This document shows positions 1 through 40,338 of a stretch of 40,338 nt of DNA, in pieces (within the stretch, counting starts at the first letter, position 1; every line of letters starts with the position of its first letter). Location of the stretch: positions 1 to 40,338 of the IMG/VR virus record IMGVR_UViG_3300032278_000030. The stretch is one strand, 5' to 3'. The notes under the pieces are model-generated. The model was not told the DNA's origin, made no database searches, and worked only from the letters and a program-made list of their open reading frames with translations. The translations under genes were made by a program, and so were the position numbers. This DNA is from a virus.

Positions 1-2
1 AG

Positions 3-434
3 ACGACCTTGAGCAATCAGGAGCGCGCGCAGGGCTTCACTCACAAGTGGACGGTCAAGTACACCGACATTGACGAGGGATCGGGGTCTTCGGACACCGT
101 GACCGTGACCTTGGGCAGTACGCCCACTGATTTCGTCATCAGCAAGGCGTTGGTCAACGTGACCACTGCTTTCGCTGGAACCGGCGCGTTGGCGATTGAG
201 GTTGGAACGGATGGTGATCCGAACAACTTCATAACGTCGACCAGCGTGGCTGCCGTCGGGCCGATCATCACGGGCGCCGGTGCTGCTCCGACCACATTGG
301 CCGGAACCTTCGCCGCCGCAGCGGATGCGCTTGAGGCGTTGTTCACCAACTCCAGCAGTGGGTCGCCGTCGGCGCTCACCGCAGGAGAGTTGGACATCTA
401 CTTGGCTATGCATTCAGCCAACGCAGTGGGTTGA
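3..434 (+). CDS. Virion-associated beta-rich protein, 5' end possibly cut
   Basis: The frame is open from the first bases. A TTG at 9 could start a 141-residue protein, but only eight bases lie upstream, so no ribosome site can be judged and the gene may begin outside the window. The product is rich in Thr, Ser, Val, Ala and Gly with alternating beta-type patterns and has no Cys. That composition is typical of small phage decoration or head-fibre proteins and resembles the product at 4220-4693. It should lie shortly after the capsid gene, which leaves the window at the other end. The role in the particle is inferred from position and composition only; I recognise no family. Confidence 0.7.
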   Translation, partial: TTLSNQERAQGFTHKWTVKYTDIDEGSGSSDTVTVTLGSTPTDFVISKALVNVTTAFAGTGALAIEVGTDGDPNNFITSTSVAAVGPIITGAGAAPTTLAGTFAAAADALEALFTNSSSGSPSALTAGELDIYLAMHSANAVG

Positions 435-443
435 CGCTCACTT

Positions 444-490
444 AGGTATCTTGGGGGAGGGCGGTTCCCATCCCGCCCCCCCCCATACCT
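444..490 (+). other. Long G/C-rich inverted repeat between virion genes
   Basis: AGGTAT (444-449) pairs with ATACCT (485-490). Inside it, a G-rich arm (453-464) pairs with a C-rich arm (about 473-484) around the loop TTCCCAT. No T tract follows, so it is not a standard intrinsic terminator. It ends nine bases before the ATG at 499, so it could act as a processing, pausing or translation-control hairpin. It fills the gap between the first two virion genes. Confidence 0.55.
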
Positions 491-498
491 GCGGGGAC

Positions 499-810
499 AT
501 GTCTGAGATATTCATACCGAAGTGGAAGGCTGGCAACGGGTCGGCCTACATGAAGGGCTTGGAGCGCCACATCCGCCATCACGTGGATTTGGAGCGGCAT
601 GAGGCGAGCAAGCGGGCGCAGGAGGCGAATCTCGAAGCGCGCGCGATGGGTGTGGCGAAGGCAGACGGGATAGGCCAGTTGAAGCTGGTGGTTCCGGCGA
701 GGGAATGGTTTCGCTGGGAGCAGGAAAAGCCGGGGTGCTGGCAGGACAAGCAATTCGTGGACGAGTTCTTTCGGGACAATCCGCACTTGAGGGGAGTTAC
801 TGGCAAATGA
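499..810 (+). CDS. Hypothetical charged protein in virion operon
   Basis: Encodes 103 residues. The open frame extends further upstream, but that part overlaps the previous gene; the ATG at 499 follows GCGGGGAC and begins a normal-looking protein. The product is hydrophilic, with a His/Arg/Glu-rich helix (residues about 18-45) and a Trp/Phe-rich C-terminal half (EWFRWEQEKPGCWQDKQF). There is no signal peptide or membrane segment. The stop overlaps the next start as ATGA, indicating translational coupling with the adaptor-like gene. I recognise no family; position suggests a structural or assembly role. Confidence 0.7.
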   Translation: MSEIFIPKWKAGNGSAYMKGLERHIRHHVDLERHEASKRAQEANLEARAMGVAKADGIGQLKLVVPAREWFRWEQEKPGCWQDKQFVDEFFRDNPHLRGVTGK

Positions 811-1619
811 GAAAAGTCACCTATGACAACGTGCAGACCAAGGTGCAGCGCATGATGGGCGTGGACACCCTGCTTACGAACGAGAAGAATTCCATACTGA
901 CGGCGGTCAACAAGTACGCCCGCTTGGCGTGGGACAGGACGAGATGGCCTGAGATATGCCCCACCGAGCAGAGGGCGGTGAACGGGCGCGTGGGGAGCGT
1001 GTCGATTGATTCGGCGGGAGCGAGCTACACCAGCGCGCCGACCATAGCGTTCTCAGCGGGCGGAGCTTCAGCGACTGCGACGATCAGGGACAACGCGGTG
1101 AACAGCATACTTTTGACGAACGCGGGGAGCAACTACGCGACGGCGCCCGACGTGACCTTCAGCGGGGGGGCCGGGACGGGGGCGGCGGCTACAGCGAACT
1201 TGGTGTTCACGGTGGACTACGAGGGGGCGAGTCCCTTTGTGGGCGACGTCTTCACGGTCTACAAGAACGACCCGTGGAAGACGGCGTATCCGCATGAACT
1301 GCCGTTCCACATGAACGACGACGGGGCGTTGATACTGAACAAGAACGACTCGACGCCCGTGTACGTGCATTACAGGAAGCGTTTCAAGGACTATACGGAC
1401 ACCTCGACGGACGTACCTTATTTGTTCGAGCAATACATCATACAGGGGGTGTTCGCGGACATGTTGCTGGTGGACGGCCAGCATGACAAGGCGAACAACG
1501 CCTTGGCGATAGGGGAACGGATCATTTTAGACGAACTGGACAAGCTGGAGCGTCAGCAGAATCAACAGACCCACACCATGACGCTCACGCACGTAAACCA
1601 ACAAAATCGGATATACTAA
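807..1619 (+). CDS. Putative head-tail adaptor (tail tubular A-like) with inserted glycine-rich domain
   Basis: Encodes 270 residues, with the start fixed by the ATGA overlap at 807. The helical N-terminus (RKVTYDNVQTKVQRMMG) and the C-terminal block with PYLFEQYIIQGVFADML and DGQHDKANNALA resemble podovirus adaptor or tail-tube A proteins that sit under the portal and join head to tail. Between them (residues about 60-135) lie two glycine-rich beta repeats, YTSAPTIAFSAGG and YATAPDVTFSGGAG, which look like an inserted surface domain. The family call rests on pattern and context, not on a search. A generic virion protein is the alternative. Confidence 0.6.
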   Translation: MRKVTYDNVQTKVQRMMGVDTLLTNEKNSILTAVNKYARLAWDRTRWPEICPTEQRAVNGRVGSVSIDSAGASYTSAPTIAFSAGGASATATIRDNAVNSILLTNAGSNYATAPDVTFSGGAGTGAAATANLVFTVDYEGASPFVGDVFTVYKNDPWKTAYPHELPFHMNDDGALILNKNDSTPVYVHYRKRFKDYTDTSTDVPYLFEQYIIQGVFADMLLVDGQHDKANNALAIGERIILDELDKLERQQNQQTHTMTLTHVNQQNRIY

Positions 1620-2104
1620 TGGCAACTCAACGGATAACAAACTTCATAACCTTGGTGCTGGATCACACGCCGACGCTGGACACGAACGCCTATGCCCAGA
1701 ACGATATATTGTTCGACTTCGAGTCAGTCGCGTTGAGCGCGGGAGCTTCGGCGGCTCGTCCCGTGCGCGGCACGATAAACAACTTCACTCTGCTGGACAA
1801 GGACGACAACGGCGGACAGATCACGGTGTTCTTCAGCGACTCCTCGTCGGCCTCATTGGGCACCTTCAACGCGGGGGTGACCATCACGGACGCGCACGCT
1901 GCCTCGATATTGGGGTACGTTGATTCGGGAGCGACCTACGAGGACATGATAGGGTGCAAGGTGATCGCCCCGTCTGCGTTTGCGCCGATACCTTTCCAGA
2001 GCACGGACGACAACATATACGTCGGGGGAGTGCTTCGCGGCGCGACCACACCGACCCACACGGCGTCCGGCATCACGATGCGGATAGGCGTCACCATAGA
2101 GTGA
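1619..2104 (+). CDS. Virion protein, beta-rich, unknown role
   Basis: Encodes 161 residues, starting at a TAATG overlap with the preceding gene and ending in a TGATG overlap with the next. The composition is beta-rich with short repeated DxxG turns (LLDKDDNGGQITVFFSD) and a C-terminal strand (SGITMRIGVTIE). No signal peptide, transmembrane segment or catalytic motif is visible. Similar small beta proteins are common in phage structural operons close to connector genes. The virion role is inferred from its position between the adaptor-like gene and the LamG-like gene. Confidence 0.7.
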   Translation: MATQRITNFITLVLDHTPTLDTNAYAQNDILFDFESVALSAGASAARPVRGTINNFTLLDKDDNGGQITVFFSDSSSASLGTFNAGVTITDAHAASILGYVDSGATYEDMIGCKVIAPSAFAPIPFQSTDDNIYVGGVLRGATTPTHTASGITMRIGVTIE

Positions 2105-2886
2105 TGTCCCTGACGTTCTGCGCGGCTCGCGGTAATCGCGGAGGAACCTTTGCGGCGACAGCCGCAGCGCCAGCGGCGTCTTCGGGAACCTTGGTGGAGG
2201 GTGAGCAGGACGTCATCGACCTTGGCCCTGCGGCATGGTGGGACGCTTCCTACGAAGATTCGGTAACCCATAGCGGAGGGGCGGTATCTTCATGGATGTC
2301 CCGTGAGGGAAATGACGCAGAACTTGTTCAGGGAACTGGATCAGCGCAACCGGCGCTCGATGAAGTGAACTCCGACTTCAATGATTTATCCACTTTGCGT
2401 TTCACTAATTCTGCGTCAACGGTGATAAGCAACACCACCGTCTACGTGGACTCCACGAGCGACGTTGGCACGATTTTTCTGGTTGGTAAATGTGACGGAA
2501 CGGCACCATCGGTAGGTCGTTTGGTTAATTGGGGTTTAGCAAACAAGGGAAACATCGGAGTCAATCACGCATCACAGGCTTTCTTTGTGTATGAACCTGT
2601 TTCGAGCGGAGGTGGAGTCAACGGAGGCGCCGAGGAGAGTTTGTTCATGGTGGGGGTTCACATCGATGGGTCATCCTCATACTGGAGCGTCAACGAGGGA
2701 ACCAACACAACTTTCACCGCAAGCGCCAACTTAACTTCAGCATCCGGGGTGACTGCCGTGGGGCGGCACGGCGGCAACACTCCAGATTGGGATTGCGCCG
2801 AATACATCATCTTCAACACGGCGTTGGATGACAGTGATTTCGCCACGGTGGAGACTTACCTCAAAAATAAATACGATGGATTCTGA
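2104..2886 (+). CDS. LamG/concanavalin-like jelly-roll protein, candidate receptor-binding component
   Basis: Encodes 260 residues, beginning at a TGATG overlap; the longer upstream frame is rejected because it only shadows the previous gene. After a low-complexity Ala/Ser linker, the segment LGPAAWWDASYEDSVTH, then VSSWMSREGNDAELVQG, then FNDLSTLRFTNSAST follows the recurring order of LamG/concanavalin-type domains found in phage tail appendages. The end (CAEYIIFNTALDDSDFATV) matches the usual closing strand and helix. Such domains often bind carbohydrate, so host-surface attachment is plausible. Function is inferred from fold-like patterns. Confidence 0.65.
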   Translation: MSLTFCAARGNRGGTFAATAAAPAASSGTLVEGEQDVIDLGPAAWWDASYEDSVTHSGGAVSSWMSREGNDAELVQGTGSAQPALDEVNSDFNDLSTLRFTNSASTVISNTTVYVDSTSDVGTIFLVGKCDGTAPSVGRLVNWGLANKGNIGVNHASQAFFVYEPVSSGGGVNGGAEESLFMVGVHIDGSSSYWSVNEGTNTTFTASANLTSASGVTAVGRHGGNTPDWDCAEYIIFNTALDDSDFATVETYLKNKYDGF

Positions 2887-3149
2887 TGGCTAATAAATTC
2901 CAATTATATTCATCAACAAGCGGATGGAACACGCGCCATTCCGCAATCAAGACGCATCTGGGCATACCCACTGGCGGCACAACGGAATATTCTGAGCGCC
3001 GCGCCATCGACAACGAGGAGCATGATGATCATGGCAAACACCCTTTCACCGTGATGATGGATGGAACATGGAAATGCGATGACCAGTTCAATGCTGGTGA
3101 TTTGGTGGATTACGACTCCTCTTGGTATTTACCTTCGCCACCGGAATGA
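2886..3149 (+). CDS. Small His/Asp-rich virion-operon protein
   Basis: Encodes 87 residues, starting at a TGATG overlap with the LamG-like gene and ending in ATGA with the lipoprotein gene. The middle contains a dense run of acidic and His residues (DNEEHDDHGKH), which could bind metal, followed by a compact WKCDDQFNAGDLVDYDSSWY segment. No membrane or signal sequence is present. The tight coupling suggests it works with the upstream appendage protein, perhaps as a chaperone or capping subunit. I do not recognise the family. Confidence 0.65.
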   Translation: MANKFQLYSSTSGWNTRHSAIKTHLGIPTGGTTEYSERRAIDNEEHDDHGKHPFTVMMDGTWKCDDQFNAGDLVDYDSSWYLPSPPE

Positions 3150-3562
3150 AACACTTGATCATGGTTGTTCCGTTGCTTCTCTGCTCCTGCTCGATGCGGA
3201 CTTTCTACCCGACCTTTGGTGGTGTGGTGGGTGGTGCGGCTGGCGCGCTGGGAGGCCCGGTGACTGCGGCGGCTGGCGCTGGGGCTGGAGTTCTTACCGG
3301 AGAACTAATGAAGGGCAACGAGGATTTGAAGGAAGCGACTGACACCATCAAATCCTTAACGAAAGGTGACGTCGAAGCCTTGCTGGCGGCAGGGATGGGG
3401 AAGCAGAAGGGTTTCGTGGAGAATGCCATCGACGCGGTGATGGACACCATCAAGCTGGTTTGCATCGGGTTGATTTTATGGAACGTCGTGCCGATCATAT
3501 ACACGCGGTACGTTCATCGAAAGACAAACGCAAATGGAACTACTAAAAAGACTGAAGGCTGA
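3146..3562 (+). CDS. Glycine-zipper lipoprotein with C-terminal membrane segment
   Basis: Encodes 138 residues; the start at 3146 overlaps the upstream stop (ATGA) and immediately gives a signal peptide, MKHLIMVVPLLLCSC. The LCSC segment is an acceptable lipobox, so export and lipidation of the second Cys are likely. Residues about 22-55 form a Gly/Ala zipper (GGVVGGAAGALGGP), then a charged helix, then a hydrophobic stretch (LVCIGLILWNVVPIIY) near the C-terminus. The next small membrane gene begins inside its 3' end. In phages this arrangement suggests a spanin-like or envelope protein. The lysis role is inferred. Confidence 0.65.
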   Translation: MKHLIMVVPLLLCSCSMRTFYPTFGGVVGGAAGALGGPVTAAAGAGAGVLTGELMKGNEDLKEATDTIKSLTKGDVEALLAAGMGKQKGFVENAIDAVMDTIKLVCIGLILWNVVPIIYTRYVHRKTNANGTTKKTEG

Positions 3563-3650
3563 GTTCGACAAACTGAGCAAGCGGAACAAGTCGCTGGTTA
3601 TAATCGGCGTGTGCGCTTCGATATTCTTTCTTCTGGAGTTGTTGAAATGA
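3534..3650 (+). CDS. 38-residue single-span membrane protein overlapping the lipoprotein gene
   Basis: This short gene starts with ATG at 3534 in a different frame within the lipoprotein gene's last 29 bases and ends in an ATGA overlap with the next gene. The product has a basic amphipathic N-terminus (MELLKRLKAEFDKLSKRNK) and one transmembrane helix (LVIIGVCASIFFLLELL). It fills what would otherwise be the only gap in a tightly coupled series of small membrane genes. Its size and topology fit a small holin-like or holin-regulating protein, but nothing proves that role. Confidence 0.55.
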   Translation: MELLKRLKAEFDKLSKRNKSLVIIGVCASIFFLLELLK

Positions 3651-3889
3651 ACGTGGATTTCGGGGTCGTCGAGTTGGTCATGATGATCGTCATGGGTCTG
3701 CTGGGATATCTTTGGCGAACGCAAGCCACCGACGTGCGCCAGACGAGCGCCGACCTCAACAAGCTGTCCATCAAGTTCGCGGAGGCGAAGGGAGCGAGTG
3801 AGGCCACCAACAAGACTTTGTTTTCACACATTGAGGAGATAAAGAACGCGGTGGAGAGGATGGAGAACCTTTTGCTTAACAAGAAATGA
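3647..3889 (+). CDS. Small membrane protein, TM helix plus coiled coil
   Basis: Encodes 80 residues from the ATG at 3647, which overlaps the preceding stop as ATGA. Residues about 5-24 are hydrophobic (VVELVMMIVMGLLGYLW), and the rest is a hydrophilic, heptad-like helix ending in EEIKNAVERMENLLLNKK. This N-terminal anchor plus coiled-coil plan is found in holin and inner-membrane spanin-type proteins and in some phage accessory proteins. It shares the plan with the next gene, suggesting a pair that interacts through the coils. Function is inferred. Confidence 0.65.
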   Translation: MNVDFGVVELVMMIVMGLLGYLWRTQATDVRQTSADLNKLSIKFAEAKGASEATNKTLFSHIEEIKNAVERMENLLLNKK

Positions 3890-3890
3890 C

Positions 3891-4220
3891 ATGGTGGAAT
3901 TCGTCAACGAGTTGATTTTGCTGGGAATCGCCTTGGTCATCGGCGGGATAAGCTGGATGCTCAAGAAGGAACATAGTCGCATCGAGGCGCTGGAGGGTGA
4001 CCACGGGAACCTAAACGACAGGTTGTCGCGGGCCATCAACGAGATTGCCAAGAACGACGTGGCGGACAGGGAGTGGCGAAAGCGGGTGGAGGAGAATCAC
4101 CAAGCGTTGCTGAAGGCGGACGAAGACCGCAGGAACGACACACGAAAGATTTACGACAAAATAGAAGTGACGCAGGAGAAAATACAGCGTCTGGCTGAAC
4201 TAATTGCGGGGAAAAAATAA
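3891..4220 (+). CDS. Membrane-anchored coiled-coil protein, i-spanin/holin-like
   Basis: Encodes 109 residues. An N-terminal transmembrane segment (LILLGIALVIGGISWML) is followed by about 80 residues of charged helix with heptad spacing (HSRIEALEGDHGNLNDRL through VTQEKIQRLAELIAGKK). The start is one base after the preceding stop, and the stop overlaps the next ATG as TAATG. Type II membrane topology with a long coil is the inner-membrane spanin layout, and a lipoprotein is encoded close by. No catalytic residues are seen, so this is not an endolysin. Confidence 0.65.
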   Translation: MVEFVNELILLGIALVIGGISWMLKKEHSRIEALEGDHGNLNDRLSRAINEIAKNDVADREWRKRVEENHQALLKADEDRRNDTRKIYDKIEVTQEKIQRLAELIAGKK

Positions 4221-4693
4221 TGACTACCACACTGACTGCCGCCACCTTGACGGTGACGCTGAAGGAATCAATCGAGTTGAACGGAGTGGAGCAGGGAGCC
4301 ACCAACACCAAGACGATAGCGAGCGTCAACGAGGTGTCGAAGCGCATCGTGACGGTTACCACGACGGAGGCGGAGGTCATTGCGTTCCATGCGTCAGCGA
4401 TCAGTTCGGGCACCTTCATAGAGGGGGACGTCCGATATATCCGCTTCACCAATCTGGACGACACCAATCACGTCACCCTGACCTTCAAGAACGAGAACGA
4501 CGACGAGTTCGCGGTCAAGTTGGACGCGGGACACTCGTTCATATTCCCCGGCGACAATTCGGGGGGGGTGGTGGACACGATGGACGCCATAGACGGGACG
4601 GGGCTGACCTATTCCCTTGGCGACTTGGTGAACGTCACGGCTGACGCCGACACGGCGTCCTGCGACGTGGAGATTTTCGTGGCAAGCGTATAA
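4220..4693 (+). CDS. Beta-rich virion protein
   Basis: Encodes 157 residues from the TAATG overlap. The sequence is almost entirely Thr/Val/Asp-rich beta pattern (TLTAATLTVTLKESIELNG, RYIRFTNLDDTNHVTLTF, FIFPGDNSGG), which reads like a single jelly-roll or Ig-like domain. There are no signal or membrane segments. It resembles in style the first protein of the window, so both may be surface or decoration proteins. It sits just before the tail-fibre gene. Specific role unknown. Confidence 0.65.
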   Translation: MTTTLTAATLTVTLKESIELNGVEQGATNTKTIASVNEVSKRIVTVTTTEAEVIAFHASAISSGTFIEGDVRYIRFTNLDDTNHVTLTFKNENDDEFAVKLDAGHSFIFPGDNSGGVVDTMDAIDGTGLTYSLGDLVNVTADADTASCDVEIFVASV

Positions 4694-4705
4694 GGAGACA
4701 CATTC

Positions 4706-6067
4706 ATGAGCACAAAGAAAATATCAGCGTTGACCGAACTGACCACCACGCCCGCCGTGGGCGACTTGTTTCCCATAGTGGACATAAGCGACACCACCGA
4801 CGCAGCCAGCGGCACGACCAAGAGCATCAAGCCAGCCACCGTGTTCAAGGCGGCTGGGATTGGGGCGGGAAGCACCACGGCAGAGCCTGTGGCGGTGGAC
4901 ACTTCAAACGGACGCCTTGGAGTGGGAACCGGTTCTCCTGCTGGCCCATTGCACGTGAGCAGCACAAGCGCCGACACCCTGTCCCTCACACGCGCCACGG
5001 ACATATCGGGTAATGGCACCGGAGTCGCCGCAAAACTCCAGATGGGAGCATTGTCGGGTTCCTCGAATTCCTTCGCCGCAGCGATAACAGGAACTTTGCT
5101 GGACTCTGATGGCGCGGGAGGGGGAACCAACACAGAGGGCTACATGTCTTTTTTAACCAAGGAGACAGGTGGTTCACTGAGCGAGAAGATGAGGATTATT
5201 GAGGACGGAAACGTCGGCATTGGTACGACTGCGCCAGCCACTCTTCTTGAGGTGAGCAGTACTGATGCGGCCTCTGTGGAAATTAGGGTAACAGCAGCCA
5301 CCAACCAAGATTCCAAACTTGATTTATATGGCGACAGGGATTGGAGCATAATGAACGTTGGAAGTGGAAGTGGTGGATTTGTTGACGGTATTTTCATATA
5401 CGATGTCACGGGTGGAGCAACTAGGATGGCTATTGATACGAGCGGCAACGTATTGATTGGCGGTCTTGCCACTCCCACTTCGTCCGTGGGCAATTTGTGT
5501 CTGTTCAACGGCACGGCCCCAGCGGCGAGCATTGCGAACGGCGTGGTGCTGTATGCGGAGGACGCCACCAGCAGTTCGGAGCTAAAGGTGCGGGATGAAG
5601 CGGGGAACATCAGTACCCTGAGTCCCCACAACTTCGATTTGCTGGGTGACCGTTCCGAGCCTATGGCGTGGAGTTATTCAGCCAAGAACGCTTTCGTGGG
5701 CAAGGAGATCGCCGTGGACATGACGAAGGTGATTCGGGCGCTGGAGAAACTCACGGGCGAAAGCTACATCAAGATACGGGACATCGATGATTCGGAGAAA
5801 CTGGATTGGGCCACCGAGCAGAAAAAATACGAAGCGGAGCAGAAGAAGAACATAGATGCCTACAAGGCGAAGAAGGCGGAGTCCGACGCCCATCCGACCA
5901 ATTCAAGCACGAAGGCTGAGATCAAGACGTTCTTGGACGAGAAGGGAATATCCTACGCGGATGCCCCCAAGGACGAGTTGTTCGCCAAGGTGCCCAAAAA
6001 GGAAGCTTTCACGGAGACGGAACCTGCCGCCTACTCGAAGAAGTCGAAACCCTCTTGGATAGGTTGA
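4706..6067 (+). CDS. Tail fibre-like protein with GIGT repeats and a HeH/LEM-like C-terminal motif
   Basis: Encodes 453 residues; an AGGAG site (4693-4697) precedes the ATG. The N-terminus (KKISALTELTTTPAVGDLFPIVD) is typical of phage fibre attachment segments. Residues about 70-270 carry GVGTGSPAGPLHVSS and VGIGTTAPATLLEVSS repeats, characteristic of trimeric beta-helical fibres. The usual S74 chaperone triad was not recognised. The last 110 residues switch to a Lys/Glu-rich helical tail with TKAEIKTFLDEKGISYAD, matching HeH/LEM-like motifs of some phage proteins. Host recognition is the likely role. A separate chaperone-like or DNA/protein-binding job for the tail is open. Confidence 0.7.
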   Translation: MSTKKISALTELTTTPAVGDLFPIVDISDTTDAASGTTKSIKPATVFKAAGIGAGSTTAEPVAVDTSNGRLGVGTGSPAGPLHVSSTSADTLSLTRATDISGNGTGVAAKLQMGALSGSSNSFAAAITGTLLDSDGAGGGTNTEGYMSFLTKETGGSLSEKMRIIEDGNVGIGTTAPATLLEVSSTDAASVEIRVTAATNQDSKLDLYGDRDWSIMNVGSGSGGFVDGIFIYDVTGGATRMAIDTSGNVLIGGLATPTSSVGNLCLFNGTAPAASIANGVVLYAEDATSSSELKVRDEAGNISTLSPHNFDLLGDRSEPMAWSYSAKNAFVGKEIAVDMTKVIRALEKLTGESYIKIRDIDDSEKLDWATEQKKYEAEQKKNIDAYKAKKAESDAHPTNSSTKAEIKTFLDEKGISYADAPKDELFAKVPKKEAFTETEPAAYSKKSKPSWIG

Positions 6068-6068
6068 C

Positions 6069-8339
6069 GTGGCGTTCTCCCAATATGGCGAATGGCAACG
6101 CTCCACGGGGCGTTTGGACGATCCCATCGACATAGACGGTGACGGGGGGTTCAATGGTCTGGACAGCTACACCGAACCCACCTCGTTGAAGCAGGGGTTG
6201 GTGACGACGAGCGAGAACATGCGGTTCGACGGCGGCAAGGCGGTCGTGCGCGAGGGGTTGGAGTTCAAGGCCGGGAGCACGGTGACGTTCACCCACTATC
6301 CGGGCTACGACGAGGTGTTCACCGCCGCCACGGTGTCCGATCCAGACGACTCGAACATAGACTACGTCATGGCGGCGACCCGCACCAAGGCTCTTTTGTG
6401 GAACAGGACGTCGGAACTTGGCGAACTGCTGTGCGAAGACGGGGCATATCTGACCACGGAGGACGGCGACTTCATGGCATTGAACGTGACGGAGCTTGCG
6501 GTGCCCTACTATTCAGCGACGATAGCGTCTGGGTCATGGAGCACCTCGACGGAGAAGGCGACCTCATCCAGCCACAGTTTCCAGACGGGTGACGCGGTGG
6601 AGGTGAGCAGCAGCGGGACGATGCCCGTTCCGATCAAGGTGAGGACGGTGTACTACGTTATAGACACGGGAACTAACGACTTTCAGCTTGCGACCACCTT
6701 GACTCTTGCCCGCGCGGGCACGGCGATAGACATAACCAACGTCGGTTCGGGGAACCACACGGTGCAGTCCGTGGTGTCCAACGCGGCGGTCACTGCGTTG
6801 GTGGCCTTCGGTTCGGTGGACACCAGCGCGAACACCTTCACGGAGACAGCCCACGGGTTCTCGAACACTGACGCGGTCTACGTGGACAGCACGGGCACTT
6901 TGCCCACGGCTGACGGCAACGTATTGTCCACGACGGCCAAGTATTACATATCAAACGTCGCGGCGAACACCTTCAAGTTGTCGGAGGTTAGCGGGGGGGC
7001 GGTGCTGGACGTAACGGACGCCGGATCGGGCACCCACGTGGTGCGAAGCGCGGCGGACACCATGAAGCCCAGCATACTCCACGCGAACGACAAGGTGTTC
7101 ATTTTCAGAAGCGGAGCCAGACCGTTGGAGTGGGACAACGTGTTCTCCTCCGGCGGAGCGGGAGTGACTTCGAGCAAGTTCGCCGCCAAGACGAACACGG
7201 CGACTTCGGGCAGCGCCTGTCCCGACGCGGACTGGGGTTTGTGGTTCCGCAACCGTTTGATCGTGCCCAACCCAGACACCGTGTCCTCTTCGGTGGCGAA
7301 CAATTCGCAGACCATCTTGATGAGCGACATCCTCGACACGGACGAGTACGTGGTGGACAGCGAGTTCTACATGAACAAGGGGTCGGCGGATTTCGTGGTC
7401 GGGGCGATGCCCTATCAGGAGGATCAGGTGATTGTCTTCAACCGGCGCAGCATCCATATCCTGACGGGGATACGGAACACCAGCACGGCGACTCACTTCG
7501 AGATAACCCGCCAGTTCGGGTGCGTCAGTCGAAAGAGCATAGCGCAGTCCGGCCCCAACACCTACTTTCTGAGCGACAACGGAATCTACGCTTTGGAGCC
7601 GGGGTTCGACCCCGCCAAGGGGGACGCCATAGCGATTTCCAAGGTGTCGGCGTTCACCATGCCGTTGTCGCGTCCCGTGAACGACGTGCTGGGCACGGTG
7701 AACTTCGACGAGGAAGCGATCCACAAGGCGTCGGGCATAGTGTTCGACAACAAATATTTTCTGTCCCTGCCAGTGAACGACAGCTTGGACTGCACGGTGG
7801 TTCTGGTCTACGATTTCCTTCTGGATGCGTGGGTTTCAAAGGACACTTTCCCCAGCGGATTCGTGGTGGACGACTTCTTCATAACCAGTTTCGGGACGGG
7901 GAACCAGAGACGGCGCCTGTTCGTTTCCAACGACAAGGGGTGGTGGCTGTACGGCGAGGGGAGCGTGGATCACTCCACGCGGGTGCTGGGAACGGACACC
8001 GAGGAGACTACCGCGATTGCGGGCAAGCTGATCACCAGAAGCTACACTTTGAACAACATAGGAGTGAAGCGTTTCATGACGGGACAGGTGGCGTCCACGA
8101 TGAGCGCGAACGACTCCTTCACGTTGACTGCCCACACCAACGACCCGGACACCAGCACGGAAGCCATCACGGTGACTGCGACTTCGGACGAGGACTTGCT
8201 CACGCGGTTCGGCATAAGGAACAGGGGTTATTCGGCAAGGGTCGAGATCAACGTGTTGGTCGGGCGACCGACCTTCAAGCACGTGGTGGTGGAGAGCGCG
8301 AGCCTCACCTTGGGCGCCAGAGCGGAGGCGGTGGAATAG
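6069..8339 (+). CDS. Large tail nozzle-like protein (tail tubular B / stabilization type)
   Basis: Encodes 756 residues from a GTG at 6069, two bases after the fibre stop. The layout is that of podovirus tail-nozzle or DNA-stabilization proteins: an N-terminal segment with ENMRFDGGKAVVREGLEF, then a beta-rich body with VIVFNRRSIHILTGI and TYFLSDNGIYALEPG, which look like propeller strands. Two tandem beta modules (about residues 175-320) share the VDSTGTLP and GSG(N/T)H motifs. Residues 21-32 (DIDGDGGFNGLD) fit an EF-hand calcium loop. It should form the lower tail through which DNA exits. The assignment is by pattern. Confidence 0.65.
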   Translation: MAFSQYGEWQRSTGRLDDPIDIDGDGGFNGLDSYTEPTSLKQGLVTTSENMRFDGGKAVVREGLEFKAGSTVTFTHYPGYDEVFTAATVSDPDDSNIDYVMAATRTKALLWNRTSELGELLCEDGAYLTTEDGDFMALNVTELAVPYYSATIASGSWSTSTEKATSSSHSFQTGDAVEVSSSGTMPVPIKVRTVYYVIDTGTNDFQLATTLTLARAGTAIDITNVGSGNHTVQSVVSNAAVTALVAFGSVDTSANTFTETAHGFSNTDAVYVDSTGTLPTADGNVLSTTAKYYISNVAANTFKLSEVSGGAVLDVTDAGSGTHVVRSAADTMKPSILHANDKVFIFRSGARPLEWDNVFSSGGAGVTSSKFAAKTNTATSGSACPDADWGLWFRNRLIVPNPDTVSSSVANNSQTILMSDILDTDEYVVDSEFYMNKGSADFVVGAMPYQEDQVIVFNRRSIHILTGIRNTSTATHFEITRQFGCVSRKSIAQSGPNTYFLSDNGIYALEPGFDPAKGDAIAISKVSAFTMPLSRPVNDVLGTVNFDEEAIHKASGIVFDNKYFLSLPVNDSLDCTVVLVYDFLLDAWVSKDTFPSGFVVDDFFITSFGTGNQRRRLFVSNDKGWWLYGEGSVDHSTRVLGTDTEETTAIAGKLITRSYTLNNIGVKRFMTGQVASTMSANDSFTLTAHTNDPDTSTEAITVTATSDEDLLTRFGIRNRGYSARVEINVLVGRPTFKHVVVESASLTLGARAEAVE

Positions 8340-8340
8340 G

Positions 8341-8718
8341 ATGGGTGGGATAAAGACGGCCTTGCTGAAGCAACTGAAGGGTTATTCTCCGGTTGACCGC
8401 ATCGTGATGCTTTACGAGACGGGCGAGGACTTTGTGAAGGAACTGGCGAACTACATGACGGGGGGCATAGTCATATCGAACCCGCGCTTCTTCATGATGG
8501 TGAAGGCAATCGACTCGTCCAAGCCGCCGAGGGGGCAGTGGGGAGTGGAGGAACCCGACTGCTGGTACGCCAGATGGGTGGCGGGAGACAACGCCCTGCC
8601 CAACATGTTCGACTCTTTGGAACCGTTGCCTTGGCTGATGTTCCGCAGGTTGACGGAGAAAGGTGAAACGACTTTGCGCAAATACGAATGGGACAGGATT
8701 CGGGGGAAAATAAAATGA
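8341..8718 (+). CDS. Conserved-looking virion-operon protein, unknown role
   Basis: Encodes 125 residues, starting one base after the nozzle-like stop and ending in an ATGA overlap with the next gene. It is a compact mixed alpha/beta protein with many aromatic residues (PDCWYARWVAGDN, PWLMFRRLTEKGETTLRKYEW). No signal peptide, transmembrane span or known motif is visible. The segment around SNPRFFMMVKAI suggests a globular enzyme-like or adaptor fold, but I cannot name it. Position between the nozzle-like and internal-protein genes suggests an assembly factor or a small tail or internal subunit. Confidence 0.65.
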   Translation: MGGIKTALLKQLKGYSPVDRIVMLYETGEDFVKELANYMTGGIVISNPRFFMMVKAIDSSKPPRGQWGVEEPDCWYARWVAGDNALPNMFDSLEPLPWLMFRRLTEKGETTLRKYEWDRIRGKIK

Positions 8719-10148
8719 ACTTGACCACAGCGGCTGGAAAACTGAACGAGGCGGCGCCGCAAGGCGAGCGTCTCATATACGCCAATCCTCTTGAGGAGGC
8801 CATGCTGAAGAGCATGGGCGGAAGCGGCAAACCAGCGAGCGGGGGGGTGCCTTCCTACAAGAAGGGGGACGTGGACGTGCCGCCCGCTCCGACTCAGCAG
8901 CCCTACGGCGAGTCCATGAGGGAAGCCCTTGAGTCGCAGATCGCTCTGGCTCCCCGAATGTATGAGGCGGAGGCTTCTCAGCAATACGGACGCCCCGCCT
9001 ACGCCCAGATGGAGAGCGACATCATGCGGCAGAGCTTGCTTGGCAGAGAGGGGCGCGGAGGCGGCTTGATCGACTTGATCGGAACGCCAGCCCGCCACTT
9101 CACAACGGGTAGGGTTGGCCCAGAGGGCGTGATGGAGCAAGCTCGTTATCCGGGCTACACGCGGGGTGGACAGTTCGGGGGACTCGCCCAATACGGGGCG
9201 GACATATCGGAGTACGGCGCCCAACGCCAACGGGCGGCTGACATACGGGACGTCGGAATGATGGGGAGAGAAGCCACCCGCGCGTTACGGGAGGCCGATC
9301 CATTTAGTTCCATGATGCTTGGCGACATGAGTGGCTTGGCGAGGGAGGAACTGGCTGGCCCCGCGCAGGGGCAATACAGCGGACTTCTTGGAATGATGGG
9401 TGAGCAAGCACAGGAGGGATTGGCCGCTGGAAGCGACTTGAGCGCCAGAGAGCGCAGGAACGCCGAGCAGGAAGCCCGTCAGGCGATGGAGGCTCGCGGA
9501 CGCCAGCTTGACCCGATGGCTGCGGTTGCGGAACTGGAGAATTTGGAGAGGGCGCGTATGGCGCGTCGGTCGGAGCGGCGTGGATACGCCGGTCAAGTGA
9601 TGCAGTCGGAGGATGCCCGCAGGGAAGCGGCGAGACGCTATGCCCAGCAGACGATGGGAGCGAGCAGGGCGATGTCGGCTGATCCGTTCATGGCGATTTT
9701 GGGAAGACCCAGCGGGATGGGGCAACAGATTGCCCAAGCTGGTCTTGGGGCTGGACAAGCTGGATTGGGCGCAGGGCCGGGAGTGGTCTTCAATCCAGAG
9801 GCCGGCTTGAGCTACATGCTGGGCCAGCAGGGTCAGCAGATGGGCTTGCAAGCCGCTCAAGCTGGAGCAAGCGCGAGGCGCGGCGCTGGCATGATGGGGA
9901 TGGCTGGCAACATACTTGGTGGTATGGCTACGGGTGGAACAGGATTTTTCTGCTGGATAGCCCGCGAAGTGTACGGGGAGAGCAATCCGAAGTGGATGCA
10001 GTTCCGCGAATGGATGCTGAACCACGCCCCGATATGGTTCCGCGACTGGTACTTGCTGAACGGCGAGGCGGTGGCGGAGAGCATAAGGGACAAGCCCGAA
10101 GTGAAGGCGCGGATCAAGATATTCATGGATTCCAAATTGGAGGCATAG
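8715..10148 (+). CDS. Putative internal virion protein with Cys-aromatic C-terminal domain
   Basis: Encodes 477 residues. An in-frame ATG at 8688 exists, but 8715 gives the ATGA overlap used throughout this operon and a G-rich site just upstream. The first 340 residues are Ala/Gln/Met/Arg-rich helices (EARRQAMEARGRQLDPM, ARRYAQQTMGASRAM), then a Gly/Ala stretch, as in podovirus internal core proteins. The last 70 residues form a distinct domain opening with FFCWIAREVYGESNPKW and ending in KPEVKARIKIFMDSK. This resembles the CFIATAAYG-type C-terminal module seen in assorted bacterial and phage proteins. The core role is inferred. Confidence 0.6.
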   Translation: MNLTTAAGKLNEAAPQGERLIYANPLEEAMLKSMGGSGKPASGGVPSYKKGDVDVPPAPTQQPYGESMREALESQIALAPRMYEAEASQQYGRPAYAQMESDIMRQSLLGREGRGGGLIDLIGTPARHFTTGRVGPEGVMEQARYPGYTRGGQFGGLAQYGADISEYGAQRQRAADIRDVGMMGREATRALREADPFSSMMLGDMSGLAREELAGPAQGQYSGLLGMMGEQAQEGLAAGSDLSARERRNAEQEARQAMEARGRQLDPMAAVAELENLERARMARRSERRGYAGQVMQSEDARREAARRYAQQTMGASRAMSADPFMAILGRPSGMGQQIAQAGLGAGQAGLGAGPGVVFNPEAGLSYMLGQQGQQMGLQAAQAGASARRGAGMMGMAGNILGGMATGGTGFFCWIAREVYGESNPKWMQFREWMLNHAPIWFRDWYLLNGEAVAESIRDKPEVKARIKIFMDSKLEA

Positions 10149-10151
10149 GTC

Positions 10152-11474
10152 ATGGCTAGAGGACAATCACCATTTCAAGGCAGATATACCGTACCCACGG
10201 TGGACTTCAGTCCGATTGCGCAGGGCGGAGCCGCATGGGGCGAAGCGTACAAGGGAGTTGGCAAGTCGATAGGCGAGGGTATCGAGAAGTACGGGTTGCG
10301 GAAGGAGCAGCAAAAGGTGGAATTGAGTGAGATAAGAAGCGGGTTGGATTTCCTTAAACAAGCAAAGAGCAAAGAAAGTAACCCTGAGATGAAGGTTTAC
10401 TACGACACCGCTGAAAGTTTTCTGGAAGACCAGAACGTCACGTCGAAGGAAAGGGCTGCATATACCACCAACATGTTCAAACATTTAACCTTGGGGAGTC
10501 AGCTTGACGCGCGGCGGGCGACAACGGAACAAACCAAGAACATCAACCTCCTCATGGATAGAACGCGAGATTACGATATTAAAATAAAGGATTTAACTGC
10601 AAAGATCAAAGAAAACGATTTATTCATGAGTAATTTAGATAGAGCAGATAGTCCTGAAGCACTAAAAGCTCTCATAGATGAGCGAAGGAACAGAGCCAAA
10701 CTCCAAGCAGCTGATGTTGCGCTTATTCCAGTGAAAAAGGAAAAGGAAGAGCTTAATTTGGAAATTGCAAAATTGGATGCAAAGTGGCGCGAGGAAACTG
10801 ACCCGACGCGAAAAGCTGCGTTTGAAGAGGAACTCGATAACTCGAAGTCGATTCGCAGGCACAGGGATTTGCTGTCAGACAATTTGGACGCAAAAGTGCA
10901 AGGAAAGGCCGTTAAACTAAGGGGAGTGCATATGCCTGACGGGTCGGTACTTCCCAACACTGGCATCGCCCCTGATGGCAAGATCATAGACATGAGCACT
11001 GGCAAGCCGTTCATAATGGGAACGTTTAGCGAGGGAGACACTTGGCAGGACGTCGCGAACAAGTCACGTCCGTTTTGGGAAGCCAAAGTGAAGAACATGG
11101 GGGAGAAAATGCATATGATCACTGTTGAGAACCAAGGCAGCGGTGTCTTTTATGACGATGACGTCACTCTGAGCGTGGCAGCTTACGACATGGTGGTGAC
11201 GCAGGGCAAAGGCGGAGAAAAGGATGGCACGTGGGATTATGAATGGTCGGATGAGGAAGGAAATAAATATAACGTGGAGGACTTGAAAGATTTGGAAACT
11301 CTAGACGAGGGTACTCCCAAAGAACGGGATATGGCAAAGAAGTTGAGGGCTTATCGCAAGGCCGTGGAAGGGCGTGACGCGATGCCGCCAGCAGGCAGAG
11401 CGGCGCAGCGCGGTGGTGGCGGCGACATTTCCGAAGATGAGTTAAACAAGAGCCTTGACGATATTGATCTATGA
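10152..11474 (+). CDS. Putative internal virion protein, coiled coil
   Basis: Encodes 440 residues. GGAGG lies upstream of the ATG, and the stop overlaps the next gene as ATGA. After a Gly/Pro-rich N-terminus (QSPFQGRYTVPTVDFSPIAQ), residues about 35-240 are a long, strongly charged coiled coil (KKEKEELNLEIAKLDAKW). A small mixed domain follows (residues about 250-400), then an acidic end (DISEDELNKSLDDIDL). Its position between another helical protein and a giant one matches the three internal or ejection proteins of T7-like phages, which form the core and enter the cell with DNA. No enzymatic motif is seen. Confidence 0.6.
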   Translation: MARGQSPFQGRYTVPTVDFSPIAQGGAAWGEAYKGVGKSIGEGIEKYGLRKEQQKVELSEIRSGLDFLKQAKSKESNPEMKVYYDTAESFLEDQNVTSKERAAYTTNMFKHLTLGSQLDARRATTEQTKNINLLMDRTRDYDIKIKDLTAKIKENDLFMSNLDRADSPEALKALIDERRNRAKLQAADVALIPVKKEKEELNLEIAKLDAKWREETDPTRKAAFEEELDNSKSIRRHRDLLSDNLDAKVQGKAVKLRGVHMPDGSVLPNTGIAPDGKIIDMSTGKPFIMGTFSEGDTWQDVANKSRPFWEAKVKNMGEKMHMITVENQGSGVFYDDDVTLSVAAYDMVVTQGKGGEKDGTWDYEWSDEEGNKYNVEDLKDLETLDEGTPKERDMAKKLRAYRKAVEGRDAMPPAGRAAQRGGGGDISEDELNKSLDDIDL

Positions 11475-14400
11475 GTCCCGAAAACGACTTGATGCCTTTT
11501 CCCAAGGAGGAGAAAGACCCTTTCTCCAAGGGGGATGACTTCGGGGAAAGTCCTCCGCAGGACTTTCGCACCGGGGCACCGTATCCCGTGATGCCGAGGA
11601 AGCGCGTGGAAAAATACCCATCGCGGAAGCTCTCCGAGGCGGACTTGAAGCGCCTTGCTAGGAACTGGGGAGTGGACGTCGAGACAACTCGTCGTGAGTT
11701 GGAGAAAATGAAGGAGTGGCAAATGGTTCCCGTTGAACCGACGCCGTTGAAGCCGAAGGAAGTCATAAGGAAACACCTAGAAGACACGGTGGGGTTAGGT
11801 GGCTTCGATGCCTACAGGGCGTTGATGAAGACGAAGAGCGAGGTGATGAGATCAACCTTGAAGTCCAGTAAGAAATTAAAGAGGGCGTACGTGCTTGGAT
11901 CGCAGAAGACTAGGGATGAAATACGCAGGAAGATAGAGGAACGAGTGAATGAAAAGTACGACAACTTGTTCAAGGAATATGCTCCCGGCGGCGGAGTGGT
12001 GACAGCGGCGACCCTTGCTCGATATGAAGGAGAGTTGCCTCCACATCTTCTTCGCGAGGCGATGTGGCAGAAGCAGAACGCCCCCAAGGTTCCCTTGCGC
12101 GACCACGGAACCGAATTGTATTTTCAAGCGATCATAAACAAGGAGATGGGTTGGGATGAACTGGAGGACAACGATTTTCTTAATTTGGCGGAAATGTACG
12201 TTGATCGTCATCCCCTTTACAGGAAAAGCGAGGAGTTCAAGGCAATTTCAAGCAGGGCTGCGGAGATGCGGAAGAAGATGGCGATGGAGTTGTCGGCCAA
12301 AGGCACCGAACTGCAACCAATGGGTCGCTTGACCCATGACTTGACCAGTCCGACTTGGATGGCAATTGCGGAAGCCGCCAGAGAGGCATTGCCCATACCT
12401 GTGACCGACGAGGAGCAATCGATCAGGGACACCGCTCGTGTGCTCTACCAGCTAGAGGGCGAGGATTTTGGGACAGCCAAGGTGGTTGGCTTAATGAGTG
12501 GAGTGGTCGGAGTGTATGGCAATGCGTACAGACAGTTGGCGAAAAAGGGGTTAACGTCCATCATCGGGGAGGGGGCGAAACAGAAGGCGAAGTCGTTCGC
12601 CGCGTTGGCTGCGGTGGAGGTCGGGGTGGATAGAATCTACAATCCCGAAGGACACAGCATAATAAATATGATTTTCAACGAGGGCGAACCCAACAGACTT
12701 CTCTCGATGGCGGAGTCAATAGCCATAGGCACGATTTTCAATTTGGGGTTTGACGCGGTACGCGGCATGAAGGGGATGAAACGCAGCGAGGTTGCGGGGT
12801 ACTTGGAGAATAAGCTGCCTTACTCCAAGAACGAGTTGTTGAAAATAGACCCGAAGAACCCGCCGCCGGGTTGGCACAGGACGTTCGAGCCGCCGAAGGT
12901 GTCCAAGGAGGTGGCGGAGAAAGTGACTGCGCTGACAAAGCGAAGCGGAGCGTTGGAGGAGGAAATACACCAGTTCGCGCTCAAGATTCACAAGCGCGCG
13001 GATGAGCGCTGGTTTCGCAAAGAAGGGCTGACACGCGAACATATCCGCGAGAAATATCTTTGGACTAAGCCCACGAACAAGCAGATGGCGCGCATGACTT
13101 CTCTCACCGAGGAATTGAAGGATGTGCAGAATCAAATAAAATCATTGGTTCGCACTCCAGACGAAGCAGCCGCGATGGAACGCACGGTGGGCAGGGCATG
13201 GGAGAAGGCGCGAGGGGTAGCTAAAACGGAACCTTTGCGCCTTGAGGCAAAGGAGCAACTGAGGTTGCCTGTCAGAGGCGCGGTCAGCGAAGCCGAAAGA
13301 TTGAGTCGGGCGATAGAGGACAATGCGGCCAGACATGAGTTTCTGAAAAACAGGGCAGTTGAGTTACGGGTTCAGGCCAGAGAGTTCATAAACGCAGGAA
13401 GAAAGGAAGAGGGATTGGCGTTGGCCGCGAAGGGGTCTGCCCTTGACGCGGAGAGGATGGCTATTGAGCCAAGTAGTTTAACTCCCCTTGGGCTAAGGGG
13501 GGCGAGAAGGGAAGAAGTTGTTCGCGGTGCAAGGGGGGTTGAAGACGCTGGTCGAGCAGGAGAAGCCATTCCACTGAAACGCACCATGCAGGACACCGTG
13601 GACGACGTGGTGGCTGGACAGGAGCGTCACAAGAATAAACTTGCTCACCAAGAGAAATCATTGGGGGCGGTGGCCGATGTCGCAACGGACGGAGTGACGG
13701 GGTTCAAGCCCTTGATCGACGACATACCAGAGGAAGTGATGGCTGCGATGAGGAAGGAAATCGCCCGCATCTCTCCCACCCGCATCGCCAAACCGACTGA
13801 GGTGCTTGAACAATTGCAACTGAAGGATGCCGCCAAGTTGCGGCGAGTGCTTCACAACGCCCAGAATGAACTGAAGACGAGCAACGAGCGGATAGCCTTG
13901 GCGAAGGCGGCGGCGGAGCAAACGGAGGCCGCTGTCACCACTCCGACAAAGGGTGGACTACGTGTCGATCCTTGGACGCAGCAAGGCATTGCGGACATTG
14001 CGACGAGGGAGATGTTCACCTATCCGGCGGTGGCCAAGGAGTTGGCGATAAGGGCAGGTTTCGGTCATGCGACTGGAACGTTGGCGGAGGACGAGGGATA
14101 CGGCTACTGGAGCGGTTGGATGTTCGGATTTTCCCAGTTCAATCCCCGATTCCTCAATATACGCGGAATGAAAAGCCTTGGCATCCAGACTCCACCCATT
14201 CGACAGGGAAAGGTGGACGCCGTGCTTGAGCAGATCATGACTGCCGTGGAGAAGATACATCCGCGTCCCGCCATGCGTCTGATGAAATATGAGACGAAGG
14301 TGGGTTCCATTCCCATCGTGTTGGGGGAACAGGGCGGAAAATATTACAAGTCGTTGGACGAGGCAATGGAGCGAGGCGTCATCTCAGAGGCAGAGCGCAA

Positions 14401-16561
14401 GAATATGAGCGACATGGTTCTTGACATAGGGCGTGACCCCAAGATGCGCTTGAAGATCGAGGAGGTGGGTGATCGGATGGCGGCGTCAGGCAGAACCACC
14501 ATCGTCAACGGGCAGGAACTGACCGACCAGTTCAACGTCGCGATGACGATAACGGACACTTTGGCGGATGAATTCAGGATGACGGGAGGAAAGATAGGTC
14601 ACTTGCCTTGGTATCATCCACGCGCCGTGAAGTCGGACAAGGTGGACAAGTACAACAAGGTGATGGGCATAGAGAAGAAAAGCGTCATTGACGAGGCAGT
14701 GCGTGATTTCGAGAACGATGTTTTGGGGCGCAAGCTCGACATGAGCGTCAAGCTCGACAAGAAGATGCGGAAATCAGTCGCCAATGCCGCGACGAACGAC
14801 TTGGGAGCCGGGATGAGAGCGATTCACAAGCCGTCCAACGTCCAAGCCCGCAAGATGGCGCGGATCGAGGAAAAGGCTAGGCCGTTTTACGAGGGCGATC
14901 ATGCGAGTTTTATAGCGTACGTCAACGAGATGGTCTACTCAATAGAGAAAAACAAGTTGTTCGGGAGGGGAGCGAAGGCATCCGAATTGGCGAAGGGCAA
15001 GAGGTTGCCCACCGGCGCCGAGCGTGAACTGGATGATTCCATAGGCGGCATACTCACCTCTCTCCGCTACCCCGACAAGATGCTTCCGTCAGGAACGGTG
15101 ATAAGATACGCGGACGGCACGACGCGCACTCTTGTCGATGACGTGTTTTTCAAGAAATTTCAAGTGGGAAACGTCAAGCAATTGGCGAAGGGGGAGGAGA
15201 GAAGACTGGCCCAAGTCGCTGAGACGCGGGGCAAGATAACTCAACCTCAGGAGGACATGGTGATGCAGTTGTTCCAGCGGCGGTTCGCTGGCGGACGCCA
15301 GCCCATCGGCCCTTGGATACAGGCAGCGCGGGCAGCGACCCACGCCTTGACCATCGGGCAGTTCAGCAGCACGCTGGTGCAGACCAGTGATCTTGGACTC
15401 ATCGCGCATACCGAGGGTTTGCGCGCCGCCATGAAGATGGCGGGGGAGGGCAGCGAGCACGTCTTCAACAACGCCATGCGACACTTGACGAAGGGTAAAT
15501 TCAACAAGGCGCGTCCAGACAATTTGATTTATCTTCGTGAGCAGTTCGGGATAGGCAACTTGGCCATGGAGATGTTTGACGGGGGGAGACACGGCGGCTT
15601 TTCGGCAGGGGCGGAGAAAGCGACGAGGGGAATATTGAAGTACACGGGATTCACCACGTTCGACGGCATAATGAAGACCGCAAAGCTGAACGCCACGCTT
15701 TACAATATCCGAAAGGGAATTAAAACCCGCGTCACCGCAGGCGGGAAAACCATCCATGATGTGTCTCCTGAGATCAGGGCGCGTTTCGGGGAGGCGTTCG
15801 GCAAGGATTTCGACGACTTGGTGGAAGCTGTGGCGAAAAAGGATTGGAACAATTGGAACCTGAAGACCGCCGTGTTGATGGAGTTGGGCAAGATACAACC
15901 CGTCACTATGTCCAACATGCCAGCCGTCTACATAACGGCTGGTGGATTCGGCAGGTTCTGCTACACGCTGAAGACTTTCCAAATGACCTACGTAAACCAT
16001 TTGAGGCGATCCGTGGTGTCCAAGATATGGCATGGCACGAAAAAGCTGAAGAATCCAGCCACACGGAAAGAGGGGTTGAAGCAATGGAAGGAAGGCTCCG
16101 CGAACTTGGTTAAGTTGTTTGCCTATTTCGGCGGGATGACCGCAGGAGTCAACACTCTCACCGACTTCATAAACGGGCGGAGATTCGAACCATCCCGCGC
16201 GGGACTGGATGCGATATTGACGGCGTCAGGTTTTTCAAGATTCCAAATATATGATTATCTGCGGCGCGCCAATCCCGTTTACGGTGGGCGCGGGCGCGGG
16301 CCTGAACCTTTTTCCGCTGCCCTTCAGACCTTGGCGGTCACCGTCGCTCCCCCGTTGCTGGGTGTGGCGGAAACAATGCTTCAAGACGTGGTGCGCGTGA
16401 TCGACGGCGAAAGCTGGAAGAAAATAGAATCGGTCAAGTATCTGCCGTTCGCCGGAAAAATCATTCACGGCAGGTTTGGCGCTGGCGATTTACGCGATAG
16501 GGAGGCCGAGCGGAAAGCCGCCAAGAAATCAGGCGGGAGCAAGATGCCAGTTCTTCATTGA
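11471..16561 (+). CDS. Giant virion protein, internal/ejection protein (gp16-like position)
   Basis: Encodes 1696 residues, by far the largest product, starting at an ATGA overlap and closing the + strand virion operon. It is mostly helical, with several charged coils (residues about 480-570 and 590-680), short low-complexity linkers, and an aromatic C-terminal third (WIQAARAATHALTIGQF, ILKYTGFTTFDGIMKTAKL, YFGGMTAGVNTLTDFINGR) with membrane-interacting hydrophobic helices. T7-like phages place their largest internal protein here, where it extends the tail into the envelope during ejection. I see no lytic transglycosylase motif. The C-terminal style is shared with large polyvalent phage proteins. 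Confidence 0.65.
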   Translation: MSPENDLMPFPKEEKDPFSKGDDFGESPPQDFRTGAPYPVMPRKRVEKYPSRKLSEADLKRLARNWGVDVETTRRELEKMKEWQMVPVEPTPLKPKEVIRKHLEDTVGLGGFDAYRALMKTKSEVMRSTLKSSKKLKRAYVLGSQKTRDEIRRKIEERVNEKYDNLFKEYAPGGGVVTAATLARYEGELPPHLLREAMWQKQNAPKVPLRDHGTELYFQAIINKEMGWDELEDNDFLNLAEMYVDRHPLYRKSEEFKAISSRAAEMRKKMAMELSAKGTELQPMGRLTHDLTSPTWMAIAEAAREALPIPVTDEEQSIRDTARVLYQLEGEDFGTAKVVGLMSGVVGVYGNAYRQLAKKGLTSIIGEGAKQKAKSFAALAAVEVGVDRIYNPEGHSIINMIFNEGEPNRLLSMAESIAIGTIFNLGFDAVRGMKGMKRSEVAGYLENKLPYSKNELLKIDPKNPPPGWHRTFEPPKVSKEVAEKVTALTKRSGALEEEIHQFALKIHKRADERWFRKEGLTREHIREKYLWTKPTNKQMARMTSLTEELKDVQNQIKSLVRTPDEAAAMERTVGRAWEKARGVAKTEPLRLEAKEQLRLPVRGAVSEAERLSRAIEDNAARHEFLKNRAVELRVQAREFINAGRKEEGLALAAKGSALDAERMAIEPSSLTPLGLRGARREEVVRGARGVEDAGRAGEAIPLKRTMQDTVDDVVAGQERHKNKLAHQEKSLGAVADVATDGVTGFKPLIDDIPEEVMAAMRKEIARISPTRIAKPTEVLEQLQLKDAAKLRRVLHNAQNELKTSNERIALAKAAAEQTEAAVTTPTKGGLRVDPWTQQGIADIATREMFTYPAVAKELAIRAGFGHATGTLAEDEGYGYWSGWMFGFSQFNPRFLNIRGMKSLGIQTPPIRQGKVDAVLEQIMTAVEKIHPRPAMRLMKYETKVGSIPIVLGEQGGKYYKSLDEAMERGVISEAERKNMSDMVLDIGRDPKMRLKIEEVGDRMAASGRTTIVNGQELTDQFNVAMTITDTLADEFRMTGGKIGHLPWYHPRAVKSDKVDKYNKVMGIEKKSVIDEAVRDFENDVLGRKLDMSVKLDKKMRKSVANAATNDLGAGMRAIHKPSNVQARKMARIEEKARPFYEGDHASFIAYVNEMVYSIEKNKLFGRGAKASELAKGKRLPTGAERELDDSIGGILTSLRYPDKMLPSGTVIRYADGTTRTLVDDVFFKKFQVGNVKQLAKGEERRLAQVAETRGKITQPQEDMVMQLFQRRFAGGRQPIGPWIQAARAATHALTIGQFSSTLVQTSDLGLIAHTEGLRAAMKMAGEGSEHVFNNAMRHLTKGKFNKARPDNLIYLREQFGIGNLAMEMFDGGRHGGFSAGAEKATRGILKYTGFTTFDGIMKTAKLNATLYNIRKGIKTRVTAGGKTIHDVSPEIRARFGEAFGKDFDDLVEAVAKKDWNNWNLKTAVLMELGKIQPVTMSNMPAVYITAGGFGRFCYTLKTFQMTYVNHLRRSVVSKIWHGTKKLKNPATRKEGLKQWKEGSANLVKLFAYFGGMTAGVNTLTDFINGRRFEPSRAGLDAILTASGFSRFQIYDYLRRANPVYGGRGRGPEPFSAALQTLAVTVAPPLLGVAETMLQDVVRVIDGESWKKIESVKYLPFAGKIIHGRFGAGDLRDREAERKAAKKSGGSKMPVLH

Positions 16562-16612
16562 CGTGCCGCCGAGTCGGTGCTTGTTTGATCGAGTTATCAT
16601 TCATCTCTCTTC

Positions 16613-16655
16613 GGGCGGCGGGCAGAACTTCGGTTTCCTCGCCGCCCTCTTTTTT
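16613..16655 (+). terminator. Intrinsic terminator of the virion operon
   Basis: GGGCGGCG (16613-16620) pairs with CGCCGCCC (16640-16647). The loop holds a smaller C(TTCG)G hairpin, and the right arm is followed by TCTTTTTTCT. This is a textbook Rho-independent terminator for + strand transcription. It lies between the virion operon and the convergent - strand operon. On the - strand it lacks a T tract. Confidence 0.9.
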
Positions 16656-16663
16656 CTCAAGCA

Positions 16664-17626
16664 TCATGTCATCAGTCGGATGAACTCGTAGGCGACTTGG
16701 GGCACGATTGCGTTCCCAAGTCCCTTGAGTCTGTCCACCCGATTGGGTATCCCATGAGCCACTCGACCCACGTCGGGTTCAGGGAGCCACCGACTACTGA
16801 CGGGAGGTCTATCGCTTCCCCCTTGTACGCCCGCCCCGATGCTCCCTTCCAATCCCGAGTGCAGGGAGTCGGAAGCAACTTCACTTGATCCGCCGTCCTT
16901 GGGTCGGGGATTTTTCCCGCTAACGTCAGGGTCGCGATTCTCCTTAAAATTCTCCCCCCTTTGTCCACTTTTGCCAAGGACTTGAAGTTGGTTCCCCCAT
17001 CTACATGCTCCATCGCCGTCGGCGTGGGCCACATCTTCGGATGGACTACCTGTTCCCTTAGGTTGGCGCATCCTCCTTTGTTTGCCTTGTCTGACCTTTC
17101 TTCCGGTTTCCTCACATCCGTCCTGTGATCCATCGTGTTCGGCGTTGCCCACAATCCAGATGCGGTCTCTTCTGTGCGGGGCATCGACGGCGCAAGCCGG
17201 TACAATGAACGTTTGGACGGCGTATCCCATGCCTTCCAAGTCAGAAAGCACGTTGTCGATGCCCATCGTGACGAGACCAGCAACGTTCTCGCCAAGTACC
17301 CAAGTGGGTCTTGCCTCGTCAATAACGCGAGCCATTTGCGGCCAGAGCGCGCGGTCATCCTCCTCGCCTCGTCGCTTCCCGGCTGTACTGAATGGTTGGC
17401 AAGGAAATCCACCTGTGAGGAGGGTGACTCCCTCATGGTCTCTTCCGTCGAGGTCGTGGACGTCGTCGGTGATGGGGACGTCTGGCCAGTGTCGTTCGAG
17501 GACTCCTTGGCAGAATCTGTCCTGCTCGCAGAAGGCGATTGTTCTGTATCCTGCCCATCTGGCGGCGAGGGCAAATCCCCCAATGCCGCTAAAAAGGTCG
17601 AGGTGCGTTCCTGTTTCTTCATTCAC
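16664..17626 (-). CDS. dcm: DNA (cytosine-5) methyltransferase
   Basis: Encodes 320 residues from GTG at 17626, six bases after AAGGAG. It transfers a methyl group from S-adenosylmethionine to C5 of cytosine in a recognition sequence. Visible motifs are I (DLFSGIGGF, residues 10-18), IV with the catalytic Cys (GGFPCQPFS, Cys76), VI (ENV, 113-115), VIII (RRDRIWIV) and X (GLGNAIVPQVAYEF). The recognition region (residues about 160-285) is hydrophilic and low in complexity, with three related segments (GNAEHDG, VAHADGDG, VASDSLHSG). The whole gene is also open in the +1 frame. It could protect phage DNA from host restriction. It is the last gene of the - strand operon. Confidence 0.93.
   Translation of the reverse strand: MNEETGTHLDLFSGIGGFALAARWAGYRTIAFCEQDRFCQGVLERHWPDVPITDDVHDLDGRDHEGVTLLTGGFPCQPFSTAGKRRGEEDDRALWPQMARVIDEARPTWVLGENVAGLVTMGIDNVLSDLEGMGYAVQTFIVPACAVDAPHRRDRIWIVGNAEHDGSQDGCEETGRKVRQGKQRRMRQPKGTGSPSEDVAHADGDGACRWGNQLQVLGKSGQRGENFKENRDPDVSGKNPRPKDGGSSEVASDSLHSGLEGSIGAGVQGGSDRPPVSSRWLPEPDVGRVAHGIPNRVDRLKGLGNAIVPQVAYEFIRLMT
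16672..17622 (-). CDS. Overprinted protein inside the methyltransferase gene
   Basis: A 316-residue frame lies wholly inside dcm, shifted by one base. ATG at 17622 is ten bases after the same AAGGAG. It has a Ser/Thr/Pro-rich N-terminus, then RSGRKWLALLTRQDPLGYL, CFLTWKAWDTPSKRSLYRL and SLNPTWVEWLMGYPIGWTD. Three repeats, LWATPNTMDH, MWPTPTAMEH and LLPTPCTRDW, are encoded by the same bases as the three related segments of the methyltransferase recognition region. From memory, LLPTP and NPxWVEWLMGxPxGWTD segments recur in phage proteins annotated beside or within cytosine methyltransferases. That suggests genuine dual coding, but it needs a codon-level test. Function unknown. Confidence 0.5.
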   Translation of the reverse strand: MKKQERTSTFLAALGDLPSPPDGQDTEQSPSASRTDSAKESSNDTGQTSPSPTTSTTSTEETMRESPSSQVDFLANHSVQPGSDEARRMTARSGRKWLALLTRQDPLGYLARTLLVSSRWASTTCFLTWKAWDTPSKRSLYRLAPSMPRTEETASGLWATPNTMDHRTDVRKPEERSDKANKGGCANLREQVVHPKMWPTPTAMEHVDGGTNFKSLAKVDKGGRILRRIATLTLAGKIPDPRTADQVKLLPTPCTRDWKGASGRAYKGEAIDLPSVVGGSLNPTWVEWLMGYPIGWTDSRDLGTQSCPKSPTSSSD

Positions 17627-17703
17627 TTGTGTCTCCTTGTGTTGTTGTTATCATATCCCTGCCTTAAAAGCCTCGCAATCCACGACATAGGGTCAACCCC
17701 TCG

Positions 17704-19035
17704 TCAGTCAGCGAAAGGACTCCTATAGGGCTTCTTGACCTCCGAGTGTGGCTTGTTGAAGGTCTGCGTGTTCCTGTCGAATCTCAAGCTGCTCACTCCG
17801 GTGTGACCGAACCTGTTCTTCGAGAGGATGAGGGTGATCCTCTCCTTGTCCTCCTTGTCGGGTTGATGGAGGAACACCACGGCGTCCGCGTCCTGCTCAA
17901 GCGCCCCGCTCTCACGGAGGTCGGACAATCTGGGTTCCCGCGAAGTCTGCTCCACCGACCTGTTCAACTGGGACAGCAGGAGCACGGGGCACTTCAGTTC
18001 CTCCGCCAACAGCTTGCCGTCCTTGCTGATGCCAGCAATCTGCTGCTCCCTTGGAATCCTTGGGTCGGAGGGAGAAACCAGACCGCAGTAGTCTATCACC
18101 ACAAGGCCCAACTCCTTCACCCTTCTCGCCTTCGCCCTGCACAACGCCATCGAGACGCCCCCATTGTCGTCCAGCTTCAGCTTGCCCGAACGCAACGTCT
18201 TCCTCGCTTCCTCCACCGCCACGTGCTGGAGGTTGTCGATGCTTCCGCTCTCGATCAGGTGGACGGGCACTCCGCTGACGTGGGAGATCAGCCGCTTGCC
18301 CAAGCTCCCCGCGTTCATCTCAAGACTCTGGAAGTACACGCTCGTGTCCACCATCATGCCAGCCGCTATCTGGAGGGCAAGGGCAGTCTTCCCCGTGGAC
18401 GGACGAGCGGCCAGCACGGTGAGGGTGCCGTTCCGCAGCCCTCCCCCCAGCATCCTGTCCAAGTCGCCAAGTCCCGTGGGGCGTCCGTTCCTCCCGCCTT
18501 GTTCGCGGGCTTCGAGGAAGTCAGCCCAAGCCGCCTCCTCCACTGCGGCGCCGTCCTTCAGTCCGTTCGACTGGGCGTTCAACCCGAACAGCGTCTTGTC
18601 GGCTCCCTCCACCAAGTCGCCCGAAGGCTCCCTCATCGCCACCCTGTCCAGCAGGGACAACGCGAGGGACTGCACCCTCCTCAGACGCTCCACCTCTCTG
18701 GCGGCTCCGGCGAACTGGTGGACGTGACCCGCCGTGTCGCATGCGTTGAACACGTTCCACAAGTTGTCCTTGCCCAAGTCCTCCACGCGCCGTCCCAGAC
18801 GCTGGAGAACCGACACCTCGTCCACTTCCTCCTTCGCCTTGTCCAGCGCCACCATCGCCGCCCAAATCTCCGCATGAAGCGGATCGAGGAAGGTCTTCGC
18901 GGTCACTCCCTCGTCGAGAGCAACCGCTATGACGTCCCCCTTGACCAAGCAACTCAGCAGTCCGCGCTCTGCGTCGTGATCCTTCGGCCTGTCTGGTGGA
19001 GCTATCACTTCTCGTCCCCGTAGAAGTGGTGGCAC
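17704..19035 (-). CDS. dnaB: DnaB-type replicative DNA helicase
   Basis: Encodes 443 residues. The protein unwinds DNA at the fork as a hexamer using ATP. An N-terminal DnaB domain (ERGLLSCLVKGD onward, residues about 20-130) is followed by a RecA-type motor with Walker A (AARPSTGKTAL, about 209-219), Walker B (LVVIDYCGL, about 311-319), LLLSQLNRSVE, and a final motif LRESGALEQDADAVVFLHQ. No primase domain is fused. GTG at 19035 has AAGGA nine bases upstream and is used here. GTG at 19008, overlapping the upstream stop as GTGA, is a good alternative. It would work with the initiator-like protein at 19309-19902. Confidence 0.93.
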   Translation of the reverse strand: MPPLLRGREVIAPPDRPKDHDAERGLLSCLVKGDVIAVALDEGVTAKTFLDPLHAEIWAAMVALDKAKEEVDEVSVLQRLGRRVEDLGKDNLWNVFNACDTAGHVHQFAGAAREVERLRRVQSLALSLLDRVAMREPSGDLVEGADKTLFGLNAQSNGLKDGAAVEEAAWADFLEAREQGGRNGRPTGLGDLDRMLGGGLRNGTLTVLAARPSTGKTALALQIAAGMMVDTSVYFQSLEMNAGSLGKRLISHVSGVPVHLIESGSIDNLQHVAVEEARKTLRSGKLKLDDNGGVSMALCRAKARRVKELGLVVIDYCGLVSPSDPRIPREQQIAGISKDGKLLAEELKCPVLLLSQLNRSVEQTSREPRLSDLRESGALEQDADAVVFLHQPDKEDKERITLILSKNRFGHTGVSSLRFDRNTQTFNKPHSEVKKPYRSPFAD

Positions 19036-19280
19036 GTGACGTCGTCCTTGTGGCGGTCACCCACCTTGGATTGAGCGGCCCGCACCAATGCATACCTGTA
19101 GTCTTCGGAGGCGCGGTTGATGTCCAAGAAGACGTGAATCGCCATTTCCGCGACGTCCATCTCGTAGTCGAAAAACGAAGCATGGAATTTCTTACACGCC
19201 TCGCCGCACTTGATCAGCACCTCATGCAGATTGTTCGCATCCTTTGTTATCTCTGTCTTGTTCTTCTTTCTGTCCTTCAT
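19005..19280 (-). CDS. Small helical protein upstream of DnaB
   Basis: Encodes 91 residues with a clear site (AAGGA, seven bases before ATG). It starts very basic (MKDRKKNKTEITKDANN), continues as amphipathic helices (NLHEVLIKCGEACKKFHASF, AEMAIHVFLDINRASEDYRYA) and ends in DDVTCHHFYGDEK. Its 3' end overlaps the helicase start, implying coupled translation. No known fold is recognised. Its position between an initiator-like gene and dnaB could make it a loader accessory, but that is only context. Confidence 0.7.
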   Translation of the reverse strand: MKDRKKNKTEITKDANNLHEVLIKCGEACKKFHASFFDYEMDVAEMAIHVFLDINRASEDYRYALVRAAQSKVGDRHKDDVTCHHFYGDEK

Positions 19281-19308
19281 CTCTCTATCCTTTCCTTTGT
19301 GTTTTCGT

Positions 19309-19902
19309 TTAGGTCAAGTCCACGTCGTAGTGGTTCTTGTTCAGCAAATCCTCCGGCGAGACAACCTCGTCATGGAAGCCGAATGCGTCGAGCCAGTTGC
19401 TCACGTGCTTGACGTAGCGTATGCCCTCGTATCCCTCTCCTTTAGAAGCCTTGAAGTATGCGACGTAGCGATCAGCTACGTCAGCGGGCGTCAGCCCGCT
19501 CTTGAGCATTTCATTGCCTACCTTCCTTGAGTTCCATTTCTTCTTCGCCTCTTCCCTTGTTCCTCTCTTGAACTGCTTTGGAATGGAATACCAGAAATCA
19601 GAGAAGGTGTCTGTCTTTGCATTTTCTTCTTTGCTCTCTTCATTGCTGGTAGCACTTACTCTTCGGGTACTAGTCGTACCCTCATCGTAAGTACTACGCT
19701 TATTGTTTAATTGTACACTAGCGAAGCTAGTCGCGCCTACGCGAGGCTCGTCGCTCCAGACACCCATGCTCTTGGCCCCTTTGACAACCAGTCCAATTAT
19801 GGCTACTTGGCGTGAGCAGGAGGTTTCCGTCATCCATTGCTCAACGGCTTGATTCACTTGGGCTGTGAACTTCACGCTGACTGATTTTCTTTCATCCCTC
19901 AT
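19309..19902 (-). CDS. Putative replication initiator/helicase loader with N-terminal ribbon-helix-helix
   Basis: Encodes 197 residues. ATG at 19902 overlaps the upstream gene and follows GAGGAGG by nine bases; earlier in-frame ATGs at 19962 and 19923 are less likely. Residues about 5-45 (SVSVKFTAQVNQAVEQWM, then SRQVAIIGLVVKGAKSMG) look like a ribbon-helix-helix DNA-binding unit. A Ser/Thr/Glu linker follows. The C-terminal block (DFWYSIPKQFKRGTREEAKK through YVKHVSNWLDAF) matches the FW...P...A..W...Y...WL pattern of phage replication initiators and DnaD/DnaT-like loaders. It probably recruits DnaB. The RHH call is less certain than the C-terminal one. Confidence 0.6.
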   Translation of the reverse strand: MRDERKSVSVKFTAQVNQAVEQWMTETSCSRQVAIIGLVVKGAKSMGVWSDEPRVGATSFASVQLNNKRSTYDEGTTSTRRVSATSNEESKEENAKTDTFSDFWYSIPKQFKRGTREEAKKKWNSRKVGNEMLKSGLTPADVADRYVAYFKASKGEGYEGIRYVKHVSNWLDAFGFHDEVVSPEDLLNKNHYDVDLT

Positions 19903-20089
19903 GGCTGATTTCCTCCTCTTCATCGTCCGCCGCAGCGGCGTTGTTGAGCAGGGCGGCTTCACGCTCCAGACGATCCCGTCTCAAGTCGTCCATAATCTTC
20001 TTCTCCTGATCTCTCACGAAATCCGATTCCCACGGTTTGTCTCTGAGGTACCAGAGGTCAAGTATCATATCTTCCACGTCTTCACTCAT
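19892..20089 (-). CDS. Small acidic early protein
   Basis: Encodes 65 residues. Two in-frame ATGs exist; the second (20089) sits eight bases after AAGGAG, whereas the first is only two bases away, so 20089 is chosen. The sequence is helical and charged, with a C-terminal acidic tail (NNAAAADDEEEEISHEG). It overlaps the downstream initiator-like gene by 11 bases, and its tail-coding bases supply that gene's GAGGAGG site. No family recognised. Confidence 0.65.
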   Translation of the reverse strand: MSEDVEDMILDLWYLRDKPWESDFVRDQEKKIMDDLRRDRLEREAALLNNAAAADDEEEEISHEG

Positions 20090-20112
20090 TGTCATCTCTC
20101 CTTTTTTTATGG

Positions 20113-20214
20113 TTATTGGGACAGTCTCTCAACTATCCAAAAGCATATGCCTGTCCATGAGTCGAGTTGCCACAGCAACAGGCACATGGCGAACAGCAGA
20201 CGCCATTCATTCAT
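20113..20214 (-). CDS. 33-residue hydrophobic protein
   Basis: ATG at 20214 overlaps the upstream stop as ATGA, the same coupling used by neighbouring early genes. The product starts MNEWRLLFAMCLLLWQLDSW and continues TGICFWIVERLSQ, giving one or two short hydrophobic segments likely to enter the membrane. AAAGGA lies a few bases upstream. It fills the gap between two accepted genes. A chance frame cannot be excluded at this length. Confidence 0.4.
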   Translation of the reverse strand: MNEWRLLFAMCLLLWQLDSWTGICFWIVERLSQ

Positions 20215-20411
20215 CTTCCTTTCTGTTTTTCGTATTCCCGGATATCTTGTCGAAGTGCGTACAAGTCACCCAGATCGACTTCCCTGCACTTGCAGGCAGG
20301 TTCGTCCTCGTCGGCCCACTCCTCCCCGCACTTGGGGCATCTCACCCATCCGCGCGGGGCTTTGTCGGCCCAGAGATCGCCCTCGTCGTGAGCGGTTGGT
20401 TCTTCAGTCAT
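20211..20411 (-). CDS. Small zinc-ribbon-like protein
   Basis: Encodes 66 residues from ATG at 20411, six bases after AAGGAG. The centre carries CPKCGEEW and, 12 residues after the second Cys, CKC, a plausible Cys4 zinc site of ribbon type. A helix (LGDLYALRQDIREYEKQKG) follows. The gene overlaps its upstream neighbour by eight bases. Small zinc proteins are common in phage early operons, acting as nucleic-acid or protein binders. The target is unknown. Confidence 0.65.
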   Translation of the reverse strand: MTEEPTAHDEGDLWADKAPRGWVRCPKCGEEWADEDEPACKCREVDLGDLYALRQDIREYEKQKGR

Positions 20412-20622
20412 CCTTCTCTCCTTTCCTTAGTTTGAACTCGATGTGTTTGCAGGCTTCCTTGTAGGCTCCCTCCAAGTCCCTGAAGTACCCTTGGTATCCG
20501 TCACCCTTGACTATCCACTTGTCCAACTTGTGGTCAAGGGTGCACGTCGCCTTCCTACCTGTCGGCACGTGGGTCAGCGTTATGCTGTATCCCTTGCTGG
20601 TCACTTTGATATCGTCTTCCAT
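20404..20622 (-). CDS. Small early protein, unknown role
   Basis: Encodes 72 residues. It begins ten bases downstream of the preceding stop, with only a weak GAGG site, and overlaps the zinc-ribbon gene by eight bases. Two predicted beta hairpins (YSITLTHVPTGRKATCTL, DKWIVKGDGYQGYF) lead into a helix (LEGAYKEACKHIEFKLRKG). This beta-beta-alpha layout resembles small double-stranded-RNA- or protein-binding folds, but no signature residues confirm it. Confidence 0.65.
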   Translation of the reverse strand: MEDDIKVTSKGYSITLTHVPTGRKATCTLDHKLDKWIVKGDGYQGYFRDLEGAYKEACKHIEFKLRKGEKDD

Positions 20623-20631
20623 GCCGATGCC

Positions 20632-21138
20632 TCATCCAGCGAGCGTCTTGATCGTCTTGACCACCATCTCGATGGACGGGAGCTTCCGTTTGCGGAGAAG
20701 CGCCTTGCCCGTCATCCCGATGCAAGCCGCCTTGTTCTCCCAATGGTCGAGGCCAGCTACTTGGGTTTCGGTGAGTCCCTCTCTAGGCACCTTGGCGAGC
20801 ACGGCGGAGCGCATGAGGGAGTCGTTCGCCTTGCGGTGTTCCTTTCCTCTGACGAGGTCAGCCATCTCCTCCCGCAGGAGGAGTCGGAAGCCCACCTGTC
20901 CCATGCCCCGTTCAGTGGGGAAGAATCCCTCCTTCTGGATCAGGCTCTTGAGAGCGAACCACTCGTTGAGGAACGCCCATTCGGCTCGCCTGTTCTCCTC
21001 GATGCCCAGCAGTTCGCAGACTTCCAGCCACTTGAACTGGGCGCCGTACTCCAGCCGATTCTCCAGTTGCTCGAAGGCGTGTTTGTGAGGTGGCCACGTC
21101 GAGGTGTCCCTTCCGTTGCTTGAGTTGTCCTTGCTCAT
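20632..21138 (-). CDS. Early protein of 168 residues, unknown family
   Basis: ATG at 21138 overlaps the preceding stop (ATGA) and follows GAGGTG. The longer upstream frame reads through the duplicated gene in the wrong frame and is rejected. The product is helical with Trp/Leu-rich segments (AQFKWLEVCELLGIEENRRAEW, GFRLLLREEMADLVRGK) and a basic C-terminus (KALLRKRKLPSIEMVVKTIK). There is no membrane or enzyme motif. It lies between the duplicated pair and the small replication-side genes. It could bind DNA, judging by charge, but that is a guess. Confidence 0.65.
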   Translation of the reverse strand: MSKDNSSNGRDTSTWPPHKHAFEQLENRLEYGAQFKWLEVCELLGIEENRRAEWAFLNEWFALKSLIQKEGFFPTERGMGQVGFRLLLREEMADLVRGKEHRKANDSLMRSAVLAKVPREGLTETQVAGLDHWENKAACIGMTGKALLRKRKLPSIEMVVKTIKTLAG

Positions 21139-21365
21139 GATTTCACCTCTTCCATTGATTCCACGACGAAGCGTCCGAAGTTGCCAGACACCTTCGGGGC
21201 GCCGGGACGCCAGTCTCCCAAGCCGACGCGCTGTCCAGCAACCTCCGCTATCCGCCTGAAGGTGTCTTTGTCTATCAGGTCGGGATCGAGCTTGATTGGT
21301 ATTTTGCATTTCCAGCCAATTGGAATAAGAGGTCTGGTGCGCGAAACTCTGGTTGGATTGCTCAT
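21135..21365 (-). CDS. Truncated paralogue of the next gene
   Basis: Encodes 76 residues from ATG at 21365, overlapping the preceding stop as TGATG. Almost the whole product aligns with the C-terminal 70 residues of the 201-residue protein at 21365-21970. Shared blocks are RTRPLI, LDPD(L/M)ID(K/R)DTF, IA(E/D)(V/I)AG and GDWRPGAPKV followed by GNFGRFVVES. It is a tandem partial duplication that has kept an open frame, a start and coupling while diverging by many conservative changes. It may form a heteromer with, or regulate, the full-length copy. No function is known for the shared domain. Confidence 0.7.
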   Translation of the reverse strand: MSNPTRVSRTRPLIPIGWKCKIPIKLDPDLIDKDTFRRIAEVAGQRVGLGDWRPGAPKVSGNFGRFVVESMEEVKS

Positions 21366-21970
21366 CAGTTGACCTCCTTGATTGATTCCACCACGAAGCG
21401 TCCGAAGTTGCCCGGCACCTTTGGGGCGCCGGGTCGCCAATCGCCCATGCCGATGCGGTGACCAGCGATATCAGCTATCTGCTCGAAGGTGTCCCTGTCT
21501 ATCATGTCGGGGTCGAGTTCGATGGGCACATCCAACGTCCAGCCAGTCTCGATGAGCGGTCTGGTGCGCATGACCTTTACGCCGTTGACTCCGACCGCCT
21601 TTCTCAAGCGGGCCTTCGGATCATTCTTCAGTTTCTTGAGGTTCTTGTGATTCGGGAATATGAGAGGGCACCCGTATTCGGTGTCGATCATTATGCCGAT
21701 TGACTCACGACCCATGCGTATCTTCTTGCAGGCGTCGAGGAACATACGCTGGAGATTGTCCACGGGCATGTAGACGCCCATCTCGTCCGACCAATAGAGG
21801 CCAGCCTCGAACTCAATCTCCGACATCAGTTCATGGTCTTCCTCCGTCTTCTTTCTCTTGGAGGAAACCGACTTGAGCTTCTTGGCCCAAGGGTCGAGCG
21901 GATCAGCCGTTCTTCCGTTGTGCATTATGATGGGACGTATGCCCCGTAGGTTCAGGTTTAGTTTTATCAT
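21365..21970 (-). CDS. Conserved phage protein with RTRP/GDWRP motifs, unknown function
   Basis: Encodes 201 residues, with AAGGA nine bases before the ATG. Blocks that I recall from many phage early regions are visible: IIMHNGRTADPLDPWAKKLK, KRKKTEEDHELMSEIEFE, a middle segment MPVDNLQRMFLDACKKI, and the C-terminal VMRTRPLIETGW plus GDWRPGAPKVPGNFGRF. Nothing identifies a catalytic site. The hairpin array lies immediately upstream, so its mRNA probably begins within or runs through that array. The C-terminal domain is duplicated in the next gene. Confidence 0.75.
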   Translation of the reverse strand: MIKLNLNLRGIRPIIMHNGRTADPLDPWAKKLKSVSSKRKKTEEDHELMSEIEFEAGLYWSDEMGVYMPVDNLQRMFLDACKKIRMGRESIGIMIDTEYGCPLIFPNHKNLKKLKNDPKARLRKAVGVNGVKVMRTRPLIETGWTLDVPIELDPDMIDRDTFEQIADIAGHRIGMGDWRPGAPKVPGNFGRFVVESIKEVN

Positions 21971-22010
21971 CTCTTCATCCTTTCTTATCTTTGTTTTCGT
22001 TTTAGTTCAG

Positions 22011-22655
22011 GTAAACTGTCGGGGCTTTCGACCCGATGATGTAGCCTCGTCGTGCCCAGCCCTGCCCTGCCTGTCTCCGCCGAGCCTTGCCATGCCTCTG
22101 AAAACTGTCGCCCCCGAAGGGGCGATGATTTGGGTTCGCCTCGCCCCGCCTCGCCGGGCCGTTCCTAGCCTTGCCGCTCCGGGCCGATCCCCTGAAAACT
22201 GTCGGGGAATTGCACCCCGATGATGTAGCCTGTCCGCGCCTTGCCTCTCCGCGCCATGCCAAGTCCAGCCGCGCCTCACCTTGCCCCTGTAAACTGTTGG
22301 GGAGTTGCACCCCAATGATGTAGCCTTTCCACTCCGCGCCATGCCGTGCCTTGCCTGTGCGATCCACGCCTTGCCAATGAAACTGTCGGGGAATTGCACC
22401 CCGATGATTTTGCCTTTCCGCGCCCCTCCAAGCCTGTCCGCTCCACGCCATGCCACACCGTGCCAGTCCAATCCACGCCCATGTAAACTGTCGGGGAGTT
22501 GCACCCCGATGATTTTGCCTTTCCGCGCCAATGCGGGCCATGCCACACCGTGCCAGTTCAATCCACGCCCATGTAAAACTGTCGGGACTTGCGTCCCGAT
22601 GTGTAGCCGATCCTTTCCACGCCACGCCATGCCATGCCGTGCCCGTCCTCGCCAT
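22011..22655 (-). repeat. Array of seven covarying hairpins joined by GGCNN pentamer tracts
   Basis: Seven units start near 22013, 22101, 22195, 22291, 22380, 22484 and 22574 (88-104 bases apart). On the - strand each reads CATC or similar, a hairpin, then ACAGTTT. The usual stem is TCGGGG/CCCCGA with a seven-base loop. The unit at 22291 has TTGGGG/CCCCAA, the one at 22101 TCGCCCC/GGGGCGA around TTCG, and the one at 22574 TCGGGAC/GTCCCGA around GCAA, so arms change together. Between hairpins the DNA is built from five-base steps of GGCNN type. The units fall in different reading frames, so the long frames here are not genes. Possible roles are a structured leader RNA, a replication or recombination signal, or a protein-binding array. 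Confidence 0.85.
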
Positions 22656-22665
22656 TTGAAATTGA

Positions 22666-23103
22666 TCATGCGTTCTCTCCCGTGGTTATTATGGTTATGC
22701 CCACTTCGTCGCCCCACCATTTCCTCAAGGTGAGATCGTAGACCTGCTGATCTCCTCCAAGGAACCAATTGGCCTCTGCCATGCTGTCTAAAATCATCTT
22801 TGAAAGATTGTCTAAATCTGGTTTCGTCGTCATGGGAATGATGCCCAATCTCCTTCTCTTCTTGGCTTCGCTCTTGCGCCAAGGGAAGACCAGCACGACC
22901 TCCACCTTGGTTGCTCCAGTGAAAGGTTTGGGCGGGGAGTGGGAGCACAACAGGTTCAACAGGTTCTTCTTCGCCTTCGCTCCCGCGCTCCCCGCCGCTT
23001 TCCCGACGAAAGGGGTACCATCCCTTCGCCTGAGAATCATCGCGCTGCCTTGGTGCGTTGCCTTGGGTGGAACGCATGGCAGAAAAACAGTGTGCTTGTT
23101 CAT
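22666..23103 (-). CDS. rusA: RusA-family Holliday junction resolvase
   Basis: Encodes 145 residues, starting in an ATGA overlap with the upstream nuclease-like gene. RusA dimers cut four-way DNA junctions made during recombination and replication. The signature is clear: TTKPDLDNLSKMILDSM (Asp96, Asp98, Lys102) and GGDQQVYDLTLRKWW (Asp118), the acidic and Lys residues of the metal site. The N-terminus has the expected early strand (VFLPCVPPKAT), and length is near that of known members (about 120-140). It would resolve branched DNA before packaging. The hairpin array lies just downstream of its stop. Confidence 0.88.
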   Translation of the reverse strand: MNKHTVFLPCVPPKATHQGSAMILRRRDGTPFVGKAAGSAGAKAKKNLLNLLCSHSPPKPFTGATKVEVVLVFPWRKSEAKKRRRLGIIPMTTKPDLDNLSKMILDSMAEANWFLGGDQQVYDLTLRKWWGDEVGITIITTGENA

Positions 23104-23573
23104 GGTATTACCTTTGCAGTGAGAAGGGGAAGGAAGGCGTTCAATCGCTCCACTTCTCCCCCGTTTATAGTTCGTTTGGTTATTGTCTTACGGCGGTCGA
23201 ACTCGAACGCCCAATGCCCAGTCGAGTCGGTGATCGTCAGGACGAGCAGGAGATCGTCCGGTATGAGGTAGAGCAGACCCACGAACGGAACTCGCAGCAA
23301 CCTGCTCGCCATCCTGCCAGCGTTCACCTTGTCAGCGGAGATCAGCCACTCGTTCCTGAAGTTAGCCATCAAGTGCAAGTGGGTGAGGTTCCTCGTCTTG
23401 ACCTCCGCCACCGCGCTCAACTCTCCTTGCCTCATGAACACGCCGTCCACTTCGGCTGGCCTGTGCTTGGGCGTCTCGATGAAGCGTTGGTCAGGGTGAG
23501 CCAGCGAGAATTTCTCAATTGCCCTGCGCTCGTACTCCAGCGAGGACTTTCCTCTTTTCGTCATCACGTCCAT
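23100..23573 (-). CDS. PD-(D/E)XK nuclease-like protein
   Basis: Encodes 157 residues, with AAGGA six bases before the ATG. Residues 43-59 give Asp43 (AEVDGVF), then Glu57 and Lys59 (AVAEVKTRN), the D...ExK core of PD-(D/E)XK nucleases, preceded by a basic helix (SLEYERRAIEKFS) carrying a Glu as expected. A later helix and strands (ISADKVNAGRMASRLLRVPF, LLYLIPDDLLLVLTI) complete a minimal fold. It is coupled to rusA, so a role in trimming or cutting recombination intermediates is plausible. Without a structural comparison the exact subfamily is open. Confidence 0.65.
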   Translation of the reverse strand: MDVMTKRGKSSLEYERRAIEKFSLAHPDQRFIETPKHRPAEVDGVFMRQGELSAVAEVKTRNLTHLHLMANFRNEWLISADKVNAGRMASRLLRVPFVGLLYLIPDDLLLVLTITDSTGHWAFEFDRRKTITKRTINGGEVERLNAFLPLLTAKVIP

Positions 23574-23644
23574 TGTTCATCCTTTCTCTTTTGAACGGCG
23601 GGAAGCCTTTGTTTCAAGAAGCACCAAAGATAGAGCTTTGTCAC
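23564..23644 (-). CDS. Possible 26-residue micro-ORF
   Basis: GTG at 23644 follows GGGGAG by five bases and opens a 26-residue frame (MTKLYLWCFLKQRLPAVQKR...). Its stop lies 11 bases inside the next gene. It fills the gap of about 110 bases between the RecE-like and nuclease-like genes in a genome that leaves few gaps. At this length chance is a serious alternative, and no homologue is known to me. Confidence 0.22.
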   Translation of the reverse strand: MTKLYLWCFLKQRLPAVQKRKDEQWT

Positions 23645-23681
23645 GGGTTCTCCCCGCGCACCATTCGGCTCCCGCCTGAAT

Positions 23682-24653
23682 TCATTTGACCATCTTGTTC
23701 ATCGACTTGACCGACAGGAACCTTCGTCCCCCGAACCTCCTCGACTCGACTTCCCCGTTCATCCAGTTGTAGAGGGTTGTCCTCGACACGTTGAACCGCT
23801 GGCCCGCCTGCTTGACGGAGAGCCAGTTCCCGTTTGGCATGGGTTCCCTGTCGGGCATCGCCCAAGGCGGCACCGTCACTTCCGTCACGTCTGCGTCGTA
23901 GCCTTTCCAGACGTCGGTCTCCCTTGCCTTGGAGTAAGCCTTGAGCGCGTCCGTCACCATGCTCTCCGCTTCCGCCACGTCGGACGGGTTGATCGAGTAG
24001 GCGGCGGCTGCGAACGGGGCGGTCTTCTCCACACAGAGGAAGATGAATCGGTTGACCTTCATCCCCGTTTCCTCCAGCGCTTTCCGGTAGAACCACTCCT
24101 GAACGAACAGCTTGTTGTTCGCCACCGTCTTGCGGAACCCGTTCACGGATGCGTCGGTGGTTGTCTTGAGGTCAATCACGTCCACTCCCTCCGACGAGAA
24201 TGAAACGAGGTCTGGCCTCGCCTTGCACCCGACGCCCTCCACCTCGAAGAACAGACTGCCCTCCGTCACGAAGTCGCCCTTGAAGAACTCAGCCGTGACG
24301 GGATGGTCAAGAGCGGACTCGACCACACGAAGGACTTTGTCGAAATCCTCCGCGTTCATCCACTCAATGTCCAACGGATGGGTGTTCATCCATTCCTTGT
24401 AGTAGTTGGTTCTTGGCCCCTTGCCGTCGATCTCCAGCGGCTTCGGAGCGTACCTGTCCTCGAAAACATTCGGCTCCAGATAACCGCAGTGCGCGGCTGA
24501 CCCGAAGACGAAGTGAGGCGGTCTGACCGCAGGCTCCTCCCTCCCTCCGTAGTGCAGTGGAGAGATCATGAGTCTCCTCACGTCGCTGGAGCCAAGCTCC
24601 TCTCTGGAATGGTACTCCTCGTTCGACATCGTGATGAACTTTTCCTCGCTCAT
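23682..24653 (-). CDS. RecE-like exonuclease fused to a C-terminal helix-turn-helix
   Basis: Encodes 323 residues, starting in ATGA overlap with the SSB-like gene. The first 270 residues match the RecE C-terminal/PD-(D/E)XK exonuclease family: SNEEYHSREELGSSDVRRL, FVFGSAAHCGYLEP, CKARPDLVSF (Asp148), then VDVIDLKTTTDAS (Asp161, Lys163) and a motif around QEWFYRKAL. Such enzymes resect duplex ends for annealing-based recombination. Residues about 276-323 (NWLSVKQAGQRFNVSRTTLY, then RRFGGRRFLSVKSM) form an excisionase/MerR-like helix-turn-helix with a wing, which is not part of that family's usual domain plan. It may guide the nuclease to specific DNA or serve in autoregulation. Confidence 0.82.
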   Translation of the reverse strand: MSEEKFITMSNEEYHSREELGSSDVRRLMISPLHYGGREEPAVRPPHFVFGSAAHCGYLEPNVFEDRYAPKPLEIDGKGPRTNYYKEWMNTHPLDIEWMNAEDFDKVLRVVESALDHPVTAEFFKGDFVTEGSLFFEVEGVGCKARPDLVSFSSEGVDVIDLKTTTDASVNGFRKTVANNKLFVQEWFYRKALEETGMKVNRFIFLCVEKTAPFAAAAYSINPSDVAEAESMVTDALKAYSKARETDVWKGYDADVTEVTVPPWAMPDREPMPNGNWLSVKQAGQRFNVSRTTLYNWMNGEVESRRFGGRRFLSVKSMNKMVK

Positions 24654-25210
24654 GGCGTTGTCCCGAAGGGGTCGTCGTCGTTGGTCTGAGGAGCCATCGC
24701 GGCGAACGGATCATCGCCAGTGTACAAGGCTTCCAAGTTGATCAACGGAAGCTTCTCCCTTATTTCGGAGAGAGCGGCCTCGCTCAACGTGGTCGGCGGC
24801 TTGGGAACGGTGGTGTAGGTGGTCAACAAGCCCTCGCCGTTGCGTTGTACGCAGACGTCGTACTGCTTGGGGTCACCCCAGTCGGAGTCGTTCACGAACT
24901 CCAGCAACTGCTCTCTGATGGAGGCTTGCGGAATCTCCCATATCTGGATACACCCCAGATCATGGTTCCAAACGGGGCAGGCCCAGATATGCTTGGGCGT
25001 TTCCTCGTAGGTTCCGTTGGCTGGCTTGTCCTTTGTGCGAACAGGGGCAGCCTTCTCCTCTCCGTCCACTTCCTTGCGCGTCCAGCCAAGCCAACCTGTT
25101 ATGGCTGACCCGATTATCCGAAGGTTGTTCTTTCCCTGCACCAACTTGGTGTAGTTTCCTCCGCTTGCGGCGGGAGGTTTGTAGTCGTCTGGTAGAAACG
25201 TCATGATCAT
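24650..25210 (-). CDS. Putative single-stranded DNA-binding protein
   Basis: Encodes 186 residues. ATG at 25210 overlaps the upstream stop (ATGA); a second Met two codons later is possible. The N-terminal block (LPDDYKPPAASGGNYTKLVQ, NNLRIIGSAITGWLGWT) and HIWACPVWNHDLGCIQIWEI recall phage proteins I know next to RecE/RecT genes. The C-terminus ends in an acidic tip, TNDDDPFGTTP, close to the DDDIPF tail by which bacterial SSB recruits partners. Together with the adjacent exonuclease this supports an ssDNA-binding role in recombination and replication. The OB fold itself is inferred, not seen. Confidence 0.6.
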   Translation of the reverse strand: MIMTFLPDDYKPPAASGGNYTKLVQGKNNLRIIGSAITGWLGWTRKEVDGEEKAAPVRTKDKPANGTYEETPKHIWACPVWNHDLGCIQIWEIPQASIREQLLEFVNDSDWGDPKQYDVCVQRNGEGLLTTYTTVPKPPTTLSEAALSEIREKLPLINLEALYTGDDPFAAMAPQTNDDDPFGTTP

Positions 25211-25419
25211 TCTTTCTCTTTTAGGTTTATTTGTTCGTTGACGGCGGCGCAGAAGCACTGCCATTCATTGGCCGTGAACACGGGTGACGGAACAATCGAA
25301 GTCGCCAAGGTCAGGTCGCCGTCGTTGTCCAACCGCATGGTGCATTCAGCCCACGGCGTGATCCACTTGACGGAGCCAGCTTCGGCTTCCAGCCTTGGTT
25401 TCTTCGATTCGTCTCTCAT
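25207..25419 (-). CDS. Small early protein, unknown role
   Basis: Encodes 70 residues, coupled to the SSB-like gene by ATGA. No good ribosome-binding site precedes ATG at 25419, and in-frame extension is blocked by a stop seven codons upstream. The sequence is a likely beta sheet (VKWITPWAECTMRLDNDGDLTL) ending in a helix (TANEWQCFCAAVNEQINLKE). Regions of this kind occur in many phage early operons. Family unknown. Confidence 0.6.
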   Translation of the reverse strand: MRDESKKPRLEAEAGSVKWITPWAECTMRLDNDGDLTLATSIVPSPVFTANEWQCFCAAVNEQINLKEKE

Positions 25420-25490
25420 GTTCGAGGACAGGATGCCTCACTTGTACAATCCTGTCAACACTATTCTTTACACTTCCTTTCTTATTTCGG

Positions 25491-25766
25491 TCAACACGAG
25501 GCCCAACCAGTGAACCTGTATTTCCCCGTTTCTGTTTCCGCGCCCCAGACTACCCCCCATTTATCGGTGGCATCCTCAGCTTTTTCGTCCCAGTTTTCCG
25601 GGTCTTTCTTGTATTCGTTCGTCTTGTCAATGAACCCATCCGTCGTGGAGATGGTTCCATTGTAGGCGTTGTGTCCGTACTCATGTTCGGCATCATCGAC
25701 TGCATTGCGGTAAGCGTCCGCCATCGTTTTGCCCGTACTTGTGGTTGTTATGTTATGAGCGCCCAT
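25491..25766 (-). CDS. Conserved small phage protein (GKT...GHNAYNGTI type)
   Basis: Encodes 91 residues. ATG at 25766 is preceded by GGAGG at nine bases. The N-terminal half MGAHNITTTSTGKTMADAYR, then AVDDAEHEYGHNAYNGTIST, is a pattern I recall from small proteins of many phages and plasmids: a beta strand, a helix with AEHEYG, then a GTI turn. The remainder is acidic with Trp residues (KWGVVWGAETETG). No activity is known for this group. Confidence 0.65.
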   Translation of the reverse strand: MGAHNITTTSTGKTMADAYRNAVDDAEHEYGHNAYNGTISTTDGFIDKTNEYKKDPENWDEKAEDATDKWGVVWGAETETGKYRFTGWASC

Positions 25767-25798
25767 TTTACACTTCCTCCTCTTCCTTGGTTTCAGTT

Positions 25799-26590
25799 TC
25801 AGTTGACTTCAGTTATCACTTGTTCGTTCCCAAACCAATCGAGGTAACGGTTCTCGAAGTCCAGCAGCTTGTCCATCACCTTGATCAGTCCCTCCGTTCT
25901 GTTTTGCATAGTGGCGAAGTTCCACTTCTTGGCCACTTCCGTGAACGCATTCTGCAATCCCCAAGCGGTGCCGTGTTCGAACTGTTCATGGCTTGGGTTC
26001 CTGTATTCATTGTCCCAAGCGGGGAGCGAGGAGCCGGGGATGCCTTGCGGGCTTTTTAGCCTCATTACTTCCTTTGTGATATGATCAGCCACCTCGTCGG
26101 TGATGCGGGTGTCCTTGTATATCTCCCTGCGTCCCTCTTGTCTCTTGAACTCGTCGCCCAAGGTCTGGACTGCGGAGGTCATGAGTCTTGGCAGGTCGAA
26201 CATTATGTTCTTGGTGTGCTTGCGTCCCACTATTATCTGGGCGGTGAAGACCAGATTGTCGCAGACGAAGACGTGATCTCCCGCCCCCAGTTGGGCGAGG
26301 AAGTGCATGGAGCCTGAATTTCTCAGACCCACGACACGACCAGCGTCGTCATACCCGTTGCTCAAGGTGAGCAAGCCGAACATGTTGTCGGTTTTCTCCT
26401 GCTGAATAAGGCTGTATTCCTCAGTCTCTATGTGGTAGCCGCCGCCACGCAGGGTGTCCTTCGCCAGTTCCACGAAGACATCATGTCTTATTGGGTAGTG
26501 CGTTGGAGTGTAAGGGATGGGATCAGCCAATGCGCTGAGTCCATCGATTGATATGCGTTCTGCTCCGCAGTGATTTAGTAACGTACTCAT
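25799..26590 (-). CDS. DUF932-like phage/plasmid protein
   Basis: Encodes 263 residues. The motif GLRNSGSMHFLAQLGAGDHV, then FVCDNLVFTA, and later RKHTKNIMFDLPRLM, corresponds to the GLRNS...VFVCDN...H pattern of the DUF932 group found in phages and plasmids. Family function is unproven; members often lie in early or anti-defence regions. The C-terminal half is helical (HITKEVMRLKSPQGIP, WGLQNAFTEVAKKWNFATM). The leader upstream contains ATGATAACAAC, shared with two other genes of this operon. Confidence 0.65.
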   Translation of the reverse strand: MSTLLNHCGAERISIDGLSALADPIPYTPTHYPIRHDVFVELAKDTLRGGGYHIETEEYSLIQQEKTDNMFGLLTLSNGYDDAGRVVGLRNSGSMHFLAQLGAGDHVFVCDNLVFTAQIIVGRKHTKNIMFDLPRLMTSAVQTLGDEFKRQEGRREIYKDTRITDEVADHITKEVMRLKSPQGIPGSSLPAWDNEYRNPSHEQFEHGTAWGLQNAFTEVAKKWNFATMQNRTEGLIKVMDKLLDFENRYLDWFGNEQVITEVN

Positions 26591-26636
26591 TGTTATCTCT
26601 CTTTCTTTTCGTTGTTATCATTGTCGTTCATTCGGC

Positions 26637-26945
26637 TCATGCCGAAAGAGGGTAGCGCTTTAGGCATTTGGGTTCCATGTTCTCTGCGATCCATTGGTAC
26701 ATCACACCAGAAATCAGACCACCTAGTTTAGCGCTTCCTAATTCATCACCATGTGTATGCAAATCAATTATCACTTGCGGGAGATCGACCTCGATCCACC
26801 AAGTACATTTCACTCCGTTTTCATGAACTAGAGAATAATCGAAATCATGAGGTTTTTCATCCGTCCAATAATCCCAAGTCCAAGTTTCGCCCGTTGGAAC
26901 GCGACAATTATGGTAATCGGCTTCATGTATTTTAATATAACTCAT
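26637..26945 (-). CDS. Hypothetical early protein
   Basis: Encodes 102 residues with AAGGAG seven bases before ATG. It is rich in aromatics and acids near the N-terminus (GETWTWDYWTDEKPHDFDYS) with a central strand CTWWIEVDLPQVIIDLH and a C-terminal helix (GGLISGVMYQWIAENM). No signal peptide or known motif. Its bases are more A/T-rich than the flanking genes, which may mean recent acquisition. Confidence 0.65.
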   Translation of the reverse strand: MSYIKIHEADYHNCRVPTGETWTWDYWTDEKPHDFDYSLVHENGVKCTWWIEVDLPQVIIDLHTHGDELGSAKLGGLISGVMYQWIAENMEPKCLKRYPLSA

Positions 26946-26979
26946 CTCTGTTCTCCTTGTTGGTTGTTATCATTGTTGT

Positions 26980-27642
26980 TCAAGCGTTCAGCCATTCAAG
27001 GCATCGTACCAGAGCGGCTTCCTCAATCATGTCGCGTTCCTCTTCGGGACGCTGACGAATGAGGCTAAGTCGATCCGCCACGCAATCGTATGCCGTTCCG
27101 CTCGCTTTCCTTGCTGTGTGATTACACTCTTTCTTGAAATGCGCCATGAAGGCCATCGCCTCTTTCGCGCTGTCGAAGTTCAGAACGTTTGTTCCGCTCC
27201 AATGCGGATCGTCTTGGTAGATTCCAACGCAACTTTTGTCGTCCAGCGAGCGAGGTGTTTCGGCTTCGGTGTCCGTAAGCACTAGCTCAATTCCGCCAAT
27301 TATCCTGTGTATGAAGTCGCATCCGCCTCCGGTTGCAGTCCAATCGAGGCCGCGTCTTTGCGCTTCGTTCCATATTTCAGTCGATATGTTCACAGATTTC
27401 AGTCGGAATAATATTTGTTGTGGAGGGTTCACCTCCTTGTCCTCTGCCTCGTCCCAGCGTGAGCAGAATGCGGCGAGCCAAGCATATTGTTCGTCACTTG
27501 GTGACCATGCTTCGTTCTCTTCACCAATCAAGGCCATGAGCGACCAAGCGCTTTTGTCAATTTGGTCATCGTTCACCCAATATTTCGGGAGGTTGGATTT
27601 AAGCCAACGATTATATTCAATTTGCAATTCGTTCAAGTTCAT
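26980..27642 (-). CDS. Hypothetical early protein of 220 residues
   Basis: ATG at 27642 has AAGGA nine bases upstream. The product is soluble, mixed helix and strand, with aromatic-rich segments (EYNRWLKSNLPKYWVNDDQI, YAWLAAFCSRWDEAEDKE) and a middle part containing GGGCDFIHRIIGGIELVLTD. A final helix set (EERDMIEEAALVRCLEWL) ends it. I recognise no family or active site. Its location among small accessory genes suggests a host-takeover or defence-related role, without direct evidence. Confidence 0.65.
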   Translation of the reverse strand: MNLNELQIEYNRWLKSNLPKYWVNDDQIDKSAWSLMALIGEENEAWSPSDEQYAWLAAFCSRWDEAEDKEVNPPQQILFRLKSVNISTEIWNEAQRRGLDWTATGGGCDFIHRIIGGIELVLTDTEAETPRSLDDKSCVGIYQDDPHWSGTNVLNFDSAKEAMAFMAHFKKECNHTARKASGTAYDCVADRLSLIRQRPEEERDMIEEAALVRCLEWLNA

Positions 27643-27659
27643 GGTGTTGTTTCCTTTCT

Positions 27660-27851
27660 TTACATCATTGGTTCGCCGTCACCGACGGTGTAGTATTTCT
27701 TCATGCGGCGAGGGTCGTTCTTCTCTTCTCTTCTCTCCACGTCGAACGCGAAGTCGAGTTGCATCTCTGCCTCCGCTTCGTTCAGAACTGCAAGCATCTT
27801 GTCCGCCTGCTCGTCGTTCTCGATTGTTATGATCAGTTGTACTTTACTCAT
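27660..27851 (-). CDS. Small early protein
   Basis: Encodes 63 residues with AAGGA six bases before the ATG, and overlaps its upstream neighbour by eight bases. The first half (VQLIITIENDEQADKMLAVL) reads as a strand-helix unit of ferredoxin-like type, followed by an acidic helix and a basic stretch (VERREEKNDPRRMKKYY). Function unknown. Confidence 0.65.
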   Translation of the reverse strand: MSKVQLIITIENDEQADKMLAVLNEAEAEMQLDFAFDVERREEKNDPRRMKKYYTVGDGEPMM

Positions 27852-28068
27852 TGGTCTTCCTTTCGTTTAGTTTCATTGCGAGTCCCTTGTATGCTTCCGT
27901 CATCGCATTGAGGTTTTCTGGTTTCCATTCACCATTCTCGTTCTTCTTGAACAAGAGAGGCCACTTGCATTCGTAGTCATAGGTTCTGATCAGTCCGTTA
28001 TCGAGCATCTCGAAGTGGAACGTCTTGCCTTCATGCTCCACGACGTCTCCGTCATGCGCTGTCTTCAT
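27844..28068 (-). CDS. Small early protein, beta-barrel-like
   Basis: Encodes 74 residues and overlaps the preceding gene by 17 bases and the next by eight. The N-terminal 45 residues (GDVVEHEGKTFHFEMLDNGL, RTYDYECKWPLLFKK) look like a small beta barrel, ending in a basic helix (AYKGLAMKLNERKTNE). No family recognised. Confidence 0.65.
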   Translation of the reverse strand: MKTAHDGDVVEHEGKTFHFEMLDNGLIRTYDYECKWPLLFKKNENGEWKPENLNAMTEAYKGLAMKLNERKTNE

Positions 28069-28489
28069 CGTTTTCCTTTCGTTGGTTCACTTTGTCGGTC
28101 ATTACGTTGAACAACCAGCTTGAGAGCCATTTCCTGCGTCCGAACGCTGGCCCCTTGCCATGCGAGGGTGCGTTGGTTCTCAAGCCGATGCGGTTCTTGA
28201 TTTCATCGAGCGTCATGGAGCGTCCCTTCTTAGACAACTCCTTGCCCGTCGCGTCCTGTATTCTGGTGTCGTATATCGAATGCCCAAGCAGGGCATCAGT
28301 GACACGCAACCGAATCCACCATTCCCGATGGTTCTCTTCGGTGATTTCATTCATGCCGATGGACATGCTCGCAAAAATGAGCATATGAGTTATCGCATCC
28401 ATGTCGGTGTCCTTTGTCGGCTCGTCGCCGTCCAGTTCCTGCCAACAGAACTTGTTTGGAATCTTGGTCATGTCGTAATCCAGACTCAT
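28052..28489 (-). CDS. Hypothetical early protein of 145 residues
   Basis: AAGGAAGAGAG lies just upstream of ATG at 28489. The protein is helical, with a central hydrophobic helix (DAITHMLIFASMSIGMNEI) that is probably buried, and WWIRLRVTDALLG, LDEIKNRIGLRTNAP and a basic C-terminal part (GRRKWLSSWLFNVMTDKVNQ). Phage early proteins with such a layout are often uncharacterised. Nothing points to a specific activity. Confidence 0.65.
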   Translation of the reverse strand: MSLDYDMTKIPNKFCWQELDGDEPTKDTDMDAITHMLIFASMSIGMNEITEENHREWWIRLRVTDALLGHSIYDTRIQDATGKELSKKGRSMTLDEIKNRIGLRTNAPSHGKGPAFGRRKWLSSWLFNVMTDKVNQRKENDEDSA

Positions 28490-28568
28490 CTCTCTTCCTT
28501 TCGTTGTTGTTCATTGTTATGCCGTGTTCCTTACACACGGCGTGCATGATTTCGCTTATGTGTTTCAT
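28347..28568 (-). CDS. Possible small gene overlapping its neighbour
   Basis: ATG at 28568 overlaps the GP88-like stop as TGATG, and the first 26 residues (MKHISEIMHAVCKEHGITMN...) fill the gap before the next gene. The rest of the 73-residue frame lies inside the 28052-28489 gene in another frame and looks like a shadow (His/Arg/Asp-rich). The real product, if any, may be short-lived or a leader. Low support. Confidence 0.25.
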   Translation of the reverse strand: MKHISEIMHAVCKEHGITMNNNERKRDESGLRHDQDSKQVLLAGTGRRRADKGHRHGCDNSYAHFCEHVHRHE

Positions 28569-29215
28569 CAGTGTTTCTTGTAGGTGACGGAAGGCTTGAG
28601 CCAACAGGCTCTGCACTTTCCGCATTGGTTGTCCTGCTTGGGAGCGGGACAGACAAAGGTGTCTCCCTTTGGCTCACCAGCGGCGCTTGCGGTGGCTCCC
28701 CATCTCTTGGCCAGTTCCACGGGAGCGGGCTGGTCGAAGAACATGGCGGAGAACCTGACGCACAGGTTGTCGGGGAACGAGTTGCCTTGCTCGACCCAAG
28801 TCCTGACGATCTTGTACTCTCTGGTGGGTAGCCAATGCCTCGTGTCAGGCGTGTTCCGCGCCACTTGCACTATGTTCTCCAAGTGTTCGACGTCCTGTAT
28901 ATCTCCGACGTCGTGCCACCTGAACCAATCATCTCTCCTCACCAGCATGGTCATGGCCTCGACCCATTGCGGATGTCTGAGGGTTTGGTATCGTCTCTCC
29001 ATAGCTGCCTTCACGTTGGGGAAGACGTACCTTCCCCTGTCCCATCCATAGCAGAAGCTGCATATGGAACCCTTCTTCTCATGGAAGGCGCTGCCCACTC
29101 CACATCTCTGCGGCGGCAGATTGTAGGCATGGCCGGGCATCTTGCTGGGCTTGCTCAACCCGCCCGTTATCGCTTCCGCCTCATAGACGTAGCGTATTGT
29201 GTTTGGTTTGATCAT
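28568..29215 (-). CDS. GP88-family phage protein (Cys-rich)
   Basis: Encodes 215 residues, with AAGGAG five bases before ATG. The order KPSKMPGHAYNLPPQRCGVG, SICSFCYGWDRGRYVF, FRWHDVGDI, VARNTPDTRHWLPTREY is that of the gene product 88 family of phages. Cysteines (CSFCYG and, near the end, CPAPKQDNQCGKCRACW) could hold a metal or Fe-S centre, as the family's radical-SAM-like look suggests. Its biochemical role is not established. It is the most recognisable of the small early genes here. Confidence 0.75.
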   Translation of the reverse strand: MIKPNTIRYVYEAEAITGGLSKPSKMPGHAYNLPPQRCGVGSAFHEKKGSICSFCYGWDRGRYVFPNVKAAMERRYQTLRHPQWVEAMTMLVRRDDWFRWHDVGDIQDVEHLENIVQVARNTPDTRHWLPTREYKIVRTWVEQGNSFPDNLCVRFSAMFFDQPAPVELAKRWGATASAAGEPKGDTFVCPAPKQDNQCGKCRACWLKPSVTYKKH

Positions 29216-29243
29216 TCATTCTCCTTTGGTTGTTGGTTGTTGG

Positions 29244-29741
29244 TTATGCGAGTAACTCGCTGGCATATCCGCAAAAGTGTTTTCCACGTATGCAAGCAAG
29301 CATGTCTTGGAAGTCATGGAACGTGAATTGATCGGGGTTATCCCTGACGTATTGCAAGCGTTCCTCGGTGTCATACCATTCATGCCAGCCTCGTTGGGCT
29401 TCCTTGTCTTCTCTCTGCGTCCAATCCTCTTCATCCAAGACAGGGTAGCCCTCCATTTCCTCTTCCATTTCGATAGCCAACTCATGAGCCTTTGTGTTTT
29501 CCTCAACGCACAGGTATTCCAACCATCCGCAAACCCAATGTCCAAATCGGTGTATCACCACGGTTTCACTCTCTCCACCCAACCTTTTTAGGGCTGTTTC
29601 CCAATTGGACTCGCTCAACAGGTCACTGTCCCTGTTTCTTCCCAGTAAAACGAGCAACGAATTCTTGGGCGTTTCACCCATGTAATTCGATAGCGAGTCG
29701 AAACTTGTTGGGCTTGCATACACTTCTTTTAATTTGTTCAT
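29244..29741 (-). CDS. Conserved phage protein (RNRDSD...LGGE...HWxCGW), unknown function
   Basis: Encodes 165 residues, starting near AAGGAG and ending in a short space before the GP88-like gene. Motifs RNRDSDLLSESNWETALKRL, VIHRFGHWVCGWLEYLCV and YPVLDEEDWTQRED, then FTFHDFQDMLACIRGKHF, are those I recall from a widespread group of phage and plasmid proteins with no assigned function. The stop of the upstream gene overlaps its start as ATGA. The Asp/His/Cys pattern could bind metal. Confidence 0.7.
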   Translation of the reverse strand: MNKLKEVYASPTSFDSLSNYMGETPKNSLLVLLGRNRDSDLLSESNWETALKRLGGESETVVIHRFGHWVCGWLEYLCVEENTKAHELAIEMEEEMEGYPVLDEEDWTQREDKEAQRGWHEWYDTEERLQYVRDNPDQFTFHDFQDMLACIRGKHFCGYASELLA

Positions 29742-29947
29742 GATATCATTTCTCCTTTGGTTTCGTTGGGGTCAACCCCAGTTCTAGTCACAGTCCAGTC
29801 TTCCGTCGCAGTCCAGTTCATGAACTTCTCAACGGCATGGCTGGTCGCCTCTTCCTTGGTGTCCCATTCCATGCCTGCGGTCACCCACTTGGTTTCGCGG
29901 TATATCTTGAACCACGCCTTGTAGGTGGTCTTGTTGTCATCACTCAT
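29738..29947 (-). CDS. Small early protein
   Basis: Encodes 69 residues. The ATG at 29947 overlaps the upstream small gene's stop as ATGA, and its own stop overlaps the next start the same way. The sequence has a beta hairpin (YKAWFKIYRETKWVTAGMEW), then a helix (KEEATSHAVEKFMNW) and a short C-terminal strand. It could be a small nucleic-acid or protein-binding domain. Family unknown. Confidence 0.65.
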   Translation of the reverse strand: MSDDNKTTYKAWFKIYRETKWVTAGMEWDTKEEATSHAVEKFMNWTATEDWTVTRTGVDPNETKGEMIS

Positions 29948-30108
29948 CTCTCACCTTTCCGTTCAGGCCATTGATTTATCAGGGTGACCATATCCTTGCG
30001 TTGCTTGGGTTTCACGAGACGCTCGCTCTGCGCCTCCACGACCATGACCTCATCATGCTTGCGGATGTCTTTACTCCGCAAGTCGCTTATCATATCCTTG
30101 AACTTCAT
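29944..30108 (-). CDS. 54-residue basic early protein
   Basis: ATG at 30108 lies behind AAAGGTAAGG and runs to a stop overlapping the next gene as ATGA. The product is charged and helical (MKFKDMISDLRSKDIRKHDE, VEAQSERLVKPKQRKDMVTL) and ends NQWPERKGER. Its ribosome site, coupling and the lack of any alternative between two accepted genes support it strongly despite its size. It may bind nucleic acid, from its charge alone. Confidence 0.6.
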   Translation of the reverse strand: MKFKDMISDLRSKDIRKHDEVMVVEAQSERLVKPKQRKDMVTLINQWPERKGER

Positions 30109-30132
30109 ATCCCTTACCTTTCTCGTTTCTTG

Positions 30133-30333
30133 TTACCATTCAAGAAGCGTGAGTTCGGAGCTTCCGCCCCAACGCCCCATGATGCGATCCATCATGCCGG
30201 AGAGCTTCACCTTGTCCCACCAATCATCGGGGTACATACCTCCCCGCGCTTTTTTGATGGCATCACAAGCCTTGCTCCAATCAGACTCGTTTTTGCAAGC
30301 CTCCAGCATTTCCAATTCTTCTTTCGTTATCAT
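30133..30333 (-). CDS. Small early protein
   Basis: Two ATGs lie in frame. The second (30333) is eight bases after AAGGAG, while the first at 30339 is only two bases away, so 30333 is chosen (66 residues). The sequence is helical: TKEELEMLEACKNESDWSKA, then DAIKKARGGMYPDDWWDKVK and GMMDRIMGRWGG. A perfect inverted repeat lies just upstream of its ribosome site. Function unknown. Confidence 0.65.
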   Translation of the reverse strand: MITKEELEMLEACKNESDWSKACDAIKKARGGMYPDDWWDKVKLSGMMDRIMGRWGGSSELTLLEW

Positions 30334-30356
30334 ATTCATATCTCCTTATACGTTAA

Positions 30357-30381
30357 GGGCGTGACCAGTTGGATCACGCCC
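30357..30381 (-). promoter_or_regulatory. Perfect inverted repeat before an early gene
   Basis: GGGCGTGA (30357-30364) pairs with TCACGCCC (30374-30381) around nine bases. It has no T tract on either strand, so it is not a clear terminator. On the - strand it sits about 10 bases before the AAGGAG of the gene starting at 30333, so it could be an operator or an mRNA hairpin controlling that gene. Confidence 0.6.
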
Positions 30382-30438
30382 CGTTTGCCCCCTTGGATTT
30401 TCCCGTAGGGGTATTGTTATCTTCTTATATACGCGCGT

Positions 30439-30519
30439 CTACTCTCCTTTCTGCATTCCATACAAGGCGAGTAGGATGATGACGGCCAAGATGAGTGTCA
30501 CTAACAGCTTGTCCATCAT
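30439..30519 (-). CDS. 26-residue membrane peptide
   Basis: ATG at 30519 overlaps the preceding micro-gene's stop as ATGA and follows AAGGAGG by five bases. The product (MMDKLLVTLILAVIILLALY, then GMQKGE) is almost one transmembrane helix with a short charged end. The strong ribosome site and coupling make it more than a chance frame. Phage peptides of this size commonly modify the membrane or inhibit host proteins. Confidence 0.6.
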   Translation of the reverse strand: MMDKLLVTLILAVIILLALYGMQKGE

Positions 30520-30596
30520 GCCACCCTCCTTGTTGGTTTGCCGGGTTTCCGCACGAATCGCGGAACAATTATATACACTTCGTTTCCTGTCCTCAT
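30516..30596 (-). CDS. 26-residue basic peptide, middle of micro-gene chain
   Basis: ATG at 30596 overlaps the upstream stop as ATGA, and its own stop overlaps the next start the same way. The product, MRTGNEVYIIVPRFVRKPGK then PTRRVA, is basic and may fold as a short strand pair. Its last codons encode the AAGGAGG used by the next gene. Support comes from the double coupling. Function unknown. Confidence 0.5.
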   Translation of the reverse strand: MRTGNEVYIIVPRFVRKPGKPTRRVA

Positions 30597-30676
30597 GATT
30601 CCCTACCCTTCCAGTATTCGCTGGTTGAAGTGTCCTCTCCATTCAAGAGGGCTTCTGTTATATCATCTATGTTCAT
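30593..30676 (-). CDS. 27-residue peptide, first of micro-gene chain
   Basis: ATG at 30676 lies ten bases after AAGGA. The product (MNIDDITEALLNGEDTSTSE, then YWKGRES) is acidic and probably a single helix. It is the first gene after the terminator at 30725-30755, which also follows the structured region, so its promoter is either within these 50 bases or upstream with read-through. Function unknown. Confidence 0.5.
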   Translation of the reverse strand: MNIDDITEALLNGEDTSTSEYWKGRES

Positions 30677-30724
30677 GATCTTGGTTTCCTTCTATGTTGA
30701 GTTTTACTTCTTATGACCTGTAAC

Positions 30725-30755
30725 AAAAAATGCGGGACGCTTGACGCACGTCCCG
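30725..30755 (-). terminator. Intrinsic terminator of the structured RNA region
   Basis: On the - strand CGGGACG (30755-30749) pairs with CGTCCCG (30739-30733), followed by CATTTTTTG. This is a convincing Rho-independent terminator. It gives a defined 3' end to transcripts coming from about 32 kb and separates them from the micro-gene chain 50 bases further on. Read-through or antitermination would be needed for the downstream early genes if no promoter lies in between. Confidence 0.85.
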
Positions 30756-31660
30756 ATGAGAGATTCTTCATGTACCATCTCAGCGGCAAATCATTCATCG
30801 CTCCTACTGGCTCATGCCTTTCCACAGGCACTTGTCTTCGGCCACGCAGTATCATTGCTGGTATTCGGCTATTACGATACGGTTAGAGAAGGTTACACGG
30901 CGTTTTTCACTTGAACAAGGTAGGTATCTCACTGTCGACTTGTTGGAAGGCGTGCCTTGCGACTCCGCTTTGCGTCTCCCTACTATGCTGCACTCATTGC
31001 AAGCGCTTTGCTTTCACAAAGACCCAGTAACTGCTACGGACGTCGCTCCCCTTGTTTGTTTTGCGCAACTACGCAAGGGTGCTTGACGTCCACGACGTTT
31101 CTTCTCTCCCGGCCTATACATGAGATCATCGCGAAGCCCGCTTTTCGTTTAAATACGCATCGCTCGCCTTTCGGGTCATGGCAATACGCCGCTCATGTAC
31201 TTTTCTTTCATGCGATTTCCCACGTATAGGAAACCCATTGCATTTCTCTCGATGCCCGCGCTTGGCTAGTTCTCAACCTGTTACTGATATTCGCTACTTC
31301 ACCAACGGCATTTCAACCAATTGGATTATCGCTTACGCAACCAAGCCCGCTTTGAAACCAACCAACCATTTATAACTTTTCATAGCTCACGCCACGCATT
31401 ATTCGCAATTCGCATTCCCCGCGTCATCCACAAACCGCGCTCCCGTTTGTCTTTTCCAATACCTTAGGGGCAAAGGAAATGAAGTTCAGTAAACGTCAAA
31501 CGAGTGCTTGCATCACTTTGGAGAAAAACCTTTTCATTTACGTTTCGACTAAGCGCACCTTCCCCTACCCTAACAGGCAAGTCGGCTTTTTCTGAACGCT
31601 TCAAACGTCGAACGTCTTGCAATGCTTGGCATGACTTCAAATCGCCATGCAATGGCCTTG
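30725..31660 (-). ncRNA. Candidate large structured non-coding RNA
   Basis: No convincing gene occupies this stretch on either strand, but the - strand folds locally and at distance. TACATGAG (31199-31192) pairs with CTCATGTA (31124-31117). GACGTCC and GGACGTC arms (31085-31091 and 31038-31044) enclose a CCCTTG/CAAGGG stem. A hairpin at 31210-31243 joins ATGC/GCAT with a seven-pair stem. Three stems need a G-U pair that exists only if the - strand is transcribed, and hairpins close with GTAA-type and TGAAAG loops. The 3' end is an intrinsic terminator. Size and ornateness recall GOLLD and ROOL RNAs of phages; I cannot assign the class. The 5' limit is uncertain and may reach 31940. Confidence 0.55.
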
Positions 31661-31782
31661 CGTTGGTTTTCTAGATTACACCGTCTTTGGTTAAGAGCTT
31701 TCCCTGTTTGGCGTAGGCCCAAACGTTACGGGAAAGCAAACTAAGACAGATTGCCCTAAGCGCTTTCGTTGTCAGACCTTGC

Positions 31783-31857
31783 GCCAAGACCAAAAGGCCA
31801 AGACGCAAGACCGTCCATGCGTTGGCGCGTTGCCAAAGCCAAAAGGCCAAGACGCAA
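31783..31857 (-). repeat. Twin direct repeat, each copy able to form a hairpin
   Basis: Two 26-base copies (31783-31808 and 31832-31857) match at 24 positions, centred on CCAAAAGGCCAAGACGCAA. On the - strand each folds with CC(TTTT)GG at the tip. One copy closes with TTGCG/CGCAA, the other with GTTGC/GCAAC, so pairing is kept although the closing bases differ. They lie in the non-coding stretch between the structured RNA and the first early gene. Confidence 0.65.
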
Positions 31858-31863
31858 CACCGC

Positions 31864-31940
31864 GCACCGTAGGTTTTCTTAGGTATGTCAATGAAAGACG
31901 GGCATGGCCTACGCAAGGCAAGCCATGCCCTAAACGGTGC
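31864..31940 (-). other. Nested inverted repeats at the 5' side of the non-coding stretch
   Basis: GCACCGT (31864-31870) pairs with ACGGTGC (31934-31940) and encloses a perfect nine-pair hairpin, GGGCATGGC (31900-31908) with GCCATGCCC (31922-31930). There is no T tract, so it is not a terminator for the gene at 32001-32330. It may be the 5' domain of the structured RNA below it or a processing site between that gene and the RNA. Confidence 0.6.
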
Positions 31941-32000
31941 TTTGATTGCAATTCCACGGGACGCATCCTATGACAACTTGCAAGACCGTTTAAGCCGTTT

Positions 32001-32330
32001 CTAAGCGGCTTTGAAGTCAACGCGGTAATCGCCATTAGGCTTAATCGTTAACTTGGTGAACTTGCCGCCCAACCGTTGCTCGACGTTCTTGGCTTGGCCC
32101 GGAGTTAACCGACTAATGACTTGGTTAAGCGCCAAGACCAAAAGCGTGCGGTACGCCTTGAATTCGGCCACTTCTGAACGGTTAAGCCCTACGGCTTCCA
32201 TTTCTTTGCCTAGGCTTTTTACTTCCCCCGCGAGTTTTTCGCAAGATGCCAAAACTTCTTTGTCGGCATCCTTAGCCTTGCTGGCGTTGGCTTGGAATAA
32301 GGCAATGATTAGTGCGTGTATTTTATTCAT
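32001..32330 (-). CDS. First early gene, helical protein of 109 residues
   Basis: ATG at 32330 is chosen; 13 further upstream codons up to 32369 lack a ribosome site. The product starts MNKIHALIIALFQANASKAK, continues as charged helices (KLAGEVKSLGKEMEAVG, AYRTLLVLALNQVISRLTPG) and ends in a short strand pair (KLTIKPNGDYRVDFKAA). It is the promoter-proximal gene of the - strand operon and is followed by the non-coding stretch, so it may be expressed first and apart from the others. Family unknown. Confidence 0.6.
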   Translation of the reverse strand: MNKIHALIIALFQANASKAKDADKEVLASCEKLAGEVKSLGKEMEAVGLNRSEVAEFKAYRTLLVLALNQVISRLTPGQAKNVEQRLGGKFTKLTIKPNGDYRVDFKAA

Positions 32331-32412
32331 AGTATTATCTCTTGCTTTGGTTTGCTTTGGATGCCACACACAGTGCGGCGGTTAGGTAAAATTCAAATCT
32401 CATATTCACTAC

Positions 32413-32442
32413 CACAATTACATGTATGTACAATTGTGTCAA
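32413..32442 (-). promoter_or_regulatory. Possible early promoter with operator-like dyad
   Basis: On the - strand a perfect TTGACA (32442-32437) is followed by an 11-pair imperfect dyad (CACAAT, TACAT with ATGTA, ATTGTG; 32413-32438). The -10 box 16-17 bases on (TAATTG or AATTGT) is poor, so sigma70 use is uncertain. The dyad overlapping the -35 looks like a repressor site. It lies about 85 bases before the first early gene. Confidence 0.35.
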
Positions 32443-32482
32443 GAACTGATTTTAGTAACGATTCTAGCTGCGATCCGTAGCC

Positions 32483-32700
32483 CCCGTTCACTTCCAATCA
32501 CTTCCAATGCATTTCGATTAGATGTTGCATCCAAAGAATAAGCCACCGGTCGGTCTTGCGTTACGCGTTACTCCAGTCGCGATCACGCGTTAACGCTACG
32601 CGTGAGGGTCAATGACAAGCGGCAAATGAGCGGCGAACGAGCGGCGGAAAACCTCGCCTCACGCACGGGGGGGCGGGGGTGCGACGCGTGATGCGCGCAA
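32483..32700. promoter_or_regulatory. Divergent intergenic region with dyad and tandem repeats (operator or origin candidate)
   Basis: No gene is seen between 32331 and 32784. Signals in order are two tandem copies of CACTTCCAAT (32489-32508); four ACGCGT sites within 127 bases (from 32563, 32585, 32598 and 32684); a perfect eight-pair dyad TCACGCGT/ACGCGTGA (32583-32590, 32598-32605); and three 11-bp tandem units (AGCGGCAAATG, AGCGGCGAACG, AGCGGCGGAAA; 32618-32650), then a G run. Repeats of this kind mark regulator or initiator binding. TTGACA at 32749-32754 is a possible -35 for the + strand but has no good -10. Confidence 0.5.
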
Positions 32701-32784
32701 GTAAGGTATATTCATAAGGTCAGCTACCGCGAGTTGAGTAATAAGGGATTGACAGTTTTGTTATGGTCGCACAGAAGTGAAGTA

Positions 32785-33243
32785 ATGAGTGAAGCGGTGG
32801 AGATACGGATGGGTTTATTGAGGCGAGGTGTGAGTCACGAGGTATTTGCGGAGCGATGTGGGATGGGTGTGGTGTTGTTGAAGGAAATGCTGCGAGGAGG
32901 AGAGGTGAGTGATGGGGTACGAGGAGAGTATGCGTCGTTATTGGTAGAGAGTGGAGAGGAAGAGGGGAATCCGTTGGTTGAGGTAATCGCGGAAGAGGAG
33001 GAAGAGGAGTTTGCGGATGAGCATGGAGAAGAGGGGGACAATAAGGGTTGTGTGTTTGGACGAGCGGTGAGGAACGACGTGTTGCAGTTGGTGGTGTTTC
33101 CTGACGGGAGTGAGGGATTGGCTAGGAAGAAGCGTGGATTCAAGCCTAGGGAGGGATTGCCGTGTGAGGTGGAGACATCCGATGAGGAGGGGTTTTTGAA
33201 TTTGGTGGGAAAGTACAGGGACAATGGAGTGAGGTTGGATTGA
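32785..33243 (+). CDS. HTH-type DNA-binding protein upstream of terminase genes
   Basis: Encodes 152 residues from ATG at 32785. A TTG at 32734 is in frame but has no ribosome site. Residues about 5-50 (EIRMGLLRRGVSHEVFAERC, then GMGVVLLKEMLRGGEVSD) fit an Xre-like helix-turn-helix, followed by an acidic linker (EVIAEEEEEEFADEHGEEGD) and a basic and beta C-terminus. It lies first in the + strand late operon and next to the control region. It could be the regulator of the divergent promoters or the DNA-recognition part of packaging. Confidence 0.6.
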   Translation: MSEAVEIRMGLLRRGVSHEVFAERCGMGVVLLKEMLRGGEVSDGVRGEYASLLVESGEEEGNPLVEVIAEEEEEEFADEHGEEGDNKGCVFGRAVRNDVLQLVVFPDGSEGLARKKRGFKPREGLPCEVETSDEEGFLNLVGKYRDNGVRLD

Positions 33244-33722
33244 TGGCAGCGAAGCGCAAGGGTAGGCCGCCGAAGAGGGTGGATGCTGAGAAGTTGATCC
33301 AGCGTGCTGTGCAGGTAGCCTCGAAGGACACGACTCAAGGGAGGAAGGATTTGTCTGAGCGTCCCGATTTGGTGAAGAGTGATGAATTGTCCCAGTCGGT
33401 GAACAGTTTCCTTCATGCGCGGACAGGAATGTTGGCGAAGGAGTTTTACGAGCGAGTGACAGCTAAGCTGGAGGGGTTGGTGGATGATTTGGCTGATGAT
33501 TTGGTGAAGAGGCACAAGGACATGCCTGCGCAGAACTTGGCGTATGCGTTGGGAGTGGTTTTGGACAAGGTGAATGCGTTGAAGGGCAGGCCGCAGGCGT
33601 TCACGGCTAACTTGAGCGTGGGATTTGGGCCGAACAAGCGGAGCAGGGAGGAGATTTTGGCATTTTTGAGTGGAGAGAGCGAGGAGAAGGTGGTCGAGGA
33701 GGTGGAGAAATCGGAGGAATGA
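33243..33722 (+). CDS. Putative terminase small subunit
   Basis: Encodes 159 residues from ATG at 33243 in a TGATG overlap. The N-terminus is basic (MAAKRKGRPPKRVDAEKLIQ), the middle strongly helical (LAKEFYERVTAKLEGLVDDL, PAQNLAYALGVVLDKVNALK), and the end carries KRSREEILAFLSGESEEK, an oligomer- or terminase-contacting tail. Position directly before the large terminase and this layout fit a small subunit that binds DNA and loads the motor. A recognition HTH is not obvious here; it may be supplied by the preceding gene's product. Named by context. Confidence 0.6.
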   Translation: MAAKRKGRPPKRVDAEKLIQRAVQVASKDTTQGRKDLSERPDLVKSDELSQSVNSFLHARTGMLAKEFYERVTAKLEGLVDDLADDLVKRHKDMPAQNLAYALGVVLDKVNALKGRPQAFTANLSVGFGPNKRSREEILAFLSGESEEKVVEEVEKSEE

Positions 33723-33726
33723 CTTT

Positions 33727-33785
33727 GGCGGGGAAGGCATTAGGGGTAGTGCCGCAAGGACGGTGTGATCGACCGTTTCCCCGCC
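33727..33785 (+). other. Three-way-junction element between terminase genes
   Basis: GGCGGGGAA (33727-33735) pairs with TTCCCCGCC (33777-33785). Between the arms sit two hairpins, GGCAT/GTGCC (33736-33740 with 33749-33753) and ACGGT/ACCGT (33760-33764 with 33772-33776), separated by GCAAGG. The whole 59-base spacer between the two genes is thus base-paired, seven bases before the ATG at 33793, which lacks a ribosome site. It may be a pac-type recognition site, a packaging RNA or a translation switch. Confidence 0.6.
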
Positions 33786-33792
33786 GTGGGTT

Positions 33793-35466
33793 ATGAAGTA
33801 TGCTGACGAAGTGAGCGTCCAGTTCGGGATACCTTGGTCTTCCGAGCTTGCTTATGAGCGCGGAGCGCTGAAATCGGGTTTGTCGGCTGATGAAGCCAAG
33901 CTGATGCTGGCTAATCAGCCGGAGAAAGCTGAATTTCTGATGGAGTTGCTGGACAATCAGCCGATGCAGGAGGAGATTGACCCGATACAATGGGGATTCA
34001 CCCTGCCGAGTTGGCAACGTGTGATGGACAGGTGGGACAAGGACAAGATACACGTGATATTTGGAGGAAACCGTTCATCCAAAACAACGTTTGCTTCTCG
34101 ATTGCTGGTGCATTTGGCCCAGATGATACCGGAGGCGGAGCTTAGAAGCTTCCACGTGACGGAGGATCGGAGCATAGAGGACACGCAGAAGTTTGTGTGG
34201 GACGCGATACCGAAGCGGTTCAAGGACATGAGGAAGCGTTCTGACACTCATTCGCTTAGTTACACGCACAAGAACGGGTTCACGGACGGGAAGGTGATAT
34301 TTCCGCCAGCGGAGGGACACAAGAGGGGGAGTTATCTGCGGTTCAACAACTATCGGCAGTTCTTGCAGGACAGTCAGATAATAGAGGGGATGACTGCTCA
34401 CTGCATACACTTGGAGGAGGAGTGCCCGGCCCGCTTGTTCGAGACTTTGCTTGCGCGTGTGGCTGATTATCACGGCAGGATCATCATGACCTTCACCACT
34501 TTGCAGGGGTGGACTGACTTGGTGAGCAGTTTGCTGCGTGGGGCGGAGACGGTGGAGAGCAGGTGGAGCGACTATTTGGGGATGGAGTTGCCGATTGAGC
34601 AGGTCAGCGCGAACTGGGAGGGATGCCGGATACATTACTTTTGGTCGGAGGACAATCCGTTCTTTGACTCCAAGGAGTTGAGGAAGGCGTACTCGAAGCA
34701 GCCGCTTGAGGTGAAGCAGGCGCGGTTGTACGGTGTTCCGACCAAGGTGTTCATGAACAAGTTCCCGAAGTTCAATCCCCACTTGAACGTGGTGGCTCAC
34801 GGGGACATTCCGTTCATCAGGGATTCGGAGGAGCGCGTGACGCGGTACATGGTGTGCGATCCTGCTGGGTCGAAGCCTTGGGTGATGATTTGGGTGGCGG
34901 TGGACAGGGACGGCGTGTGGTGGGTGTACAGGGAGTGGCCCGACTCGACGGTCGGGGCATGGGCTTTGCCCCATGCGAACGCGAAGGGGAAACCAGTCGG
35001 CAAAGCTGGGCCGGGACAGCGACCGGTGGGATACGGGTACGAGGACTATGCGGAGTTGATGAGGGACTTGGAGCAGGACGAGGAGATATTCGAGCGATTG
35101 GTTGACCCTCGATTCGGGAAGGCTACGGTGCGGACGGCTCACGGCGAGACGAACATGTGCAACGAGATGATGGAGTACGACGTGTTTCTGCGGCCCGCTC
35201 CCGGCTTGGAGATTGAGCACGGCATCCAGAAGATAAACGATTTGCTTAGTTGGGACGACGTTGAGCCGAGGAGCCATGAGAACAGGCCGAGCCTGTACGT
35301 TTCGGAGCGATGCGACAATTTGATATACGCGATGACTGAGTACAGCGGGAGTTCGAGGGACGAAGCCTGCAAGGACTTCGTGGACGTTCTGAGATACGGG
35401 GCTGTGACGCCTTTGGACTACGTCGCGGAGGGTCAGTTGTCGGTGACTGGGGGAGGAGGCTACTGA
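33793..35466 (+). CDS. terL: Terminase large subunit (packaging ATPase and nuclease)
   Basis: Encodes 557 residues. It pumps DNA into the prohead and cuts concatemers. The ATPase part has Walker A FGGNRSSKTTF (about 90-100) and Walker B CIHLEEECP (about 204-212), and the coupling motif FTTLQGW follows. The RNase-H-like nuclease has MVCDPAGSKP (Asp356), LVDPRFGKAT (Asp438) and DFVDVLRYG (Asp528/Asp531). No other start is possible without crossing a stop, yet ATG at 33793 has no ribosome-binding site and follows a folded spacer. Length is normal for the family. Confidence 0.93.
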   Translation: MKYADEVSVQFGIPWSSELAYERGALKSGLSADEAKLMLANQPEKAEFLMELLDNQPMQEEIDPIQWGFTLPSWQRVMDRWDKDKIHVIFGGNRSSKTTFASRLLVHLAQMIPEAELRSFHVTEDRSIEDTQKFVWDAIPKRFKDMRKRSDTHSLSYTHKNGFTDGKVIFPPAEGHKRGSYLRFNNYRQFLQDSQIIEGMTAHCIHLEEECPARLFETLLARVADYHGRIIMTFTTLQGWTDLVSSLLRGAETVESRWSDYLGMELPIEQVSANWEGCRIHYFWSEDNPFFDSKELRKAYSKQPLEVKQARLYGVPTKVFMNKFPKFNPHLNVVAHGDIPFIRDSEERVTRYMVCDPAGSKPWVMIWVAVDRDGVWWVYREWPDSTVGAWALPHANAKGKPVGKAGPGQRPVGYGYEDYAELMRDLEQDEEIFERLVDPRFGKATVRTAHGETNMCNEMMEYDVFLRPAPGLEIEHGIQKINDLLSWDDVEPRSHENRPSLYVSERCDNLIYAMTEYSGSSRDEACKDFVDVLRYGAVTPLDYVAEGQLSVTGGGGY

Positions 35467-35467
35467 G

Positions 35468-35686
35468 ATGCGCGGATTGGGGAGTCGCCGCAGTCGGGGG
35501 TTGGTCAATTCGTATGGGGGAGCGATCTCCAAGTGGAACACGGTGACCCACAAGGATCAGAAAATGATCAACGAGGGATGGCACAGGTTCTGGGCGAAGA
35601 GGGGGATGGAACCTCCGACTGACTCCGATTTTTGCTTCACGGAGAAACCGAGGAAAAAAGAATTAGTTGATGTTGACACGGATTGA
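35468..35686 (+). CDS. Small protein between terminase and portal
   Basis: Encodes 72 residues, with GGAGG about eight bases before ATG. It is basic at first (MRGLGSRRSRGLVNSYGGAI) and then aromatic and acidic (KMINEGWHRFWAKRGMEPPT, then EKPRKKELVDVDTD). No membrane segment or known domain. Placement suggests an assembly or packaging accessory factor. Confidence 0.65.
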   Translation: MRGLGSRRSRGLVNSYGGAISKWNTVTHKDQKMINEGWHRFWAKRGMEPPTDSDFCFTEKPRKKELVDVDTD

Positions 35687-35716
35687 TCGTGGTGGAATCA
35701 AGGAAATAAAGGGGAA

Positions 35717-37828
35717 ATGGTGGACAACGTTGAGGATGCGCTTGAGTTTGACCCGAAGGGGAAACCCGACGTGGAGGCGTTGGCTCATGCGTACAATGAG
35801 ACGCGGAGCGACTTGGGGGAGTTCATGGAGCAGCGTCAGGACGACTTCGACCAGCGGTTTCAGGTGTGGCCGGGGAAGAGTCGCGACAATCGGAAGCACT
35901 CTAGGTCTGGCGGCGGCGAGCCGTTCCCTTGGGAGGGCGCGAGCGACCTCAGTTGCAATTTGATAGACGACGTCATCCGCAGCCACGTGAGCATGCTGAT
36001 GAGCGTGATGAAGCGGGCTAACTTGGTGGCCACTCCGGTGGAGAGCGACGACGTGGCGAGGGCGTCGGTGGTGCAGAACTTCATGAAGTGGATGATACAG
36101 GTTAAGATGGAGGACGTCATGCGCGAGTTCGAGCGTGGGTTCAACCACTTGCTTGAAAAGGGCATCATGGTGCACTACGTGTACTGGGAGCAGCTTGACC
36201 AGAAGGTTTTGGAGACGATAGACCTCCAGCAGATGGCGGTACAGGTGCCGGAGTTGGCTGAGATGCTGCTGGACGAGGCGAACGACGAGATTCTGAAGGA
36301 ATTGTTCTCCGTCCAGTACGACGTCAGTCCGAAGAAGGCCGGAGCCATACTGAGGGACTTGAGGAAGGACGGGGTGGCTACTATTCCCGTGACCACCACG
36401 GTTCACAACCGACCGGCGGTCAGGGCGTTGGCTTGCGACGAGGAGATTTACTGGCCCGCTTGGACGATGGAGCCGCAGGAGGCTCCGTACGTGTTCTTGG
36501 CGGTTCACTACACTGCGGAGCAGTTGAGGGCGAAGGTTTCCACCGACGACTGGAGCGAGGAGTGGGTGGAGAAGGTGATTGAGAACGTACGCGGTTTGAA
36601 CACGGACGCGGAGGTCAGCTACAGTCGGGAGCGTCACAGGACGGCGAACATAGACAGGGATTTGTCGGACGACGACACGGTGCGTTGCGTGTATGCCTTT
36701 CAGAGACTGATGGACGAGGACGGAGTCAGCGGCATCTACTGCACGGTGTTCCACCCGAACCTCACGGGGGAGCATGAGATGGACAAGCCGTGGGCGAAGC
36801 ATGAACTTTTGCCCTATCGTCACGGTAACTACCCGTTTGTGGTCACCAAATTGGAAGAGTGGTCTAAGAGGCTGTATGACGTGCGTAGTTACCCTGAGGT
36901 GGGGCGTAGCTGGGAACAGCAGTTGAAATCCGAGATGGATGCGGCGGTGGACAGGTTGAGTCTGAGCACTTTGCCCCCGCTTGAGCATCCGGTCGGGAGA
37001 GCGCCATCGAAATGGGGGCCGGGAGTGAAGGTGCCGTATCGGACACCGGGCGAGTACCGTTACGCGGACACTCCGCGCTACGACGGGTCGAGCATCGAGA
37101 TGCGCGAGAACATACGCCGCATGGCGTTCGAGTACTACGGGAGGAACTACGCGGGAGTTGACCCGCAGGACGTGGGGAACAAGCAGCAGGCTCTGGTGGA
37201 CAAGTCCTTCAACCACGTGAAGCAGGTGATGGATCAAGTCTGGAGCCTTTACCAGCAGTACGGTTCGGAGAACGAGTACTACCGCGTGATCGGCGTGAAC
37301 GACGTCCAGAAGTTCGACAAGGGAGCCGCAGGCGAGCGATTCGACTTTTATCTTCAGTTCGACGTGGGATTGCTGGACGGCGCCCAGATAGTTGAGCGGG
37401 TCAAGGCGATCAGCGAGATGGTCGGCGTGTTGGACAAGAACGGCGTGGTGGACACGGAGAAACTTTTGAGCATGGTGGTGGAGCAGACTTTGCCGGGAGC
37501 GGCGGACAAGATCATTCAGCCGCGCGAGACGGGGATAAACAAGGCGGTGGAGGAGGAGCGCTCGACGATAGCGGAACTGGTGGCTGGAGTGCCGCCGAAC
37601 GTGCGTCCGAACGACGCCCACCAAGTGAAGCTCCAGATATTCCAGCAATGGATGAGCCAGCCCGACGTGCAGGAGAAGATAGCCGCCGACGAAGCTCTTC
37701 AGGCTAGGGTGCAGAACTATTTTCAACAGAGAAACTTTCAGATTCAGCAGCAGCAGAACGCGCAGATTGGCAGGACGGGGGCGCAACCGACTCAGTTCGG
37801 CCAGACCGCCGCAGCGCAGGGGGGATGA
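35717..37828 (+). CDS. Portal protein
   Basis: Encodes 703 residues, a typical size for podovirus portals. It forms the ring at the special capsid vertex through which DNA enters and leaves. The N-terminal wing (DFDQRFQVWPGKSRDNRKHS, PFPWEGASDLSCNLIDDVIR) and the following helical stem (SHVSMLMSVMKRANLVATPV) are characteristic. The middle (DDTVRCVYAFQRLMDEDGVS) is beta-rich. Then comes the clip and tunnel region (VGRSWEQQLKSEMDAAVDRL), and the end is Gln-rich (FQIQQQQNAQIGRTGAQPTQ). The position after the terminase genes confirms the call. An AGGGG site lies just upstream. Confidence 0.9.
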   Translation: MVDNVEDALEFDPKGKPDVEALAHAYNETRSDLGEFMEQRQDDFDQRFQVWPGKSRDNRKHSRSGGGEPFPWEGASDLSCNLIDDVIRSHVSMLMSVMKRANLVATPVESDDVARASVVQNFMKWMIQVKMEDVMREFERGFNHLLEKGIMVHYVYWEQLDQKVLETIDLQQMAVQVPELAEMLLDEANDEILKELFSVQYDVSPKKAGAILRDLRKDGVATIPVTTTVHNRPAVRALACDEEIYWPAWTMEPQEAPYVFLAVHYTAEQLRAKVSTDDWSEEWVEKVIENVRGLNTDAEVSYSRERHRTANIDRDLSDDDTVRCVYAFQRLMDEDGVSGIYCTVFHPNLTGEHEMDKPWAKHELLPYRHGNYPFVVTKLEEWSKRLYDVRSYPEVGRSWEQQLKSEMDAAVDRLSLSTLPPLEHPVGRAPSKWGPGVKVPYRTPGEYRYADTPRYDGSSIEMRENIRRMAFEYYGRNYAGVDPQDVGNKQQALVDKSFNHVKQVMDQVWSLYQQYGSENEYYRVIGVNDVQKFDKGAAGERFDFYLQFDVGLLDGAQIVERVKAISEMVGVLDKNGVVDTEKLLSMVVEQTLPGAADKIIQPRETGINKAVEEERSTIAELVAGVPPNVRPNDAHQVKLQIFQQWMSQPDVQEKIAADEALQARVQNYFQQRNFQIQQQQNAQIGRTGAQPTQFGQTAAAQGG

Positions 37829-37829
37829 T

Positions 37830-37943
37830 ATGCCGAAAGTCGGAAAAAAGCATTATGCCTACACCAAGAAGGGCTACGCCGCTGCGGCGAAGGCTCGCAG
37901 CAAATTAATCAAGAAGAAGAAACCCAGAAAGAAGGGGAACTGA
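37830..37943 (+). CDS. 37-residue lysine-rich protein of MPKVGKKH type
   Basis: ATG at 37830 follows GGGGGG at about seven bases. The product begins MPKVGKKHYAYTKKGYAAAA and ends in clustered Lys (KLIKKKKPRKKGN). I recall similar very small basic proteins near portal genes in other phages. The charge suggests binding to DNA or the acidic scaffold inside the prohead. Strong support despite its size. Confidence 0.7.
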   Translation: MPKVGKKHYAYTKKGYAAAAKARSKLIKKKKPRKKGN

Positions 37944-37944
37944 C

Positions 37945-38232
37945 ATGGCTCATCGAATAGAAGTGATCGAGGGATCGTACGTGGTGATCGACTTGGACAC
38001 GGGAAGCCGTGCTTCGGGTAGTTCTGATTATCAACAGAGGCATTTCGCGGAGGAGTTCGTCCGCAAGGCGAAGGAAGTTGCGGTTCCCGTTGAGAGGGCG
38101 CGTGACGGCGACGGCCATTTCAAGGGGGATGATCCAGCCACGCCCGACGTGAACGAGGCATACGTTGGGGGCAAGGCTCCGAAGAAGAAGGCGAAGAAGA
38201 GGACTCCGAAGAAGAAAGCGACCAAGAAGTGA
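37945..38232 (+). CDS. Small protein with lysine-rich C-terminal tail
   Basis: Encodes 95 residues, starting one base after the previous stop and overlapping the next gene's GTG as GTGA. A globular N-terminal part (AHRIEVIEGSYVVIDLDTGS, AEEFVRKAKEVAVPVERARD) is followed by a tail of Lys/Pro/Ala (GGKAPKKKAKKRTPKKKATK) like histone-type tails. Two adjacent genes with such tails suggest DNA condensation or head-interior contacts. Not recognised as a family. Confidence 0.65.
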   Translation: MAHRIEVIEGSYVVIDLDTGSRASGSSDYQQRHFAEEFVRKAKEVAVPVERARDGDGHFKGDDPATPDVNEAYVGGKAPKKKAKKRTPKKKATKK

Positions 38233-38492
38233 ATTGGTTCACCAAGAGGAAGCGATATGTGGCGATGGACGGAGAGCATCTCAAGGCCATGTCGCAGGCG
38301 TTGCGGGACAACGCGCATTTCAAGAACTTCGTGGAACACTTGCACGAAAGAAGGGAAGACGCCATACGCGCCATGCAGACCGAGAGGGCTATATCGTGCG
38401 CGAACAGGCATTTCATGGAGGCCGGGAAACTTGAGGCGTTCGATGAGTTGCTGGACGATTTGGAGCTATGGTGGCGAACCGGCGTTGACTAA
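38229..38492 (+). CDS. Small helical protein before scaffold
   Basis: Encodes 87 residues from GTG at 38229 in GTGA overlap. It is all-helical and charged: NWFTKRKRYVAMDGEHLKAM, then NFVEHLHERREDAIRAMQTE and KLEAFDELLDDLELWWRTGV. No known motif. Given its place, it may be a head-assembly accessory or a decoration cofactor. Confidence 0.65.
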   Translation: MNWFTKRKRYVAMDGEHLKAMSQALRDNAHFKNFVEHLHERREDAIRAMQTERAISCANRHFMEAGKLEAFDELLDDLELWWRTGVD

Positions 38493-38558
38493 TGACTTTC
38501 ATTCGACTAACTGATTAACAACTGGCGAAGCCCAACTAGGGAAGGAACCTGACGAATC

Positions 38559-39710
38559 ATGGCAGATGAAGCACAAGTGGCCGACTCCACGGCCCAGCTT
38601 GAGTATCCGCAGGAAATTGCGGAGACTGAGGCGAACGTGGTGACTGAGGAAGAACCCTCGAAAGAGGGTGAAAGCGACAACATGTCCTTGAGCGAGTTGA
38701 CGACTCAACTGCTCGCCAAGACAGAGGAGCGAGAGGAAGGGGAAGCCGGGGAGACTGAGGAAGCTGTCTCCGAGGGGGAACCCGACCAAACAGAAGACCC
38801 CAAGATCGAGCAACCGGGCTTGGTTGCAGTGACCGACGAGGGCGAAACCGACAAGAAGAACCTTCTTGATCGATACGGGCTGGACTTGGACAAGCTGGGC
38901 GAGGAGGAGGCGATGAGCCTTGGACGCGCCCTGAGAACCGAGTCATTGAAGCGTTTCGGGCGGTTGACTGCCCAGAAGCGGGAGGCGGAGTCCGCTCTGC
39001 GCGACCTTGAGAGCAAGGTGGCTACGAGCGAAGCGAGTCCTCGACCCGTGGAGGAGAAGGGGAATCCGTTGTCCGACGTATGGACTTCGGAGACTCTGGA
39101 AAAGAAGGAGACTGATCTCCAAGCCATCGAGGACTGGGCGGAGGACGCGCTTGCGCTCGAAGGCCAGTACGACGACGACGGCGAGGAGTACCTGATCGAG
39201 GCGGATGGAAAGCGGTACACCAAGCAGGACTTGCTTGGTATACGCTCCAACGCCCGCAAGATGCTGCGCAAGGGGGGCGCTCTTGACGAGCGTCACGGTT
39301 TCCTTGCCCAGCGGCAGCAGTTCGACGGCGATGCGCTGAAGTACTTTCCTTGGATGAGCGACGAACAGTCGCCCGAATTCGTGGAGTACCAGCAGTTCGT
39401 GTCGCAGGAGAAGTACAAGACGCTGCTGGATTCTCTGCCGGAGGCGAACTTGTTCGCCGGATTGATGGTGGAGGGGAATCTGCGGGTGAGGGAACGCATG
39501 AAGACGTCCGAGGATGGAAATTCCCGTCAGCAGGCGAAGGAAGTTCCCGTGGCTCCCGCTACTACGGCGGCTGCGGCTCCCAAGCGAACGCCGATGGGGG
39601 AAGGTTCTCGCATTCGGAAGGCAATGGATCAAGCCAAGAGGACGTTTGAGAAAACGGGGTCGATACAGTCTTTGGCTCGCTTGCGCGAGCTACAGGCTCA
39701 AATGAGTTAA
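38559..39710 (+). CDS. Scaffolding protein
   Basis: Encodes 383 residues and precedes the capsid gene, as scaffolds do. The first 110 residues are extremely acidic (ETEANVVTEEEPSKEGESDN), the centre is helical (RYGLDLDKLGEEEAMSLGRA, RLTAQKREAESALRDLESKV), and the end is basic with a short amphipathic helix (SRIRKAMDQAKRTFEKTGSI), the part that normally grips the capsid protein. It would form the internal core of the prohead and leave before DNA packaging. The protease motif of some scaffolds is absent. Confidence 0.75.
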   Translation: MADEAQVADSTAQLEYPQEIAETEANVVTEEEPSKEGESDNMSLSELTTQLLAKTEEREEGEAGETEEAVSEGEPDQTEDPKIEQPGLVAVTDEGETDKKNLLDRYGLDLDKLGEEEAMSLGRALRTESLKRFGRLTAQKREAESALRDLESKVATSEASPRPVEEKGNPLSDVWTSETLEKKETDLQAIEDWAEDALALEGQYDDDGEEYLIEADGKRYTKQDLLGIRSNARKMLRKGGALDERHGFLAQRQQFDGDALKYFPWMSDEQSPEFVEYQQFVSQEKYKTLLDSLPEANLFAGLMVEGNLRVRERMKTSEDGNSRQQAKEVPVAPATTAAAAPKRTPMGEGSRIRKAMDQAKRTFEKTGSIQSLARLRELQAQMS

Positions 39711-39739
39711 AAAATTCAAACAATCGGAGGTATAGCAAA

Positions 39740-40338
39740 ATGGCTACCGCTACGAGCTATAACGTCGCTGGGAACAGGGAGCAGATTTTGGATGTGCTCA
39801 CAATTCTTGAGCCGGAGGAAACCCCTGTGGTTTCGATGGCCAAGAAGTTGCCCGCGTCAGCCACTTTCGTGGAATGGCAGGTGGATAATTTATCCGCCCC
39901 TGCATTTGGCGGAGTTGGCGAGGGGGAGGATGTGTCTTCTTTCTCAAACAAGGTAATCAATCGGACGAAACTTGGAAATTACGTCCAGAAATTCCGCAGG
40001 GAATGGATGGTCAGCGATATTCAAGAACTCGTAAACACCGCCGGGGTCTCCAGCGAAGTGGCCAACAGTGAGGCCAAATCCATGCGTGAACTGAAACGCG
40101 ATCTTGAGGCTGCCATCTGCTCCGTGCAGGACAGACAGGCTGAAGCCGGATCGGGTACGCCGTACAAGACGCGCGGACTGGGAAAGTGGCTCGCCAATGG
40201 TGGCACCGCTGGTTCGGCTCCGTCCGACTTGCCGTCTGCGTATCAGTTGCCGAGCGCATCTCTTGACAGCACGGCGACGGTTCTGGAGTCGCACTTCAAC
40301 ACGGTGGTGCAGTCGCGTTACGAGACAGTTGGAAACGC
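39740..40338 (+). CDS. Major capsid protein, 3' end beyond the window
   Basis: GGAGG lies nine bases before ATG at 39740. The first 199 residues are present and run off the end. The N-terminal block (EQILDVLTILEPEETPVVSM, then FVEWQVDNLSAPAFGG) is the DUF5309/SU10-like capsid family pattern of the HK97 fold. The following segment (KLGNYVQKFRREWMVSDIQE, SEAKSMRELKRDLEAAICSV) also fits. Comparable proteins are, from memory, about 300-350 residues, so roughly a third is missing. It forms the icosahedral shell together with scaffold and portal. Confidence 0.85.
   Translation, partial: MATATSYNVAGNREQILDVLTILEPEETPVVSMAKKLPASATFVEWQVDNLSAPAFGGVGEGEDVSSFSNKVINRTKLGNYVQKFRREWMVSDIQELVNTAGVSSEVANSEAKSMRELKRDLEAAICSVQDRQAEAGSGTPYKTRGLGKWLANGGTAGSAPSDLPSAYQLPSASLDSTATVLESHFNTVVQSRYETVGN

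What the first reader, a model, noticed from the sequence alone, without database searches (positions are those of the whole stretch)
22011..22655. Seven-unit hairpin array with compensating stem changes and GGCNN pentamer spacers
Each unit keeps its flanks and a 5-7 pair stem while the stem bases change in pairs (TCGGGG/CCCCGA, TTGGGG/CCCCAA, TCGCCCC/GGGGCGA, TCGGGAC/GTCCCGA). Two units have TTCG or GCAA tetraloops on the - strand, favouring RNA. Spacers are built of five-base steps dominated by GGCNN. Units occur in different frames, so no protein is encoded. I know no named element with this combination. Its place between rusA and the duplicated early gene hints at a recombination or replication signal or a regulatory leader.
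Basis: seen in the sequence. Interest (0 to 1): 0.9.

Follow-up and report, generated by a model that had tools for sequence, protein, structure and literature searches.

The report
Phage VIPR guide-RNA array, seven guides
The hairpin array is a set of seven guide RNAs of a VIPR system, a recently described phage relative of CRISPR that reads DNA through spaced base pairs, lying next to the Cas7-like Vipr protein that should bind them; it is a new example of a kind first reported in 2026.

Summary
On the - strand, seven tracts of 10-14 GGCNN-type pentamers (74 of 81 start with GG; shuffled mean 26, maximum 35) are each followed by a hairpin. Three of its five core stem pairs show two-sided compensatory changes and all 35 cells pair. 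It is not an unnamed element. The 'duplicated early gene' beside it encodes Vipr: PDB 36pp 'SUSP1 Vipr protein', E=9.5e-24, with a Cas7/Csm3-like RAMP fold, Z 11.7. The array matches the guide RNAs (vrRNAs) of VIPR, Viral Interference Programmable Repeat (preprint PMC13142463): 9-16 GGY/NN pentamers before a structured 3' tail, the NN dinucleotides pairing with target DNA with a one-base skip. A blind search for (GGCNN)x8 in viral contigs supports this: 85 of 120 loci carry vipr, against 0 of 107 background loci, and 106 of 108 arrays lie on the vipr strand. Unusual traits here are 28% GGA-type pentamers, a second ORF encoding only the C-terminal half of Vipr, and a divergent vap1-like gene. 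Target searches found nothing convincing. Verdict: known kind, new member with some variant traits.

The parts
22576..22653 (-). vrRNA 1: 10 pentamers (22653-22604) and hairpin tail (22603-22576, GCAA loop)
22485..22569 (-). vrRNA 2: 11 pentamers (22569-22515) and hairpin tail (22514-22485)
22380..22479 (-). vrRNA 3: 14 pentamers (22479-22410) and hairpin tail (22409-22380); shares its first six NN dinucleotides with vrRNA 2
22291..22375 (-). vrRNA 4: 11 pentamers (22375-22321) and hairpin tail (22320-22291), stem with a C-G to U-A change
22196..22285 (-). vrRNA 5: 12 pentamers (22285-22226) and hairpin tail (22225-22196)
22102..22190 (-). vrRNA 6: 12 pentamers (22190-22131) and hairpin tail (22130-22102, UUCG loop, inverted G-C pairs); the last pentamer is ACCCA
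22013..22096 (-). vrRNA 7: 11 pentamers (22096-22042) and hairpin tail (22041-22013)
21365..21970 (-). vipr: 201-aa Cas7-like RAMP protein (phrog_4652)
   Evidence: phmmer to PDB 36pp_D E=9.5e-24; AlphaFold2 pLDDT 96.6; Csm3 fold matches, Z up to 11.7; phrog_4652
21135..21365 (-). vipr-half: 76-aa ORF repeating only the C-terminal half of Vipr with the glycine-rich loop; TGATG overlap with the vipr stop
20632..21138 (-). divergent vap1-like accessory gene (168 aa); ATGA overlap with vipr-half

Best explanation
The region is a phage VIPR locus read from the - strand. Seven vrRNAs, each 10-14 GG(C/A)NN pentamers plus a 3' hairpin tail, precede vipr, a C-terminal half copy of vipr and a vap1-like gene. 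By analogy with the published system and with Cas7 filaments, several Vipr subunits coat one vrRNA (one per pentamer is my inference), holding the GGC/GGA bases. The exposed NN dinucleotides pair with a DNA target laid out as NNxNNxNNx and block transcription there, most likely in a competing phage, prophage or satellite. Shown here: the anatomy, the Vipr homology and fold, the covarying tails and the general array-vipr linkage. Inferred from the published system: RNA processing, oligomerisation, the skip rule and target silencing in this phage.
For: Vipr homology to PDB 36pp and RAMP fold. Pentamer tracts of 10-14 repeats, within the published 9-16, with near-random NN bases. Tract first, structured tail last, as described for vrRNAs, with compensatory stem changes. 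Blind search for GGCNN arrays: 85 of 120 loci carry vipr against 0 of 107 background loci; 106 of 108 arrays on the vipr strand, median distance 110 nt. A vap1-like gene in the expected place.
Against: No target found. The third pentamer base is A in 23 of 81, against the published GGY. Seven pentamers lack GG. No promoter found by a simple scan. The tail does not visibly resemble that of Felixounavirus. No expression data.
Confidence: 0.94

Rival explanations
1. The array is a decaying VIPR relic: Vipr is intact but the guides are losing function, as the GGA and non-GG pentamers would suggest.
For: Seven of 81 pentamers lack GG and 23 carry A at position 3.
Against: Tails stay paired through compensatory changes; vipr is intact with a confident fold; NN columns stay variable while GG stays conserved.
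Confidence: 0.12
2. Replication or recombination signal bound by RusA or other early proteins, or a regulatory leader of the downstream gene.
For: Position among recombination genes: RusA and an exonuclease VIII-like gene.
Against: Strand-locked linkage of such arrays to vipr across many phages; guide-like variability of the NN columns; most arrays elsewhere lie downstream of vipr (66 down, 40 up), so a leader role is not general.
Confidence: 0.03
3. The array encodes a repetitive protein in one of the two open - strand frames, starting at an ATG that overlaps the rusA stop.
For: Two - strand frames are open throughout; the ORF 22007-22669 can start at the ATGA of rusA.
Against: No PHROG or Pfam match; 19 of 37 long arrays elsewhere have no open sense frame; GGCNN sequence lacks stops by composition, since only TAG can arise in full GGCNN runs; the stems covary, which a protein would not require.
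Confidence: 0.01

Closest known systems
VIPR systems of Escherichia phage SUSP1 and a Pseudomonas fulva prophage (type II in preprint PMC13142463)
   Same: Vipr homologue (phmmer E=9.5e-24 to SUSP1 Vipr); vrRNAs with 9-16 pentamer repeats before a structured 3' tail; vap1-like gene after vipr; carried by a virus.
   Different: All seven vrRNAs lie upstream of vipr (SUSP1: one upstream, three downstream); GGA is frequent where GGY is described; a second ORF with only the C-terminal half of Vipr; different tail sequence; vap1 is very divergent.
Class 1 CRISPR-Cas effectors (Cas7/Csm3 RAMP subunits and crRNA arrays)
   Same: RAMP fold of the effector (Z up to 11.7 to Csm3); array of guide units separated by a hairpin element.
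   Different: No CRISPR repeats or contiguous spacers, no other cas gene recognised next to it; the guide is interrupted every five bases by GG(C/A).
TRAP-bound (G/U)AGNN repeats of trp leader RNAs
   Same: A five-base RNA period contacted by a protein oligomer (own knowledge, analogy only).
   Different: Different protein family; TRAP sites carry no guide information.

Membership tests
VIPR | Vipr protein (single RRM-type RAMP with glycine-rich loop) | tested here: met
   36pp_D phmmer E=9.5e-24, profile E=7.6e-41; model pLDDT 96.6, Csm3 matches Z up to 11.7
VIPR | vrRNA with 9-16 tandem pentamers, conserved GGY alternating with hypervariable NN | tested here: met
   10-14 pentamers, GG in 74 of 81, NN entropies 1.91 and 1.88 bits. 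Partial deviation: third base C 55, A 23, T 3, so GG(C/A) rather than strict GGY
VIPR | Invariable structured 3' tail after the repeat tract | tested here: met
   Hairpin tail after each tract with three compensatory pairs; pseudoknot of the SUSP1 clade not shown
VIPR | vap accessory gene next to vipr | tested here: inconclusive
   Adjacent 168-aa gene matches a Vap1 profile only weakly, E=0.0033; no PHROG match
VIPR | Targets matching the NN dinucleotides with a 1-nt skip | tested here: inconclusive
   No target above chance; host unknown and most guides not scanned in every collection
VIPR | vrRNA bound by Vipr, programmable transcriptional repression | not testable with these tools
   Needs RNA sequencing, pull-down and reporter assays
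CRISPR array (class 1) | Near-identical repeats separated by contiguous unique spacers | tested here: not met
   Spacers are themselves period-5 GGCNN tracts
Intrinsic terminator | G+C-rich stem followed by a T tract on the transcribed strand | tested here: not met
   Hairpins are followed by CAGTTT; on the - strand only one unit passes a loose scan

The most novel reading that the evidence does not exclude
This phage carries a VIPR variant in which the scaffold triplet is GG(C/A) and a separately translated C-terminal half of Vipr joins the filament, for example capping it or altering how the target is read.
Probability: 0.12. Interest if true: 0.6.

Novelty: new member of a known kind. Interest (0 to 1): 0.42.

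Why it matters
VIPR is a very recent, preprint-level RNA-guided system proposed to predate CRISPR. This locus, picked out with no knowledge of the system, is a compact example with seven guides from an environmental phage only distantly related to cultured ones. The blind pattern search gives independent support for the linkage of GGCNN arrays to vipr across many phages. The frequent GGA pentamers and the half-Vipr gene raise concrete questions about how flexible the scaffold and the filament are.

Tried and rejected
Rfam: nothing reached its gathering score; weak whalefall-1 and PhotoRC-I matches lie on one hairpin. tRNA: none. DNA similarity of the locus to phage records: none. The exact tail pattern in viral contigs: none. 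Promoters: none; terminator-like sites explained by the hairpins. Vipr or arrays in 42 records with related terminases: none found, but most are short fragments and the family control did not ring. Targets: a gapped scan of held loci (2.9 Mb counting both strands) with all seven guides and skips of 0-3 gave nothing clearly above shuffled guides except the trivial self-match at skip 3. Viral-contig scans with 8-unit seeds of guides 3, 5, 6 and 7 gave 12, 22, 16 and 15 stretches, about the chance level I estimated; the best extended matches (20 of 22 positions, guides 5 and 7) are expected by chance once trials are counted. Ten-unit patterns of guides 3 and 6 in bacterial genomes: none. A search for earlier papers on phage pentanucleotide repeats led nowhere. 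Supplements of the preprint were not readable here, so its typing criteria could not be applied; a type II assignment would rest only on the closest named relative.

Full report
The finding concerns 22011-22655 of a 40-kb virus record. Read on the - strand, the region is seven pentamer tracts, each followed by a hairpin and ACAGTTT. Tracts have 10, 11, 14, 11, 12, 12 and 11 pentamers. Seventy-four of 81 pentamers begin with GG, against 26.4 (sd 2.3) in shuffles. The fourth and fifth bases have entropies of 1.91 and 1.88 of 2 bits. The five-pair core stem pairs in 35 of 35 cells with two-sided changes at three pairs; longer stems with GCAA and UUCG loops occur in units 1 and 6. The claim that frame excludes a protein is not, since two - strand frames are open.

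These hold long period-5 arrays punctuated by locus-specific units, many of them hairpins. An HMM grown from the window gene 21365-21970 found a relative in 85 of the 120 loci and in none of 107 background loci (65 chance-target loci and 42 terminase relatives). Of 108 arrays in vipr-bearing loci, 106 lie on the vipr strand, at a median distance of 110 nt. The 120 loci were chosen by a GGC pattern, so they under-sample GGT-type arrays such as that of Felixounavirus. Arrays without a vipr hit may lie on fragments or beside divergent Viprs; this was not followed up.

The gene is phrog_4652, of unknown function in PHROGs. Its sequence matches PDB chain 36pp_D, 'SUSP1 Vipr protein' (phmmer E=9.5e-24, profile E=7.6e-41). 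The AlphaFold2 model (pLDDT 96.6) matches Csm3/Cas7 subunits with Z up to 11.7 over 160 residues, rmsd 3.6-3.7.

The preprint PMC13142463 describes VIPR. Vipr is a phage-encoded RAMP. vrRNAs consist of 9-16 YNNGG repeats followed by an invariable structured tail. The NN dinucleotides pair with double-stranded DNA with one skipped base, and the complex represses transcription; natural targets are mostly competing phages, prophages and satellites. The main features of the window array have counterparts there. A text search found no other paper on it in the library.

The locus has traits of its own. All seven vrRNAs lie upstream of vipr. The third pentamer base is C 55, A 23, T 3. Among 84 array-bearing strands scored on runs of GGNNN, the window has the highest A fraction, 0.30, against a median of 0.02 and a next-highest value of 0.14; most of that sample was chosen by a GGC pattern, which biases it against A. 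A 76-residue ORF follows vipr, overlapping its stop by one base. It repeats the C-terminal half, with 49 of 76 aligned positions identical (stop counted) and codon-position differences of 16, 14 and 33, which suggests that at least one copy is constrained. Only L094 shows something similar, and there it looks decayed. The next gene overlaps by ATGA and matches a Vap1 profile weakly (E=0.0033; translation). vrRNAs 2 and 3 share their first six dinucleotides and last three, so one probably arose from the other by duplication and rearrangement.

Targets were sought and not found. The gapped scan of held loci, the phage itself included, gave nothing clearly above shuffled guides, so no self-target was seen. 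Seed scans of viral contigs for four guides gave counts near the chance level I estimated, and the best extended matches are within chance once trials are counted. Two guides had no exact match in bacterial genomes. The host is unknown and the closest terminases are on environmental fragments, so this absence says little.

The most likely working is that of the published system: a - strand transcript is processed into seven vrRNAs, Vipr coats each, and the complex silences matching DNA of a competitor. Homology, fold, anatomy and linkage were tested here. Processing, binding, the skip rule and silencing in this phage are inferred. Since the system was described in 2026, the finding is a new member of a known kind, with a few traits that may prove to be a variant.

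Noticed in passing
21135-21365 (-): A 76-aa ORF encoding only the C-terminal half of Vipr, with its glycine-rich loop, sits between vipr and the vap1-like gene with overlapping start and stop codons on both sides.
   Followed up: partly
L094:6786-6938 (-): A second, apparently decayed C-terminal Vipr fragment directly downstream of a full vipr in an unrelated viral contig.
   Followed up: partly
22380-22569 (-): vrRNAs 2 and 3 share their first six and last three NN dinucleotides, a sign of guide duplication and rearrangement within the array.
   Followed up: partly
L005-L124: 35 of 120 loci with GGCNN arrays have no recognised vipr gene in the stretch held, for example L071, L009 and L036; they may be fragments, orphan arrays or carry divergent Viprs.
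   Followed up: no
L066, L023, L111, L006, L024, L097: Locus-specific hairpin tails whose stems differ between units of one array while staying paired, seen by eye; stem sequence seems free in several VIPR groups.
   Followed up: partly
16664-17626 and 17704-19035 (-): DNA methyltransferase gene (phrog_363) beside a DnaB-like helicase gene (phrog_19).
   Followed up: no
23682-24653 (-): Exonuclease VIII-like protein (phrog_412) with an apparent helix-turn-helix domain at its C-terminus, an uncommon pairing.
   Followed up: no

Follow-up and report, generated by a model that had tools for sequence, protein, structure and literature searches.

The window, a 40,338-base IMG/VR record taken at its full length, belongs to a marine-type phage whose plus strand carries the late genes and whose minus strand carries the early ones. 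The terminase large subunit is encoded at 33793-35466 (+) and matches the PHROG terminase family. It has 42 relatives in IMG/VR, with identities of 57-88%, and only distant relatives among cultured phages (best 32%). One related fragment is contained in a Verrucomicrobiota metagenome-assembled genome, which gives only a hint that Verrucomicrobiota may be the host group. The early minus-strand genes include an exonuclease-VIII-like gene. A GP88-domain protein (Pfam PF17338) is encoded at 28568-29215 (-) and has relatives in Pelagibacter, Roseobacter and Caulobacter phages. A 109-aa orphan gene and a row of tiny genes flank a noncoding stretch, with the following features.

32414-32442, minus strand: TTGACA overlapping an ACAATT...AATTGT dyad, a possible promoter/operator (read from the sequence)
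32001-32330, minus strand: upstream orphan gene of 109 aa (from the ORF list; no relative in phages or IMG/VR)
30733-32000, minus strand: noncoding stretch, a candidate structured RNA at its corrected extent of about 1.27 kb (no coding frame, no family match of its ORFs, fold z)
30733-30755, minus strand: intrinsic terminator with an 8-bp stem and a 7-nt loop, followed by CATTTTTT (terminator scan; hairpin z -3.7)

Between about 30240 and 32100 every minus-strand frame has codon log-odds below zero, and the windows on that strand from 27000 to about 30200 are mostly positive. The early genes flanking the stretch mostly show the codon use of the genome, which no frame within about 32000-30733 does, and the ORFs of the stretch match no family in PHROG or Pfam. 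These results bear out the original prediction that a region of the early genes lacks a credible gene, and minus-strand early genes indeed surround it. The extent given there, 30725-31660 (about 0.9 kb), is noncoding throughout, but its upstream edge has to be moved: helices run past 31660 to about 31997 when a longer piece is folded, which brings the true length to about 1.27 kb.

The downstream end agrees with the intrinsic terminator proposed earlier. A good terminator is present at 30755-30733 (-), with the sequence CGGGACGT-gcgtcaa-GCGTCCCG-CATTTTTT, and is the better of two terminator-like sites on the minus strand. As read from the sequence, three tiny genes of about 26-27 aa (30676-30439, -) with overlapping stop and start codons (ATGA) lie directly behind it. 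The first of them (27 aa, 30676-30593) begins about 60 nt past the terminator, and the last is a likely membrane peptide (MMDKLLVTLILAVIILLALYGMQKGE). At the other end, the promoter scan shows no clear sigma-70 promoter for the stretch. The TTGACA at 32442-32414 is without a good -10 box and is absent from the promoter-scan list. The 109-aa gene probably shares a transcript with the stretch.

Folding of the longer piece places the structural signal mainly at 31992-31697, upstream of the earlier edge. The best-folding part spans 31600-32000, and the 300-base window 31750-32049 reaches z -4.6 on the minus strand. Over 30725-32000, z is -2.84 on the minus strand (40 shuffles; -1.94 with 24 shuffles of a slightly longer piece) and -0.29 on the plus strand. 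From 5' to 3' on the minus strand, the predicted elements are:

31931-31992, minus strand: hairpin TAAACGGT/ACCGTTTA with inner stems (pair probability 0.92; z -2.5)
31900-31930, minus strand: perfect 13-bp hairpin GGGCATGGCTTGC/GTAGGCCATGCCC (fold; z -5.4)
31832-31862, minus strand: first of two copies of a 31-nt hairpin arm, GTTGC...GGCC-tttt-GGCT...GCAAC (direct repeat; alternative long-range pairing with 31166-31194)
31777-31813, minus strand: second copy, a strong hairpin CTTGCG..GGCC-tttt-GGTC..CGCAAG (direct repeat; z -6.5 for 31810-31777)
31697-31737, minus strand: hairpin GCTTTCCC/GGGAAAGC with inner GTTTGG/CCAAAC (pair probability 0.97; z -3.3)
31355-31669, minus strand: irregular rod-like domain of 315 nt with the base AAACCAAC/GTTGGTTT (z -2.9 on the minus strand, -0.6 on the plus strand)
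31258-31349, minus strand: domain closed by GCTTGGT/GCCAAGC (pair probability 0.78)
31214-31235, minus strand: hairpin (found in sequence and fold)
31117-31199, minus strand: TACATGAG/CTCATGTA stem, 31199-31192 with 31124-31117, a local pairing that competes with the long-range one (z -0.6, at chance level)
31038-31091, minus strand: GGACGTC/GACGTCC double stem, 31091-31085 with 31044-31038, enclosing CCCTTG/CAAGGG (pair probability 1.0; z -3.9)
30814-30831, minus strand: GTGCCT/AGGCAT stem (found in sequence and fold)

The two copies of the hairpin arm (31832-31862 and 31783-31813) are identical at 28 of 31 positions. Between them, an outer pair is exchanged from G-C to C-G with pairing kept, and an inner pair changes from GGCT to GGTC, which is still pairable only through G-U on the minus strand. 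On comparison of the copies, these differences read as one small internal compensatory event. A long-range pairing between 31847 and 31166 appears in the minimum free energy fold; since it has local hairpins as competitors, it is kept only as an alternative. In addition, 16 nt (CTTTTGGTCTTGGCGC) are identical between 32144-32129 in the 109-aa orphan gene and 31796-31781 in the second hairpin copy (E 0.04), which may hint at a local duplication.

The fold signal is uneven and has counterparts elsewhere in the genome. All the stems named in the original prediction that we looked up are present, but an excess over chance within the interval given there is not confirmed. The fold energy of 30725-31660 (-) gives z = -0.29 against dinucleotide shuffles, and perfect stems of 8 or more pairs number 15 in the interval, compared with 10.6 +/- 3.3 expected, a count that 13 of 100 shuffles reach. 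The wobble pairs noted in three stems as possible only in minus-strand RNA add little, because any search that permits G-U yields such pairs and chance expects them. In the 3' half (30725-31150) the fold is at chance level. In this genome, 700-base coding windows attain z -3.2 to -3.9, and when 502 windows of 160 bases were scanned, the region's best one came third, most others being ordinary. Fold energy alone is thus indecisive. Windows with z of about -3.6 or below, comparable to the best window of the stretch, are also found at 5520-5679 (+), 39760-39919 (both strands) and 20240-20559 (both strands).

The stretch matches none of the known RNA families searched. Rfam release 15 at gathering thresholds gave nothing in the whole window, and at E<=5 nothing in 30400-32400. 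GOLLD and ROOL, named earlier as known classes of similar size, are large noncoding RNAs of phages and prophages that often lie near tRNAs and form RNA-only cages (PMC12286853). The stretch resembles GOLLD, which exceeds 800 nt and has many domains, and ROOL with its elaborate structure, in being large and phage-borne (PMC12286853). Unlike them, it lacks a match to either model searched alone at E<=10 (RF02032 and RF03087) and has no tRNA nearby or anywhere in the 40,338 bases, hence no tRNA island; it is also about twice as long as ROOL. OLE, HEARO, tmRNA and bacterial 23S rRNA are likewise large structured bacterial RNAs. The covariance-model check proposed for GOLLD, ROOL, HEARO, OLE and tmRNA found nothing, the OLE and HEARO models searched alone being unmatched at E<=10 and ARAGORN detecting no tmRNA. 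For ROOL and OLE the control genomes gave no match either, so these two results represent the model search by itself. The bacterial LSU (23S rRNA) model, positive in 10 of 14 control genomes, was unmatched at E<=10; the rRNA-like look that the 3' part has by eye, for example around GTCGACAGTGAGATACC and GAAGACAAGTGCC, was rejected on this ground.

In a narrower piece searched at E<=10, the only bacterial-type Rfam model that aligned was IMES-2 (RF02035), at full length and on the right strand (31154-31014). The two share loop letters around AGU-GCGC-AAA and GUAGC. The alignment scores 11.4 bits, compared with a cut-off of 54.7 (E 1.2-5.8), and contains many non-standard pairs. This is chance level, and the IMES-2 model gave no match when run against the entire record.

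The stretch also stands alone in the searched collections. BLASTN against INPHARED, PLSDB and E. coli genomes gave no relative. The collection of related contigs, suggested earlier as a check, was carried out in IMG/VR and GTDB with DNA patterns across the stretch and by way of neighbouring and marker genes (terminase, GP88-like protein, exonuclease, 109-aa protein); neither route yielded a homologue. Back-translated patterns served as a device for scanning several DNA patterns at once and imply no protein. Homologues closer than about 90% should surface in these scans, and more distant ones may escape because the patterns need exact matches. The only pattern matches, from one 17-nt pattern and back-translated patterns, lie in unrelated coding DNA of two records (L053, L054). 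Weak matches of 21-33 nt in four others (L044-L046, L018; E 0.01-0.14 per record) were judged to be chance. Rfam at gathering thresholds detected no RNA in the relatives. A relative whose terminase is 85% identical (L005) has no room for the stretch beside its terminase small subunit, indicating that the element is accessory in this phage group.

Directly supported are the noncoding status of the stretch, its terminator and a modest minus-strand-specific fold signal. Our tentative reading is that it may give rise to a noncoding orphan transcript of the early region, which could be a large structured RNA. Early minus-strand transcription would cover the stretch along with the 109-aa gene or immediately after it, starting upstream of that gene at the TTGACA/dyad (32442-32414) and ending at the terminator (30755-30733). 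The resulting RNA of about 1.2-1.3 kb would fold into adjacent domains, namely the hairpins at 31992-31697, the 31669-31355 rod and a 3' half that is more loosely folded. By analogy with the manner suspected for GOLLD and ROOL, such a stable folded RNA, made early in infection, might act in trans, with scaffold or decoy as examples of its role.

This reading is in line with the high-confidence adjacent helices, with the strand difference in z over 30725-32000 (about -2 to -2.8 on the minus strand, about -0.3 on the plus strand), with 1.3 kb free of coding signal amid tightly packed genes, with the terminator and with repeat copies that keep their pairs. Against it, coding windows and shuffles reach comparable fold energies and stem counts, the 3' half is at chance, the searches gave no homologue, a close relative is without the stretch and the scan shows no clear sigma-70 promoter. 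A large structured RNA is plausible and is put no higher, because the thermodynamic signal is weak and the searched collections hold no homologue. That the stretch represents an undescribed class, a phage structured RNA of about 1.27 kb unrelated in sequence to GOLLD and ROOL and made from the first early transcription unit, is possible though less likely than not, and from a single sequence a new class is not claimable. Known large phage RNAs are very few, and another unrelated example, if true, would mark such RNAs as a recurrent phage strategy. With one sequence and no covariation, the stretch is a candidate for keeping, not a discovery.

The main rival, only somewhat less probable, is that the stretch is accessory noncoding DNA, composed of decayed genes or a recombined spacer, in which the hairpins are those expected from composition, no RNA structure is selected and the terminator serves the upstream gene. 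The chance-level stem number and fold energy of 30725-31660 fit this explanation, as do the lack of the stretch in L005 and all other searched collections and the hint of local duplication given by the 16-nt identity with the upstream gene. Yet 1.3 kb of unused DNA is unusual for a 40-kb phage, several strong hairpins occupy the 5' third, and the terminator closes the distal end of the stretch and does not directly follow the upstream gene. Improbable is a long cis-acting leader or attenuator, in which the RNA and its terminator would gate the tiny-gene operon (starting at 30676) through antitermination or conditional termination. The terminator does precede the 27-aa gene by only about 60 nt, the following genes overlap start to stop, and the promoter scan shows none between terminator and first tiny gene; but known leaders and put/nut-type sites are far shorter, some 50-300 nt, and no anti-terminator pairing that competes with the terminator stem was identified. 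Undetected protein-coding content, as several tiny genes or a recoded frame, is very improbable: 60-90 aa ORFs occur on both strands and comparable long-ORF-free gaps of relatives, read in sequence, hold runs of tiny coding genes (for example L005 1-809 and L026 2111-2896), but none of these gaps resembles the stretch, every minus-strand frame scores noncoding, no family is matched, and back-translated patterns from several frames found no relative.

A further element is located outside the stretch, on the plus strand upstream of the terminase genes, where early and late genes diverge. The 17-nt GC-rich sequence GGGGGGGCGGGGGTGCG (32667-32683) is letter-for-letter identical in seven terminase relatives (L005, L011, L017, L018, L020, L026 and L032), some of which have a terminase only about 58% identical. 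A second conserved block (TATATT/TATTATCATCAC) follows some 20-30 nt after it. Judged from its conservation and position, GGGGGGGCGGGGGTGCG is a candidate cos/packaging site or control element.

Follow-up and report, generated by a model that had tools for sequence, protein, structure and literature searches.

A conserved three-way junction RNA between neighbouring genes of environmental phages and its possible role in coupled translation

What is the tightly folded stretch that separates a presumed small terminase subunit gene (terS) from the large terminase subunit gene (terL) in an environmental phage genome, and what might it do there? The DNA analysed, referred to below as the window, is a 40,338-base virus record from IMG/VR. 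Its terL is recognizable by homology, and the gene upstream is presumed to be terS by its position. The product of this upstream gene gave no match in Pfam or PHROG, its predicted structure was of too low quality to look for similar folds, and a scan with the single protein sequence found no relative, an alignment-based search returning the known set only. An AT-hook-like motif, KRKGRPPKR, lies at the N-terminus of the presumed TerS (window 33243-33300) and is common to several relatives. The locus is laid out as follows, the core alignment being the structure-matched alignment of relatives described further below.

33243-33722, + strand: upstream gene, presumed terS, 159 amino acids; named from position, kept upstream of the element in relatives
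33719-33796, + strand: small frame of 25 codons; its ATG overlaps the terS stop (ATGA) and its TGA overlaps the terL start (ATGA)
33724-33726, + strand: U run directly 5' of P1, present in nearly all members
33727-33734, + strand: P1 5' strand, GGCGGGGA (RNAfold, core alignment)
33736-33742, + strand: P2 5' strand, GGCATTA (RNAfold, core alignment)
33743-33746, + strand: P2 apical loop, GGGG, invariant in 10/10 terminase-linked members
33747-33753, + strand: P2 3' strand, TAGTGCC (RNAfold, core alignment)
33754-33758, + strand: P2-P3 junction strand, GCAAG (RNAfold)
33759-33764, + strand: P3 5' strand, GACGGT (RNAfold, core alignment)
33765-33771, + strand: P3 loop, variable between relatives
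33772-33777, + strand: P3 3' strand, ACCGTT (RNAfold, core alignment)
33778-33785, + strand: P1 3' strand, TCCCCGCC (RNAfold, core alignment)
33786-33792, + strand: gap of 7 bases to the terL start, no Shine-Dalgarno
33793-35466, + strand: terL, large terminase, 557 amino acids (PHROG 2 terminase large subunit, E 1.8e-11)

The initial annotation of this DNA had proposed that a three-way junction with two hairpins at 33727-33785 fills the terS/terL spacer, and RNAfold agrees: on the + strand of the window this junction is both the minimum free energy (MFE) and the centroid structure, and it takes 59 of the 70 nt between the stop of the terS candidate and the terL ATG. Its energy of -31.4 kcal/mol corresponds to a z of -3.54, with none of 200 shuffles as good, and ranks among roughly the ten lowest when every 60-nt stretch of the 40 kb is considered on both strands. 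The window's lowest energy over 60 nt (-38.4) occurs elsewhere, on the - strand at 436 (window 430-510), close to where an open frame ends. The outer stem P1 was annotated with nine pairs, of which RNAfold forms eight; the ninth, A33735-T33777, is optional and requires the terminal G-U pair of P3 to be given up. The terL ATG indeed lies seven bases past the structure and lacks a Shine-Dalgarno sequence, which many other genes in the same phage have. A correction is needed to the notion of a spacer, as this region is not simply non-coding but is crossed by the 25-codon frame.

To see how far the structure is shared, terL relatives were fetched from IMG/VR, the terminase-linked members thus being found through terL rather than through the motif. 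In nine relatives (L002, L003, L005, L006, L007, L008, L009, L011 and L012), whose terL proteins are 70-88% identical to that of the window, the upstream gene is the same and its stop is directly followed by this junction; it is the MFE fold of the relatives in the members tested, and in L003 the junction energy taken alone is unremarkable (z -0.65). All members are environmental contigs, several of them short. In the core alignment, which was hand-matched to the structure and thus favours pairing, and whose related rows mean that the counts are not independent events, 98.9% of cells are paired and both sides have changed in 10 of the 19 pairs; none of 500 shuffled controls reaches any of the measures, and slid controls are 43-65% paired. 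When the covariation analysis was repeated on 12 members, two of them from outside the terminase setting, compensatory changes were again found. The element is a conserved structured RNA, with compensatory changes exceeding those in both the shuffled and the slid controls. Covariation in related phages was the check that the initial annotation had called for, and the outcome it had named as adverse, the same gene order with an unpaired spacer, was not encountered in the ten phages. Farther away, terL relatives at ~59% identity lack the element and have other genes upstream, and one closer relative (L004, 85% terL identity) has a different gene directly upstream of terL in a view limited to 331 bases before the contig end.

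The strand on which the element acts can be approached from the same sequences. Counted on the + strand, the hand-matched helices have 31 G-U pairs and not one A-C pair; since pairing on this strand guided the choice of helices, the count is supporting rather than proof. With model R1 the + strand reaches 24-78 bits and the - strand 15-23, and a model built from five relatives recovers the window, on which it was not trained, with an E-value of 3.6e-6 in 275 kb, on the + strand only apart from weak mirror matches. G-U pairs on the coding strand with almost no A-C pairs point to a + strand RNA. This bears on the idea that the terminase recognizes the element in packaging, either as DNA (a pac or cos site) or as an RNA resembling the pRNA of phi29, both of which had been put forward in the initial annotation. 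Pac sites are often located at terS in pac phages, and the element does adjoin terS in the window and the nine relatives; covariation with G-U pairs confined to one strand nevertheless fits RNA and not duplex DNA.

Among the ten terminase-linked members, no variation is seen in the P2 loop GGGG with the surrounding UU/UA or in four of the G-C pairs of P1, while P3 varies in sequence, length and loop. With both the P1 core and the P2 loop invariant, two GGGG strands are therefore available to one CCCC strand, and whether they exchange or dock is not readable from the invariant letters. L009 has a T-loop-like loop, which is not common to the others; a tRNA-like reading was dropped, ARAGORN having found none.

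Searches against Rfam 15 gave no match in the window, in a 141-base region (E up to 5) or in six member loci, and the phi29 pRNA family model likewise had no match in these scans. A literature search, conducted largely outside subscription journals, turned up no report of a structured RNA in the spacer from terS to terL. The element resembles pRNA in being a phage RNA with a three-way junction that lies near packaging genes in ten phages. It differs in its length of ~60 nt rather than pRNA size, in its lack of an Rfam match, in its position on the coding strand between cistrons, also away from terminases, and in its occurrence in phages with a terL-type motor; unlike in phi29, terL is paired here with a presumed terS. 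As a covariation-defined motif borne by metagenomes, the element is comparable to the candidate structured RNAs reported from such data (e.g. PMC2864571, PMC8040213), from which it is set apart at the level of Rfam 15 families.

Three further members were obtained from pattern scans of IMG/VR filtered by model and folding, each record holding one copy of the element.

L132, 36 kb record: element 3' of a small membrane/coiled-coil gene and 5' of a cysteine-rich gene
L167, 74 kb record: element 3' of a very small transmembrane gene and 5' of a coiled-coil gene
L201, 72.7 kb record: element 5' of a helicase-like gene

Model R1, untrained on them, recovers L132 with an E-value of 8e-4 and L201 with 8e-5 within their own records, values that overstate significance because the pattern demanded GGGG and CCCC; L167 has a weaker model score and forms the same junction by folding. 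The layout of stop, junction and start lay outside the search pattern and lends independent support. The element is thus preserved in at least a dozen phages, some of which carry it beside quite different genes. The association with the terminase holds in ten phages and fails in these three, where the junction sits beside lysis/structural or helicase genes, and L132 has an unrelated terminase pair of its own, at ~30.6-33.0 kb, without the element. In one terminase-linked relative (L012), moreover, an extra reading frame intervenes between the element and terL. We accordingly regard a role in packaging, be it as a recognition site or as a phi29-like RNA, as very improbable, and neither of these two proposals of the initial annotation is retained.

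The same scans yielded several sequences that we rejected. L045, L046, L048 and L051 are chance matches, and L074, L075, L076, L118, L126, L128, L131 and L136 were judged to be chance or unrelated repeats; they include a cyanobacterial chromosomal contig (L074:2909-2982, - strand) with a similar P1 and P2 hairpin (GGTTA GGGG TAGCC) past a gene end, and a Geomonas chromosome (L076:574-632, - strand) with GGGG...GTTAGGGGTAGC...CCCC just past a gene stop (25.6 bits with model R2), the former judged chance and the latter probably so. Records of phages contained distant terL relatives only, and blastn at E up to 10 found no convincing element in them.

What the members share beyond the fold is a common anatomy: a stop codon is followed by 4-15 nt that include a U run, then by the junction and, after a few more nucleotides, by a start codon without a Shine-Dalgarno sequence, with exceptions downstream of the junction in L012 and L201. 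In 9/10 terminase-linked members the stop lies 4-15 nt before the junction and the start 6-10 nt after it, and most members have U-rich bases after the junction as well. The small frame adds a second regularity: a double overlap (NTGA at the upstream stop, ATGA at terL) is seen in 7/10 terminase-linked members, whose gap lengths of 70, 73, 73, 73, 76, 79 and 238 all equal 1 modulo 3. In L005 and L006 the frame stops one base before the terL ATG, and in L003 it is broken into two; outside the terminase setting it is open across the element in L167 and L201, ending at or near the next start, and L132 has no through-running frame. Measured against a null in which the pairing of P1, P2 and P3 was kept and the remainder shuffled, the frame is open in 8/9 distinct spacers (P 0.006 if these are independent).

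An open frame with overlapping ends in most members, extended to 80 residues in L012, would also be expected of a small protein-coding gene that merely happens to fold. The comparison of L005 and L006 speaks against this: their spacers differ by five nonsynonymous codons and one stop-to-stop change, whereas their terS genes differ by 4 synonymous and 0 nonsynonymous changes and their terL genes by 47 synonymous and 4 nonsynonymous, so that it is the RNA and not the peptide that is kept. The phase of the frame relative to P2, too, is different in the window and L002 from that elsewhere, which alters the peptide but leaves the RNA as it is. The peptide looks unconstrained on these sequence grounds, a mere coding gene is hardly credible, and the frame is suggestive of ribosomes passing through the element. 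In L012 (L012:1197-1440) the small frame runs on past the junction into the 80-residue frame, which is cysteine-rich and terminates at the start of terL; it looks as though a small gene had grown there or been inserted.

Through the small frame, stops and starts that overlap or adjoin join the two cistrons, as is expected of translational coupling. Structured intercistronic mRNA is known from coupled pairs such as E. coli rpmI-rplT and the coat-lysis pair of MS2/fr, and structure at a downstream start that is opened by upstream translation is an established model of coupling (PMC12548453). The present locus shares with such pairs the co-oriented neighbours, the stop-start overlaps, the structure near the downstream start and the weak or absent Shine-Dalgarno sequence (PMC12548453); it differs from them in having a compact three-way junction conserved between unrelated gene pairs of different phages, with a GGGG loop that never varies and ~25 codons of open frame in between. 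By analogy, the element may work like a coupled intercistronic structure. Our leading explanation, in which our confidence stops a little short of even, is that the element acts in cis, within the mRNA between two cistrons, to gate the coupled translation of the cistron that follows it, terL being one client. Of the three readings offered by the initial annotation, the translational switch is hence the best, and its mechanism, in the steps beyond structure and conservation, is what we infer here. The folded junction would make the terL start, which has no Shine-Dalgarno sequence, hard to reach directly; a ribosome ending terS at the overlapping stop would cover the P1 5' strand and open P1, and could then move on through the small frame and reach terL at its overlapping start. 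Such a course would correspond to coupling by RNA unfolding or by re-initiation (PMC12548453). How often it passes might be set by a GGGG/CCCC pairing exchange, by tertiary docking of the loop or by a bound protein, and the likely outcome would be a limited supply of TerL dependent on terS translation. A throttle is likelier than an enhancer, because structure directly after a stop has been reported to reduce coupling (PMC12548453). For the same reason the structure might insulate the two cistrons instead (PMC12548453), which counts against gating, as do the missing through-running frame of L132 and the split frame of L003, the position of the start codon outside the fold in most members, and the invariant loop, for which a simple unfolding model has no need. 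Most likely, the element acts as a switch or throttle for the next protein made from a shared mRNA, and not as a DNA-packaging signal.

Other translational roles were examined and set aside. The GGGG loop is not favoured as a Shine-Dalgarno sequence, its pairing being weak (-6 to -7 kcal/mol in most members) and GGAG never being seen in the ten unbiased members. Readthrough of UGA into the element was discarded, as the terS frame closes soon past its stop in most members, and so was -1 frameshifting, no slippery heptamer being seen.

In phage MS2, the coat-protein operator is a hairpin in the RNA whose loop is conserved and which lies a few bases from the start of a downstream gene. By likeness to it, P2 could be an operator at which a phage protein, e.g. 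the terS product, or one of the host binds and represses the downstream cistron. In favour of such a role, the GGGG loop and its closing pairs show no change at all where P3 and its loop are free to vary, and the presumed TerS carries a basic GRPP stretch. The resemblance extends to the hairpin, the conserved loop and the short distance to a phage gene start, and stops at the three-way junction, the different loop, the dsDNA phage and the absence of a known protein ligand. Binding specific to TerS would, besides, leave L132, L167 and L201 unexplained, their neighbours being unrelated to terS, and we consider an operator rather improbable.

The U-rich flanks raise another alternative, in which a nuclease cut there, or a pause of the polymerase, would give the two cistrons separate mRNA levels. 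U runs right before P1 and U-rich bases after the junction in most members, a strong G-C outer stem and the placement between different gene pairs would all suit such a processing, stability or pausing element. No intrinsic terminator (a G-C stem followed immediately by a U tract) was called in the window, where no U tract follows P1, and the U-rich tail of several relatives is short; a terminator at this point would deprive the head genes further downstream of transcripts, and the linking small frame and the invariant apical loop are left unexplained by this alternative, which is conceivable but on balance unlikely.

Gating of coupled translation can also be stated in a bolder form, which we advance only as a speculation and think unlikely to hold in all its parts: the junction, compact and marked by its invariant GGGG loop, may represent a new class of portable phage RNA, which shifts from one intercistronic site to another, takes the place of the Shine-Dalgarno sequence and passes ribosomes via a small frame whose peptide is irrelevant, with GGGG/CCCC exchange as the switch. 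If gating of coupled translation is right, the element would add a new family, as judged against Rfam 15, to the RNAs of environmental dsDNA phages, in which one RNA module sets relative gene dosage (e.g. TerS to TerL) at several sites of phage genomes, and it would provide a concrete link between RNA structure and coupled translation. A conserved element next to a terminase gene need not be a packaging signal.

Some further observations concern the surroundings of the element and sequences that imitate it. A lipoprotein gene (window 3122-3562) is common to L132, L167 and the window, and the element follows a different gene in each. Genes that flank the element in L132 and L167 have relatives in the window among the lipoprotein, coiled-coil and very small transmembrane genes of the region 3122-4220, where no copy of the element is found. 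GGGGGTA repeats before integrase genes (L095, L156, L157, L204, L214) mimic the search pattern and are not the junction; such repeats, ending in TACCCCC before the integrase start, occur in unrelated phages and prophages (L095:2405-2460, L156, L157, L204, L214 and the L118 repeats) and are probably integrase arm or attachment repeats. Finally, the early module of the window (16672-26590, - strand) includes matches to a DNA methyltransferase, a DnaB-like helicase, an exonuclease VIII-like protein and a single-strand binding protein.
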